Shown piece after piece: positions 1-64,000 of a stretch of 64,000 bases of DNA. The translations under genes were made by a program, and so were the position numbers. Source of the stretch: Blepharisma japonicum (lineage: Eukaryota > Ciliophora > Heterotrichea > Heterotrichida > Blepharismidae); assembly GCA_949751835.1 (NCBI GenBank), contig CATKHK010000052.1, positions 1 through 64,000 of the forward strand, given 5' to 3'. The stretch's first letter is position 1; each line of letters opens with the position of its first letter. The notes below the pieces were generated by a model, which did no database searches, had not been told where the DNA came from, and saw nothing but the letters and a program-made list of their open reading frames with translations.

Positions 1-422
1 TGGGTTAAAGTGTGCTTACTATTTGTGTGCTTATAGTGTGCTTATAGTGTTTTTATGTGTGCCACATATGTGCCTGAGTGTGGCTATCGTGTGTCTAAGG
101 TGCTTACTGTGGGTTTCGAAGGTGTTGCAAATGTGACAGTGGTGTGCCAGTTGTGTGATGTTGGGTGTTTATTGATTTTTTCTTTTCTTCTAGTGATGAA
201 GTTCGCTCATTATAGATTTTTAAGCAAATTATCTGCTGCTTTTGCTTTAGTTTCTAATTCCTTATTTACCTCCTTTTCTTTTTAAATTTAAATCTAGCTG
301 AGCATTTAACCTTTTGGTTTCACTGATTAAAATTTATCTTTATATTAAGCAAGTGCTCAAGCTTTGACGTAAGCCTTCACCAATTGCTAGAACTATTGCG
401 ACTATTTTACGCTGAAAACTCA
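1..422. repeat. GT-rich leader with a short GTGTGCTTA repeat, no gene
   Basis: The first 180 bases are strikingly G/T-biased on the + strand, unlike the AT-rich spacers elsewhere. The nonamer GTGTGCTTA occurs three times, at 10-18, 25-33 and 36-44. A 76-codon open frame at 55-285 is rich in Cys and Val as expected from GT repeats and looks spurious. From about 180 the sequence becomes ordinary AT-rich spacer. Such GT-rich tracts can be subtelomeric, but no CCCTAACA-type telomere array is present, so the nature is unknown. Confidence 0.4.
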
Positions 423-626
423 TTAATTCTTTCGAAAAAGTTTAAGACTTTCTTCAATGGTATCTATGCTGTTTGAACTAATAAGGTTAAGAATAGATGT
501 TCTTAGCTTGCTTGTAAGGCCAGCTATAATAATACTTTGATCCTCTTTTGCTGCTTTAACTGTGAGGCCATTATTTTGGGGGTTTACTTGCTCAGTAAGG
601 GTTTCTCTGCTTAGTATCAACTCCAT
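423..626 (-). CDS. Possible small protein, unknown function
   Basis: A 67-codon frame opens at the ATG at 626 (MELILSRETL) and ends on TAA at 423. The product is soluble, mildly acidic in the middle and predicted helical in its second half (IDTIEESLKLF). No family was recognised. The frame extends upstream only through non-ATG codons. In sequence this AT-rich with only two stop codons, an open frame of this size can arise by chance, so this may not be a gene. Confidence 0.3.
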   Translation of the reverse strand: MELILSRETLTEQVNPQNNGLTVKAAKEDQSIIIAGLTSKLRTSILNLISSNSIDTIEESLKLFRKN

Positions 627-932
627 ATCTTTATTATGAATCAACTATGGAATTAATATTGCAGTATCTTTAGTATTTATTACCGATAATTAATTGGCCA
701 AGGGAGTGCCTGCATAAAAATGGAATAGTAAATTTATTAATTTATGAATCATAAAAGGTGTATAATCAGGCTTTTATTAGTATCTCAATGTAAATTTAAC
801 TTCACTTTCGCTTAATCAAAAGTATTATAGCCAAGAAGATAGCAATTTTACTTATAAGATCATTTCCAATCTAGATCATAAGGATTTCTTCTCTCAAAGA
901 TTTTATTTATTCTTAACTAACTATTTAATAAC
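627..932. other. AT-rich spacer
   Basis: I see no coding frame, tRNA-like or repeated structure here. It holds the 3' flank of the TrpRS gene. Confidence 0.6.
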
Positions 933-2180
933 TTAAAGTCTTATATTTAGAGGTCTAGGTCTCATGAACTCATCAATGATTTCATCAGTTACTTCAGCTC
1001 TTTTTCTTTGATGCTCTGCAACAAGAGTTTGCAATAGAGTAATTAAATCTTTTTTCACTTCACTAGTCAGCATTTCTCCACTCCCATATTTTACTCTAAT
1101 TTCTTCAAGTCTTTCATCATCTTCCATGAAGAAAGACAAGTACTGGAACGGTACATCCACATCCAAATTAGCACCTTTTTCTCTATGTTCCTTTAATGAT
1201 CTCCCACCACCTGAAAAAGCATAGCTTTTAATCTTTTTTTCAATAATATCAGGGGTATCAGTCAAATAAATAGCTGAGTTCTCATCACTTGCACTCATTT
1301 TAGTATTCAGCCCTTGCAATGCAGGGAAAAATTTTGCATGAAGAACTGCTGGCTTTAAATACTGAATCCTTGGTGCTACATCTCTTGTCATTCTGAAATA
1401 AGGATCTTGGTCTATTGCTTCTGGGATTAAGCAAGGGATATCAGTTCTGTTCCCAAAAAGATGAGGGAAAGAGTTAGAAAAGGCTGGGACTGCTTGCAGA
1501 GGTGGATAAGCGAATTTCCCTACATTATCACTGCCATCGAAGCCGAAACACCCGAAAATTTGATTAAGAGTGATATGTTTTTGCATTTTTATGAAATTTG
1601 GATAAAGCTCCTTTATATAGTCAATGTCTTTGAAAATAAAAGTTTTATTAATATCAAAGCCACATGCAATGATGTCACGGATGTTTTCCCTTGCAAACCT
1701 TTGGACATCATCAAAACCTAGCTCAGGTCGGTAAAGGTATTTTTCATCATCAGTAATTTGTATGCAGATCGGGACATCAAACACGTCTTGAAGCCATTTA
1801 TTGAAGATGAAGGGAATCAAGTGGCCAAGATGAAGAGCGGCTGAGCTTGGTCCTCTGCCAGTGTATAGATACCAAGGCTTTCCTTCTCTTGCACGAGCTA
1901 AAATCATATCAAGATCTCTATGGGCAAAATAAAGACCTCTTCTTAACAAGTGATGGGGTTTGCGACCTGTGATAGCCTCAAATTGGGCAACATGTTCAGG
2001 AGTAACCAATTGACAGCCAAACTGAGCTACCAGTTTGTCATAGTCAACTCCTGTGTCACCAGCACTTATATTGAAAGGAGTCACAATGTCTTCTTTCTTT
2101 TCTGAAGTTTCAGTGCCTTCACTTACTTGCTGAGCCTCGCTTTCCGCTACGGGCTCGGAAATTTCCTTCCCTTCTTCCAT
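933..2180 (-). CDS. WARS1: Tryptophanyl-tRNA synthetase, cytosolic
   Basis: Class I aminoacyl-tRNA synthetase that charges tRNA-Trp in the cytosol. The 415-residue protein has the eukaryotic TrpRS signatures: [15 protein letters not shown] (HIGH-type ATP-binding motif, about residue 108), [26 protein letters not shown], and KMSASDE (KMSKS-type loop). A short acidic, Glu/Ser-rich N-terminal extension of about 40 residues precedes the catalytic core. The ORF is uninterrupted, with no intron and no TGA codon. It starts at the only suitable ATG, at 2180. In an organism that decodes UGA as Trp this enzyme may have to charge an additional tRNA-Trp(UCA), but nothing in this gene itself shows how. 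It is transcribed in the same direction as the upstream HAUS7-like gene. Confidence 0.95.
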
Positions 2181-2257
2181 TTATATATGTTACAATTATT
2201 CACCATCAGGAATCTATATATTCATATATAAACTTTAACGCTATTATAACGAGTTTA

Positions 2258-3151
2258 CTATTGTGAAGAAGTTTTTATTACATTTAGCATACCCCAAACA
2301 TTTTCAATATCCTCTAATAATTTCATAACTTTTTCATGTGATTTTTTACAGTCAGAAGATTTTTTCCCAATTCCTAATAAAGGTGTAAAATGAGGTGCTG
2401 ATTGAATAGCGGAGGCAGCTTGCTGATCGAGTCCATAGTATTTTTGAGCTAATTCCTGCTGAATTTCTTGTTCGTAGAGTGATCTATAGTCTTTTATTTC
2501 TTTTGAAAATTTTTCTATTTCTTCTTTGAGGTCTTTTACTTGCTGCTTTGTGGGTTCTTCATAGAAGACTCCAACGTTTAATAGAGATGTTTGTGATTTT
2601 AAAGACTCTAAATGGTTTTCTCAATACTGGATAGTTTGGTCTAGGTCGATTAAAATATTTTTGCTGTTGCTTGAGGAATATTTTTGTGGAAAAGTTGGAG
2701 GGAAAATTTTTAACTCTTGACTGAAAATATCTTGAAGATTCTCTGTTATATAATTTAAGCATGATTCAGAGCTTTTTAAAGTAGATATTGGGTCAGCTGA
2801 GCTAAATTTAACCAGCTCAACTAAGTTAATCAATAAAGAAATTGATGAATCGTGCCCACATTGCCCTTGGATTACTTCCAGAGATTGAGCACCTAAGCCA
2901 ATTTGTAAGTAAACATAATGAAGGCGGTGATATTGATTTTCTGACAATAAATTCAAGTCTGAGTCTGATAGAATGCCAGGCTCATATTTTTCTATAAGTC
3001 ATTCTTGTATGTGTAATCTCGCTTCGCCCGGAATTAGGAAAATTGCCATTTCTCTTTCAATTTCATCTATAGAGCTGCATGAATCGCTTGATAATGGATA
3101 TCCAATTGCTACAAGATTTTCATAAAGCTTCAAAAACTTAGAATTATCCAT
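2258..3151 (-). CDS. HAUS augmin-like complex subunit 7-like protein
   Basis: A 297-residue protein is obtained by reading two in-frame TGA codons as Trp (QEWLIEKY and QYWENH). The N-terminus has the layout of augmin subunit 7: a first helix ending in GYPL, an Ile-Glu-rich helix, then PGEARLHIQEWLIEKY, which matches the conserved 'spgeaRLeILeWl' block of HAUS7 and related calponin-like folds. A central hydrophobic helix region and a C-terminal coiled coil (QQVKDLKEEIEKFSKEI) follow. Augmin recruits gamma-tubulin to existing microtubules. The assignment rests on this N-terminal block and overall architecture. An alternative is another CH-NDC80-like microtubule protein. Confidence 0.5.
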
Positions 3152-3362
3152 TATGATATTTTATTAATATTTACCTAAATTTTCCTCATTATTTTTTAAC
3201 GAACCTATGAGTATTTTTTATCCTAAATAATATGGTTTTTATTTATCTCCAGGAATTTTTTATTTCTCTTCTTATATTCTTTCTTTAACTTTTTTGAATT
3301 TCTTTATCTAATTTTAATCACCTAAATCTTTGCAGCAAAAATTATTATCCAAATTTGTTAAA

Positions 3363-4919
3363 ATGAGCAGACCAGAAGAACCAAAAATAACAAGGCTTCG
3401 TACATTTTCATCTACTCAAAAACGAAGGCCAAGCAAGAAGAATTCTTTAATTTCTCTGAGCACAAAATCAAAAAATAGCTCCATTTCATTTCAATTTAAT
3501 ACCCCAAAGGCTCCAAGCACATCTAAAAACCCTTCTTCGAAACGAAAAATTGAGATTTTTTTCCCTGATAATAACAATTCATTTAACTCCAGCTTATCAT
3601 CAACAAATAAATCTCTCAATTCAAGCAGAAAAATAAGCAGGACAAGCTTTAGCAGGGATGATTCAATGCAAGTAAAAGCGAGCCCAAGGACGCTTAAGTT
3701 AAGAAAAAAGATTGACCCAGATGAAGTTTTAAATCAGTTAAAACTACCATTATCTCCCCAAGAGGCATTAAAACAGTTCGGTAATTTTATGAATAAGTAT
3801 GAGCAAGAAGAAATTTTAGAATTCGAACAAATTTATTACATCGGATTTAAATCAAGCAAGACTAAGCCTGACATAAATTCGAACAACTATGGTTATGATG
3901 ATGAAAGATCTGACTATAAACTAGTCATTGGTGACCACGTAGCTTATAGATTTGAAATAAAACAGATTTTAGGGAAAGGGTCGTTTGGGCAAGTATGCAA
4001 GTGCTTAGATCATAAAACTAACCAAGAAGTTGCATTGAAAATTATTAGAAATGAGAAAAGATTCCATAGGCAGGGAAAAGTAGAAATAAAAATATTACAC
4101 CATATTAAATACCACGACAAAGAAGATGCCCATTGTGTTCATATGCAGAATTATTTTGTTTTTCGTTCTCATATTTGTTTAACATTTGAACTGCTAAGCA
4201 TCAATTTATATGAACTTTTGCGCAGTAACGGCTCAAATGGATTTTCTTTGTCTTTAGTCAGAAGATTTGCTATACAGCTGCTAGCTTCATTAGCATTTCT
4301 ATCAGAGCATAAAATAATCCATTGTGATCTCAAGCCAGAAAACATTTTATTAAAAAATCCAACAAAATCTGGCATAAAAATCATTGATTTCGGCTCTTCC
4401 TGCTTTGAGCACGAAAAACTGTACACTTATATACAAAGTCGCTTCTACAGGGCCCCAGAAATAATTCTTGGGCTTCCTTATTCTATAGCTATTGATATGT
4501 GATCTTTAGGCTGTATTTTAGCAGAGCTTCACTCAGGGTATCCTCTCTTTGCAGGTGAAACTGAGCACGAACAGTTGCTTTGTATTATGGAAATCAAAGG
4601 AATTCCTCCAGTAGCCTTGCTAAAAAAAGCTACTAAAACTGAGCTATTTTTTGATAGCGAGTTAAAGCCAAAAATAATTACAAACAGTAGAGGGAAAAAA
4701 AGATACCCTGGGACTAGAAGTTTACAAGAAAAATCAATGTCAAGTGATAAGAAATTTTTGAATTTCATTGAGCGTAAAATTTAGTTAGGGTGTATTGATT
4801 GGAATCCAGATACTAGAATGACGCCTCAGGAGGCTGCATTCCATCCGTGGATACAAGAAGGATTTGAAGGACTTCGAACATTGAGAAGCTCAACTGGATC
4901 TAGAGGGGATGGATATTAA
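3363..4919 (+). CDS. Class II DYRK dual-specificity protein kinase
   Basis: A 513-residue kinase with one 15-nt intron (4774-4788). The N-terminal 130 residues are Ser/Lys-rich and disordered. A NAPA-type region follows (SPQEALKQFGNFMNKYEQEEI...EIYYIGF) and the DYRK-homology box (YGYDDERSDY...GDHVAYRFEI), which mark the DYRK2/Pom1 class. The kinase core has GKGSFGQV, catalytic VALKI, RNEKRFHRQ, HCDLKPENIL, DFGSSCF and the activation loop YTYIQSRFYRAPE with the autophosphorylated YxY. TGA at 4500 encodes the invariant Trp of DMWSLGC. After the intron the C-lobe ends in RMTPQEAAFHPW. The start ATG at 3363 (MSRPEE) was chosen; the frame extends upstream only through non-ATG codons. Confidence 0.93.
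4774..4788 (+). other. 15-nt spliceosomal intron in the DYRK gene
   Basis: The sequence gtaaaatttagttag begins GT, ends AG and contains an in-frame TAG. Removing it joins FIE-R to CIDWNPDTRM, restoring the conserved kinase C-lobe (phase 1, CGG codon rebuilt across the junction). Confidence 0.9.
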
Positions 4920-5397
4920 TGTGTGATATATGATAATATTTCAATAATAATTATAATTTAATTTATTTTAAATCTATTAATTAATGGAGCTATTATATAG
5001 ATTGTATTATTTGGCTTTTCTAGATATATGATCAATTTTTCATGAAAGGGGAAAAATTTTAATATCTTAAATTTATCTTTTAAAAGATATAATTATAAAT
5101 TGATTTATGCTAATTTTTTTCACATGACATTATATTATCTTTTCATCAGCCTTGGCTTTTATTTGTGAATAAATTGAAAACTATTTAGTATCCGACCTTT
5201 AAGGAATTCACTTAGAAAATATAAATGTTAGTTTTATAAACAAAAAAATATTCTCAGTTTTAAAATTTTGACAATTTATAAATAAAATGAATGTTTTTCA
5301 GAATCTTTTTGTGTAAATTTTGTGATACTTACGTTTAGTATTTATTTTCGATTATTTCGTCTTATAATCCAAACTTATAGTTTTAATTATTGATAAA
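4920..5397. other. AT-rich spacer
   Basis: 478 bases of very AT-rich sequence between two + strand genes. No coding frame or structure was recognised. Confidence 0.6.
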
Positions 5398-5817
5398 ATG
5401 GAAGAGGTGCGCGGGACAATGTTTGCATTCATTGTTGACTTCTTGCGAAGATATGAAAACTCATACGAGCACAGCAACTCTCAAATGATCTTACGGATCA
5501 TCCAAAAAAAGCCGATCACTCTTACAGATGGATTTTACAGCATTGAATCAGAAGGTCTCGATGAAATAGCTACCAATACAATCATTCGTGTCAAAAAATG
5601 GGCTGTTATTGCTTCTATGAATAATCTTAAACTCAAAGTAATTGACTATGAAATACTAGGGACAGAGCCAATGTCTGAGTTCCAAATTAAGCCGCTAAAA
5701 ACAAGACAGGAAATCAAATCGTTAATGGTCCCAGCATTTCGTGTACAAATGAAAGGCAAGATAAGGGAAAGATCAATGCAAGAAATTATTCAGCTTGCCA
5801 GAGAGTTTGATGAATAA
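5398..5817 (+). CDS. Small protein with a possible OB fold
   Basis: A 139-residue intronless protein starting at ATG 5398. After an N-terminal helix the sequence runs ITLTDGFYSIESEGLDEI, then IIRVKKWAVIAS, then LKLKVIDYEILG. This spacing resembles the first strands and 'L(S/T)DG.YSI' signature of OB folds in BRCA2, TPP1 and RPA-type proteins. The tail is basic with a helical end (ERSMQEIIQLAREFDE). The OB assignment is my inference from this pattern. No partner is evident among the neighbours. It could also be an unrelated lineage-specific protein. Confidence 0.6.
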   Translation: MEEVRGTMFAFIVDFLRRYENSYEHSNSQMILRIIQKKPITLTDGFYSIESEGLDEIATNTIIRVKKWAVIASMNNLKLKVIDYEILGTEPMSEFQIKPLKTRQEIKSLMVPAFRVQMKGKIRERSMQEIIQLAREFDE

Positions 5818-6030
5818 ATTATAATTAATAAAAACAATTATCATATTTTATTGCAATAATCTAGCGTTTCAACCTTCTATGGTGAAGAGAATTGATAAAT
5901 AGGCCAAAGAGATTTTTTTAGTTTAGCTTACTGCTATAATATCAATATTCTGGGTATATAAATTATTATTTTCATTCTCTTTCACTGCCATAAAACCTAT
6001 TAAATTTTATGTAAAAATCAATAAGCAAGC

Positions 6031-7527
6031 ATGGGGTGCAGTGTGGGTTGTACAAATATTCGCAGTAAATCGAAAGAAATAACAAGTGTTCATGATTTAA
6101 TTATAAAACCAAGCACCTTTGTAAAAATTAATACTAAAGATTTCTATGAAGTCTATGCATTGGGTAGGTTTCTTGGGGCAGGGGCATTTGCGGAAGTGTA
6201 TTTTTGTAAGCATATTTTGAGTAATGTGCAGAGAGCAGTAAAAATATTTGATAAAAATAAGCTTTCTGCAGGAGACAAAGATCTTCTGCTTCAAGAAATC
6301 GAGATCTTGAAATTATTAGATCATCCCAGTATTGTAAGTGTATATGAATTTTTTGAAGACCTTGACCAATTTTATATAGTAATGGAACATTGCAAAGGCG
6401 GCGAGCTTTTTCATGAAATTGTAGAGCATAAAATTTTTACCGAAAAACAAACAGCAATTATTCTCAAACAATTATTATCAGCAGTCAGTTATTTGCATAG
6501 TCTGCATATTGTACATAGAGATTTGAAGCCAGAAAACATCGTCTTCGAGGAAAGCTTGGACGATTTAAGTGTAAAAATAATTGATTTTGGGACTGCGATA
6601 AAAATTAAGCCTGAGGAAAGGTTATCAGAATCCCTTGGGACTTTGTATTATACAGCTCCTGAAGTTTTCGATAAAAATTATAATGAAAAATGCGATCTTT
6701 GGAGCATTGGAGTCATCATGTATGTACTTTTTTCAAGCAGTTTCCCTTTTCGAGGGCAAACTAATGCAGATACTATTAATTTCATTAAAAAAGGAGAATA
6801 CAATTTGAGAAATGGGAGATGAAATCATGCATCGGAGAGTGCAAAAGATTTGATAAGGCATTTACTAGTCCCTGAAAAAGACAGATACTCAGCATCAGAA
6901 GCGTTTTCTCATAGTTTCATACATGTAAATACAAGATCGGAGTCACAAGATTCATTGAAAATCAGCTCAGCATTAGACAATTTATGCTCTTATCATTATC
7001 AAAATAAACTTGCAGAAGCTATTTGGACTTATATTACATCACAACTTATATCTAGCAAACAAAAAAAAGAATTAGCTGAAGTTTTTAAAATTTTAGACAC
7101 AAATGGAGACGGAAAACTCAGCAAAGAGGAGCTTATTGAGTCTTTTAAAAACCAAGTCATAAATACTGAAATAAACATTGATATAAATCAAGTAATTTCA
7201 AACGTGGATTCAGACCACAGTGGCTTTGTTGACTATAATGAATTTTTAAGATCTGCTTATGAAGTGAAAGACATTTCTAATGCAAGCAGTCTGAAAATTG
7301 CTTTTAATATGTTCGACTTGGATGGAGATGGGCTGATCTTGGCCTCAGAGTTGAAAGAAGTCCTGCAAGGAGAGATGAAGGTAAGCGATACAGTCTGGAA
7401 AGAAATGATTGATGAGGTAGATATTAATAAAGATGGAGCCATTGACTTCCATGAATTCGAACTATTGATAATTCAATTAAGCAGACAGGCGAGTGATATC
7501 GCCGCTAGTGAACAGATAAGTACATAA
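6031..7527 (+). CDS. Calcium-dependent protein kinase (CDPK) with four EF-hands
   Basis: A 498-residue protein typical of the plant/alveolate CDPK family: Ser/Thr kinase, autoinhibitory junction and calmodulin-like lobe in one chain. The N-terminus MGCSVGC fits N-myristoylation at Gly2 with palmitoylation of the adjacent cysteines, so membrane attachment is expected. The kinase domain (about residues 43-300) shows GAGAFAEVY, VKIF, HRDLKPEN, DFGTA and APE. TGA at 6820 is the conserved Trp after GEYNLRNGR. Four EF loops follow: DTNGDGKLSKEE, DSDHSGFVDYNE, DLDGDGLILASE and DINKDGAIDFHE; all keep acidic positions 1 and 12. No intron was found. Confidence 0.95.
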
Positions 7528-7678
7528 TTAAAAATTTGCAAAGAAAATTAATTATTTCTAATATTCCAAATTTATTTATCGAGTAAAGCCTAATATTCAT
7601 TTTTTACAATTGATGATGAATTTTTTATGGATTTAATAGTAAAGCTGTGATGGTATCTGAACTTGTAATTATGTTAAG

Positions 7679-10198
7679 ATGGAATCTTTAGAAAACAAGA
7701 AAAGCTTGAAAAGAAAAAAAAGAATGAGCATTGATGAACTTAAAACAGAAATTTCTTTATCAAATGGCTTTCACCACTCTGAAGCAGCTGAAAACTTTAA
7801 AGCAAAATCTGATAATTTATCCAACAGTTTTGAAACAGAGCCAAACTCAGCTATTGACATCATTTCAGGCCGCAGTTGCAATATCTCTCCAGACCGATCT
7901 CCTATATTAGATTTTCCCAAAATATCAGCTGGAATAAAAGACCATGAAAACCCAAAATTTTCTGAGTTTGTTGATAAAATAAAAAACCCAACTGAATTAG
8001 AAATTTTATGAATTCAATTATCAAGGAATCTTGCTCAAAAAAATATAAAGGAGTTTATTTTATGAATAAATAGAGATTATAAAAGATCAATAAATGACAA
8101 AAATAAAGGAAAATATATAAGAAGTGCTATAAGAGAAGATAGAAAGGACAGGCTATGGTATAGAGAAAAAACACAAAATATTGGCAGTTATGTAATAGAA
8201 AATAATGAAGCAAATATCGTTAACCCAAGTTCAGCAGAAAGCTGTTGAAAAGATCTCTTATTTGACTCTGAAAATACAGAATTAAAAGTTTCGTTACCTC
8301 TCTTAGATAACTATTTTGAGTCAGATTTCTTTATTTTTGATATTTTATTATTAGGATTCGGCATCTCTTTAAAAGGAATCACACCAAGAGCTACTGCCCT
8401 CAAATTAAAGCTAGATTCCTTAAAAATTGCCTTATCATCTAATTTAGCTATTCAAGATCGGCACAAGGTTTTGCTACAACTCATCCCTTTATTGCTTATT
8501 AATTGCCAATTTTCAGAAGCTGAAATCAAAATAGACTCAGCGCAGCAAATTTCTGACTCCCCAGAATTAAACTTATGGAGAGGCTGGCTATCATTGATAG
8601 ACTATGAAAAATCCAAGAAAAAGCCAAAAATAATCCAAAATTTTCCAATTTTATCCGTTGAAGGACCTATGAAAATTTTAAGCGAAATTGGAAACATCTT
8701 GAATATTTTTTATTTTTCCTGATTTGGATATAATAGAAGTATTCGTGCTTTAAAGCAGCTTAGAATTGGCTCATACGAGGAAATTGTTTCTGCATTTATT
8801 ATGTATAAAACTGGTGATTCAAATCTAGAAAATGCTGCTGTTGAAAAGTTTAATTTATGTTTGCAAGTTGGTGAAAACCTGGGAATGCTGGCATTTTTAA
8901 TGCTATATAGACACTATAAGAATTATGACAAGTATAAAGCAATTGTAGCGATGTGCAATTTATTGAAATCTTTTCCTTTGTCTGAAGATTCATTATCAAT
9001 TGTTACCTCATGCTATATCAAGACTTCAGGAAAGCTCAGACAGCTTAAAGAAATGCCACCATCAGCCACAAATATTTTAAGCCATTATCAATATGCAAGA
9101 ACTTCTATAAAATACTCCTTGAATTTACCTGTACATTTGGTGAGAAACTGTATTGAGACAGTTGTGAAATATTTAGAAAGATTTAAGATGAATAATTATA
9201 TGTTTTATGCATTGGTAGTTTTTATGTAGTTTTGGAAATTTCAGCTTTATAGAGTCAATGGAATTCATTGCACTGCAGCTTTAATAGCAAAATCTGCATT
9301 AAAATATGAGACAAAAGATACAGCAAAAGAAAGGTCCATAAATAAATTTCTTGAAAAATTACAGTTTATTAAGCAATGCATTGAGGCAATTTATAAAGGC
9401 TGTAGGGATATCAGCATTGTGAGGAAGATTGAAGAATTTGATGAATACATTGGCAAAGCATTAGCCATTTTAGTTGAAGTAAGAATTATTTAGAAATCTC
9501 AAAGCTTGGCTTTACATCAGTCTTTATTGAACTCAAAATATCGATTTGAAGGATATTTTATTAACTGAATGAGGGTTTTCAAGCTAAGCAAATTCAGAGA
9601 GAAGCGGGTCAAATCTAATGGAAGCCAAGATGGCAAAGATTTAATTGACAATTTCCACCCTCTTTATTACATATCTCAATTGAAACAAAATTACTCAATT
9701 GTAAAAGCAAGCCATAGCTCTTGCTTATCTTTAAAACTATCTTCACTGTGAAATCTCTGTGGAAAATATTATGGACCAATCGGCATTTCTGATTCAATTG
9801 ACATAATGGAAGCAAAAACCTATTTAAGAACTTGCATCTCTAAGGCTATAAAAGTCCTCAAAAAAGGTATTGAAAGGCCAAACCCTAGTCCTCTGCTATA
9901 TTATTTTTTAGGAAAATACCAGCTGGAACGACTGAAATTAAAAGATGAAAGAAAACAAACAAAATTGGCTGAAATTTCAGGCTTCCTTAAATCATTTTCA
10001 CCAATCCCAAGCACATCTGACTTATATAAAGTCAAAGTTTTATACCACCAAGCCGAACTTTATTACTTTTACAGAGACTTAGAAGAGGCATTTAAATATT
10101 ATGAAGCTGCAGAGAAGGAAGCTGCCAAATATAATTGTATAGAGTATCTCAACAAAGAAAGTCACATAATCAACAAAAATATTTTTAATGTAAAATAA
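7679..10198 (+). CDS. TPR-like helical-solenoid protein, function unknown
   Basis: An 829-residue protein built from three exons, with 15-nt introns at 9215-9229 and 9479-9493, and several TGA codons read as Trp. The first 110 residues are basic then acidic and Ser-rich (disordered). The remainder is a long series of paired helices. The C-terminal part, KVLYHQAELYYFYRDLEEAF followed by KYYEAAEKEA, has the spacing of a tetratricopeptide repeat, as do NAAVEKFNLCLQVGE and CQFSEAEIKIDSAQQI. No enzyme motif is visible. A scaffold role is the usual guess for such solenoids. The start ATG at 7679 is the first in the frame. Confidence 0.75.
9215..9229 (+). other. 15-nt intron in the TPR-like gene
   Basis: gtagtttttatgtag removes an in-frame TAG and joins YAL to FWKFQLYRVNG in phase 0. 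Confidence 0.85.
9479..9493 (+). other. 15-nt intron in the TPR-like gene
   Basis: gtaagaattatttag removes an in-frame TAG and joins ILVE to KSQSLALHQ in phase 0. Confidence 0.85.
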
Positions 10199-10274
10199 GG
10201 TTTATATCATTTTTTTTCTGTAAGTAAGTTAAGATTTAATATGGGAAAAGTATGTATACTCTTCGCAATTCTAA

Positions 10275-12572
10275 TTAATTATTTCTTTCAAACGGATTCT
10301 CATTCACCATTGAGAAGTAGCGATTATGGCCAGGAGTACTGCCGCCATCTGTTCCTTTGGCCCCACCTCCTCTGATTGTTTTTCTAATATTTTTAGCTGG
10401 ACCATTTCCAATTGTAGGTCTCACTGATTTTCTTTCTTCGAGTTCTTCACTAACGTTTCTCAATTGAAAATCTAGCTGCTCAAACCTTAGCCTTTCGCTC
10501 TTTATCTGATCCTCTAGCGACTTTACTTTTTCCATGAGCCTCTGATTTTTCCTATCACTGACTTTTTTCTCCACAGTCCATTTAGATTTTTCTGATACCA
10601 ATTGATGGTACATTAAAGTCAGCTGCTCCAAATTCCTCTCCAATATATCACTCTTCTTTTTTAATGTTCTTTCTCCTTCTGATAGTGTGCTTTCTAGAGC
10701 TTTATAGTTATGCTTGGCATCATCAAGTTCGGCTTCCAATTTAGCAATGGTTTCTACCCTAATTTGGAGTTCTCTGATAAGTTTTCTTTTTTCGTCGTTT
10801 CATTTATCTCTTTCCTTTTTAAGAGCTTCTTCTTTAAACTGCTCAATGTTTTGTGCTTGCTTAGGTAAGATACTATAGGCTCGCTTTTGTAAGGCCTCAT
10901 TTTCTAGCTCTAGACGATGGTTTTCTTCTTGAGTTTCCTGAAGACGAGATTGTAATGCTGTAAGCTGATCACTTGAGATTGTCGGCTTGCTCATTTTTAG
11001 GTCGATTTTAAGCTGGTTTATTTCCACATCTTTGCTGGTTAGGGCTTGTTCGAGCTCAAGCTGATGGTTGTTAAAACCATCTACGATGGATTCTAACGAC
11101 TCTTTTGTGACAACTAGTTTTTCAATTAAATCGTCTTTTTCTTTTATCGATTCTTCCAGTTCTTCAATTCTTGCACCTAATTCGTTGTACATCTTCAATA
11201 AATTTTCATATTCTATCCTTGCCTCTTCGATCTCATCAATAAATTTATCATTGTCCTGCTTCATTTTCGCTTTGATCGCGATTTCTTCAGATAATTTAGT
11301 TCTTGTGTCCTCTAGTTCAGCAATAACTTCAAGATATTCAGCATTATTGGTTTTTTCTTCTTCTACTTCTTCATCTGAAGACTTTTCTTCTTCCAGCGAA
11401 AGATTAATATTTGGAAGAGGAATATTATTTTTTTCTAGTGCTTTTTCAAGCACCCTTATTGTTCTTTCTCTCTTAATAATCTCTTCTTTTGCTTTAGCTA
11501 GCATTAATTTCAGCTCTGCTACTGTATACTCTCTATTAATTTTTGGCTTGTTTTTAATTGATTTTGCCCTGATCCCAAACCTAAGCGTGCTTATGGTTTC
11601 TGCTTCATTGTATGGAGAAGGTGAGCAGGTCACAATAAGTGCTGTTTTGGAGTTTCCTCCTAAAGAATCTTGCAATACCCTTGTGAGCTTGGAATCTCTG
11701 TATGGTATATGTGTTGATTTTCCATCTGTTAGTGATGTAATGACCAATCCCAGCATTGTGAGAGATTTATTGATATTTTTCGCCTCTTCTAGCCTCTTGC
11801 CAGCTGCTCCTGTTTTTCCTACTTTTTCACTTCCAGCCAAATCGACCAGATACAGCTTCCCAACTTTCGTGGAAAAATCTTGTGAGTTTGTCTGTGTTAC
11901 AGTCAATATAAAGATTGCGTGAGACCTTGAGCTTCCTGCATTCATATTAGTTGCCCCTACTTCTCTGTTCGCTGTCCCAATTTTCATGAGTTCATATACA
12001 TCGTCTTGATTATAAACAGACTTTTCAGTCAAGTCTGCAATATAAACTCCTCTAGCTCTGTCTTCATGCACCCTTAAATTATTTTTTGTAGGATCCAATA
12101 AATCCTTAATTTTTTCTAAATAAATTTCGCAATAGCTGACTCTCACTTGAAATTCAATGTGTTCGTCAGCATTTTCAATTTGGTAAAACACTGTTGACAC
12201 CATTCGAGGAATGATTCCCATCATTGTGGGATCCTCTAAATCTGGGCCAGTCATTGTGAATGTTTTTCCTGAAGATGTCTGTCCATAAGCGAAAACAGTG
12301 CCATTGAAACCTTGCATGACTGCTTCTACAATAGGCCTGGCAGCAATTTCATATACTGACACTTGAGCAGCCCTGGGACTGAAAACATAATCAAAGTTAA
12401 ATTTTAATGGTTCTCCAGATTCCATATGCTGATTCACTACAACAGTCTTATTGTCTGAAGGGAACTCGATATTCATATTGTCTGACATCTGTTTCTCTTT
12501 TTCATTAAGTGGCCTAAATCTGCAGAGTACTCGCACATTTCCTGCTCCTGAGTCATCTTCTTGATCTTCCAT
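10275..12572 (-). CDS. Conventional kinesin heavy chain (kinesin-1 type)
   Basis: A 765-residue plus-end microtubule motor. The N-terminal motor domain (about residues 9-340) has VRVLCRFRPLNEKE, P-loop GQTSSGKTFTM, switch I NAGSSRSHAIF, switch II LVDLAGSEK and LTRVLQDSLGGNSKT. A neck and long coiled-coil stalk follow (about 345-700), rich in Glu/Lys heptads. One in-frame TGA (10800) encodes Trp in the stalk. Near residue 720 the tail reads GPAKNIRKTIRGGG, similar in place and charge to the autoinhibitory IAK motif of kinesin-1 (QIAKPIRPG type). The protein is shorter than animal KIF5 (about 960) but near fungal length. The ATG at 12572 opens just before the motor domain. No intron. Confidence 0.93.
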
Positions 12573-12708
12573 ATTATCTATTTAGATTTAAAATTCCACC
12601 TTTTATTATATCGTAATAATTCCAAGAAGTTGAAGGAAAATTATCTACAGAGAGAATATTGATTATTTATATAGATAATGAGAAAGGTTAAGCAATAGGA
12701 ATAACAAT

Positions 12709-13710
12709 TTATTGATATCTGGATATCTCTACTGAAAAACTATTTATTCGTGATTGGAGCTCGGGAATTGTTTTGATAAGCTTTAGCTGACTAACAAGAG
12801 AAGTTTTGGCAAATTCTTGGCATTTTTTTAAATATCTTCTTCCTTTGAAAATACTTTCTGCAGCATGCATGAGGTCGCTAGCTTTAAGGATTTGAATAGA
12901 TTCTTGTTTTCTTTTCATAGTGTCCCCTTTCTCTTTAAGATCCTTCAATGCCTTTAATTGAACTTGAATTTTCTCCCCAAGAGATTTTTGTATTTCTTCT
13001 ATCCTTTTCAGCTGCCCATCCAGAAGCTCTGTCCTTTGCTTTCCCTCACCAAAATCATTTCTAAAATCAATAATACTCCTAATGAACCCAGCGTCTACAG
13101 ATACCAAGCCTTGGATAGCTTCTTGATGTTTATTATTTGCCATTCCATATTCATCCAAAACTTTTTTTTGTTCTTTTAATTCTTCATAATAAACCTTCAA
13201 GTTTTGTTTTTCTTCATTACCAGACTCATTCAAAGGTAAAATCGACGCTCTATCAAAATTATCATAAAGTTCAGCTGCTTTTATACTCAAATCAAATTCA
13301 AGTCTGTCTAAATTGCTATTGAGGTTTTTAATTCTCTGTTCAAAATTTATGATTTTGCTCTCTTTTTGAGCTCTTTTTGGGACTTTATCTGAAAGGGATG
13401 AAAATTCTTTTCATGCAGGAAGCTGTCTTGAAATAGATTGTTTGAATTCGTTGATGCCAGATTCGAGCTTTGCCAATCTGGACTCTACATTTGTATGCTC
13501 GAAATTTAGGGATCGGGATAATATAGCACCTATGGGCTCTTTTAAGCTTGAATTGATTTTTTGTGCTATAAGATTTTGTTCCCTTCTAGACTCACCTAAG
13601 CAATTTGAATTGCACGCTTGATGATTCAAAACATCAATACACTTGCAAGAGCTACAGTCCTTGCTCTTTCTTTGCCAATTATTAACTACTCGGGTTGAGC
13701 TGAAATCCAT
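12709..13710 (-). CDS. Coiled-coil protein, unknown function
   Basis: A 333-residue protein read through one TGA (LPAWKEFSSL). The N-terminus holds a cysteine cluster (CSSCKCIDVLNHQACNSNC) that could bind zinc or a metal. The rest is mostly helical, with coiled-coil stretches such as EQRIKNLNSNLDRLEFDLS and EEIQKSLGEKIQVQLKALK. No known family was recognised. It lies downstream of the divergent gene at 13755-14570 on the same strand, separated by only 44 bp. Confidence 0.75.
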
Positions 13711-13754
13711 TTTGAATTATTTCGGATTCTTTACAATTATAAATTTTGCGAAAA

Positions 13755-14570
13755 TTATATATCAGATTCTATCACTAATAAATGTCGTAGGATTTTTTCC
13801 TTATTGAAATATACATCTTCACTATCAGACTCACACTCGAAAACGTCTAAATCTCCTTTAAATTTCAATTTCCTTGACTTTTCTATTCTTTCTTTCACTT
13901 TTTTCTTCCAGGCTTCTTCTTCATCTTTTGAGCCAAATGGTTGTAGCAGCCTTAAATTGGATGTCCACTTGTTTTTCTCTGTTTCGTAAGATTTTATAAT
14001 CTCTTTTTCTTTCTGGCACATTAAAAGCCCAGCTCGAGTTTCATAAACGTTATAATCAGTCAAATTAGAATTTGGCGTCTCATGAACTGTTTTTTCCCTT
14101 AATCTTGTAGTCTTTCCTTTTTTTATTAAAATTCTCAGCTTTCTAGTATACTCATCTACATCTTTTGCTCGACTTGGAGGGACTTTATTCGGTACAAAAA
14201 AATGATGTTTTGAAAATTTTTCGACTCCATTATAATGACTATGCTTCCCAAAGGGCAGTTTAGGCAGATTAATAATCTGTTTGCCTTCGTTAATAACGTT
14301 ATGATGCCCATTCAGCTGGTCAGTCAGACTTAATGTTTTTCTATGAGTTTGGATAAACTTCCCTTCGTTTAAGCTTCCTTCTCCTCTCAGTGCAAGCTTC
14401 TCCAGGAGACTAATTTTGTTAGATGGACTTCTTACATTATAAAGCGCTTTATTAAGCTTGAATATTTTTGAATTGACTTCTCTATTTAGAACAGATTTAG
14501 ACCTATATTCAGGAATAGGGGATTCATTCTTGATTCTGGAATAAAATGATAAAGGACTATGCCTAGGCAT
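13755..14570 (-). CDS. Basic unknown protein, divergent partner of the gene at 14584
   Basis: A 271-residue Lys/Arg-rich protein beginning MPRHSPLSF at 14570. The frame could start further upstream (14657), but that would run far into the opposite-strand gene, so the inner ATG is preferred. Visible features are VDEYTRKLRILIKKGKTTRL, an EEEAWKKKVKERIEKSRKLK helix and an acidic patch (ECESDSEDVYF) near the C-terminus. No domain recognised. Its start codon lies 13 bp from the start of the + strand gene at 14584. Confidence 0.65.
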   Translation of the reverse strand: MPRHSPLSFYSRIKNESPIPEYRSKSVLNREVNSKIFKLNKALYNVRSPSNKISLLEKLALRGEGSLNEGKFIQTHRKTLSLTDQLNGHHNVINEGKQIINLPKLPFGKHSHYNGVEKFSKHHFFVPNKVPPSRAKDVDEYTRKLRILIKKGKTTRLREKTVHETPNSNLTDYNVYETRAGLLMCQKEKEIIKSYETEKNKWTSNLRLLQPFGSKDEEEAWKKKVKERIEKSRKLKFKGDLDVFECESDSEDVYFNKEKILRHLLVIESDI

Positions 14571-14583
14571 AAAATGAATAATA

Positions 14584-15297
14584 ATGCAGGATATAAAAAA
14601 GGTGTTGTTAGTTAAGACTCCAATTGTAAGCCAAGACCCAGATGAGATAAAAGACATAGAAATTCAAGCTGATATGGAAAAGACAAAATATCAATGAACT
14701 GAAAATAAGGTTGTCAATAAAATCTCAACAAACAAAAGATTGTTTTTGAGAAAAAGAACGGAAGTAAGTAAAACTGATACAGAAAACAGCGAAATTAAGA
14801 GAATTTTAACTAAGAGTAAGCGCAACAGGATCACGATAAATAAAATAATTTCACCTGACATGTTTAGGGTCAATGGCAGTAGTTTATCACCTGTCAATGT
14901 AAGAGAAGCTGGCTGAGAGCTTGATAAAGCTATTTTCAAGGGAGCAGGTTCACAAAAAGAAACTAAAAATCTCAAAAAGAAAATGAAGCAGAATTATAGG
15001 TGTAACAGGTTTTCTAGCAACGTTTTTTTGCTGGAGGATGAAATGGCCTACTCAAGATGAAAACCAGAAACACAGAGTTTCTTAGTTACAAATGAGCCGA
15101 TTTTTACCCCTCCTATAAGGAGAGCAAAAGAAATTCTTCCCCTTTTGCATGATTCTAATTGAAATCGATGTGAGTCCAGAATTCGGGTCCACGAGCGTCT
15201 TGTCACTCCTACACAGCTTAAGACCATTACTGACTTGTTTAAAAGGCCGAAAACTTCTCACAAGTTGTATCTAACAGAAAACAAGCATCATTTGTAA
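14584..15297 (+). CDS. Basic unknown protein
   Basis: A continuous 237-residue frame appears only when several TGA codons are read as Trp (YQWTENK, EAGWELDKA, YSRWKPETQ, DSNWNRCES), which is why it is easily missed. It starts at ATG 14584 (MQDIKKVLL); an in-frame ATG at 14674 is an alternative that would leave a roomier promoter. The protein is Lys/Arg/Thr-rich and probably largely disordered. The C-terminus contains RIRVHERLVTPTQLKTITDL. No family recognised. It converges on the homeodomain gene with a 32-bp gap. Confidence 0.6.
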
Positions 15298-15329
15298 TTT
15301 ATTTAATTTCAAAAATTTGAATTACATAA

Positions 15330-15827
15330 CTAAGCCAAAAGGCTATAAGGTGAAGAAAATATCCCAATAGAACTTCCAAAATTCCAATTGGTGACTGATC
15401 GGCGATAGTCTTTCTGAACCAAATAAAGTTCATAATCAAGGACGCTAGGAACCAGTGTTTCTTCGCATTGAAGGTTGATGTCGTTTTCACACTTCCCTTC
15501 TAGACGCAACTTTTTCTTATAATCCCAGCCCCACTTATAAACCTGCGCTTCTGAAAGTCCAGCTTGTTTGGCAAGCTCAACTACTTGTTCTTTGGTCCAA
15601 TTTGTGTTCATATCGAAGTGGGCTTTGAGGATGTTGACTTGATGGTCAGATTTCCGATTTCTTTTTCTTCGAATTTTTTTGGCGCAACTTTCATGAATTG
15701 GTGATTCCTCGGTTGACATTTCGCTATCTTCTTTGGTTTCCATGCACTGTGAATCCAAATCATCTGATTGATACTTGGACGAAAAATTGTGCTTTTTGTT
15801 TTCAAAAATCCTTAAGCGGGTCTTCAT
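15330..15827 (-). CDS. Homeodomain protein with an atypical recognition helix
   Basis: A 165-residue protein with a single homeodomain at about residues 52-108: basic arm KKIRRKRNRKS, helix 1 VNILKAHF, helix 2 TKEQVVELAKQAG, helix 3 SEAQVYKWGWDYKKK. Trp48 of the fold is kept, but the canonical WFQNRR becomes WGWDYK, so base-contacting Asn51 is replaced by Asp, Gln50 by Trp and Arg53 by Lys. An acidic, Ser-rich segment precedes the domain. This points to a sequence-specific DNA-binding protein, though with altered contacts. An overlapping frame on the same strand starts at 15805 and is a shadow. Confidence 0.8.
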   Translation of the reverse strand: MKTRLRIFENKKHNFSSKYQSDDLDSQCMETKEDSEMSTEESPIHESCAKKIRRKRNRKSDHQVNILKAHFDMNTNWTKEQVVELAKQAGLSEAQVYKWGWDYKKKLRLEGKCENDINLQCEETLVPSVLDYELYLVQKDYRRSVTNWNFGSSIGIFSSPYSLLA

Positions 15828-16011
15828 ATTCGTAAAGTGCGTAATAAATAGTGTATAATGAAGCTTATTTAAGCATGGAAATGATATTAAATTGGAAGAA
15901 GAAATTCAATTCCATCAGAATTGACTTAATTTTGTGGAATTCAATATAAGAGAGACATCCTTTTTAGATTTGTTATTATAAATTTAGTTATTTTGAAATT
16001 TGGCTACAACC

Positions 16012-16581
16012 TTAGTGGATTTTGCTGATACACAAGCCATCTAAGTCCATGCGAATTTCCCCTTCAGTCATTTCATCTGAGTGAATTGCATACCTCTGAC
16101 CACTGACTTGGAGTGACCCGCTATCTTTATTGCTTAGCATGAGCTCTTTGAAGATCTGGAAATCAGTAAAGCTCAGGAGCATTTCAAACAGTGGGCCATC
16201 GATTTCTTCCTGTCTGCTCCTCAGCATCCTGCCAAACTGGTTCATATCCACATCAAGATGTGTTTCAATGTATTTTTCAATTGTCCTAAGATATTCTTGG
16301 AAAATATCCATATAGATCAGCTTATTCTCTTCCTCGTCTGTGAATTCGGCGCTGTACTTCTTCATAAAGCCTTGCTGAATGGAGGTGAACTCGTCTGAAA
16401 CTACAATATCTTCAAGCTTTCCAATTGTCAAATCAAATAAGTCGTCTTCCATGCAAGTACCTGAAGCAGAAATTTCGAATTCGTCTTCAGACATCCCATT
16501 AAAAGAGTCATTTTCTAAGTCTTCTTCGCCGCCTTCTTCCACTTCAATGTCTTCTTCGATCTCATATTCCTGAGGATCCAT
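16012..16581 (-). CDS. ARL2BP: ARL2-binding protein (BART domain)
   Basis: A 189-residue protein with a BART domain: LFDLTIGKLEDIVVSDEF, GFMKKYSAEFTDEEENKLIY, IFQEYLRTIEKYIETHLD, FEMLLSFTDFQIFKELML. These follow human ARL2BP block by block (YLEDIIMDDEF, EFEDTEENKLIY, LLTFTDFLAFKEMFL). The N-terminal 45 residues are very acidic. ARL2BP binds GTP-loaded ARL2/ARL3 and acts at basal bodies, cilia and mitochondria. No intron or TGA codon. Confidence 0.93.
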   Translation of the reverse strand: MDPQEYEIEEDIEVEEGGEEDLENDSFNGMSEDEFEISASGTCMEDDLFDLTIGKLEDIVVSDEFTSIQQGFMKKYSAEFTDEEENKLIYMDIFQEYLRTIEKYIETHLDVDMNQFGRMLRSRQEEIDGPLFEMLLSFTDFQIFKELMLSNKDSGSLQVSGQRYAIHSDEMTEGEIRMDLDGLCISKIH

Positions 16582-16831
16582 TTCTAGATATAATTGTTAG
16601 TATTTTAATATTAAGACGGTCTGAATTTTTTCATATAAAAAAGATTTGACTATAACTGCTCCCTTGATTAATGGGAAAACAATTAGAAACGTTAAGCTGT
16701 ATTTTTGAAAAAATTAAAGTAAACTAAAATTTGAGCATGTCCATTAAGCTTATATTGAAATTATATACTTCTTATTTAAAGTATTGAAAAGTGTTATGTA
16801 CTATAAAATCAATCATTTGTCATTAGCTTTT

Positions 16832-18290
16832 TTAAATTTGCTGCCTAACCTGCTCCAATTGTTCTTGCAACTTTTGATTTCTGTCTGCTAGCTGCTGGCC
16901 CCACTGCTTTTCAGACTCTAGTTTTGCTCTAAACCACACCAGTTCTTCTGTTAGTTTGTCAATTTCAGTCTCATACTCCCGCTTCATTTTTTCAATTTCC
17001 CTTTGAAACTCAATTTCCAATCTTGAAGCAGATCCAGTAGCCGTTCTTACATTCATATCAGGGGTGACTGGGATTTTTGCGGCTTCAAAATTTGCCCTAG
17101 CTTCCTGCTTAAGCTCTTCCACTTTTTGTTTCAGTGCTTTATTTTCTTGCAAAACCTTGCTGAATTTTTGTTCCAGCAATGAGTACTGTGTTTGTACAGT
17201 GTCCCTTTCTAGCCTCACCTGGCTTAAAAGTTCGACATCTTGCATCCATGATGATTTTACTTTAACTAGCTCATTTTCAAGTGAAGCAATCGTTATATCT
17301 GCTTTTGATAGCATTCTTTCTCCATCCTGGTCTTTCTTCTCAAGCTGCTCTTTAAGATTATCAGCCCTTTCAGAAGTGTCGATTAGGAGCTTCTTTAAGG
17401 ATTCGTGAACTTCTTCTTTTGTTGATTGTTCTTCTTTTAATGCATCATAAAGCCTCTGAAGCCTTCCTATTTCAGCCTTTAGAGTTTCTATTTCAGTTGA
17501 TGACTGAGAAGAGACTTGATAATGAGTTGTGTGTAAAGAATCATAAGCATTTTTGAGGCTGAAATGTTGCTTTTGTAAAGCATCTAGCTCTGATTTGGCT
17601 CGCTTTATGCTTGAATCGCTTTCTGCTTTAAGCTTGGAAAGTTGCTCACTTAGAGATTTTTCTTTAGTTTGGAGATCATCTATGACAATGTGGGCACGTG
17701 AAAGCTCTTCTTCTAGTTTGTTTACTGTAGACTCTAATGTAACTTTTTCACGACCTTGGATTAGTAGATTCTTTATTTCGTCAATAGCGCCTTGGGCATC
17801 TTTTAAAACAAACCCAAAGTGCTCTTGACGATTGCTGAAATCATTGGTGGTTTCATTGAGACTTTGTTCAATCATCTCAATTTGGTCTTCTTCTTTATGG
17901 ATATCTTGGGCCAGCTGCTCTTGTCTATGTAGGAATTACTCAACTTCATTATTTTCGACTTTTTCTTGGAATTTTTCAAGTAGGAGAGTGATTTCTTCAA
18001 GTTGGATGTCGACTTCTCTTTGGAAACTAAGAAAGCCTTCGTTATCACTGATGCTTGTTTTAAAACCTTTTGGGGTTGCTTTCCAAGGCTGACTTGTGCC
18101 AAATTTAGCTTGGCCCATATGTTCATGTAGAGATAAAATTTCTTGATATGCTTGATTTGAAGAAGAATTTATAGGGACTGGTTTAAAAATTACTTCCTTG
18201 TTTAGGATCGTTAATGAACATAAGTTTCTTTTCGATGATTTTCCAAAGATTTTCATCTAAAAGAGCAGCTCCATCTAGTTCTGTTTCCAT
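16832..18290 (-). CDS. Long coiled-coil protein
   Basis: A 475-residue protein assembled from three exons: 18290-18194, 18177-17940 and 17924-16832, with a 16-nt and a 15-nt intron between. The N-terminus (METELDGAALLDENLWKII) is followed by a variable loop, then almost uninterrupted coiled coil from about residue 100 to the end, rich in Glu, Lys and Leu heptads (TVNKLEEELSRAHIVIDDLQ). The last 75 residues (FQREIEKMKREYETEIDKL) continue the coil. No specific family could be assigned; a cytoskeletal or basal-body role would be typical. Confidence 0.8.
17925..17939 (-). other. 15-nt intron in the coiled-coil gene
   Basis: On the minus strand gtaattcctacatag carries the in-frame TAA and joins NNEVE to QEQLAQDIH, rebuilding a GAA codon (phase 2). 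Confidence 0.85.
18178..18193 (-). other. 16-nt intron in the coiled-coil gene
   Basis: On the minus strand gtaatttttaaaccag shifts frame by one base, and its removal joins NDPKQG to IPINSSSNQAYQ (ATC rebuilt). It is the only 16-nt intron I find here. Confidence 0.8.
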
Positions 18291-18514
18291 ATCTATTTTT
18301 AATTAAAATAAATGAATTTTTTATAGAGAGAAGAATATTTTCACTGAAATAAATTTATAATACATCGTTAAAAATAATGCCTTTGTAAAATTTTTGCCTA
18401 CTTAAAGGTTTTGCAAAGTCAAAACTTAATAATTTTATTTAAAGAAATTAAGGTACATCATGATGATTTGCAAGCAATATGATATTATAATCCGTAAAAA
18501 CTAGCTTTATTAAG

Positions 18515-21406
18515 ATGGTAGAGTGCTTCAACATTGATCCTCACTATAAGGTAATAAAAACTCAGGGACCAAAAATAATGCAGAGCTATTTGAAGAAACT
18601 GAAGCATGATAAGAAAGTTGTCTGGTTTCTCTCAAAATTCACAAAACGGTGGTTTGTGCTTGATTTAATGCATGGAATTTTTTACTACACTCAGAACCAT
18701 TCCAATGCTATACCAGAAAAATCATATAAGCTAGCTGAAATAGTGGGTTTCGAACCAGACCCAAAGACTAAAGATAAGTGTGATTTTAATTATCCTTTTG
18801 AAATTTTTACAACTGATAGGGCATATATATTGTATGCGGAAAACAAAAAAATACATGAAGTTTGATGCAAAGTAATAAGAGCGCTGTTTGTACCAATTGA
18901 TCCAGATTTAAGAAGAAAATATGACTATGTAAAATCTAGAACTTGGAAGAAAAGTTTGTCTTACTCTGAGCCAGTTGAAACGTCTCAGGTGAAACCTGCA
19001 GTTTCATTATACAGTCGTGCTCCTTCGTTTTCTGCGGAAGGAGCCAGCGTATTTGAAAGCAATGGGGGCATGATAAAGCAAGAAAATGAGCAGCCTAACA
19101 ATATCACTGAAACTTTTGATATAGAAGAAATCGTTACACCTATTAATCTCACAGAGAGAAGCTTAACCCAACCTCCGAAAAATGTCTTTTATGATGAGGA
19201 ACCTTCTTTTGAGTGCTTTAAGATCGATAGAAGCTCTAATCAAGATTTATCTGTCTATACTTCACTTGACAGGCCTATTGCTTCATATCCTGGAGAAATA
19301 AATGTCGACACTCCAAGAGTTTTTGAAAGATCATGGATTAACAATAAAAAGTCAACTAATAATGCTATAATAAATAGCCAAGACTTGGAAAGCATAGTCT
19401 ATGATGGAAAACTACAAATAGATTACGAATTTTCCGAGGATTTTGTCAATTTACAAGATAGTTCTGAAGACAAGTGTGATGAGGAAACTGTACCTAAACC
19501 TAACGAAAAAGAAAATAAAAATAATGAAGAAGATAACAAATTCTTAAAAGCAGAATTTTGTGAAAAAGATTTAGAGAATTCTGAATTAATTGAGAAACCT
19601 ATTGAGGAGATTTCTAAAGCGCTATTTCAAGGCTCTTCAATAACAGAGCCAGTAATGCATCCTAGCTTGAAGGATACTAAATTTATATTTCCAGAAAAAA
19701 AAGATGCAGAAACTGAAGCTACCAATACCAATCAGCCCTTTAATTTGCTCCAAGCTTTAAAAGCAGTTGCAAAAGAAGAAGAGAACCAAAACAATTATGA
19801 TTTAGTCTACCATATTTTGAAAAAAAATGAAAAAAGGGTGGATGAAATCAATATAGCTGAAAATAATAAGGCTGTTTGTGAAAAATCAGCAGAAATTAAA
19901 GAGAATACTGGACTTATCACTGAAAATAAGGGCAATCAAAGTTTATCAGAAGATAATTCATCTTATTCCGTACAAGTCTTAGAAGAAAGTAAATTAAACT
20001 CATATCCAAATAATACTGTCCAAGAAACAACAAATTTTTTAAATATTTCAGACTCTAATATAAAGATCCCAGGAGATAAAAATTCTGTATTTTCGCCCTG
20101 CAAAGTAATTGATAACTTATTTTGCAATACTTCTATAATAGAAAATTCAGAACTTATAAAGGAATCCATTGAGCCTTCCCCTCAAATTAATTCTACAGCT
20201 GTAGATCATATAAATATTTTACCAAAAAATTTACCTGAAAATGAATTAGAGAACAATAAAATCTTCAATAGCTCAACACTAGACAGACCTTTACAATACT
20301 CATCTCCTATAGAGCCAAATTTAGTAGAATCTCCTAAAATTCCAAATAAAGAATCATCTCCAAAGCTTAGCAGCAATAATTGTCCTAATACTGAAAAATT
20401 CATAAAATCTCTTGCTAAATCGTCCAAAAAAAGAATTTCTCCAGATAAACTTATTAATATTCCTTCAAATCTTGAGTATCAAACAATCAAGCTGCTAGAG
20501 AGCACAAAGCAAAAATTAGATACATCAAAAAATGCAGAAAAGAACACAAATTATGAGAACACTCAAATTACCGCTATTTCTTCTGAATTTAGTAAAATGG
20601 AAGGTAACCCTCTTCCAACTATTTTAAAGCGTTCTAACGATAAGCATTCTTCAAGAAATTCACTATTCGAGAAAAAAGAAGCCCCTGATTCGCCATCAGA
20701 AATTTATCAGCAAAATTATTTTAGCCGTCTTAGCAAGGTTAAAAGTCTGCAACGATCGAGCTCAAACCCTCGAAAATCCACTGGCGGAATGACAACTTTT
20801 TCAAGTCAAGATATATATAAAAACAACAACGAATCTGCAAGAATCTCACTTAAAGAGTCATTAAATTGCTATCTACAAAGAAGAAGTAAAACTCCTTTAA
20901 AAGAGAAAAGAAGGAATGGAATTTCTCGATATGAGAAAAATGAGGCGGAAGAGCCAAGGTTTAGCATCAGTGAATTTCATTTCAAAGGAGTTTTGCCAGG
21001 CGAATATACAGATAGAACTGGAAATGATGAAGAATCACCTATATTATCTTGCTGGAAAAATTCGTCGAAGAGAAAAGAAAAGTCAAAGACTCTTAGTGTA
21101 GGAAGTGAGATTAGAGCAGAAATTTTTACTTTGCAGCCAAGATTGGCTGAGCTTGACCAAGACCACAATAATACTCAGAACGAGAAAATTTTAAGAAAAA
21201 GTGCCACTTATAAGCAGAATCCTAGGAATCTACTTTATGATCAAAAATATACTGATCGAAAAGAGCAGCTTATGAATGAAATTTCACAGCCAGTTTTAAG
21301 ACTTAGCCAAACTCAGTCGAGATTAAAGGTAAATCGATTGCTTTCACACACAAAAACAGCCAAAGACGAGAAGCTTTTTTTGAAACAATTTGTGCATCAT
21401 AGTTAA
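18515..21406 (+). CDS. PH-domain protein with a long disordered tail
   Basis: A 963-residue protein read through one TGA (IHEVWCKVIRALF, the conserved Trp of the last PH helix). A pleckstrin-homology domain spans about residues 20-128: SYLKKLKHDKKVVWFLSKF, KRWFVLD, GIFYYTQ, then the C-terminal helix. PH domains bind phosphoinositides or protein partners at membranes. The remaining 830 residues are Asn/Ser/Glu/Lys-rich, low in hydrophobics and probably disordered, with a basic Ser/Arg-rich region near 600-680. No catalytic domain is visible. No intron was found. Confidence 0.85.
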
Positions 21407-21523
21407 TTATGCTAACTTGTATTACCAAATTAAAAATCAACATAATTTATGGTTTTGTATCATTAATTATTACTTTATCTCTTGTTTAAACATTGAATTA
21501 TTCAGAATTTCATTTAAGTAAAT

Positions 21524-21889
21524 ATGAGTTGCTTTGGCTTTCTTGAGAAATTCATCCTAGAACGCTGCTACCCTCCAGGCGGGCCTGCAGGCCAACAAGC
21601 AGCTCCAACCCAACCACAAATTTCAAAAGTTGAACCAACAAAGCCAAAGGCAGAAACAGAAAAATCCTACTCGCCTGTAGTTATAAGAAGGAAGCATAAG
21701 GACGAAGAAGAGAATTCTGACGAACTATTCAGAGAAATGGAACCTCGATACGTTGCGCCAAAAAGAGTGAATCTTGTTGTAATGGCAAATGAAAACGAAT
21801 TAAAATCAACTTCAAATCAAAGCAAAACGAGATTCGACATGGAAGAAGGAGATACTGGGAATTGGGGAGAAGATTTCAAGCTAGACTAG
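21524..21889 (+). CDS. Small acidic protein resembling EBAG9/RCAS1
   Basis: A 121-residue protein. The N-terminus MSCFGFLEKFILERC has a hydrophobic, cysteine-bearing segment that could be palmitoylated or membrane-associated. A Pro/Gln-rich linker follows. The central ELFREMEPRYVAPKRV resembles 'DYFKDMTPTIRKTQKI' of EBAG9 (RCAS1), and the protein ends in an acidic Trp-containing tail (GNWGEDFKLD), as EBAG9 has acidic Trp motifs. The link is weak and lacks EBAG9's C-terminal coiled coil. It may simply be a lineage-specific protein. Confidence 0.6.
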   Translation: MSCFGFLEKFILERCYPPGGPAGQQAAPTQPQISKVEPTKPKAETEKSYSPVVIRRKHKDEEENSDELFREMEPRYVAPKRVNLVVMANENELKSTSNQSKTRFDMEEGDTGNWGEDFKLD

Positions 21890-22368
21890 ATATTTTAACA
21901 GTTCATATGCATAGAAATTGCCTATTATTTGTTTATTCAGCCATTGTAAAAGCTTTGGATTGTTTTTTCAAGTCAATTTACCAGAAAAATTTTATACTGG
22001 CAAATATTATTAAAATTCAAATAATTAAGCGATAATTGTGGCCAAATTTATAGCCAAGGAAAAGAATCTTAATTAATTAATATTATTAAAATTTTATTCT
22101 TTTTAAATTTAAATTTATGCTATAAAGTTTGAGTAAAAGCAAATGATTTAATAATTTATTAATACAGTTAATAATGTTTAAAGAATTAAAATTTTATCCT
22201 AATCTAATAATCATTTAAAGTTAAAGATTTAATTGATAAGATATAAAGTCCTTCAAATGCCAAGGCTTATTGATCTAACTTGATTGTTATGAAGCAAAAT
22301 TCATTATAAAATATTATGATTCATCAAATATTCAGAAAATAGCATTTAATTAAGGCAATAAGATAAAT
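21890..22368. other. AT-rich spacer
   Basis: 479 bases of AT-rich sequence between two + strand genes, with many stops in all frames. Nothing recognised. Confidence 0.6.
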
Positions 22369-23223
22369 ATGAATAAAAGATCATCCTTTGATGAAGTCCT
22401 TCTTTATGATCCTCAAAGGATCTACTCAGTAAACACCAATATCAGAAAGTCCAATCTCTATTCAAAATATATTTGGACTCACAATCTTCATAGCCTCAAC
22501 AGAGTTTCTAAGCCAACGACACGGTTACAGTCACCTACTTCTCAAGAGAAGCCTAAACCTACAAAAAATCGTCATGCTAGATCTCAATCCGAGCTAGTCC
22601 AGGTGGAAACCTTGATTCTTCCACGTCTCACTTCTTCTCAATTATCAGCAGAAAAGCAACCAAATGAAAATATCACAACCGAGCAATTCACTTTAGATGA
22701 TAAAATAAAAGCAAAAAATGCCAAAAGAAAAGAAATGACCTTGACTGAAACTCTAAGTGGGCACTTTGATACCATCAAAAAAATGGTCGCACTGCGGAAA
22801 AGTGAGTCAGAAATCGATTACAAAATCAATGAGCTCATCAAAGATGCAAGAGGAAAAAGATTATTAAATGCTCAAAAATATGAAGAAACCGAAAGAAATT
22901 TATTCGACCCTAAAAACGTGTTTTCAGAGGGTACCAAAAAATCAAGCCAAGATTTTTTAAATTTAATTCTGAATGTACACAAAGAAATGAGTCCAGAAAG
23001 CCACAAAGTTACAATATCAAACACAATTAGTAGCCCTCCTAGGAATAATGTCAAGCAGAAATCAATAAAGGTAACCCTTATTCAGATTAATTTTAACGAT
23101 GAAAAGCCAATAACCAAAGGGAAAATTCTAGAGTTTAAGATGAGGGAAAGGGAAAGTTTCACAAGGAGCAAGACCTATGGAAAAACATTTATGCGAATTC
23201 CTTTCACTGTATTTGCCAATTAG
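22369..23223 (+). CDS. Unknown basic protein
   Basis: A 284-residue intronless protein from ATG 22369 to TAG. The first 110 residues are Lys/Ser/Thr-rich and likely disordered. Residues about 115-180 are helical (MTLTETLSGHFDTIKKMVAL, EIDYKINELIKDARGKRLL). The C-terminus contains KSIKVTLIQINFNDEKP. No domain was recognised. Confidence 0.7.
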   Translation: MNKRSSFDEVLLYDPQRIYSVNTNIRKSNLYSKYIWTHNLHSLNRVSKPTTRLQSPTSQEKPKPTKNRHARSQSELVQVETLILPRLTSSQLSAEKQPNENITTEQFTLDDKIKAKNAKRKEMTLTETLSGHFDTIKKMVALRKSESEIDYKINELIKDARGKRLLNAQKYEETERNLFDPKNVFSEGTKKSSQDFLNLILNVHKEMSPESHKVTISNTISSPPRNNVKQKSIKVTLIQINFNDEKPITKGKILEFKMRERESFTRSKTYGKTFMRIPFTVFAN

Positions 23224-23316
23224 CTATTCAGAGAGCCTACAGAAGAGCAAAATAAAAATCCGTAAATTTGTATTTTATAAGTAAATAACTATTATTTTAT
23301 AAGAATTATACCGGCT

Positions 23317-24330
23317 ATGAAGTGCGGCCAAAGCATGGAAATGCTTGCTTTTAGTAAAGACGAAACCATTCCAGAAGAGCAAATCATTCCAAATTCAGGA
23401 GAAAATCTGAAGCCTCTGGAACCTGTCCACTCCCCTCAGTGCAACTGCAACAATAAGAATATTCTTAGAAGGACTTATAGGCTTATTTTAAAGCGAAAAG
23501 AGCAACCACAAGGATGCATAAATTCAACAAAATTAAGTGAAAAAGTAAAAATCACAGAGGCAGATATCTCTTACTATTACATCTTGAACCAGACAAAAAT
23601 AGATTGCCAAGGCTATAATGATGCAAGCTGTCAAATCACCTTGGATGTCGATCGGACCTATAATGATATTCCTTATTTTAGCCAGGGAAACGGTAAAATT
23701 ATTCTCAAAAGAATGCTTTTAGCATACGCGAAATACAATCCTAACCTTGGCTATGTCCAAGGAATGAATTTAATAGCTGCAGCACTGCTTTGGCATACGT
23801 CAGAAATTCATGCATTTTGACTACTTGTTAGTTTGATCAACGATTTTGACCTAACAGCTTTGTTTCTACCTGGATTTCCAGGATTGGAGAAACATTGCCA
23901 TGTTGCCGATTTTATGTTGATTGAGTATCTTCCAGGATTGTATGAGCATTTGTCAAAACATGGAATAATGACTCAAATGATTATGATTGAATGGTGCCTT
24001 ACCTTATTTACATCAGTAATACCATTGGATGACACTTTATGATTTTTCAATAAGTTCATCAAGCATCGTTGGGTATTCTTTTATAAGGTATTTTTAGAAG
24101 TAATGGAAAGACTGGAAGAAAAAATCCTTAGGTGTAATAGCGCTGCAGCAATTTTGAAGATAATTCAAAAGAGAAGAAATACTCGACAACTTTGGGATGA
24201 ATTTTTAAGTGAAATGGAGAAGCCACGTGAGAAATTGACATGGGAAAAGCTAATTAGGTATGCAAAAGAAAAAACCATTAATGAAGCTTGTATCAAGTAT
24301 TTACTGGGACAATTTTATAATATCAGTTAA
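23317..24330 (+). CDS. TBC-domain Rab GTPase-activating protein
   Basis: A 337-residue protein read through two TGA codons (HAFWLLVSL, DDTLWFFNKF). The TBC (Tre-2/Bub2/Cdc16) domain spans about residues 105-270. Both catalytic fingers are kept: the arginine finger in TLDVDRTYND (IxxDxxRT motif) and the glutamine finger in GYVQGMNLIAA (YxQGMN motif). It also has MIMIEWCLTLF, the SxxWxxxLF-like motif. It should therefore be an active Rab-GAP acting in vesicle traffic. The N-terminal 60 residues are Cys/Pro-rich and unassigned. No intron. Confidence 0.92.
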
Positions 24331-24690
24331 TTATATATAGACTTGCCAATAATAATTAATATATATTTTCGGGCTTCGAAATTTAGTTTACATTTTAAAT
24401 TTTATAATTCTTTATAGCCAAATATTTGCATATAAATATCTATCAAGTTCTGACTGATTTTCCTCTAATCTTCCCGTGATTTTAACCAAAAAAGCGATGA
24501 AATCATAAAAGCTTATAAATATTCTGGATTATTTTTGTAATTGAGCCTTATCTTTTTTATAAATCAAATGGAAATAAAAAAAAAGACAAAATTGGAACAA
24601 AATTACATTTTTTTGGTAAAATCTTCTTAGCAATGTTTTGATAAATATTTATTATAATACTAAGCTTTCTACATTATTTTATAAAATATT
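24331..24690. other. AT-rich spacer
   Basis: 360 bases, AT-rich, no coding frame seen; it contains the promoter region of the first WWE gene. Confidence 0.6.
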
Positions 24691-27138
24691 ATGAATCCAC
24701 AGAATTATAATAGCCTAAATCAACACCCTCATCCTGATTTTGTTCCTAAAAACAGAGATTTTTCCTCTGGCCAACCTTCAGTGCCTTATGCAGAGATCAA
24801 GTTCAGACAACAAGCCGTTTACACTAATATTCAAGATCCAGGCTCAAATGATGTTTCAATATCTACAAATTCTGAATCTTCAATATCCATCGATTTTTCA
24901 TCTCCTCTTATAGGCACACAAGACAAGCAAGTCAACTTATTGGGTACTAACATTCCTGTAAAAACGGATAATGTCCAGCTAAATCAGGGCATCCAGCCTG
25001 GATCACAAGACTATCGAGGTATCCCAATGAAAGACCCTTCAATTTCTCAGATCCAAAACCAAAACAATATTTCAGCCTGACAGCCACCTCTTCTAATAAA
25101 TCAAAGGGTCCAAGCCAGTATGCTACAGAATGTAGTTCCAATTAAAGAAGCACAAAGCAATAATACAACCTTTGTTCAAAACTCGCAGGTGCCTCCACTA
25201 ATAATGAATCCAATAGCTCAAGGCAAAATTCCTCAGAATGGAATTCCAAGTAATCCTCCACAATTTATTTTAAATAAATTTCAAAATAACCAAAACCAAC
25301 CTAATACTCAATTATCAAGAAATCCTAATTTTCAATATCAATTTACTCCAAGTAATCCTCAGTCTGTATATGCAAACTCTATCTCAACTCAAAATCAGCA
25401 ACAACACATTATTCCAAATGTTTCGCAAATAAATGAAATCAAACCTATTCCTCAGTTTTTAAACCCACAAAATTCTCAATATCAATTTACTCCAGAAATG
25501 CCTCAGTCTTTGCATAAAAACAATATCCCAGCTCAAAATCAGAAAGAAATTCCTGCAAATATCCCAAATCTTAAACCCAGCGCGCCTTCTTTTATCTCAC
25601 CAAATCCATATGCGTCAAACATACCTAGTTTTGTGCAAACTCAGAAACAGATTGTGCAAAATTCACAAGCTAATTCTGATATGAGCAGCACATTCAAGCC
25701 TCTGCCATCATTTGCTTTTCAGCATAATTTTCAAAATTCTCCTCAGCCTTCTCAAGATTTCAATATGAATGGGAATGGAAACTCTCAATCAGGAATTCCA
25801 AATTTACCTTCAGCTAAATTAAACTCTGGCCCTGCGTTTCCCCAACAAGTCACAATTCCTCATGAAGAAAGCCTTGGTATATTAACAGAAAATCTTCCTC
25901 AAGGCAGTATACCCAATACTATCACAGAACCTCCAGAAGTAAAAATTAATGAATTACCAGCAAATTTTTCACAACTGAACGTCTCCAATTCATTGGTAAA
26001 TCCTTTACCTCCAGATAATCTTCCAAAAATTGACCCAAATGTCTCTCAAAATAGCCTTTCAAAGATTCTAAACCAGCCATTTGAGACCCCTCAGCGCATC
26101 GACTCCTCTATTTCTGAAAAAGTTCCCTCTCCTGATGATTTTCAGAACTTGGAAGAAGTCCCTTGTGAACCTACTATTGCAAATAAGCTCAATAGTCGAA
26201 GAATTATAAAAGAAATTGAAAAAATATACAGTTTACCATCTATCAAATATAATGGTTCAAATTTTATGCTAAAAGGAGATTCTGCAGCTACTCAGCAAGC
26301 AGCTGAATATTTAAAGGCAGTGATTGGGCAAGAAAGCAATACTGTGCATTGGGAATGGCTTCATGAAACTGGCTCATTTATTCCTTATAAAGATACTGAT
26401 AGTCGGTTAATTGATAATGCCTATCTTACCTACTTAAAACCAAAGTCCGATAATTCTCCAGAAAAAGATAAAAAAATAATGGTCAACATCCCTATAAATG
26501 GCATTAAATATAATTTTATTTTTGGAAATTCCTGTGCTCAATTACTTCCAAACTCCAATATTTCAAGAACTATCAGAAGGAAATTAGCAAATCAGGATCA
26601 AGAAAGTAAAAATGATAGTGAAAGAGCTCAAGGGAGCACAGAAAATATTTCAAATGATGAAGTTACTTGGTATTGGGAAGAAGATGGTGGAATTTACAAG
26701 AACTATACGCCTGAAGCCTCAAGACAGATTGAAGAGGCATATAAGATAAACAGCAAGGCCTTAGTTCAAGGTTCAAACATAAAAGGGTATTTGGTTGATT
26801 TGGAAAAACTTGTTCAGACGAATGAGATCACTGGTTGAAAGAGAAGAATAAAGAGATGTGTGGGACGAAATAATCCAAATATTAATTCTATGCCAGGCTC
26901 AGAGTTACAAAGTCAAAGTAATCTTAGTTCTTCTTCATATAGCCAAAATGCCCTTAGACATAAACAAATCCCAAAGAAGAGAGCCCAAAGCTCGCAACCC
27001 TCTCCAAATCCAATAGCAAATCTCCAGCGTTATAACCCTCCCTCACCTATAAATCCTGCAATAGGGAATCCTAAGATATATCCTACGCCTTTAAATGCAT
27101 TACAGGAAGTGAAAGCATTAAGTCCGCAAAAGAAGTAA
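24691..27138 (+). CDS. Q/N/P-rich protein with KH-like segment and two WWE domains (copy 1)
   Basis: An 815-residue protein read through TGA codons at ISAWQPPLL and EITGWKRRI. Residues 1-480 are low-complexity Gln/Asn/Pro/Ser-rich, prion-like, with the motif QYQFTP repeated. At about 495-545 LNSRRIIKEIEKIYSL and SIKYNGSNFMLKGDSAA resemble a degenerate KH fold (no clear GxxG). Two WWE domains follow: the first at about 551-640 (VHWEWLHETGSFIPY) and the second at about 656-725 (VTWYWEEDGGIYKNY, ASRQIEEAY, KGYLVDLEKLVQTNEITG). WWE domains bind iso-ADP-ribose of poly(ADP-ribose) in RNF146-type proteins. No PARP catalytic or RING domain is present. A 95-residue Ser/Pro-rich tail follows. Its paralogue is directly downstream. 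Confidence 0.85.
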
Positions 27139-27736
27139 ATTTTTGCGAAATATAAGAGGGAACAATCGGAATTAATAATTAATGCAATCTATTTGTTCTA
27201 ACAAATATTAAATAATGTTTTTGTTTCAATTTTTTGAAGAAATATCTTTTTATCCCTTTAAAGCTTTAGAGCAACTTCAGTTAATATTTATTTTTCTTCA
27301 AATTTATAATGCATATATATGCATCTTTTAGAAATGAGCGAATCAGAGGTTAGATGTGCAATAATAAAAATGAGAAAAGGTTTAGAAATGCATAACAAGT
27401 ACAAATATATAACAAGCCAAAATTAAATTAATCAATGCAAAATGAAATAACTAGCTAATCGTTAATAAATCTGCCTAATAAATCAATTTATTCTTAAAGT
27501 CGGTTTTTATTTTGAAACATATAAAGCAGTAGTCTGATCTAAACAGCACATGATTTTTAAGAAAGAATCTTTAGTTCCTTAAGTCTAATACTTACTGTTA
27601 AATTTACGTTGCTAGTCTAATTTATAAATAAAAACCTTAAACTAACGACTTAAGAAAACTCAATTTTCTGATATACAAAATTAGTTTCATCTACATATAT
27701 ATATTCTTATTCCATTCTACATATTATATAAATATT
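27139..27736. other. AT-rich spacer between the WWE paralogues
   Basis: 598 bases without a credible coding frame. No obvious repeat joins the two paralogues. Confidence 0.6.
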
Positions 27737-30061
27737 ATGAACCCTCAGAATTACCACAACCTTCCTCAGGGCCCGCACCCTGGCTTTGCTCCTCTAAGCA
27801 GCAATACTTCAGCAAGCCAACACTCACTGCCTATGCAGCCAGGGCAACAAGTGATCAATCCTCAAGGCATGCCTGATATAAAAATAAACCCATGGATGAT
27901 GAACCCTTTGAATAGGCAAGTTCCAGACATAAACAATACTTCTGTATCTAGTTCTGAGTCTGCAAGGACTATTCCTGAATTGTCTTTCCCAAAATATCAG
28001 TCTAATCCACAATTTAACCCAATGCAAGCTGTATTTCCTGTAAAATCTGATTCTAATTACCAAACCCAAAGCTCCCAGCAAGGACCTCATCAAATTCCGC
28101 TTTCTAATCAAGGTATACCATTAAAAAACCCCTCAATACCTCGTCAACCAACTCAAAACAATATTCCAGCATCACAGGGACCTCCACTGATGATAAATCC
28201 AAGGGTTCAGGGAAACGTTAACCAGAATTTTATCCCAATCAAAGCGCCACAGTTTATTCCTGTTGCTTCTCAAATTAACCAGACAAATCAAATTAATCCT
28301 CAGCTTCCAAGTCAACCAAATCTTCAGCCTCAAATTAGCCAGCCACATCAGCTAGACTCCCAAGTCCCAAGCTCAGGAAGTCCTCCATTTTTGATTAAGC
28401 CACCAAATCAACCTAATAGCCAAGTTCCAAGTGCACCAAGTCCTCAATTTCAAATGAAGTTACCAAATCAACCTGATACCCAAACCCCAAATTTGCCAGG
28501 TCCTCAATTTCAAGTTAAGCAGCCTAATCAAATTAATCAGCAAAATCAGCTTAACGCTCAGATTCCAAGCACCTCAAATATTCAATTTCCAGCTAATCAG
28601 ATAGGTCAGTTTAATGAGAAAATTCAAAGCCCTCAAAATATTCAACCTCCTCAGCAAATCCCGAATTTACCTAGACCTCAATTTGTGCATCCTCCTTTAC
28701 CTCAAAATATGCAAGAAGGTGCTGATAAAGTCCCAAGCCTTAAACCTCCGACTCCTTTTACTACTCCAAATTTTCCTGGTCAAAATATGGCTCCACCTCC
28801 TTTACTTGGCCAGAACAACTTTGGATTTCAGTTTAAAAAAGTAAATAATCAAAATCCTACCCCTCCTATTGATGAAAGCAATAAACTTGTCAGGCCACCA
28901 CCACCGCCATCATTTACTAACCCACAAATTCCCCTGAATTCTCCAAAGCTTCCACAAGGTAACAGTGCACAAATTCCTGAAAACATTCAGCCTGGAAATC
29001 CAAACTTTCCATTATCTGGGATAAATGCTGGTCCTCCTTTTCCTCAACAAGTAGCGAACAGCGTTGAAGGAAGCATACCTGATATAGAAGGAAACTTTCC
29101 TCAAGGAAATATGCCTGGAATGATACGTCCTCCTCCACAAGTGAATCCTCCTCCACAAAATGTGCCCAATGCATTGAATATTAATCCTATTCCGCTCAGA
29201 CCCCCTCAGCCACAAGATATTCCAAGATTTCCTCCAAATAATTCCCAGATAGGTAGCCCAAATCCTCCATTTAAGTTTGAACAACCTTCTCCGCCTAATT
29301 TAAACCAGCCCTTTCGAATTCCTCAGATAATATCTTCAAGCTCCTCTATTGATTCAGATATGTCAAATTATGCCTCTCCAAAATTTCCCCCTTCAGATGG
29401 TATGATGCAAGTTGAAACCATTCCATGCCCGCTTCAGCTTGCAAACAGACTTAACAGTAGAAACATTAGATCAGAAATTAAGACCAAATACAATCTAGTT
29501 TCTGTCCAATATAACAGCAGAGCTTTTATTCTAAATGGGTCTTCTAGCTCAGTTCAACAGGCATCTGAAGAATTAAAGAAGATTATCACACAAGAGAGCC
29601 AGCTCGGTAATGTGTGGTGGGAATGACTTCGTGACGATGGATCATTTGAACCTTATCCAGCTGCCTTAAGCGAAGTAATTGAGAACGCTTATAATCGGAA
29701 AGATGGAGAAACAGCAATTACAATTAAAAATCAGCCATATAAAGTCTGTTTTGGAAATCCGCATGTACAAGTAGTTTCAAACTCAAACATTTCTAGAACT
29801 GTCAGAAGAAATGATGGGAATCAGGAAAATGTTGACAGAAAACTCAGCGAAAATGAAGTCACCTGGTATTGGCAAGATGACGACAAAGCTTTCAAGAAGT
29901 ATACAGCTGAAGCTTCAAGACAGATTGAAGCTGCATATAGACTAAGAAATAAGGCTTTAGTTCAAGGATCAAATATAAAGGGATATTTAATTGATTTCGG
30001 GCTAATGATACAGCAGAACGAGAGAACCAAATTTAAAAGAAATATCAGAAGAGGGGAATAA
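27737..30061 (+). CDS. Q/N/P-rich protein with KH-like segment and two WWE domains (copy 2)
   Basis: A 774-residue paralogue of the preceding gene with the same order of parts. It begins MNPQNYHNLPQGPHPGFAP (copy 1 MNPQNYNSLNQHPHPDFVP). A Gln/Asn/Pro-rich region spans about 1-555 and includes repeats of PNQPN/PSSPQF type. The KH-like segment is at about 570-615 (LNSRNIRSEIKTKYNL, FILNGSSSSVQQA). WWE 1 is at about 623-690 (VWWEWLRDDGSFEPY, its last Trp a TGA). WWE 2 is at about 706-770 (VTWYWQDDDKAFKKY, ASRQIEAAY, IKGYLIDFGLMIQQNE). Unlike copy 1 it stops right after the second WWE domain. The frame from 29627 to 30061 is visible only when TGA is read as Trp. Probable ADP-ribose reader. Confidence 0.85.
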
Positions 30062-30238
30062 TCTAGTAATTAATAATAAAAGTGATTCATTTATACTCAT
30101 TGATGATTCAATTATTTTTATAATCAAACCTTCAGATTTCTTAAATTAAATCATAATTATTTTAAAAATAATATTAAATGCTACAGCAAATCTAATTAAC
30201 TTTTCACTGCTTATTTTAATTTTTTACCCAAAATTCCT

Positions 30239-30261
30239 AGCTCACACAGAGCTTGTGAGCT
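30239..30261. promoter_or_regulatory. Perfect 8-bp hairpin upstream of CNOT1
   Basis: agctcaca (30239-30246) and tgtgagct (30254-30261) are exact inverted repeats around a 7-base loop, followed by a T run. It lies 35 bases before the CNOT1 ATG and would be in the 5' UTR or core promoter. Function unknown. Confidence 0.45.
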
Positions 30262-30296
30262 TTTTAAGTGTTCCTATTAGTTTGCTTATAATAAAT

Positions 30297-33200
30297 ATGA
30301 GTGGCCCAGAAAGTTGCGTTTGTCTCTACATCAGAAACCTCGTATCAACACTAACAAATAAAAAACAGTTCAAAACAACAGCAGCCGAGCTTCAAAAGCT
30401 GACTGCAACCTTCGGCATTGGTGCCGAAAAATTCCTGCTTGGAGTTTTCCTTCAAGACATCGACTTCAAAGACCCAAGAATTTCCTCAGGTGGCAAGGAC
30501 CAGTTCAAGGTCCAGTTTCTCAACCAGGCCATCACCCACTTCTCAGCCAAGCCTGCATTTTTGGATTACTTCTCACAAGTATTCCCGTCAGGCGACATTG
30601 AAGAATTTTTCGAAGACTTTTCCCGCAATCTGCATTTGACTTTGCCTGTCCAGATCCTTTTGGCTTTAAGTCTAGCCTTGTCGAGCACTCCGCACGTCTC
30701 TCGGGCAGGGACAGTAATCTTGAAGAACAAGCTGAAGGAATATTGTGCACAAGGCAAGCCCCAGAGGATCCCAGCCTACGCAATTCACTCGATACTGTTT
30801 GTGCTGAGGAATTATCCTGAGTTCACAGAGGAAGCAGCATGTGGAGAGTGAATTGAGTTTTTGCTGCTGGGAAACCAAATTGATGAAAGGATTTACTACT
30901 TGCCCTTGCTGAAAGAAGGAAAGGAGACGTATAACTTGCCAGAAGTGAGACCGACACTGATGAATGAGATCAAAAGCTCATTGGCGCTGTCGGAGGTGCT
31001 TGAAGATTTAGGACCGTTTTGCACACAAAGTCCAGTGACTCTAAGAGAAGTCTTTATGGAGTTTCCTGATATTAAGGAAGCAGAGATGGCTGAAGCTCTT
31101 GCTATGATGTGCGAAAAAACTTCAGACACTTTAGACCAAGAAAGCAGAGTGATTTCTGCTGTTTATTCTTCAGTACACCAAGAAGCATGGCAAGCTTTAA
31201 CATCAGAATTCTCTGAAAAGAAATCAATCGCCAACTGGAACCTCGACATTTTCAGCAAAACTGTCAGAGAAAATTACACTTTGCAATGGGAATTAGTAGT
31301 TGAGCTTCTCGATATCCCAAGATTTGTAATTAAAAACGAACAAGCCTTTGCGCTGCTGACAACATTGTATTACAAAATCACTGGAAAAAAGTTCCCAATT
31401 CTGCCTTTCTTCAAGCTTTGGAAGAATCCAAGAGGTCAGGTCTCCTTTTTAATGCATGCAATTTACTCCAGCGTATCTTCAGAAATTTTCAATTTTTCTG
31501 ACACTCCAAATAAGGTGCCTATTGAAGAAATAGCTATGCAGCCAGACGTGAAATGCATAATCCAAGCCTTACTTTCACTAGACTTACTTAAAGTGCTGAT
31601 CGAGCTCTCAGTAACAGAGTTTTACCCAAGCATACGCAATTTACTGATCAATGAAGCCAAGCATTTCCCAGATATCTTAATTATTGGTCTTTCTATGATC
31701 AAGCCAAGCCGTGGCCACCATTTGCTGACAGAGCTCATCTCAATGATGATGCCTCAGTTCATGACCCCACAAACAACAAATCCTATTGTTTTACAAACAA
31801 TTTGGACCCACAACCCTGATTTAATTATCAAAGGAGCCATAGAGTACTATGAAAAAGACCCAACTTCGCTGGCATTAAGCAACTTGCTGGACCTCACACA
31901 AGAAATTAGAGACTCTCTATTGAAGTTGGTCGCTTGTGATAATCACAAGTTTACAGTTCATTTCGGCCTTCTCGCGAGCAAACGAGATTTTTTGCATTTA
32001 GAGCACTGAATCAACGAGAGACTGGCCAACGGTAAAAGCGGCTTTATCATTGCTTTGCTTGATTATATTGAAGATTTCGTCCTCAAGCCTTCTGCTGAAG
32101 CCAAAGATCCCAAACAAATAGAAGCAATTTTAGACAAAGCCCAAATAACAAAAGAAGCCCTGGTCATAATTTTTGAAAAGCTTATAGACGCTCAGCCTTC
32201 TCAAGAACTGCAGAAAAGAGCTTATGAGGTCTATAACAATGTGATCAAACAATTCCCTGAAATTAAGCCTCCAAATTTACAAGAAGACGTTGATGAGAAG
32301 GCAAACTTGTTCTTCCAGCAGCTTTATTCAGAAGAAATCAGTGTGGCTGATTTCATTGTCCAAATGAAGAAACTAAAAGGATCCGCGAACAAGCATGAGA
32401 CTGATATTTTTGAGTGCGTCATTAATAACCTCTTTGATGAATTTAGGTTCTTCCACAAGTACCCAGAAAAAGAGCTGAGAATCACAGGAGAGATCTTTGG
32501 AGCCATGATCAAGTCTGGGGTACTGGTAAGCGTCCATCTGTTTGTAGGCTTAAAACACATAGTTATGGCACTCAAAAAACCAAGAAGCAAGCTGAGCAGA
32601 TTCGGATTTATTGCTCTAGAACAGTTTAAAGATCGCCTCAGTGAGTGGCCGAACTTTTGCAGCGAGCTGCTTGCTGTGGAGAACTTGCAAGAAGAGCAGC
32701 CGGAATTTGTAAAGTGGCTGCAAAGCATCAAAAATAAAACCAGCGCAGCCCCTGAAGATCCGCCAGCTCATGAAGAGCCTGTAATACTGACTGATAATCC
32801 TCCTGGTATTCCTAAGCCTCCAGAAACTGCGCCTCAGCCAGTCTGAAAATCTCCAATTGAAGAAGTTTCTGATCCAAGCATTCCTGATGCCACAAAAGAC
32901 CGAATCATGTTTATCATCAATACCACAGATCTACAAAAATTGGAAGAAAAAGCAAGCGAGCTTCGGAAAATTTTAACTGAGGACGAAAATACAAATATTC
33001 CTTGGTTTGCAAATTATTTAGTTGTAAAAAGAGTTTCCCAAGAAATTAATTTCCAAGAACTTTACTTAAAGCTCTTAAAAGCTGTAGATATAAAGAAGGT
33101 TTATTCTTCTGTGCTTAATGAGACTTATTATGCAATTTGGAAACTGCTTACTTCTCATAAAGAGCTTGAAGACAGCGACAGAAAAGTCTTGAACTCCTTA

Positions 33201-36200
33201 GGAGCTTGGATTGGGTCACTAACCTTAGCTAGAAACAAGCCTATTTTGCTTAAACACCTGGACTTAAAAGATTTAGTTATAAAAGCATACGAAGAAGGCA
33301 CACTGCTAGCAATCATCCCATTTGTATGCAATATTTTGAAAAGCTGTGCAAACTCTGAAGTATTTAATAGCACTAACCCTTGGGTCATTTCTAATTTATC
33401 ACTTTTAGTAGAGCTCAAAAGCAAGCCAGAACTCAAGCTTAGAATTGTCAGTGAAATCGAGCTGCTTTTTAGGCTGCTAAAGCTCAGCCCAGACGACTTT
33501 CCAAAAACCAATCTTCTTGTGGCAAAAGAGACAAAGAAAACTCAAGACTTCGCTGTTAAAGAAGCACAAAGTCCACAAGAAACCATCCAATTGTCTGCTG
33601 AGCAAGGGATTTTGTCATCACTTCCAAGCTACGTCACGGTTTCTCCTAAACTAGCTGAACTGTATTCTGAGCCTGAATTGAGAAGGATGATTGCCCTTGC
33701 AATTGAAAAAGCTATTAAAGAAATCATTCAGCCAATTGTACAGAGAAATGTAAATATAGCACTGATTACCACTAAGGAGCTAGTGTTGAAGGATTTCGCA
33801 TTTGAAAAAGATGCAAATAAACTGCAGCAAGCATCAGTTTGGGTAGTTAAAAGTTTGGCTGGAAGTCTTGCACAGGTCACATCAAGAGAGCCATTCAGAG
33901 TCCATGTTGTGAATTTCTTAGCTGAAATTTTAAGGACTAGCACAACTCTTAATAATCAGACACTCAAACAAATCGTAGAGCAAGCAGCCTTAGACAACTT
34001 AGAGCTTGGGTGTGGACTGATTGCAAAAATTGTTATTGAAAAAGCAGTTAGTGATGTAGGTCAAGAAGAAACTTTGAAAGACGCTTTTCAAATGAGAAGA
34101 ATCAGTGGAGATAAATTCTATGACGAAAATGCAGCTGCAAGAAGCAGAGCTGTCCAATTTCTTCCTGACAATCTAAAGCCTAAGCTTTCCGGCCTGACTA
34201 AAGAGCAGTTTCAAGTGTACCATGACTTTGTGAACATAATAGAAAACCCCAAGAAAATATCCCAATCTCAGCCTGTTCCTCCAGCTAAATCTTCTCCATC
34301 TCCAGAAGCCAAGCCTGACAGCTCTCCTCAAAGCTTGAAATTTGATGATCAGCTAGAGCTGGCTGAATCCATAATGGTAGCTAAAAATGACATTGAAGAC
34401 CCAGAAGTGCAGCAAGCCATTTCTAACGTCACTCTTTCTGCAATTGCTTCTAACAGTAAGACTGAAAGTGCCTCTTTATGTGCCCAGAAACTTTTCAGAA
34501 GGATGTACACCACTGATGACTTGACTTCCTTTTATATCCAAATTTTACAAAACATCAAGAACCAGCAGAGGAGTATCACCAAAGAAATCACTTCATGGCT
34601 CATTTCCAGTGAAGACAGCAAGAGATTCTACTGGCCTGTTACAAGCGAAATAATCAAGGGTGATCTTATTCAGCTGAATGAGTTTGACAAGATAATGGGC
34701 AAAGCAATTGAAAATGATAATCAGATGGCTATTCAGTTTGCTGCCAGACTTATCAAAGAAATGCTGCTCAGCAGCAGAGTGGTAGCAAACACTGAAGTCC
34801 AGGATACGGTGGCAGCACTGAGGGCTGCAAAAGATAGGTTTCCAGGAAATGATGAGCTTGGAAGAGTCGCTATAGGTCTGAATGAAATTTCGTCCGAATC
34901 AAGAACGGTACCAACAATGTCAGCTGAAAAAGCGAGACTGAGAGAAGTGATTGAAGGGAAGTTTAATGAATGGCTAAATCTTACACTTGAAGAGCCTTTC
35001 ATTAATAGTGAAAAGGTTCCCACCTTTGTGAAGAGTCTTGAGCCACTTGGGCTGCTTAATTTTGATGACAAAATTGAATTTTTCTTCAAAACGATCGCAG
35101 AAATCGCAATTTCTAGGAGCAGATTTACAGATGAGGCATATTACGCACCAATCGATAGTTTTACAAAACTTTCACAAGTCATTATTGTGCTCGCGAGATC
35201 TTCACAGAAATCAAAAATATTAGGAAAAGTACTATCAGCTGTAAAATCATTAATAGTTGCTGCAGCATCTGAACCAATATTTAACCAAAGACCATACTTT
35301 AGGATTTTACTAGACATTTTGACTGAATCAACTCAGCCAAACGTTGTATTCCCAGACCAAGTTTTAGTGCAAGAGCTCTTGCTTCCAATTGCCAAGATAT
35401 TCCACGAGCTTAACCCTTGCCGAGTTCCAGCATTTGCCTTCAGCTGGCTCGAGTTGATATCTCATCGTTTCTTTTTGCCAAAGATGCTACGAACAGTGAA
35501 CATTTCTGCTGAACGAAGAGTGCCATCTACACACTGGAAAAAGATGCACTTGCTGCTTATGGATCTCTTTAAGTTCATTTATCTAAACTTCAGCAAAGTT
35601 CCTCTCACTGATTCTCTCAAGGCATTTTACCAAGGGGTCCTAAGGATGCTGCTTATTTTAATGCATGACTTCCCTGAGTTCTTATGTGACTATCATTCTG
35701 ACTTCTGCGACTATATTCCAGAACACTGCTGCCAGATGAAAAACTTGGTTTTAAGCGCATATCCAAAAACAATGAGGGTGCCTTTACCATTTACTCCTAA
35801 CTTGAAAGTCGACTTATTGCCAGAAATGAATGTTTCGCCTAATATTTTATCTTCCTACAAAGAAAAACTGTCATTTTTAAGCGTCAAAGATGATATTGAT
35901 AGATACTTCTCTGCAAGAGATGCCATCTGTGTTAAAGAAATTTGCAATAAAATGATGATCCCAGACCCATCAACTCCAGCTGAGCTAATAATCAGAGCCA
36001 ATGTGATTGTTATCAATGCCTTTGTGCTTTATGTCGCAGAGTGGGCACTCTCAGAAGGTGGAAATCAGCGTGATGCCAATGATCTGTTTTTGAGCATTTT
36101 ACTAAATCTTGAAAATGAAGCCAGAAAGCACTTTATCAACGCTATTGCGAATCAGCTGAGATATCCTAACTCTCACACTCAGTTTTTCTCATGTGTTCTT

Positions 36201-36452
36201 TTCTTCTTATTCTCTGAATGCAAGAAGCCAATTATTGAAGAGCAGATCTCAAGAGTCCTAACTGAAAGAGCCATTGTCCATAGGCCACACCCTTGGGGAA
36301 TCCTGATCACACTAATAGAACTCATTAAAAATCCAAGATACGAGTTTCTAAAGAAGCCATTTACCCGCTGCACCCCTGAAATAGAAAGATTATATGAAAA
36401 GATGAGCAAGAATTGTGTGCCAGGGCCACTGTCACAGATACTTAATAGTTAG
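30297..36452 (+). CDS. CNOT1: CCR4-NOT transcription complex subunit 1 (NOT1 scaffold)
   Basis: A 2051-residue scaffold of the CCR4-NOT deadenylase, with three TGA codons as Trp (GEWIEFLLL, EHWINERL, PVWKSPIEE) and no intron. Residues about 871-1071 form the MIF4G domain that binds the CAF1/CNOT7 nuclease (IPWFANYLVVKRV, NFQELYLKLL, LGAWIGSLTLARNK, AYEEGTLLAIIPF, NPWVISNLSLL). DUF3819, the CNOT9-binding helical bundle, is at about 1125-1215 (IALAIEKAIKEIIQPIVQR, NIALITTKELVLKDFAFE, SLAQVTSREPF). The C-terminal NOT1 superfamily homology domain, the NOT2/NOT3 dock, is at about 1600-2045 (LMHDFPEFLCDYHSDFCDYI, LPFTPNLKVDLLPEM). Start is the ATG at 30297 (MSGPES). It is somewhat shorter than human CNOT1 (2376). 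Confidence 0.95.
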
Positions 36453-36552
36453 ATAAAAATATATTCTTTAAAAAGTCTTTCCAGCCATTTTATTAAACGC
36501 ATGTGGATGCTTGCTAGAAGGTAAATGAGGACCAAGTCTCTATATTATAATT

Positions 36553-39240
36553 ATGGGAAACTGTTGTGCGCCAGAAAAAAAGAAGGAAGCCCTTCTGCCT
36601 CCAGAAACCAAACAAACAATACAAGACGAGCCTGAAGACGAGCCGAAAATCAACTTTAAAGCATGCATTTCAAAAATCAAAGTGAATGGGCTCGGGGTGG
36701 TAAGGAATAATTAGAAAAAAGCAGCTATCAAAATACGATTCGATAAGCTAGACTTCAACTTAGAAGAGAGGACTGCTTCAGAAGATGTTATTAAGTGGAG
36801 CGAGGAAAACAAGTTTGATTACTCCACCTCTCTTGCTCGAATGGATCACTCACTAATGAAGATTTGGATCATCGCAGAAAAAAAGGTCATCTCTTCTTCT
36901 GAGCTGAAAATTTCCAGCATCATCAATGGGCCTATACACACTAGTCTTTCTCTAGAGGACAGAGGAAAGCCCAAAGGCAGAATCAGCTTTAACGTCGAAA
37001 TGCTTGAAGAGACTCTTCTGATGATCGCAGCCAAGCACATTAACTGTCAGCTTGAAGACGACTCCACTGGCAGGTACACAGCATCGATCAAGTTTATGAG
37101 CAATTTTACCAAGGAAAGCCCACATTCAGATATCAGTGACAAGCCAAAATGGAACTTTTATGATGAAAATCCTGAGGCAAGCCCAACTCTTCAGTTTGGA
37201 GCGACCATCAAAACAGTTAGAGACGCTTCTATTCAGATTAGAATTTACAAGCATCATAAATCAGGGCCTGCGCTTGTGGCTGAGTGTTGGGTAGGGTTTA
37301 CCAAGCTCTTTCGAGAGGAAATGGAAAATATATATAGAACTGAGTCGTATTATGGAAGTTCAGAAGGGACTCTTTCCACTTTGGACTTCAATAAAATCAA
37401 GAATGCTTACAACAAAACACACTTGAAGACATTCAAAGAGGAGCTTTGGCTCTCAGGAAGAAGGGCTGGAGAAGTCTCTGGGTCTCTGAAAATTGCGTGT
37501 CTGCCTGTGTTCCAACAGTTGATTTCAGGAGTAAATACAGAAAAAGGTTACCAAGTACAAAGCTCTCATTTTACACCGCTGATGGGGAAAGCGTCAGGGA
37601 AATTGCCGAAAGAAATAGAACGGATAATTGAGCTCACTGCGAAAATCAAGGAAAGCGTTAATATGAAATCTAAGAGGGGCAACCCAGTTTTGAATGATAA
37701 AAATGTATTTAGGGAGAAGAAACAGAATTTTGATGAACTTTGCAAAATTTTGACGTCAAGCAAACGAGAATCAATGATATGCTTCACTTACACTGGAGAG
37801 AAAAACATATTAAAAGCGCAAAACTATTTGATTGACCTAGGTATGCATCTAGCTGAATACGCAGAGCTGGTGATGTATGATATAAAGCCTTATTACTTCA
37901 AAAGCCTGATGTGTCTTATCAGGCGAGGAGAGCTTGATATTGGCTACCTTTCGCTCCAAGATAACGATCCAACCCTTTTGCCTCAAAAAATAGATGTCGC
38001 GGTTAGATATTTGACACTATTTCATAAGATGCTCAAGCTTGCCTTTTCTCGAATGGTCTTCAAAGGGATAGACCAGATGACCCAAGAATATGTGGAGTGC
38101 ATGCTAGTTCTTGGTTGGTTCAGGGTTCCTCAATTTAGAGCTGCTATGGTAGAAACTCTCAAGAAGAAGTCTTTTCACCACATTGAAGAGTGGAGAGGAA
38201 CTGAAATAGACCTAGACAGCGATTCAGAAACAGCATCAGAGCTTGTATCAGTCATTGACTGGCCAAGTCTATTTTACAAGCTCCTTCCAGCTGAAATAAA
38301 AATTGAGCCTATGATCGCTTATCTGAATGACCAGGTGTGAATCAATAAGATCGAAAAAAGAGGAGTCGCATTTTTGAGGTTCTTAGAAGGGTGGGCTGAG
38401 CATGTAAATAAACAGTTCGTGGTACAGCATATTTTGTGGTCAAGCATCCCAGGGTACCCTGTGCTGCTGAAGTGCTTTTTGCTTGAGATGAAGGAAAGAG
38501 AAATTACTGAGTATCCTGAAGCTTTGATATCGGCAGCTTGTAAGCTTCTTTACAATCCTAAATTGATCAGTGTTATGGTTCGCATCATTTTTGGGAAAAC
38601 TAATGTATTTGACTACCAGGCTGTTCAAGAAAGTTATAACGTCTTAGGAAAGCTTTTTACTGCAATATACAGTTATGGCTCATTCCTACCTCCAACATTT
38701 GACAGCTCTTTCTTCTTAAAAGGGCTAAAAATCACTATGGAGCACGAAATAGGACTGAGTGTTGCCAAGGCAGTTTCGTTTCTTTATTATCACTACCATA
38801 TGATTCGAGGCCATATGAGAGAAGAGCTCCTCCTCCACTACATCCTGGAAGAGCAGTTTATCAGACTATTTTGTCATTGATGTGTAGACGTAAGAAGGAT
38901 GGTCTGCTATTTCTTTATTTTCCGCGTTCTCTCACTCGAATCTTTTTCCTTTGAGCCTGAAGACGATGCCAAGCTGAATAAAAAAATAGCAAGGAAGCTA
39001 AAAAAGAACTTAAGAAATATCAGGGAGCTCGCGAATGGAGAAGAAGCGACCTATATAGACAAAGCACTCTTGGAGTATGAGGGGATTTATAAGGAGTATG
39101 AAGAATGGAAGAACGTGCTTCCTGAAAAGTTCGGCAACGACCAGCTCTTTGGAGTTTCTGATGAATTTCCTTATCCCATTGTGGTTGTGAAGCTGAATTT
39201 CATGGATCTTGCAGAAAAACAGATTGAAGATGAGTGGTAG
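36553..39240 (+). CDS. MGNC-type C2-like membrane protein, paralogue A
   Basis: An 890-residue protein with one 15-nt intron (36710-36724) and TGA-encoded Trp residues (DQVWINKIEK, LFCHWCVDVRR). The N-terminus MGNCCAPEKKK fits N-myristoylation plus palmitoylation. Two beta-rich regions resemble C2 domains: about residues 36-190 (IKIRFDKLDF, KIWIIAE, ISSIINGPIHTSLSL, KGRISFNVEML) and 200-320 (ATIKTVRDASIQIRIYKHH, ECWVGFTKLF, GSLKIACLPVFQQL). The remaining 550 residues are helical, with IPGYPVLLKCFLLEMKERE and FFIFRVLSLESFSFE shared with paralogue B at 42680-45364. No enzyme motif was recognised. It is probably a lineage-specific membrane-associated family. Confidence 0.85.
36710..36724 (+). 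other. 15-nt intron in paralogue A
   Basis: gtaaggaataattag contains the in-frame TAG and joins KVNGLGV to KKAAIKIRFD in phase 0. The same position is interrupted in paralogue B. Confidence 0.9.
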
Positions 39241-39295
39241 TGATATCAAATACTAATAAACTAGCCTTATTTAATCCAATATTTTCATATTAAAA

Positions 39296-39820
39296 TTAAT
39301 AGCTAAAGCCTCTTTTGATAAACTCTTGCATCATAACTTGCACAAATTTAGGTCTTGACACCTTTAGCCCTTCAGTCAGCTCAGGAAAATCTTCTTTCAG
39401 TGCTTCTTCTGGGTTTACAACTCCAGAAATAGTTAAAGCATGAATCAAGCACTGATAAGGTAAGCTATTTTCTCCAGCAATATCATATGCCTCAAACATA
39501 GTCTCAAACTCTTCATTTGTAAAGTACCTTGGCTCCTGCATATTAGGGTGTTCTCTAAAATATCTGAGTTTTGTGAGCTGCTGCAAGATATGACTTTTCA
39601 CATTCTCAGGCTTATCATGAATCACTTGAGTGAGGAGCTTATTGAATAGTTCTGGGATTCCTTTTTCATTCAAATAAGTATTGATCTTTTCGAACTCGAT
39701 ATCTTGCTCTGGAGATGTGACTGGGTGCTCAATTTGCATATCAAAGTCAACAGCCTCCTTAGAAGTAGGTGAATGAAGCGCTGAGTCTTTTCCTTTCCCG
39801 ACTTTTAGTAATCTAACCAT
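39296..39820 (-). CDS. EFCAB10-like protein (RIIa/Dpy-30-like plus EF-hand-like lobe)
   Basis: A 174-residue protein. Residues about 40-80 (EFEKINTYLNEKGIPELFNK, LLTQVIHDKPENVKSHI) have the pattern of an RIIa/Dpy-30-type docking helix pair ending in the 'RPxNPxxFL'-like PENVKSHIL. The C-terminal half (FTNEEFETMFEAYDIAGENS, YQCLIHALTISGV) follows the EF-hand-like region of EFCAB10, but with few calcium ligands. EFCAB10-type proteins are found in cilia and bind AKAP-like helices in radial spokes or sheath structures. It converges with paralogue A (55-bp gap). Confidence 0.7.
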   Translation of the reverse strand: MVRLLKVGKGKDSALHSPTSKEAVDFDMQIEHPVTSPEQDIEFEKINTYLNEKGIPELFNKLLTQVIHDKPENVKSHILQQLTKLRYFREHPNMQEPRYFTNEEFETMFEAYDIAGENSLPYQCLIHALTISGVVNPEEALKEDFPELTEGLKVSRPKFVQVMMQEFIKRGFSY

Positions 39821-39858
39821 TTTAATAACTGAAGAATGACTTAAATTATTATATCAAA

Positions 39859-41658
39859 TTAAAGCTTAAACACACCACTACGAGGCCTGCATGGAAACAC
39901 AGGCCTTGCCATCATTTCACTTCCGGTGAACTCATAAACTTTAGGGACCAAGAAGTTCCCGATTTGGACTCCTGGGAGTTTCATATTAGAAGGAATCACT
40001 CGAGAACTTTGGATTTTGGAGCCTAGGATCCGTTTATTTTCACAGCTGGTTTCTATAGATCTTTTTTCACTGATTGCTTTGGTAAGGTAGGCACTGAGTG
40101 TTTCTCTTCGATTTGAAATTTTCAAATCAACTGAAGTCGGCATAGAAGAGCATTCTCTATGAGTTTTAGTAGCAGGATGATCTTCTGCTGGGACCATAGT
40201 TTTGGAGTCGAAATTCTGAACTTCTGCATAATTATCTGGACTTAGACATCTTGTCCTTGCAGTTCTACATCTTATAGATTTGTGGCTGTCTTCAATTAAT
40301 TTAGAAGGAGCACTCACAACTTCTGGCCGCTGACCTGCAGCAGGATCTTCAAGTCTTTTAAGTCGCGATGCTTGAGTGCCTGTTCATTCACTCCAGATCT
40401 GTTCAGCGGCCTGCAGGAACTGCTGATAGCTTGCCTTATTTTCTTCAGTATATGCCCTTGTAAATCCTCCCATATGTGAATCTTCTCACTGATTTCTGAG
40501 CTCTGCTTGGAGTCGCTGATTTTCTTTTCTCTCTTCTCTGGTTTCTCTTACTGCTTTTCCAGTTGATCTTTGCTGTGCTTCAATGCTTTTATTAATATAA
40601 TAATGCTTCCTATTGGAAGCCTTAATATTCATCATTTTGATGGATTCTTTTATAACTCGCTTCTTGATTTTCCAATCCAGTGGCGAGTCTGTTGTAAATG
40701 AAGGAGTGTGGTTAACTTCTAGCAGTCATGGCCTCAACTTGTGGTCAATCAAAATGTCAAGTCCTAGTATTTCAAAGCACATAGAGTTCGAAAGATCATT
40801 TGGCTGGCATGATCTATATGTGTGCGACAGTGAAGGCTGAATTGCACAAAGAGTCTTAACTATCATGTCTCCAATCCTTGCTTTCAAAGCATTGGCATCA
40901 TGGCCAAGACTTTCAAAGAAAGCTAAGGTCGACTTCAAGCTTCGCTTATGCCCACTATCGTCTTCTTCAGCTTCTTCATTGAACTCAAAAAGTCCACTGT
41001 GCTTATTGACTGCATAATTTGTTAAATGCATGCACGCATCTTTCATATTCTTTTTTTTTGGTTTCTGGTACTGATGAGTTGCTAGCCTTGTTAGCCCATC
41101 TTCATGGATAAATACCCTCAGAGGGTCACAACCAGCAACGAGTGCATAAACTCTTAAATCAAATTTTAGGCCGTCAAGCAAAAATGGGCTTTTTACATAC
41201 TCTTGAGCAACATAGCCTTCTGTTACTGTTAAATCTTCAGGTTTTTTTACAAGAAATATCCCTCGGCCTTGGCATGAAGCTTCTGGCTTGACAATAAAAA
41301 TTTTCTTCTTTTTATCCATTTGTGCTCTGAAGTCCCCAAGATCTCCTGGCAAAACCCATGTGCGAGGATAGAAATTGTAGTCCTTAGGGAAGAGCTTCCT
41401 CATTTTATTGAGACTCCATGCCAAATTGCTTTTTCTTGTGATTGAGTACATTCCTGGAAAATGGTTGATTTTTTGAAATGGCTTCATACTGCAAAGTTTT
41501 TCTGGCTGCACTGCTGAGTCGGTTCATTTGAGATCTCAGTCTGATTCTTCACTTCTTGTGAGTGTCATCCCAAAGACTTTGCTTGCCACGTGTTTGACTA
41601 CTTTATATTTGGTGTCTCCAACGTTACAGATCAGTTTTGATTTCTTCTTTTCTTTCAT
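39859..41658 (-). CDS. Tubulin-tyrosine-ligase-like polyglutamylase (TTLL6/13-like)
   Basis: A 599-residue enzyme that adds glutamate chains to tubulin tails in cilia and cortical microtubules. The frame runs from ATG 41658 through several TGA (Trp) codons: EESDWDLKWTDS, LRPWLLEVN, NQWEDSH, SEWTGTQ. Conserved TTLL elements in order are KINHFPGMYSITRKSNLAWS, FYPRTWVLPGD, ATP-binding FIVKPEASCQGRGIFL, VAQEYVKSPFLLDGLKFDLR, MHLTNYAVNKHSG and LLEVNHTPSF with its metal-binding Glu and Asn. The 250-residue C-terminal extension is basic and likely disordered. No intron. Confidence 0.93.
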
Positions 41659-41763
41659 TTTTCTATTATTCTCTGAAAAATCCAAATGAATAACAACTAT
41701 TAATTTTTATGAAAAGTAAATAAATGTAGTAATAATTATAATTAAACATATTAGTAAAATGTT

Positions 41764-42100
41764 TTAGTCTAGATTTTTAGTTCCACTACTTGAGCTTTTA
41801 TAGACTTTGCTTATTTGGGGTCTTAGTGGAAAAGACACATCTTCAAGCTGACTGACTTTGCCTAGCTTTGTGGAGTTGCTCTTGCTATTAGATTTTTTCT
41901 TGTAGTTCTTTGTGATTTTTATATATTTTTTCAGGTGGTCTTGAAACTCCTATGATATTGTATGTTCTTATGACGTGCTTCACTTTTCTTTCCTTCCTTT
42001 TGACTTTGGTGCTGAATTCTCACTTTAGTTGATTTTATAAGTCCCTTGTTTTAGCCATACACGCTTTTCGGAAATCTTCAGTATGTGCGGTTATAGTCAT
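41764..42100 (-). pseudogene. Possible broken small gene
   Basis: Reading from ATG 42100 (MTITAHTEDFRKACMAKTRD) the frame meets one TAA at 42035-42037, then continues NQLKWEFSTKVKRKERKVKH with TGA as Trp. Removing a GT...AG segment of 25 bases (41950-41974) joins this to EFQDHLKKYIKITKNY and a Ser/Lys-rich end, STKLGKVSQLEDV...SGTKNLD, which stops on TAA at 41764. The composition looks coding, but the internal TAA and the unusual intron length suggest a decayed gene. A misread base could also explain it. No family recognised. Confidence 0.3.
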
Positions 42101-42141
42101 GCAGTTGATAAGTAAGAATATAATAAAATCGTTTTAAATAG

Positions 42142-42384
42142 CACAGTCAAGCTAAGCTGAGCTTATCAGCGATAATTCTTTATTTTTACCAAAAGAATCC
42201 TCAGTGAAATTTGGAATCATGTCTAAGAAGAATCATAAAAAATAATTCTACAATATTAAAGTTCAGTCCATTACCCGCCACCCTTCCTGAAAAGCCCAGT
42301 CTTGAAATTGAAGAGGATATCTATACAAAAGCCAATGTGATTAAACATCTAAATAAAGCATTGCGCTGGCAAGAGGAATTCTAA
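42142..42384 (+). other. Coding-like fragment without a start
   Basis: An open frame of about 80 codons ends on TAA 42382-42384 and reads KFSPLPATLPEKPSLEIEED then IYTKANVIKHLNKALRWQEE. It contains no ATG, and its upstream end is a TAG at 42139-42141. It may be the 3' exon of a gene whose first exon I cannot find, a remnant, or chance. Confidence 0.25.
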
Positions 42385-42679
42385 AGCTGAGATAAAAATA
42401 ATATAGAGCCCTTGTATCTGAAGCAAAACATATCAGATCAGTGTTTAATATCTTTCAGTATAAAATAAAATATCATTAAATTTCCTTTTATCCCACCTAA
42501 TTGTGCAATTTTCTTGGCGAGGTTAAACTTTGATGTACTAAAATTCTCTTCCAGTTTTTGAGCCTTGCTTTGGGGAGCTAATATAAGATTTGAGTGGTTG
42601 GATACAAAATCGTCATCTTACTTCATCTATTTCCACTTTACTAAGTTCCATTTAAGAAATAAAATTAGTTTATATATAA

Positions 42680-45364
42680 TTACCAAATATCATCAATGTG
42701 CTTCTCGCCTAGATCCATAAATGCAGTTTTCACTCGGATTTCGGGATATGGGAAAGAGTCGCTCCAGCCGTAGAGCAAGGTCCCAGGAGATTTTGGAATC
42801 CTACTCGATCATTTTATATACTCTTCACCAATTAATGCGTACTGTTCTTTTGCAGCTTTGAGGTAAGGAAGTTGCTCTGGGTCGTCGATTTCTTCTAGCT
42901 TCTCAAGTTTATATGCAACCTTTTTTTTTATTTTTTCATCTAGTAATGCATCAGAATCTTCCGAAGTCTCAAATGAAAAAAATTCAAGTGATAATATCCG
43001 AAAAATAATTAAATAGCAAAAGACCTTTCGTACTTCAGGGTGCCAGTGGAGAAAAAGCTTTTTGAACTGCTTTTTTAAAAGAAAAGAGTAAATAATTTCT
43101 TTCCTCAAATTGTCTCTAACCATATGATAATTTCAATAGAAAAACTCAAGGCACTTTGCAATATTAAGTCCAATATCACAATTAATAGTCACTTTTATTC
43201 CCTTCACAAAGAAATCAGTGTCAAATGATGAAGGGATTTTTCTTTTATATTCATACATTGTTTTAAAAAATTTACCTAGTAGCTTAAAAGTCTCCTGGAC
43301 AGTTTTGGCGCTATAGATGTTCGTTTTTTCAAATAATATCTTTACTAAAGCGTTGATAATTTTAGAATTATGAAGCATGCTGCAGATGGAGCCAACCAAA
43401 ATATCTGGGTACTTTAGTATTTCTCTTTCTTTCATTTCCAGTAGCATGCACTTAAGCAAAAATGGATATCCAGGAATATTGGCCCAACGGATATTCTGGG
43501 AAACCACTTGGCCATTAACCTGTTCTACTCATTCTTTTAGAAACTTGAAAAATTCAAGTCCTCGCTTGGTCATTTTTTTCTTTCAGCTCGATTCAGAAAT
43601 GCAGGACTGAAGCTGGTCGAATTTGATTTCACTTGGAAGCACTGAGTAAAAGGTGCTTTGCCAATCAAAAATTGAAATCACATCACTTTGAGGCTTCTCG
43701 TCTTCCAAGTCAATTTCTAAGTTTCGCCATTCTTCAATTGGGTAAAAAGATTTTCGTCTCAAACAGTCCATCATTGTTTTTCTAAATTCAGGAATTCGGA
43801 ACCAAGCTTTCACAAGAATGCAGTATACAAATTCTTGAATTAGCTCATCTAGCCCCTTTAAGACAAAGTAGGTTAAGGAAATCTTTAACATTTTATGCAT
43901 AATAGACAGATATCTAGCTGCGATTTCTATCTTTTGTGATGAAAAATTTTTAGTTCCTTTCGCAAATGCAAGATAGCCAATAGCTAACTCTCCTCGCTTG
44001 ATTAAGTGAGTTAAGCATGAGAAAAAATAAGGTTTAATGTCATAAGTAACACTGTCAATGTATTCAATTAAATTGCTTCCAAGTTCAATAAACAGATCTT
44101 GGGCTTTGAGAACTGCTTCTTCATTACTATACAGGAAGCATTTCATAGATTCTTTTTGGGAATAGTTCAATAGATCGATAAGTGAGTCAATTATTAATTT
44201 TCTTTCTTCAAACAGCAGCCTTTCACTTATTATTGGGTTTATTTCGGTCTGCTTCGAAATCATGCTTTTCTTCAATTTCCGAGTAAATTCAGTTATTTTG
44301 TGGATCTCTTCTGGTATAATTGTTCTCTGAAAAATAGAATTTCTCGCATAAGTATATAACGATCCCTGAGGCAGCACACCGTCTTCAGTACTAACACCAA
44401 TAATCAGCTGCTGAAAAACAGGCAAATTTCCAATTATTAAGCTTCCTTTAATAGTGCCTATCCTTCTGCCATCAAACCATATGCCTTCATTAAAAGACTT
44501 AACATAAGAGCAATCAAAGCTATTTTTCAGTGCATAAATGTCTAGTTTTGATTTTGCTGTGCTTTCAGATTCCTGACTGCCTTCTGGCCTATATATCTCT
44601 GAACTCTCTTTAAAAAGCTTGCTAAAACTAAGTCAGCAAGTCCCAGCAAATTCATAGCCTGATTTATGATGCTTGTGAATCTTGATTTGAATTGATGAAT
44701 CCCTGATGGTCTTGATATTTGCCCAAAATTCAACTCTAGGGACATGCTCATGATCTTCTACTTCTTCATAATTTCATGATAAACTTTTAGTAGCCTCTGA
44801 ATGGCCACTTTCTTTAGAAACATCACTTGAGTATTTGACTGTCATAGAATATCTGCCAAAAACTTCCTCATTAAACTTGCAAGAAATATTATTTGTTTCT
44901 ATAAAAGTTTTGGTTTCCTCTAACATTTCAACGTCAAGACTTATTCGGCCTTTCATTTTCTTCTTTAGCATGAGTGGTAAGCTATAGTGTACAGGCCCAT
45001 TCACAATTGAGGAAATCTTGATTTCAGTTTTTGCCTTTAACTTTTCATTAGAATACACTTCTAAAGACATTGCTGACTGATTAATGGCTTCCAGCAGCGT
45101 GGAATAGTCAAATCGTCTTTCGACTTTCCATTCGAAAGCTTCGTTTTCTTTGCTTTTTTCATCAAAATTCAGTTTCACGGTGTCGAATTTGATTATAAGG
45201 CTTGCATTGGCCTAAGTTAATCATACCTTATTGAGGCCAAGGATTTTTATGCTTGATATGCAGATCTTGAAGTCTAATTTTATTTTATTTCCTTTTCTAT
45301 CAACAAAACTCTCTACTCTTAAAATTGAGGGCTTTTTTTGGTTTGTTCGAATGCAATTACCCAT
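42680..45364 (-). CDS. MGNC-type C2-like membrane protein, paralogue B
   Basis: An 889-residue protein, paralogue of the + strand gene at 36553-39240. It starts at ATG 45364 (MGNCIRTNQKKP, again myristoylation-compatible) and has a 15-nt intron at 45212-45226 at the same position as in paralogue A. TGA codons are Trp (SLSWNYEE, GTCWLSFSK, EYIKWSSRI). Shared blocks are IKISSIVNGPVHYSLPL, KGRISLDVEMLEE, NIKTIRDSSIQIKIHKHHKS, LPVFQQLIIGVSTEDG, NIPGYPFLLKCMLLEMKERE and LIIFRILSLEFFSFE. Both proteins end in the same way (ALMDLGEKHIDDIW-like). Function unknown; two C2-like regions followed by a helical region. Confidence 0.85.
45212..45226 (-). other. 15-nt intron in paralogue B
   Basis: On the minus strand gtatgattaacttag joins KILGLNK to ANASLIIKFD in phase 0, exactly where paralogue A is interrupted. 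Confidence 0.9.
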
Positions 45365-45472
45365 TTAATTATTTAAGCAAAATTCAGAATTTATATGGCT
45401 GTATACTTTTGGCTTATTTTTATATAAAATTGAATTTAAAAATAAAATCATATATTTATAACCGAAAAGATA

Positions 45473-48400
45473 TTAATTGCTTGTGCTCATCCTATACCAA
45501 AGTCAATGCAAAGATTTATTGATCAAGTCAGAAAGGAGCTCTTCTTCTTCCTCTTCAAGATTGCAACCAGAAACTCTCGTTACCAATTTCATACATATTT
45601 TATTTGTTGCACAGTTTAAATTAAGGCAAACAAAGATGGATGGGTTAGAGAAAACACACAGATCAATGTGACTTGGCTTCGTTATCATTTTGCACCTTTC
45701 CTGGTAGATTTTAATTAAATAATTAAAGTAATTTTGTGTAAATGCTTCTGTTAGAGAGCAAAGGTACTTTATTCTTTGATCGATCTCTTCTAAAGGCTCT
45801 ATTATAGATAACGATAGAAGCTCATTAAGTTCATTGTCAGTAAAAGTATCTGATTTAGACAAATTCTTGAGTTTCTGTCACAGATTATCCCTACGGCTAT
45901 GCATTTTGGCAAGCTTTATCGTTTCAACTAGAGATTTTTCTGTTTTCTTGATTATCATCTTTAAGGATTCTCCTGATTGCTCTTCATACATTGTATAGTT
46001 GATAATATAATATCTAATACTCATGATATTGTTGGTGTTTTTCCCTTCTTCAAGGCGAATAGTGCCTAAACGAGGCTCTTTAGTTGAAGCTATTAAAGAG
46101 TAAACAAACGCCCTTACGTTATTTTTGCCTTTATTTTCATTGGGCTGCGGCTGATTAAAAGTAGCAGTTCTCCCTTTAATTGGTGAAAGAGATCCGCTTC
46201 ATAAATTTGACTTATTAGGCAACTTTGTTACTTTGAAAATGGGATGAGGGCGATGGGAGTGTTTAGGAGTGCTCAGACTATATGCTTCATGATTATTTGC
46301 AATATAATTGTATATTTCTTCTGCACTTCCCCCCTCAAGATTTCCTAAATCAATAAAAATATAAGAGGAATATATTCAACTTTTAGCCTTGGGCGGGTGT
46401 GATTTATAAAAATGGATAAAATCTGTTAAAGTTCCCAGTATATCTATGTATGGATATTTTTCAGGAGCCAAAAGAAATTCACAAGTGTGTTTAATATACT
46501 GATCATATGCTAGAGTTGGCAAGTCAAGAGAACTTTTTGTAAGTGCATGAGCAGTGCTTTTTGATTTTATATCTTGGTTTTCAACTAAATATTGATCAAA
46601 GTTATTTTCATTATCCAAGGAATATGCTCGAGCTAAAATAAAGCCTTTTTCATATCCTAGCTCTACTAGGAGCACAGATTGTTTGTTTAATTTTTTCAGA
46701 AATAAGTTTATAGGTTTTATTTTATCTGGAATAGTTTGCTCTTCGCTATATGACCGTGTCAGCTCATATTCAGTATCAAAGCTGTCGTCGCACGAGTGTT
46801 TTCGGTGTCCTGAAAACTGGCGATATGGCACCTGCTTAAGCTTGAGGGGCCCTGAGATTTCAACAGAAATTGTTTTCAGTATTTTTCTAATAATTTTATC
46901 TATTTTTATTTTTGATTTCATCAATTGATATTGTGTGGTCTGAATTTTCCAGCTTTGGACAATAAATGGTATTTTTCGTGCGCAAATAAGATGCCCATGC
47001 TTTCTTATCTCTCTGACGAACTTAGCGTCATTCCAATCATAGGCATCCTGAATTCTTATGCCAACCTTATCATCAAAATTTAGCTTGTTAGATACAAATA
47101 AAACTTCATTGGCTTTGCATTTGTGAATCGGATCTTCAATTAGAGATAGAGGATGCCTGTATTCCTTAATTTCAGCTACCGAATTCACTGGTAATGTTAT
47201 GCCTTCTTCTTTGATTTCCATAATTGAGCACGTTCTCAGAATTTGTGCAGAAATTTGATCTTCAGGAGAATTTCTATTTTCTGGATATAGAAAATCATTT
47301 GGTAAATTATGACTATGAAGTCCTAGCTTCTGAATTAGTATATTGTTAAGAAGCCTATATCTCTGATTTATAGAATGAATATGAATTTCTACAAAACTAT
47401 AAATTTTTGCTAAAATTGATCGATTTCAATTGTAAGAAAATAGCAAAAACTGGGACTTTGATAATTCAAATCCTAGCAAGAGAGAACGGAGAAGAGTTTC
47501 TTCTTCAAAATTTTCTGAGTGAAACTTAAGGGAATTGAATTGATTTTGCTCATCACCTGCAGAGTAAAAAAATGCACTAAACCAAAGATCTTCACAGATA
47601 ATGTCTACTAATTCAAATTGCTTAAGTCAATGCTTTTTTATTTCTTCTATAGAGTTTTCAATGAAAATCTGTCTGCCTATTTTAAAGCAATAAATAAATG
47701 GAAGTGAAAACTCTGCAGCTTCATTTATAATTTTTTCAAGAGAGCAGAAGTAGGTGAATATTTCAAAAGGAGGGATTGATATATTTATTTTGGGATTAAT
47801 TATCTGTGTTGCTTCTATAGCAATTTGTTTTAAACTTTCGAACATATTAAGATAACTTGCTCCTATAAAATTATTTTTCATGGATGTTGACTTAAGAGTA
47901 TCTTCAATTAAATACTCAATCAAAGACTGGTTCAAATGTTGCTCGATAAAATCTAAAAATGCACTCTCATTAATATGCCCATTCTTATAAAGTTTCATCT
48001 CTAAATAATATCCAGGAAATGTAGGATAAGGCAAACATTTTACTTTTGCCCCGCCCGGTCGCCAAAATAGCCCAGTGATTTTTGGATTTACTTCTAATTC
48101 AGCACTTTGCTGCTTTTCCTCACTATAAATTGCATCTCCATCATAATAACAAATATTTATTTGGATTATTCCCAAAGCTTTTCCAAAGGTATTGCCAAGG
48201 AACGGAGTCAATTCCCTATCTTGTCTAGATATAAAGCGATTGGCGTTATTTTTTATGTAAACACTTTCTACAACAGTCAGATAATTATAAACAAAAACAT
48301 TGGACTCAAGTCCTTTAACTTGGAAATTCAATAGAAACTTCATCAAATTCTGCTTTATATATTTAAGAAACAGTTCCAAGCTAGAAACAAGATGAATTGG

Positions 48401-51400
48401 AAAGAATGCAATAGAAGGCAGTTCTGAGCCTTTAATAAATTGCATGTCACTAAAACTCATGACTTTTTTCTGATTTTTTATTAAGGAGTCTGCCAATTTA
48501 AACAAAGAGATCTGCTGGAGCTGCTCAAAAACCCTTTGCTCAAGCTTAGTAATTGTTTCTTCCATCGGCTTGTCTATGCCATATACTTCAAGAGTGAGAA
48601 ATTTAGTTTTTGAGAATGACGGACTTCTTTTCAGCTGAGGTGGGGAGAGTTCTTCATCGTTCTCCATCTCTTTTTCTGTGAATCGGAAGATAAATATATC
48701 TGAACCTTGAATAAGCATATATAAATCATTTCTATTATTGATTATAAATGGCGGAGTAGAAAATTTCATGGTGAGGGTGTTAACCGATTCATTTTTAGAT
48801 AATCGATCAGAAACACTAAAATTGTTTCTGTGCTGAATCTCCAGCTTGTATGATGTCTTTAGCTTTGAAACAGGAACACTTTCAGGGTTTTTAGACTTCA
48901 CATGAGAAAATCTTGAAAATCTCTTTTTGGCTCAATCTTTGCTGTCCTTGCTGCTATTTTCAGCGGAAAATGAATTTGAAATGTCCTTTGGCATTAAAAG
49001 CTCTGACAATTTGCCAGTTTTTCCCAAGTCATTGAGAAGAATTCTTTGATAAACATTTACTTCAATCTTCTGAAAAATTTTAAGTAGTTGACTTTTTACA
49101 ATATCAGCTTTTAAGCCCTGACTTGTCAAATGGTCAGGAAGAAAGAACGAGCACTCAAGTCCTGCTGTCTGCTTAATTTCAATAATAACCCAAAATAAAA
49201 TTAAATACTCATTGTCCTTATTCTTAGCCATTTCTTCACTTCCTGAAAATAATTTACCAATCAGAGATTCTTCGTCTATACACATGAGTTTGCTAAAAGA
49301 CTTAATGCCAGCTACATAGAAGTATTGATCAACAGATAAGGTTGAGATAACTAAGCCTCGTTCAAGCTCGAGCTTTATTATTTCACTGGCTTCCTCGCTC
49401 TCTTCAATTGAGCGCATAGTAAATTCAAATCTTACAGTTTCAGTTGTTTTTGCAAATTGTAAAAGTACTTCTTCAATGAGTTCTATGTTTAATTCTTTGC
49501 ATATTGATAAAGTATTAAGCGTTAATTCTGCAAGCAGGGACTGCAATTTTTCACTAATAATTTGGATCAATTCTTGAGCCGCAGTTTGTTTGGATGAAAC
49601 AGGGGAATCTTGAAGCTTCATCACTGCTTTTTCTTTCTGAAAAAAATTCGAATTTTGAAAGGAAAAAAGAGTAAGAATTATCTCAGGCTTTTCAATGCAA
49701 TTAAGTAATGATGTTTTGTAGTTAGAAATTTGGAGTAGGAATTTATTTTCTTTATATTGGTTTTTGTCTCTAAAAATGAAATATTCAGTATCATGAAGCT
49801 GAGAAAAATTGGAATTGATGAAGGATAAAAATTGGGAATCAATATTATCATAATTAGCTGCATTTAGAGCTAGAGTGTCTTTATCTCTCATTTTGATAAT
49901 AATATCTAAATCTGAACTCAACAAAAGATGTCGATATTTATTGAGCTTTGATACATTCAGTATTTCTTCATACTGCTCACAGCACGATAGCAACTTTGTG
50001 AAATCCGCTTCTATGATTGGTAACTGCAAGTCACATTTTCAAGAACTTCCTAAGAAGTTATAATATGTTCCTAATAATACGATCTTGTAAACTCTTTGAA
50101 TTAATAACAACGTTTTTTGAAAGATTGTATTAGAATTGTTTGCAATCCCGACAATTGAGGACCTTCTCTTTTCAAAATTAGCAGAATCTATTTTATTTTG
50201 TAGACATTCAAATACATAAATAGGGAACATTTTGCCATTGCAATTCATTTCTTCTAAAAGCTCTTCAAATTCAGGTACCGTTCACATGATAACTCCATTG
50301 CTACACTCATATCTAGCAAAATAGCATTGATTTTTCTGTAATAATTGATAATCTGCAATATCACCAAAAGCTCTTAACATAAAGTTATAAACATACTCAA
50401 AAATGAGTCTATATTGTTGAGAATTTATATCAAAATCTATAGAAAATGTTTCATAGTCAAATTTCCAGCAACTTGAGTGTCTAAGCAGAAAATCAAGTTC
50501 GATGCTATGGTTTCCAATTTCTTGAAAACTTGAAGCAACCTCATACATTTTTTCGTACATTTGGATTTTGAGATCCTCAAACGTTTCTGCTTTTTCAAGA
50601 TTTTCTGCTTGTATATAGCAAAAAAGGTCATCTTCATCGGAAAAATCAATCATCTTGAACTCTCCATTGTTTTCTAATAGATCATTACTGTTGCAAAAGT
50701 TAAGTTTATTTTCCAAGCATTGAAATATCAGAGAGTCAAGAGAAAGAAGCGATTTATAAATTGATTCGTCATATATCTCATATTCATTTTTAAGATCTAA
50801 TAAATCTTCACTGTCATCATAATAATTGGCTACAGAAGGCTCATGATAAAATTCTACAAAAACTGAGCAGTCAGAGATATACATCAAATATTGGATAAAA
50901 AAAATTCTTCGCTTATTGTCAGCTTCGCATTCATATGGCTTTATAAATAAAAATTTGTCTTTTTCTATGCATCCAATCGCAATGAAGCCTTGCTTTGTTT
51001 TAGAAGTATACAGGGTGCTCAGAAAGAATTGAGCAGATTTAATTGTTAACAAATCAAATTGATTTGAAAATCCACACATATAAGACTTAATCACTTTATT
51101 GTGAGGCCTATAAGTGAATAGTGAATAGACTCTTGATTTATAGTTCTTTTTACGATAAGTTTCTTCAACAACAATTTTCCCAAGTGGGCGATCAAATACA
51201 TCTAAAGCACTTTTCCTCATGTTTTGGATGCAAAGCTGATACTTTTCCATTCTAAAAGAATTCGAGCAGCCAAAGAACCCAAAATAGATTGTTGCTTTAT
51301 TATAGAGTTCTCACACAATTTTTATTATAAGCAGTCCAGATTTTTCAATCAATTCAATATATGTGTCATCAAGAAATAATCCTGACCCTAAAGTCCTTAT

Positions 51401-52801
51401 TTTTTCTCTGACTTTATCTCTCCCATATGAAATTAAATGATCTTGGCTTTGCTTAGCAGTTAATACATCTAAAGTTTCGAAATGGAACCATTTCTGCCAT
51501 TTTGATGTAGGCAATTTTGATATTTTCTCGTATAGCGACTTCTGGTCTTTAAACTCTATGTCTTGAAAAATTCCAAATACAAACTTCTCATTTTCTTTTA
51601 TATTTTGAATTATGTACAGCACTCGAGATGCAAGTGAAATTTTGGATTCCTTGGAAAAAACGGCAGCAACCTTTTCTTCTTTTTTTAGTTTTTTAAAAAG
51701 AGATTGCTTGCAGATAATGCTGAGCTCTATTATACTTTGTCTTGGATTTTCAATATTCAAAGTATATTCAATTATTGTATTAAAATGCAAAATAAATCAA
51801 AAAACTAGTTTATTTGGTTGAATGGCTCTTATTTGGAAGCCTTCACGAAGAATGCACTCCACTAAAATTTCAACTGGGACTTCGCAATGATAATGATCTA
51901 AATAGTATTTCTGAGAATGAGATTTATTCAAAAAATTTATATCTCCACAAGATTTTAGCACAAGTTTCTTATAGAAGATTTCTCTGACTTTTGATGTTAT
52001 ATCCTCTGGATTTATCCATGTACCTCCAGAAATACTTGTCATGAGTTTGATTGAGGTTGGGTCTGGAGTAAAGCCATATTGAAAAGACTCAGGAGGAATA
52101 TTTTCAGACAAATTAATAAGGTTAAGAGCGACATCAGCTCTGCAATACTGTACAACAAGTCAGTCATAAATTCCAGATGCTAAATTAGAGTTAGTGCAGT
52201 CTGTTATATATATAACTGCTGGCATACTTGGCTGATCCATTAAATCCAGTGCAAATAAAGCTCATTTTAATGTAGAGGCAAAGTCAATTTCATTTTCTTT
52301 GGCTCCATTCAAAAAATTAGTGCTTAAATCATTACATATCTCTTCCATATAAGACTCAAATTGGTCTATAATATCATCTGGCTTGAAGCCTTCTCTAAGA
52401 TCAATTGACTGTACCACGACATGAAGTGGCTCTTTTGGAGTTCTGACACAAATTATTCCTAATTCAATCTGAGTATCTATTTCTTGTGAATAATTGAGAA
52501 CAGCTTCAATCAGAGTCCTCAAGACATTTGGTATTCTATTGCCTATTGATTCATTTAAAGCGAAATTATATGCATATACAGAAGGAGCTAGATCGATCAT
52601 AATTAAAATCCTGTATTTTATATATCTAAATCGAACTGAATCTTCAAGTATTGATGTACATGTTTCCCAATTATAATTGAATTCTGAATCATTTTGGACT
52701 GATTGTGGATTGCATAAGTACTTTCAGTATCATAAAGCTCTTTCAACAAATGAAATAACCCTGAAATCAGAAAGAACTACTGAATCGTTCTCGGATGACA
52801 T
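45473..52801 (-). CDS. SZT2: SZT2-like KICSTOR scaffold protein
   Basis: A single 2442-codon frame from ATG 52801 to TAA, with about fifteen TGA codons as Trp and no intron. The N-terminus parallels SZT2: a short leader, VRFRYIKYRILIMIDLAPS (SZT2 VTFLAWQYRFVIELDLSPS), a Rossmann/VWA-like region ending in KWALFALDLM...PAVIYITDCTNS (SZT2 ILALQLL...GIIVITDGVTS), then VPVEILVECILREGFQI (SZT2 VPADLVSTVSVRLREGY), an IEY motif, and KWQKWFHFETLDVL (SZT2 SWQRWLHMHRLVLIL). The rest is divergent. SZT2 links GATOR1 to lysosomes and Rag GTPases for amino-acid control of TORC1. NPRL2 of GATOR1 is the divergent neighbour, 307 bp away. It is shorter than human SZT2 (about 3430). Confidence 0.82.
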
Positions 52802-53108
52802 TTTTGTAATTAAATTATTAATAGAATGATGATCATCCTAATTCTTGACAAAAGCAGCAGTTGTATTAATTCTAATTGGCTGATAAAGTGCATATAATTC
52901 TTCACCAAAGCACTTATTTAAATAATACTTCGCTTTTTATTAATATAATTTAAAGTTACAAATATAATTTTCAACTAGTCTTATGATATGAAGCCTTAGG
53001 GGTTAGTAATTATTTCTTGCTTCAAAAAAGCTAAAAAGTAGATGAGTTATAAAACAATTAGATAAACAGTTAGTATATTTTGAATTTGCACATTAATTCA
53101 TTTATAAA
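52802..53108. promoter_or_regulatory. Divergent intergenic region shared by SZT2-like and NPRL2
   Basis: 307 AT-rich bases separate two start codons pointing outward, so the promoters of both genes must lie here or overlap it. No specific motif was recognised. Confidence 0.6.
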
Positions 53109-54278
53109 ATGATAAGCTGTGTCATGTTCTGTGAGTTCCACATAAAGCAAGGCCCAGCTTTAGTTTACCAATATCCTGAAAATTATCTCTCCAAAGACAC
53201 CTTTGATTCTTTATCTGATATCCTTATCCCGCGTCCTGAACTCTGTGGAAAAGTCATAAGTGTCCAAGTTGTCGGTGATGAATATATTATAGGTCAGCCT
53301 GTAATCATCGTGAACGACAAATATGAGCGTCAGAAAATAGAATTCAATTTTGCTGTAATCATTCCAGCAGAAGAATACTCTCGTTTTTCTCTTTATGAAA
53401 ACATGATACGAAAACTTGCCTTACAGCTCACAGTTCTAGAGATAGAAAACGACTACATTTCTAACCAAGAAAAACAAAGAGTGATGGGGAAGCTCTGCAA
53501 AGACATTTATACACAGCTTTTAGAGAAAAACGAGTGCTATATCCCAATTGATAATTGAAATTTGATTATTATAGAGTTATCAAGCAAAAATAAAAGGTAT
53601 CCGCCGAAGATCAGGAGTTGGCATGTGCCAACTCCACTGATTGACTTGTATGATATTGTAGAAATCAGGTCTGATACTTCATTGAATAAAATTGTAAAAG
53701 CGATCAATGGAATTAGGTGCGTGAAACAGATAAGCGAATTTTCAAAGGTAGATGAAGCGCATGTAAAAGTGTGTCTCCAGCACCTGTATTATCATGGGAT
53801 GATTGAAATTTCAGACTATTTCCAAGACAGCAATATATATAGAATAACAGCAAAAATTGGATTAATTCTTACAGAATATGCTGAAGAGGCTGTCTTATCT
53901 TTAGCGAGAAACTCAGAAGAACCAGAAATTGATGAAGCTGGGCTGTTCGACTATTATTCTAAACTGTCCGATAAAACGATTAGAGAATTTAAGCTGGAAA
54001 ACCCTGATTTCGATACTATTGTAGATCTCCAAAAATTCATCAAATATGGTACAATAAGAGGGCTTATCAGGAGAATTCACAAATATTATGTTAAATACAA
54101 TGAATCAGTATTGAGGAAAACCAAAACAAATCCATTGGATTTAGAAACCATCAGAAAAGCAGGCGCCTATTTAAATGGAAAGCACAATCTCGACGAAATC
54201 GCATGTGTTTATTATGAACACAAGTCTCAAGAAGTAGAGAAACCAATAGAAGATGCATGTATAACTTTTTTAAAATAA
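53109..54278 (+). CDS. NPRL2: NPRL2, catalytic subunit of GATOR1
   Basis: A 389-residue protein read through one TGA (PIDNWNLIII). It aligns along its whole length with human NPRL2 (380): FCEFHIKQGPALVYQYPENY, RPELCGKVISVQ, YIIGQPVIIVNDKYER, KLALQLTVLEIENDYIS, LLEKNECYIPID, VCLQHLYYHGMIEI, IKYGTIRGLIRRIHKY, ending in the LNGKHNLDEIACVYYEH block. Arg74 in DKYERQKIEFNF occupies the position of human Arg78, the arginine finger that stimulates GTP hydrolysis by RagA. An N-terminal longin-like domain and C-terminal winged helices are expected. With NPRL3 and DEPDC5 it represses TORC1 when amino acids are low. Confidence 0.95.
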
Positions 54279-55391
54279 TTGAATATCAGTTAATTGATGT
54301 GAAATAATATCATAGACATTGTATCCTTCATGCTGCCAATTTCCAGTAAAATAAAGCTTATTCTGATAGCAGACTGGAGGCGAAGATGTAAATAAGCCTA
54401 AATCCTGAAACTCTACAAGTCCATCACTGACAATTCTATTTCTATCTGGAAAATATTTACTTACGTGCTTTCCATGAATAATTAAGATAAAATTGGTCAA
54501 AGTGACTGCTATTGATGGTCCAGGTACATCCAGAATAGGCTCAGCTTTTGTGATTGAGTAATCATTCAAATCAAAAATTTCAATACTTGCAGTACTGCCC
54601 CACCCACCTGTTATATATAATTTTTCATTATACTCAGCGATCCCTGTGCAGGTTCTTTCTGTTATTAATTCCCCAATAACTTTTCATTCTTCTTTAACGA
54701 TGTCATATTCTTCTATCTCTTTTATAGCTTTAGCTGAAAAGGAATCTGAATCTGACCCTCCAAATACAAATATTTTATTCTTAAATTTATGAGCTGAATG
54801 GTAGCCTCTAGGCCTATTTAAATTTGGTCTTCCATAAGCAATATTGCGATTGGGGTCATATTCTATCACTCTTGCCATTGCTTGAAATGACTGCCAATTA
54901 ATGCCTCCTGAAAGAAAAATATTCCCATTATCAAGTGGGGTGAGTGAAGGAGCAATGCAGCTTGCAAATGGCGTATTGACTGAAAAAACTTCTCCAGTTC
55001 GCACATTGTATTTAATATAAGAGCTATCACGCATTGACACCCTATGAAGCTCTTTGAGTGAATTTTGATAAGAATACATATTAAAAGTAAATGATTCCTG
55101 AACTGCCTGCTTTATCTTAAATTCATCAGTTTCTAATGAGAGGGTCAGAGGAAATAATTCGGGAGGAGGATTTGAAGAAATGAGAGCATTTTTGAATTCT
55201 TCTTCGCATGATTCTTTAAGCTCATTGCAGGATTCGATTAATTTTTCTTTTTCTTTTTCAGTGCGGCTTGTAAGTTCTTGAAGAGCATAATCTACTAAAG
55301 CATTAGTTCTCTCAGTTGCTGTTTGGATGAAATTTTTTAGGATTTGAATGTTTTCTTCAAGTACTCTTCTTTGAGCAGTAATATTGTCCAT
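54270..55391 (-). CDS. Kelch-repeat protein with N-terminal coiled coil
   Basis: A 373-residue protein, TGA codons as Trp (VKEEWKVIGEL, ITGGWGSTASI). Residues 1-75 form a Glu/Lys coiled coil (LEENIQILKNFIQTATERTN, LTSRTEKEKEKLIESCNEL). A beta-propeller of kelch repeats follows from about residue 125, with double-Gly signatures (NGNIFLSGGINW, NKIFVFGGSDSD, KLYITGGWGS) and the RPRGYHSAHKF strand. Such proteins are common in ciliates and bind protein partners. The last 9 bases overlap those of NPRL2 on the opposite strand. Confidence 0.88.
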
Positions 55392-55528
55392 GCTCAGTAG
55401 TTTGTAGAATTATAATAATTAAATTCGCACATATTTAATTATTCGAATTGAAATTAGAGTAAAGCATACATAAAGTAATCTCTTATGAGTTATCGTGATA
55501 GAAAGCAATAGCAAAAAGAGAGAAAAAT

Positions 55529-55924
55529 ATGAGGCTATCAGACACGCTTAAACAAGTTATTGCAGATTACCATGAGGTAATAATCCTACCAAAGCTAATT
55601 CGTTTGCATAAAATAATGCACTCGAAAAAATTTCTTATAAATGTAATTAACGCTAGTCCAGTGGAGATACAAATATCCGAACTACCCGATATACCATTAA
55701 AACTTGCTGAGTATTTGAATCGTGTACATCAATCACACGACGCTGAAGAGCTGAGTGATATAGCTCTATTCAGTCATCTTTTAAGCGGACGACTTTGTGA
55801 ACAACCTAAAACTGAAGCCGAAACAAAAATATTAATAACATCTATACAAGCTGAACTTAAGTCATTATATGTGGAATCAGTTATAAACGTTATAGTAGAT
55901 GAGCCTTGGTATATTATGGATTAG
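55529..55924 (+). CDS. Unknown small helical protein
   Basis: A 131-residue protein from ATG 55529 to TAG. It is predicted all-helical (DTLKQVIADYHEVIILPKLI, IPLKLAEYLNRVHQSHDAEE, ILITSIQAELKSLYVESVIN). No family recognised. It converges with the minus-strand frame ending at 55939, leaving 14 bp. Confidence 0.6.
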   Translation: MRLSDTLKQVIADYHEVIILPKLIRLHKIMHSKKFLINVINASPVEIQISELPDIPLKLAEYLNRVHQSHDAEELSDIALFSHLLSGRLCEQPKTEAETKILITSIQAELKSLYVESVINVIVDEPWYIMD

Positions 55925-55938
55925 CTAAAACAATAGAT

Positions 55939-56379
55939 TTAACAAGAATAACTTATTTTTAAAATCTTTATATAATCAATCATCATAAGTTGCAAAAAAG
56001 ACAGTAAGAAATTATAAAGAAAGCAACTTAAACAAGGAAAAATTATGGCTAAAACAATAGATAAAAATTCGTTAAATATAAATAATAAGATTGTAGGCAA
56101 ATTATTATCATTAATAAAAGGATTAAAAGGTATTTTATAATTTTTGTTAATTTCTACATTTATCAAGAATCATTTGTCCGCTTTGCAAAACTTTAAGCAT
56201 TTATTGCATCTTGCTCCTATTTTATAATTGACTAATATATTTCCCAAGCGCAGTTTTAGAACTTTAATATCTCTTGATGTGGTTTGATTAGAAAATTGAA
56301 TTTTAGGGAAATAATAAGTTATATTTAGGCCTTTATTTTGCCCTTTTTCATTCGTGCACAAATTCATTTTTTTATACAT
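55939..56379 (-). CDS. Possible Cys-containing membrane protein, unknown
   Basis: A 146-codon frame appears when one TGA is read as Trp (FCKADKWFLINVE). The N-terminal half contains a CxxC...C cluster (GARCNKCLKFCKADK). The C-terminal third is strongly hydrophobic (PTILLFIFNEFLSIVLAIIF followed by PCLSCFLYNFLLSFLQLMM), suggesting one or two membrane helices. No homologue is recognised. Its 5' half overlaps a degenerate direct repeat, so it may be a relic rather than a live gene. Confidence 0.35.
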
Positions 56380-56555
56380 CTTTTTTTGTTTTATTTGCTA
56401 TCTTGATTTGCCATGGCTATTTTGAAAGTTAAAACTCTAATTCCACTTTTGAGGGTTTGATTGAAAAGCTGAAATTTAGAGAAACAATAACTGATGTTGA
56501 GAGTTTTATTTTACACTTTTTGGATAATTGCACATATTCATTCTTTTTATTTTTT
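56239..56555. repeat. Degenerate direct repeat, two copies of about 140 bp
   Basis: Copy A (about 56239-56380) and copy B (about 56410-56555) share the ordered words ggtttgatt, gaaa..ttagggaaa/ttagagaaa, aataa, ttttattttgcc/ttttattttaca, cttttt, gcacaaattcat/gcacatattcat. They are offset by about 173 bases. Copy A lies in the 5' half of the minus-strand frame 55939-56379; copy B has no equivalent open frame. This looks like an old local duplication. Confidence 0.5.
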
Positions 56556-56771
56556 GGTTCATTATTTTAATAGGCAATAGAAAACTAAATAGATAAATCT
56601 GATCTTAAGTAATTATAATGTGTTTGCTAATTCTTGAACTGAGTTCCTGGCAACTCATACTAATTAGAATTAGAAGATATATTTTCATCCTCTCTGCTGA
56701 TAGTGGCTATTTCTGCTCATTAATGCTACTAATAGAGTTGTTCGCCTTGCATATCCAATGTATACTTTTGC

Positions 56772-57123
56772 ATGAAAAAGCCACAAATTAAAAAATTCAT
56801 TTTCAATTACGCTTCCACTCCTGATCAATCAAGTCATTTAATAGCTCCTGAATTAATAAATGTATCCCAGTCGGAAGAATGTTCAATATGCACAAATCTG
56901 ACTTTGAGAAATGAAGTTATTTGTAATGTTACTGAATAATTTGCAACAATATTCTTTTCATCTTCATGATTTTCCTCCAAATTTTTCAAGCCTAATATCA
57001 ATGCATTTGAAAAATTATTTTTCAGAAAATTCATCTGGCTGGTATTTTGAAACTATAACTGATGAAGTCAAATCTCGGATAATCCTATGCCGATTAAAAA
57101 GTTATTTTATTAAGAATAATTAA
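56772..57123 (+). pseudogene. Possible frameshifted small gene
   Basis: Two overlapping + strand frames look like parts of one protein. From ATG 56772, 55 codons read MKKPQIKKFIFNYASTPDQS and continue to SEECSICTNLTLRNEVICN before TAA at 56937-56939. The next frame (56911-57123) reads YSFHLHDFPPNFSSLISMHL...RLKSYFIKNN and ends on TAA directly against the DPP3 stop. No GT...AG segment of usual size joins them, so a single-base frameshift in a decayed gene is one reading. Chance is another. Confidence 0.25.
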
Positions 57124-59196
57124 TTAGGATTTATTTGAAGAAAATTCACGATCCCAGCATGCAAACATTTCTTCATCATAAACTGGAAATCTTTCTTTAA
57201 AAGATTCAATAATTCCATCAAAGTTTTCTTCGTATCCTACCAATACAGGCTCATTTCCTTCCAATCTTGTATTGCATTGTAAGTCTAAAGACCTTGGCTT
57301 TTGATTAGCTACTATAATTTGCCTCAATCTATTAGCAAGCTCATCAATCGCAGAATACTTATCAAATACTTCTTTGCCTCTTACTACATCTCCACTGTAC
57401 TTAAAGCAATGTAGCTTAGTCAAAAATCTTGAAATTGTAGCCATTCCAACGCTATCAATTTTATTGTAATCCATTTTCACCAAGAATAGCCCATCATCTG
57501 TAAACTCAATTTTCAAAAAATCATCCCCAGCCTCAAGCATTACTCTAAATATCATATATCTTGCACAGCAGTGAGCTTGTCCCCATTTATTTGATTCTGG
57601 GCAATAAAGAAGGCCTTTTATACCTTGATAAGCCATATAAAGCCAAGTCATATTTCTGTGTCTTACAAAATCTCCAACACCAAAGATTTCAAATATTTCA
57701 GGGAAACTTGATAAATAAACAGCTACTGTTTCAGCTCGGCATTCTTCATAAGCAGAAGAAATTTCTCCAAATTTGCTTTTCCAAGACTCTTCATGGCTAT
57801 AGTATGAGTCAATTACTGCTCCTGTTGCAGGGTTTATTGCGCTTGTATCAAAATTGAAAGTGCCATCTTTACCTTTGATCAAGAATTTTCCTGTGCCATG
57901 CCCTAGTAATTCATGAGCTGCGACTGCTATGGTTTCGCTTTCAAAGTAGCAGTCAATAATTAACTGAATGTCTTCAGCAGTAAGATACTGTAAGTTTTTG
58001 GCATTAGGCTTTGGGTAAGCATTGCCCAAATTTACATTCTTGAAGCCTTCATTTGTAATTATTTCATCATAATTAGGTAAGTTGATACCAATAGGTACCC
58101 CAGAGGTAGCAAATGTTAATACTTCAAGTGACGTAAAATCTGGAGCTTGGAATTTTTCCTTTTCAAACACATTGCTCCAAGGCAATTTTGCTATTATTGA
58201 ATCGGCATTATTCACAAGATTTTGGAATTTTTCACTGGTTTCTTTGTCCACAAAGCTCACAAAACCTTCGTATTCTGCTCTAATTTGCAATGGGTCCACA
58301 TATGTTTCAATAAACCCAATATTAGTCTCAACAACTGGTCCTTTATCTTTGATCCATTCTCTCTGTGCATTCTTATGGTCTACTATATTTCCTGTATTAA
58401 AATGCTTAATATACTCTGAAATCATTTTTTCTTGAGTCCTGTTTGCACAGTAAGGAAGAGTGTCTGCCAAATTGTCAACGACACGGGCTAAAAACACACT
58501 GAAATCTCCATTAACAATTCTAAACCTTTTGCTTTCATAAGTATACTCTCCTAGATTTTCGAACCAATGTTGAGATTTACTAGCTACACGTATTTCATAT
58601 TCATCACCTACCTTCCAAAGTCTGCTATTAAAATGCAAGTCAACGAGGTTTACGCTTTTGAGGAAATTTTTAGCCAGTTCTGCATCTTGTGATGTTATAT
58701 TGCTAGAGTAATATGAAGTCACTCCGCCTTTGTCTGGAAATCCTAGCTGCCTTCTGTTAGGACTATAGTCATAAACTAAATCTTTGATTAAATTCCAAAT
58801 ATAAGCTAATCTGTCTGAATTGATATTGCTTACTAGGATATCGAGCTTTTCTTTAGCAAGTTCTGGTACGATTTTTGTGTCTCCGAAACTAAGGTAGTTT
58901 CCACAGTTCGTATAGATTCCGGCTGCATATGCTTTGAATTGCTTGATATCTAGCTCTGTAAAGCTGGCTTCTTCGAATTTTTGGCTGATGTTAGGGACTG
59001 AGAAAATTTCTTGGAGCAATAGGAAAATACCTGGAGACTCATAGGATTTTTGGAAATAGCAAATTTTACTGCCTTCCCAACAAGCTTTGGAGTAATAGTG
59101 AGAATACAATTTTTCTTTAAGCGTAAGTTTGTTCCATGCTTTAAGGCAATCTAATATCTGGACAGGGCTTTCAATATGAATAAATCTGCTGGCCAT
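57124..59196 (-). CDS. DPP3: Dipeptidyl peptidase III (M49 metallopeptidase)
   Basis: A 690-residue cytosolic zinc exopeptidase that releases dipeptides from oligopeptides. The M49 zinc motifs are complete: AAHELLGHGTGKF at about residue 426 (HExxxGH, two His ligands and catalytic Glu) and YEECRAETV at about 483 (third ligand Glu). Other family blocks include LGFPDKGGVTSYYSSNIT, KGPVVETNIGFIETYVDPL, VNLGNAYPKPNAKNLQYLT and WGQAHCCARYMIFR. The length is close to the human protein (737). It is intronless with no TGA. Start at ATG 59196 (MASRF). Confidence 0.95.
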   Translation of the reverse strand: MASRFIHIESPVQILDCLKAWNKLTLKEKLYSHYYSKACWEGSKICYFQKSYESPGIFLLLQEIFSVPNISQKFEEASFTELDIKQFKAYAAGIYTNCGNYLSFGDTKIVPELAKEKLDILVSNINSDRLAYIWNLIKDLVYDYSPNRRQLGFPDKGGVTSYYSSNITSQDAELAKNFLKSVNLVDLHFNSRLWKVGDEYEIRVASKSQHWFENLGEYTYESKRFRIVNGDFSVFLARVVDNLADTLPYCANRTQEKMISEYIKHFNTGNIVDHKNAQREWIKDKGPVVETNIGFIETYVDPLQIRAEYEGFVSFVDKETSEKFQNLVNNADSIIAKLPWSNVFEKEKFQAPDFTSLEVLTFATSGVPIGINLPNYDEIITNEGFKNVNLGNAYPKPNAKNLQYLTAEDIQLIIDCYFESETIAVAAHELLGHGTGKFLIKGKDGTFNFDTSAINPATGAVIDSYYSHEESWKSKFGEISSAYEECRAETVAVYLSSFPEIFEIFGVGDFVRHRNMTWLYMAYQGIKGLLYCPESNKWGQAHCCARYMIFRVMLEAGDDFLKIEFTDDGLFLVKMDYNKIDSVGMATISRFLTKLHCFKYSGDVVRGKEVFDKYSAIDELANRLRQIIVANQKPRSLDLQCNTRLEGNEPVLVGYEENFDGIIESFKERFPVYDEEMFACWDREFSSNKS

Positions 59197-59357
59197 TTAT
59201 TAGTGAAAAGAGTTCATTAAATTTCTGAATAAAATCAATAAATAATTATTTGGCATAAGAATATGAGCCAAGTAAAATTGCTATTTTTATATAAAATACT
59301 AAAGTAACTCTTTTTATGAAATATAGAAAGGTTTAATCATAAATTTTTTAAATAAAA

Positions 59358-60368
59358 ATGCTAGAACTTTTATGTGATAACCTTGAAATTCATGAATTTT
59401 TAGGCCAATTTCCAAAACATCAGTGGAGGAAATGTGTAGAAGCAAGTGTAGTTGTAGGAATTAAAAGACTAAAAGAAAGGTATCCTATAATTACATATGA
59501 GAAATTATTACAAGAAGCGGGATTTCAAGAAAATAAAAAGCAAGGCATAGAGCAAGCTCTAAATCATATGAAAAATGATATAGAAAAAATATCAAGTGTT
59601 GTCGGCCATCTTGAAAGCAGGCCAAAGCCAAACGAAAAGCACGCAATTCAGATTTTGCAACAAAATTCTGAGGATATGCAATGAAAACCAAAACAAAATT
59701 TAAAACCCACCAAGCGTGACATAAATTACGTGAGTCCTGCCAGAAGTTCGTCTCGATCAAAGCAAAGCTTGTCAGGGGTTCGTCAAAATTCTCCAACACT
59801 GTCTTCGTCAAAACTCTCTCATCAGCATTCAGCTGAAATTCAAACCAAAAAAAATCCAAAATTGCCTCGATACTTATCAACTGTACAAAGCAAAATCAAG
59901 GATGTAATTCAAAAAGATGTGGCTCTTTATAACTATAAAGGAGAAATTGAATCGCATACAGAAAGGCAAACACTTAGCCGTGAAAATTCTACGAAAAATC
60001 TACGAGAAGTAAACCTAGGCTGCCCTCCAAAGCCTCCAATTAATCAAAATCGCTCTGGGTCTATGACATCACTGAGCTTTACTCAAGACTTGAAAGAGCC
60101 TGATACTTGCCCAATAGAGCAGCTGCCAAATTATATTAAAAGTATTAATCCTCCAAGAATTGAACCAAAAAAACAAAAAGCTGAATGTCCAGAAGAAAAC
60201 GAGATGCTCAGAATTGCAGAAGATTTCTTGAAAAACCCTTACACTTCTTTTCTTTCCAAGGAACCTTCAACAATGCCAACTTCTCCTATGGGCTTTAATA
60301 GTAACTTGTCATCACCCAGCAATAGATTTGGGCAGCAAAATAAAGAGACAATGCAATACAGATATTAA
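59358..60368 (+). CDS. Unknown protein with N-terminal helical domain and disordered tail
   Basis: A 336-residue protein read through one TGA (DMQWKPKQN). The first 110 residues form a compact helical region (LCDNLEIHEFLGQFPKHQWR, VVVGIKRLKERYPIITYEKL). The rest is Ser/Pro/Lys/Asn-rich and probably disordered, with short hydrophobic motifs (ENEMLRIAEDFLKNPYTSFL). No family recognised. It converges with the membrane protein gene with a gap of 5 bp. Confidence 0.75.
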
Positions 60369-60373
60369 TTTAA

Positions 60374-60754
60374 CTATAATTTATATGAATTATGCAAAGT
60401 CTTTTTCTTGTAAAAGTAAACACCACCAAAAACGCATACCATTCCAATAGAGGCAAAAAGAGAATAAAAGTAAAAATTGTCATTAAATTTGATATCAGAT
60501 GGTGGGGTTTCTATAATTGGCTGAATTTGAGGCTTTGAAGAGTTTTCGGGATCTTTTATAAGGTTTTGTGAATAAGATGCAGTTTCTAGTTCATCTTTGA
60601 TTTCTCGAATCACATTATTAAGGTCATAAGGTTCAGAAAATTTTGTATCTAATTGCAGTCCTAGTGATGTTCTGTGAAATAGTGTTTTAGATCTATCTGG
60701 ATTTAATTTGGTAGACAAGGCTGCTCCTAATAGAAGCAAAATAATCAAGTTCAT
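60374..60754 (-). CDS. Small single-pass type I membrane protein
   Basis: A 126-residue protein. MNLIILLLLGAALST is a clear signal peptide; NDNFYFYSLFASIGMVCVFG begins one transmembrane helix (about residues 90-113), followed by the short basic tail YKKKTLHNSYKL. The lumenal or extracellular part of about 70 residues is Asn/Ser/Pro-rich. A lysine-rich tail can serve ER retrieval, but the KKxx spacing is not met. Function unknown. Confidence 0.75.
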   Translation of the reverse strand: MNLIILLLLGAALSTKLNPDRSKTLFHRTSLGLQLDTKFSEPYDLNNVIREIKDELETASYSQNLIKDPENSSKPQIQPIIETPPSDIKFNDNFYFYSLFASIGMVCVFGGVYFYKKKTLHNSYKL

Positions 60755-61833
60755 ATTTATAATTTAAAATAGGGAGTAAGTAGATAGAGTTGAAATGTAT
60801 AATTTTTCTAATTAACGAATAAAATTATTTCATTTTAGATTTTACATGCTATATATAGCAATCCTAAAATCATATTTCCATTTACAGCAACTACATTTTC
60901 AATAATTCCTTTTGGGATTTTGCCTACCCTATTAGCAAAAAGTAGATTTTGGTACTCAGTTCTTTTTGTATAATATCCAATATATTGATTTGATACTTAG
61001 AAATGATATATAGCATAAGTAAAATATACTAAAATAGGATGCTGGAAACAATAGTGAAATAAGTAGTAGCCGATATTAAGATTTATATTACCAGATAATA
61101 TGAAGCTTAGATAATTTTAATCTTTTAAATTTTTTAAATTTAAAGTTTTGAAACAATTTTATACCAATCCTTTCACAAGCTAGTTTTACAAAAGATCCAG
61201 AAGATCAACATCTTAGAAATCGAATATAAGTGGAAGTTTTTGGATTAGAGATCAAGGCCAGGTAGATCCGAGGCCTGGTGGACTGAAATTGCGCACAATT
61301 TACGTTGCATATAGACATTGAATTTAATGCTAATAAGTATATTTTTTATAAGATTCTCATGATATTTCAATTATGACTAAAATAAAAACTGCAAATCAGC
61401 AAAATTTATCAATTTCCTAAAAAAATTCTTTCTCTAAAGTTTTTTCTCATCATTTAGGCACTTTCTGATGAAAGTCAAGTTTCAGCCATAATCGATATTA
61501 CTCTAAAATAAGCTGGATTTTAAAATCCTATTATAAAAAGCGATAAATAATATCCGCAATTGAAACCTTTATCAGAAAAGCTATGCATTTTTTGCCTCAC
61601 GCAAAACTAAAAAGGGTTTTCACTGATAGCAACCTTCTTTTATATTACATATTTTCTTAAATCCTCATATAATATAAACACCCAAATTTCTTACGGTTAT
61701 TTTGAGTTATTTTCTAATAAAACCCCAATTGTGTTATATCAAATTCCTATTTAGATTAGCCTAACTCAATGTGAGTCCATAATTTCTCACAGATGATAAT
61801 TAAATTGAATAGAGAGTTGATAATCTCTACAAA
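60755..61833. other. AT-rich 1.1-kb spacer with a possible relic and a GC-rich patch
   Basis: No complete gene. On the minus strand 60835-61116 there is hydrophobic coding-like text broken by one TAA (NIGYYLFHYCFQHPILVYF, then IGYYTKRTEYQNLLFANRVG and IPKGIIENVVAVNGNMILGL). At 61250-61285 a GC-rich patch could form a small hairpin. The rest is plain AT-rich sequence. Confidence 0.4.
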
Positions 61834-62838
61834 ATGGATTTAGCACAATATCAATTAATTTGAACGCGCTTTTTAGAATCGGGAAATCCTGATCTCATTG
61901 AAATCGCTCGATTATCAATTTGAAGATGCTCAACTATGTTACTCCAAAATGAAGTTCCTCCACTGACTAAAATATACTTTCAAAGCTTGAGTGAATTCAC
62001 GTCAGAAAAATGCATTTATACAAATAATAAAGTATCTGAATTAAAGCACTTGCTTGACAAACTTTTTTCGTTTGGAAATTCTATATCACAATCCTCACTT
62101 AACCAACAGCCCAGCTTATTCATACGCCCAATTCAGCAGATAAATGAAGAGCCTACACCTATTAATCAGCAGAAGTTAGAAGAAAATAAGCAGCCTTTAA
62201 ATGAAAAGTATTTAAAAGTTGTTTTTCCTGAATATCATAGATCTAAGCCTCAAAAATTCAAAATGGAAGATAGTAGTATCCTGATATCTATCGGCACAAA
62301 CCACCCAGGACAATTACATCACATACCTGTGCCAAATGTGGAAAGCATGATTTCTATTTATTACGAAGCCAATAGCAGCATCTTTAAAGCATGAGAAACA
62401 CCCACAGAAAACCCTGAAGGACTCTACCAAATTAAAAATGATATTTTATCAACAGGAGAAGTCTATGTATTCGGGCAAGCTGAAGTTTCTATCAAGCAAA
62501 TCATTCACCCAGGACCTGAGCTGGAGGTCTGTGTAAAATATAATGATGACAATGATGAAATCAGATATTTTAGAATTTCAAACTATGCTGCAATTGGCAG
62601 CGGACCAACGAATTCAATTGTAATACCAGGGGAAAACGACAGTGAGTGTTATGCTGAGTTTGAAAAAATGCAAGGTGACTGGAGGATCAAAGCTAGGAAT
62701 CAAGGGGACTTTATATGGAAACAACTGCACGTCGAAAGCACTGTGGCATTACACACTCAGTCTCCAAAAATCCCAATTAATCTTGGGACTTTGATGAAGA
62801 TTCGTCATATGTGTTTTAAAATTATGATCAGCGATTAA
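61834..62838 (+). CDS. Unknown protein with a possible FHA-like C-terminal domain
   Basis: A 334-residue protein starting at ATG 61834 (MDLAQYQLIWTRFLESGNPD), read through several TGA codons (LIWTRF, LSIWRCS, KAWETP). The N-terminal 60 residues are helical; a Gln/Pro/Glu linker leads to a beta-rich half. The C-terminal 100 residues (FRISNYAAIGSGPTNSIVI, CYAEFEKMQGDWRIKARNQG, INLGTLMKIRHMCFKIMIS) follow the strand order of forkhead-associated domains, but without the phospho-Thr-binding Arg and Ser. The call is therefore tentative. Confidence 0.6.
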
Positions 62839-63183
62839 CCCATGTATACATATAAATAAAATGATTCACCATTTATTATTAGAAGAAATTAAATTCGCTT
62901 GATTCAGTAAACTGATGTCTTAATGCATAGTTTATAGACAGCAAATTATAAGGTCTTCCCCTGTCTACTTGAAAAGAAAGCGGAATTAATACTAAAAATA
63001 AGTAGCTCTTAGAGTTTTCAACTTTTGTCTCTATAAAGTTTTAGCTCAAAATTCTAGATTTTCATAGTCCATTTCATAGTTATCAAGCCAGAGGAGCTTA
63101 GAAGAGCCTTAAAGGCCCTGATTGCTTCAAATATCCTGATCCATTTTCCCATTAAATCTATTTATAATCTATTATTAATTTTT
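62839..63183. other. AT-rich spacer
   Basis: 345 bases between convergent genes; nothing recognised. Confidence 0.6.
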
Positions 63184-64000
63184 CTATCTTACCTCTTGTC
63201 TGCAAACAGGGCAATTATTTTTCACTCTTAGCCAAGGCTGAATGCAGTCAGGGTGAAACATATGATTGCAACTAAGCACATTTATTTCTGTCCCTTCAGG
63301 CATATCATCCATGCAAACTGCACATTTCTGGATTTCAGCTCCTTTCTCAACTGTTTTCTTTTGTAAACTATTGATCGAAGCTTCTGAAGCTGGAGTTGTT
63401 TGGCTAGCATTTCTTTGAATAAGGAGATTAATGATATCATCAAAGCTGCCAAAATTTTGAGTGAAATATTCATTAGGATTTATATCCAAATCGCCAAACA
63501 GTCTTCCTAGGACTCTCTCCTGTCTTCTACTAAAGAAATCTCCATTGAAAAATGATTCAAACTGTGCAAATGGATCCATTGCAAAATCTCTGAAAAATGA
63601 GTTATTCCAAGATGGAAAACCTGCAAATTCAGGGAAAAATACACGCTCACTTGGTCTTTGGGATCGATATTGATATTGGTAATTGCGAGGCTGGCGAGGA
63701 GGTTGCTGATGCATCTGCCCAAACTGATAAAAAATAGAATTATCTGGAATATGGGACTCCCGCTCTGCGTTGCGGCGAGCTTGTGATGCTTCTTCTAAAA
63801 TTGTTCCATGACAATTAGGGCAAACAGGATTATGTGGATCAATTAGACTTGTAGATCTGCAAGAGTGGCAATAATAGCTTACAAATTGATAAGCTTGATG
63901 CTGATGAATTCTTGCTGTTGTTGTGTCTTCAAGAAAATCGTTACCACAGTGTGGACAAATTAGATTTGAAGTATCTACAAGAGAAACTCGTTGACAATTG
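63184..64000 (-). CDS. RING-H2 ubiquitin ligase with N-terminal zinc ribbons (5' end outside window)
   Basis: About 271 C-terminal residues are visible; the start lies beyond position 64000. The visible N-terminus has repeated CxxC pairs (NLICPHCGNDFLED, SYYCHSCRS, NPVCPNCHGTILEE), i.e. tandem zinc-ribbon knuckles. A Gln/Arg/Phe-rich, low-complexity middle follows (about 100 residues). The C-terminus is a canonical RING-H2 finger: CAVCMDDM, LSCNHMFHPDCI, CPVCRQEVR. The arrangement (N-terminal zinc finger, disordered middle, C-terminal RING-H2) is that of RNF115/RNF126-type E3 ligases, which normally have a single zinc finger. An internal ATG at 63714 would drop the ribbons and is not preferred. 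Confidence 0.9.
   Translation of the reverse strand, partial: NCQRVSLVDTSNLICPHCGNDFLEDTTTARIHQHQAYQFVSYYCHSCRSTSLIDPHNPVCPNCHGTILEEASQARRNAERESHIPDNSIFYQFGQMHQQPPRQPRNYQYQYRSQRPSERVFFPEFAGFPSWNNSFFRDFAMDPFAQFESFFNGDFFSRRQERVLGRLFGDLDINPNEYFTQNFGSFDDIINLLIQRNASQTTPASEASINSLQKKTVEKGAEIQKCAVCMDDMPEGTEINVLSCNHMFHPDCIQPWLRVKNNCPVCRQEVR

Follow-up and report, generated by a model that had tools for sequence, protein, structure and literature searches.

In a 64,000-nucleotide window of a Blepharisma japonicum contig (the whole stretch of DNA analysed here), two open reading frames (ORFs) lie head to head at the positions given by the initial annotation, once TGA is read as tryptophan. The larger, on the minus strand (45473-52801, 2442 aa), very probably encodes a homologue of SZT2, the scaffold subunit of KICSTOR, and belongs to a full set of KICSTOR genes; the smaller, on the plus strand (53109-54278, 389 aa), encodes the GATOR1 subunit NPRL2. 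The two start codons are separated by 307 bp (52802-53108). The SZT2 ORF contains 15 in-frame TGA codons and the NPRL2 ORF contains one, and under translation table 11 the SZT2 ORF is interrupted at every TGA. Ten of the 15 align with tryptophan in an SZT2 paralog encoded in the same genome (the other five are opposite I, G, a gap, R and E), and two of these ten fall in the motifs YNW and RRDxLW, where human SZT2 has tryptophan too. Reading TGA as tryptophan is thus supported by the aligned paralog positions and by the absence of TAA and TAG from the SZT2 ORF, where about 146 would be expected from base composition.

NPRL2, described from the outset as unambiguous, proved to be so: it matches the Pfam family NPR2 (5.1e-60) and human NPRL2 in the PDB (1.7e-45), has a single match genome-wide at E ≤ 0.001 and retains an arginine, Arg74 (codon 53328-53330, plus strand), opposite Arg78 of the human protein, which we take to be the catalytic arginine of the GTPase-activating protein (GAP). 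DEPDC5 (IML1, 2.7e-56) and NPRL3 (NPR3, 3.8e-12) complete the GATOR1 gene set, with matches on contigs C52, C36 and C7; for NPRL3, three of six matches exceeded the cut-off and were located together, and the three weak ones were discarded.

By sequence, the 2442-aa protein taken alone has only a suggestive, non-significant resemblance to SZT2 (E = 0.51): no Pfam or NCBIfam family was found at E ≤ 1, and its three PDB matches at E ≤ 10, all to SZT2, have E values of 0.51, 3.2 and 3.2. The paralog, 39% identical, matches SZT2 at 1.7e-8 on its own, and a two-sequence profile built from both proteins matches human SZT2 at 6.3e-12, with the best non-SZT2 match at 0.12. In that profile alignment the five printed blocks are colinear, although two of the five have negative scores of their own. 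The top-scoring block in both the profile and paralog searches covers residues 1773-1839 in the C-terminal half (47285-47485, minus strand) and includes YNW and QKLGL; a second, at residues 2290-2377 (45671-45934, minus strand), runs from RRDNLW to EEIDQRI. Between the VWA-like part and the C-terminal half, the sole printed block is weak and negative-scoring. The four blocks named in the initial annotation as an ordered N-terminal match (YRILIMIDLAPS, PAVIYITD, LREGFQI and KWQKWFHFETL) are all present in the translation, but only the PAVIYITD region appears in the printed HMMER alignments to human SZT2, at a low score (5.8 bits), and the other three are absent there; most of the sequence signal lies in C-terminal blocks, none of them among the four. 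The protein is also shorter than the human chain (2442 residues here and 2507 in the paralog, against 3432), with a shortened middle and about 1000 residues fewer. It therefore lacks the full middle and the size of about 3400 residues, and size is not treated here as essential for SZT2 membership.

Structural comparison against SZT2 points the same way, with low-confidence models. AlphaFold models of the two halves have mean pLDDT values of 32.5 and 33.7. For the N-terminal half, the four best of 831 Foldseek matches are SZT2 (4.3e-11 to 8.7e-7), among them the SZT2 chain 9v0j_D of a GATOR1-KICSTOR entry (8.7e-7), and the first non-SZT2 match is a Ku entry at 8.5e-5. The same low-pLDDT model, with its alignment to 9v0j_D, points to a VWA-like part of alternating strands and helices at residues about 62-287 (51941-52618, minus strand). 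For the C-terminal half, the five best of 1081 matches are KICSTOR entries (2.3e-8 to 2.9e-6), and the next is at 0.041; 9o5a_D is SZT2 according to the profile search, and the other four chains are taken as SZT2 because, at 750-1120 residues, they are too long for another subunit. TM-scores with SZT2 are 0.49 (by target length) for 9v0j_D and 0.07-0.21 otherwise, so that, given the poor models, these results are evidence by ranking without a confident superposition. One could read the product as some other VWA-containing giant whose likeness to SZT2 is superficial, given the lack of a Pfam family, the E value of 0.51 alone, the quality of the models and the fact that Ku, TFIIH and similar proteins, rather than SZT2, account for 17 of 21 matches at E ≤ 0.001 in the N-half Foldseek search. 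We consider this very unlikely and already largely refuted, because SZT2 ranks first by sequence and for both half models, with Ku and TFIIH below it; the best SZT2 match of the N-terminal half is about six orders of magnitude ahead of the first non-SZT2 match, the C-terminal half retrieves SZT2 first although it has no VWA-like part, and three partner subunits are all encoded in the genome.

Those partners, KPTN, ITFG2 and KICS2, were each found by searching the genome, so that on sequence evidence all four KICSTOR subunits have homologues here. KPTN (1.2e-26; 31% identity to human) returned KPTN matches only in the reciprocal search (2.1e-27). ITFG2 scored 17.9 bits in the unspliced six-frame translation, below the Pfam cut-off of 27, and 32.6 bits (6.7e-8) after one putative 15-nt intron was spliced out; the spliced product fell below the cut-offs of other beta-propeller families, and its best PDB match is ITFG2 (1.9e-4, the next at 0.25). 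Two paralogous KICS2 (C12orf66) loci exceed the Pfam cut-off, and their profile matches KICS2 in the PDB at 5.4e-8, with the next other family at 0.37. SZT2 is likewise duplicated, with the second gene on contig C11 and a third, partial copy of the C-terminal end at C12:376905-377357. A foreign origin of the genes, by contamination or by lateral transfer out of animals or fungi, might be entertained because published KICSTOR, among the papers covered, comes from animals and early-diverging fungi, but we regard it as extremely unlikely: in-frame TGA codons occur in SZT2, NPRL2, DEPDC5 and the Sestrins, 15-nt introns are predicted (from sequence rather than transcripts) in one KICS2 copy, ITFG2 and KPTN, identity to the human proteins is low, as with KPTN, and the loci are spread across many contigs.

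The input side of the pathway is represented by the GATOR2 subunit MIOS (8e-58) and two Sestrins, one of which was compared with the PDB (1.3e-57). Three loci match Gtr1/RagA strongly (1.1e-88, 1.1e-52 and 5.1e-50; 300.9, 183 and 174.3 bits) and were counted as Rags; all 70 genome matches at E ≤ 0.001 exceed the cut-off, and the remaining 67, from 42.4 bits downward, are probably other small GTPases. Raptor_N had no genome match at E ≤ 0.001 and SAMTOR (PF11968) had none, but 14 control genomes were equally silent for Raptor_N, as were the control genomes for SAMTOR, and the absence of either family is therefore not established. According to published surveys, RAPTOR is absent from ciliates, which are reported to have lost it. 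With Raptor_N not found here either, the pathway may be without its customary target in this ciliate.

The head-to-head arrangement had been taken to suggest co-regulation of a scaffold and its client. If gene order were random, an SZT2 gene would lie beside a GATOR1 gene with a chance of about 0.05% (2 x 3 x 2/25,711), and any two of the 15 pathway genes would be adjacent with a chance of about 0.8%, where 25,711 is the gene number of B. stoltei (PMC9942806), borrowed for this estimate. The first of these values favours a shared promoter, which is compatible with our preferred explanation, but the adjacency was judged after the fact, the contig of the SZT2 paralog carries no GATOR1 match, and 307 bp is ordinary for the window, where further divergently oriented pairs, with each ORF 250 aa or longer, are separated by 211 bp (3152-3362), 639 bp (17876-18514) and 161 bp (59197-59357); we consider co-regulation rather doubtful. 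The pair is not kept at the paralog, which lies on C11, whereas the GATOR1 genes are on C52, C36 and C7. On C11 the paralog is flanked downstream by what we take, from sequence, to be an aquaporin-like ORF and upstream by a short ORF and presumed calpain-like ORFs. In a scan for viral contigs a single stretch gave a pattern match, with zero relatives confirmed.

Homology of the four KICSTOR and three GATOR1 subunits, MIOS, two Sestrins and three Rag loci, together with the arginine of NPRL2, forms the genomic basis for the following mechanism. Its further steps, namely assembly of the complex, targeting to a membrane, activity as a GAP and a response to starvation, we consider reasonably probable. 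The N-terminal half of SZT2, whose VWA-like end is assigned to the GATOR1 side from the composition of PDB entries of the human proteins, would hold GATOR1 (DEPDC5-NPRL2-NPRL3), and the C-terminal half would hold KPTN-ITFG2 and KICS2, placing the assembly at a lysosomal or food-vacuole membrane. When amino acids are scarce, GATOR1, through the NPRL2 arginine, would stimulate GTP hydrolysis by RagA, with amino-acid input arriving via Sestrin and GATOR2 (MIOS). The four KICSTOR proteins could instead serve another role, for example ciliary or cortical, and not tether GATOR1 at all: ciliates are heavily ciliated, Raptor_N was not found in the genome (nor in the control genomes), and PMC8534408 reports more ciliated cells after SZT2 knockout than in controls. 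However, all three GATOR1 subunits, the Rags, MIOS and the Sestrins are retained alongside KICSTOR, and the N-half model matches SZT2 chains from GATOR1 entries; we judge this alternative unlikely. We tentatively suggest, at somewhat less than even confidence, that a full KICSTOR-GATOR1-Sestrin-Rag arm, including one or more GATOR2 subunits, survives without RAPTOR and controls an output distinct from canonical TORC1 (TORC2, a substitute adaptor or an effector that depends on Rags only), and that the two SZT2 and two KICS2 genes perhaps form two alternative scaffolds on one shared GATOR1.

KICSTOR has been called mammalian-specific (PMC8534245) or vertebrate-specific (PMC10957897) in reviews, and a 2025 paper (PMC11836306) extended its range to early-diverging fungi. 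The view of the initial annotation that KICSTOR is known mainly from animals thus needs to be widened to those fungi, while its absence from budding yeast agrees with PMC8534245. Among the matches listed in our literature search (subscription papers and automatic database annotations lay outside its scope), none dealt with KICSTOR or SZT2 in a ciliate, and no paper was found for SZT2 together with Tetrahymena. The KICSTOR nutrient switch may long predate both animals and fungi: if descent was vertical, all four subunits in an alveolate would mean that KICSTOR predates the opisthokont-SAR split and that its absence from budding yeast and flies reflects loss. These findings also sharpen a puzzle, in that ciliates have reportedly lost RAPTOR yet this ciliate keeps the upstream amino-acid arm, and they make testable both Rag-GATOR signalling without TORC1 and a TORC1-independent ancestral role of KICSTOR.

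Compared with human KICSTOR, the ciliate has the same four subunits (SZT2, KPTN, ITFG2 and KICS2) and keeps the order of the N- and C-terminal blocks of SZT2, but its SZT2 is shorter in the middle and SZT2 and KICS2 are each duplicated; unlike in the human pathway, the Raptor_N and SAMTOR families were not found, control genomes being silent too. Yeast SEACIT and SEACAT are equivalents of GATOR1 and GATOR2, as in the ciliate, whereas yeasts and Drosophila reportedly lack KICSTOR (PMC8534245). According to PMC11836306, non-Dikarya fungi have KICSTOR and Sestrin homologues like the ciliate, with SZT2 multicopy in some lineages, but these fungi are opisthokonts and Blepharisma is a ciliate (alveolate). 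Also close is the RAG-GATOR1 system that Tatebe and Shiozaki (2017, PMC5745459) describe from free-living ciliates, in a paper whose main text contains no occurrence of KICSTOR or Sestrin.

The large gene at 45473–52801 (minus strand; a 2442-aa ORF with TGA read as Trp) is very probably SZT2, within a whole KICSTOR set in this genome (45.2 Mb, 224 contigs; the window lies on contig C52), and the SZT2-like identity proposed in the initial annotation holds and is strengthened. The protein matched no Pfam or NCBIfam family at E ≤ 1, and phmmer with this protein alone against 177,635 distinct PDB sequences gave three matches at E ≤ 10, all three SZT2 and the best at 0.51, which on sequence is a specific match, albeit not significant alone. 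A second full-length SZT2 gene (contig C11:532199–539722, equivalent to L006:700–8223 in the numbering of the extracted stretch; 2507 aa) is 39% identical to the first across 2390 aligned columns and alone matched SZT2 in the PDB at 1.7e-8. A two-sequence profile of both copies reached SZT2 at 6.3e-12, against 0.12 for the best non-SZT2 match. Its alignment was printed as five blocks, colinear between the two proteins, with uneven scores (18.8 and 14.8 bits in the C-half, 5.8 at the N terminus, −0.2 and −4.0 for the remaining two). A solitary SZT2-like C-terminal fragment of 161 codons on contig C12 (match 376905–377357; stretch L005:1471–1956), preceded by in-frame stops, may be either a truncated duplicate or a relic.

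The large ORF has 15 in-frame TGA codons, 10 of them aligned with Trp in the paralog, and no TAA or TAG where base composition would predict ~146; TGA is read as tryptophan in this genome. This code, the AT-rich base composition of the window and the 15-nt introns inferred in several genes match Blepharisma stoltei as described in PMC9942806 (41 Mb, 66% AT, UGA = Trp, 25,711 genes, introns mostly 15–16 bp) and suggest a Blepharisma-like heterotrich. Within the window, GC content was 0.39–0.40 at 28001–40000 versus 0.30–0.38 in the remaining 2-kb steps.

AlphaFold models of SZT2, built from only two or three sequences, were poor (mean pLDDT 32.5 and 33.7), with the last 140 residues mostly at ~60–84 and dipping to ~50; TM-scores with SZT2 were low, and therefore ranking was used and not superposition. 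SZT2 nevertheless came first in Foldseek for both halves: residues 1–1000 placed SZT2 chains at ranks 1–4 of 831 (4.3e-11 to 8.7e-7, followed by a Ku entry at 8.5e-5) and residues 1390–2442 placed KICSTOR-entry chains at ranks 1–5 of 1081 (2.3e-8 to 2.9e-6; next 0.041). Foldseek gives entry titles only; PDB sequence searches identify 9o5d_E, 9o5a_D and 9v0j_D as SZT2, and 9o5e_E and chain A of 9v6e, 9v86, 9v9n and 9van were taken as SZT2 from entry and length. At E ≤ 0.001, 4 of the 21 N-half matches were SZT2 and the other 17 were Ku, TFIIH and similar, which a VWA fold would predict.

The neighbouring gene (53109–54278, plus strand; 389 aa) is NPRL2, as annotated initially (Pfam NPR2, 5.1e-60; human NPRL2 from GATOR1 structures at 1.7e-45, aligned across residues 2–345), and gave the only genome-wide match at E ≤ 0.001. 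Its R74 aligns with human R78, the GAP arginine. The genome search found all three GATOR1 subunits (IML1/DEPDC5 at 2.7e-56, NPRL3 at 3.8e-12 and NPRL2).

KPTN, ITFG2 and KICS2, which the initial annotation had proposed to look for, were all found (3/3), bringing KICSTOR to four of four subunits. KPTN has a single locus at E ≤ 10 (human query, 1.2e-26), and its spliced product matched KPTN alone in the PDB at E ≤ 1 (best 2.1e-27). ITFG2 scored 17.9 bits unspliced, under the Pfam cut-off of 27, and 32.6 bits with one inferred 15-nt intron removed; its best PDB match was ITFG2 (1.9e-4; next 0.25). Two KICS2 loci exceeded the Pfam cut-off, and their profile hit KICSTOR subunit 2 (5.4e-8), the best match outside that family being 0.37. 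These paralogs (L012:1288–2430 and the minus strand of L011, two further genomic stretches) are ~40% identical, a divergence resembling that of the SZT2 copies, and the paired duplicates could possibly represent two matched scaffolds.

SZT2 and NPRL2 are indeed divergent across 307 bp, both ORFs lying where they were first placed. Co-regulation of the two, as initially suggested, is a hypothesis. The spacing is ordinary for divergent neighbours in the window (other pairs are 211, 639 and 161 bp apart), and the SZT2 paralog adjoins no GATOR1 gene. An SZT2 gene would lie beside a GATOR1 gene by chance with a probability of ~0.05%, and some two among 15 pathway genes would be neighbours with a probability of ~0.8%, odds computed after the fact with a gene number borrowed from B. 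stoltei.

Elsewhere in the window, two inverted DUF1765 genes (~800 aa; 36841–39240, plus, and 42680–45070, minus) flank a tubulin-tyrosine-ligase-like gene (39859–41658), tandem WWE-domain proteins (815 and 774 aa; 24691–30061) lie directly upstream of CNOT1/NOT1 (30297–36452), and a Peptidase_M49 gene (57124–59196; Pfam 5.1e-193) is of the dipeptidyl peptidase III type.

GATOR2 has five subunits, and the one sought, MIOS, was found (8e-58, C-terminal part), along with two Sestrins (one compared with the PDB, 1.3e-57) and three strong Rag-family loci; SAMTOR had no match in the genome profile search. Raptor_N gave 0 matches at E ≤ 0.001 by a method that did detect several other pathway families here, a null that is only suggestive of RAPTOR absence because control genomes were equally silent. 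Paramecium and Tetrahymena are reported to have RAG and GATOR1 and to lack RAPTOR (PMC5745459), and every ciliate examined in PMC12467227, whose main text names neither Stentor nor Blepharisma, is described as lacking RAPTOR and retaining RICTOR. If RAPTOR is absent, what the KICSTOR–GATOR1 arm controls is the most interesting question raised.

PDB entries 25ge and 25gf hold a 1245-residue SZT2 chain, its C-terminal part by a 2187 offset to the full chain, with KPTN and ITFG2 (and KICS2 in 25gf), whereas in 9o5d and 9v0j SZT2 occurs alongside NPRL2, and none of KPTN, ITFG2 or KICS2 is listed. Going by which subunits share entries, the N-half would grip GATOR1 and the C-half would carry the remaining KICSTOR subunits; the ciliate SZT2 keeps both ends, with a shorter middle. 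Mammalian KICSTOR tethers GATOR1 to the lysosome (PMC8534245, PMC11836306), and the ciliate complex may do likewise. KICSTOR has been termed mammalian-specific, with an SZT2 homologue in C. elegans (PMC8534245), and vertebrate-specific (PMC10957897), and has been reported in non-Dikarya fungi (PMC11836306).
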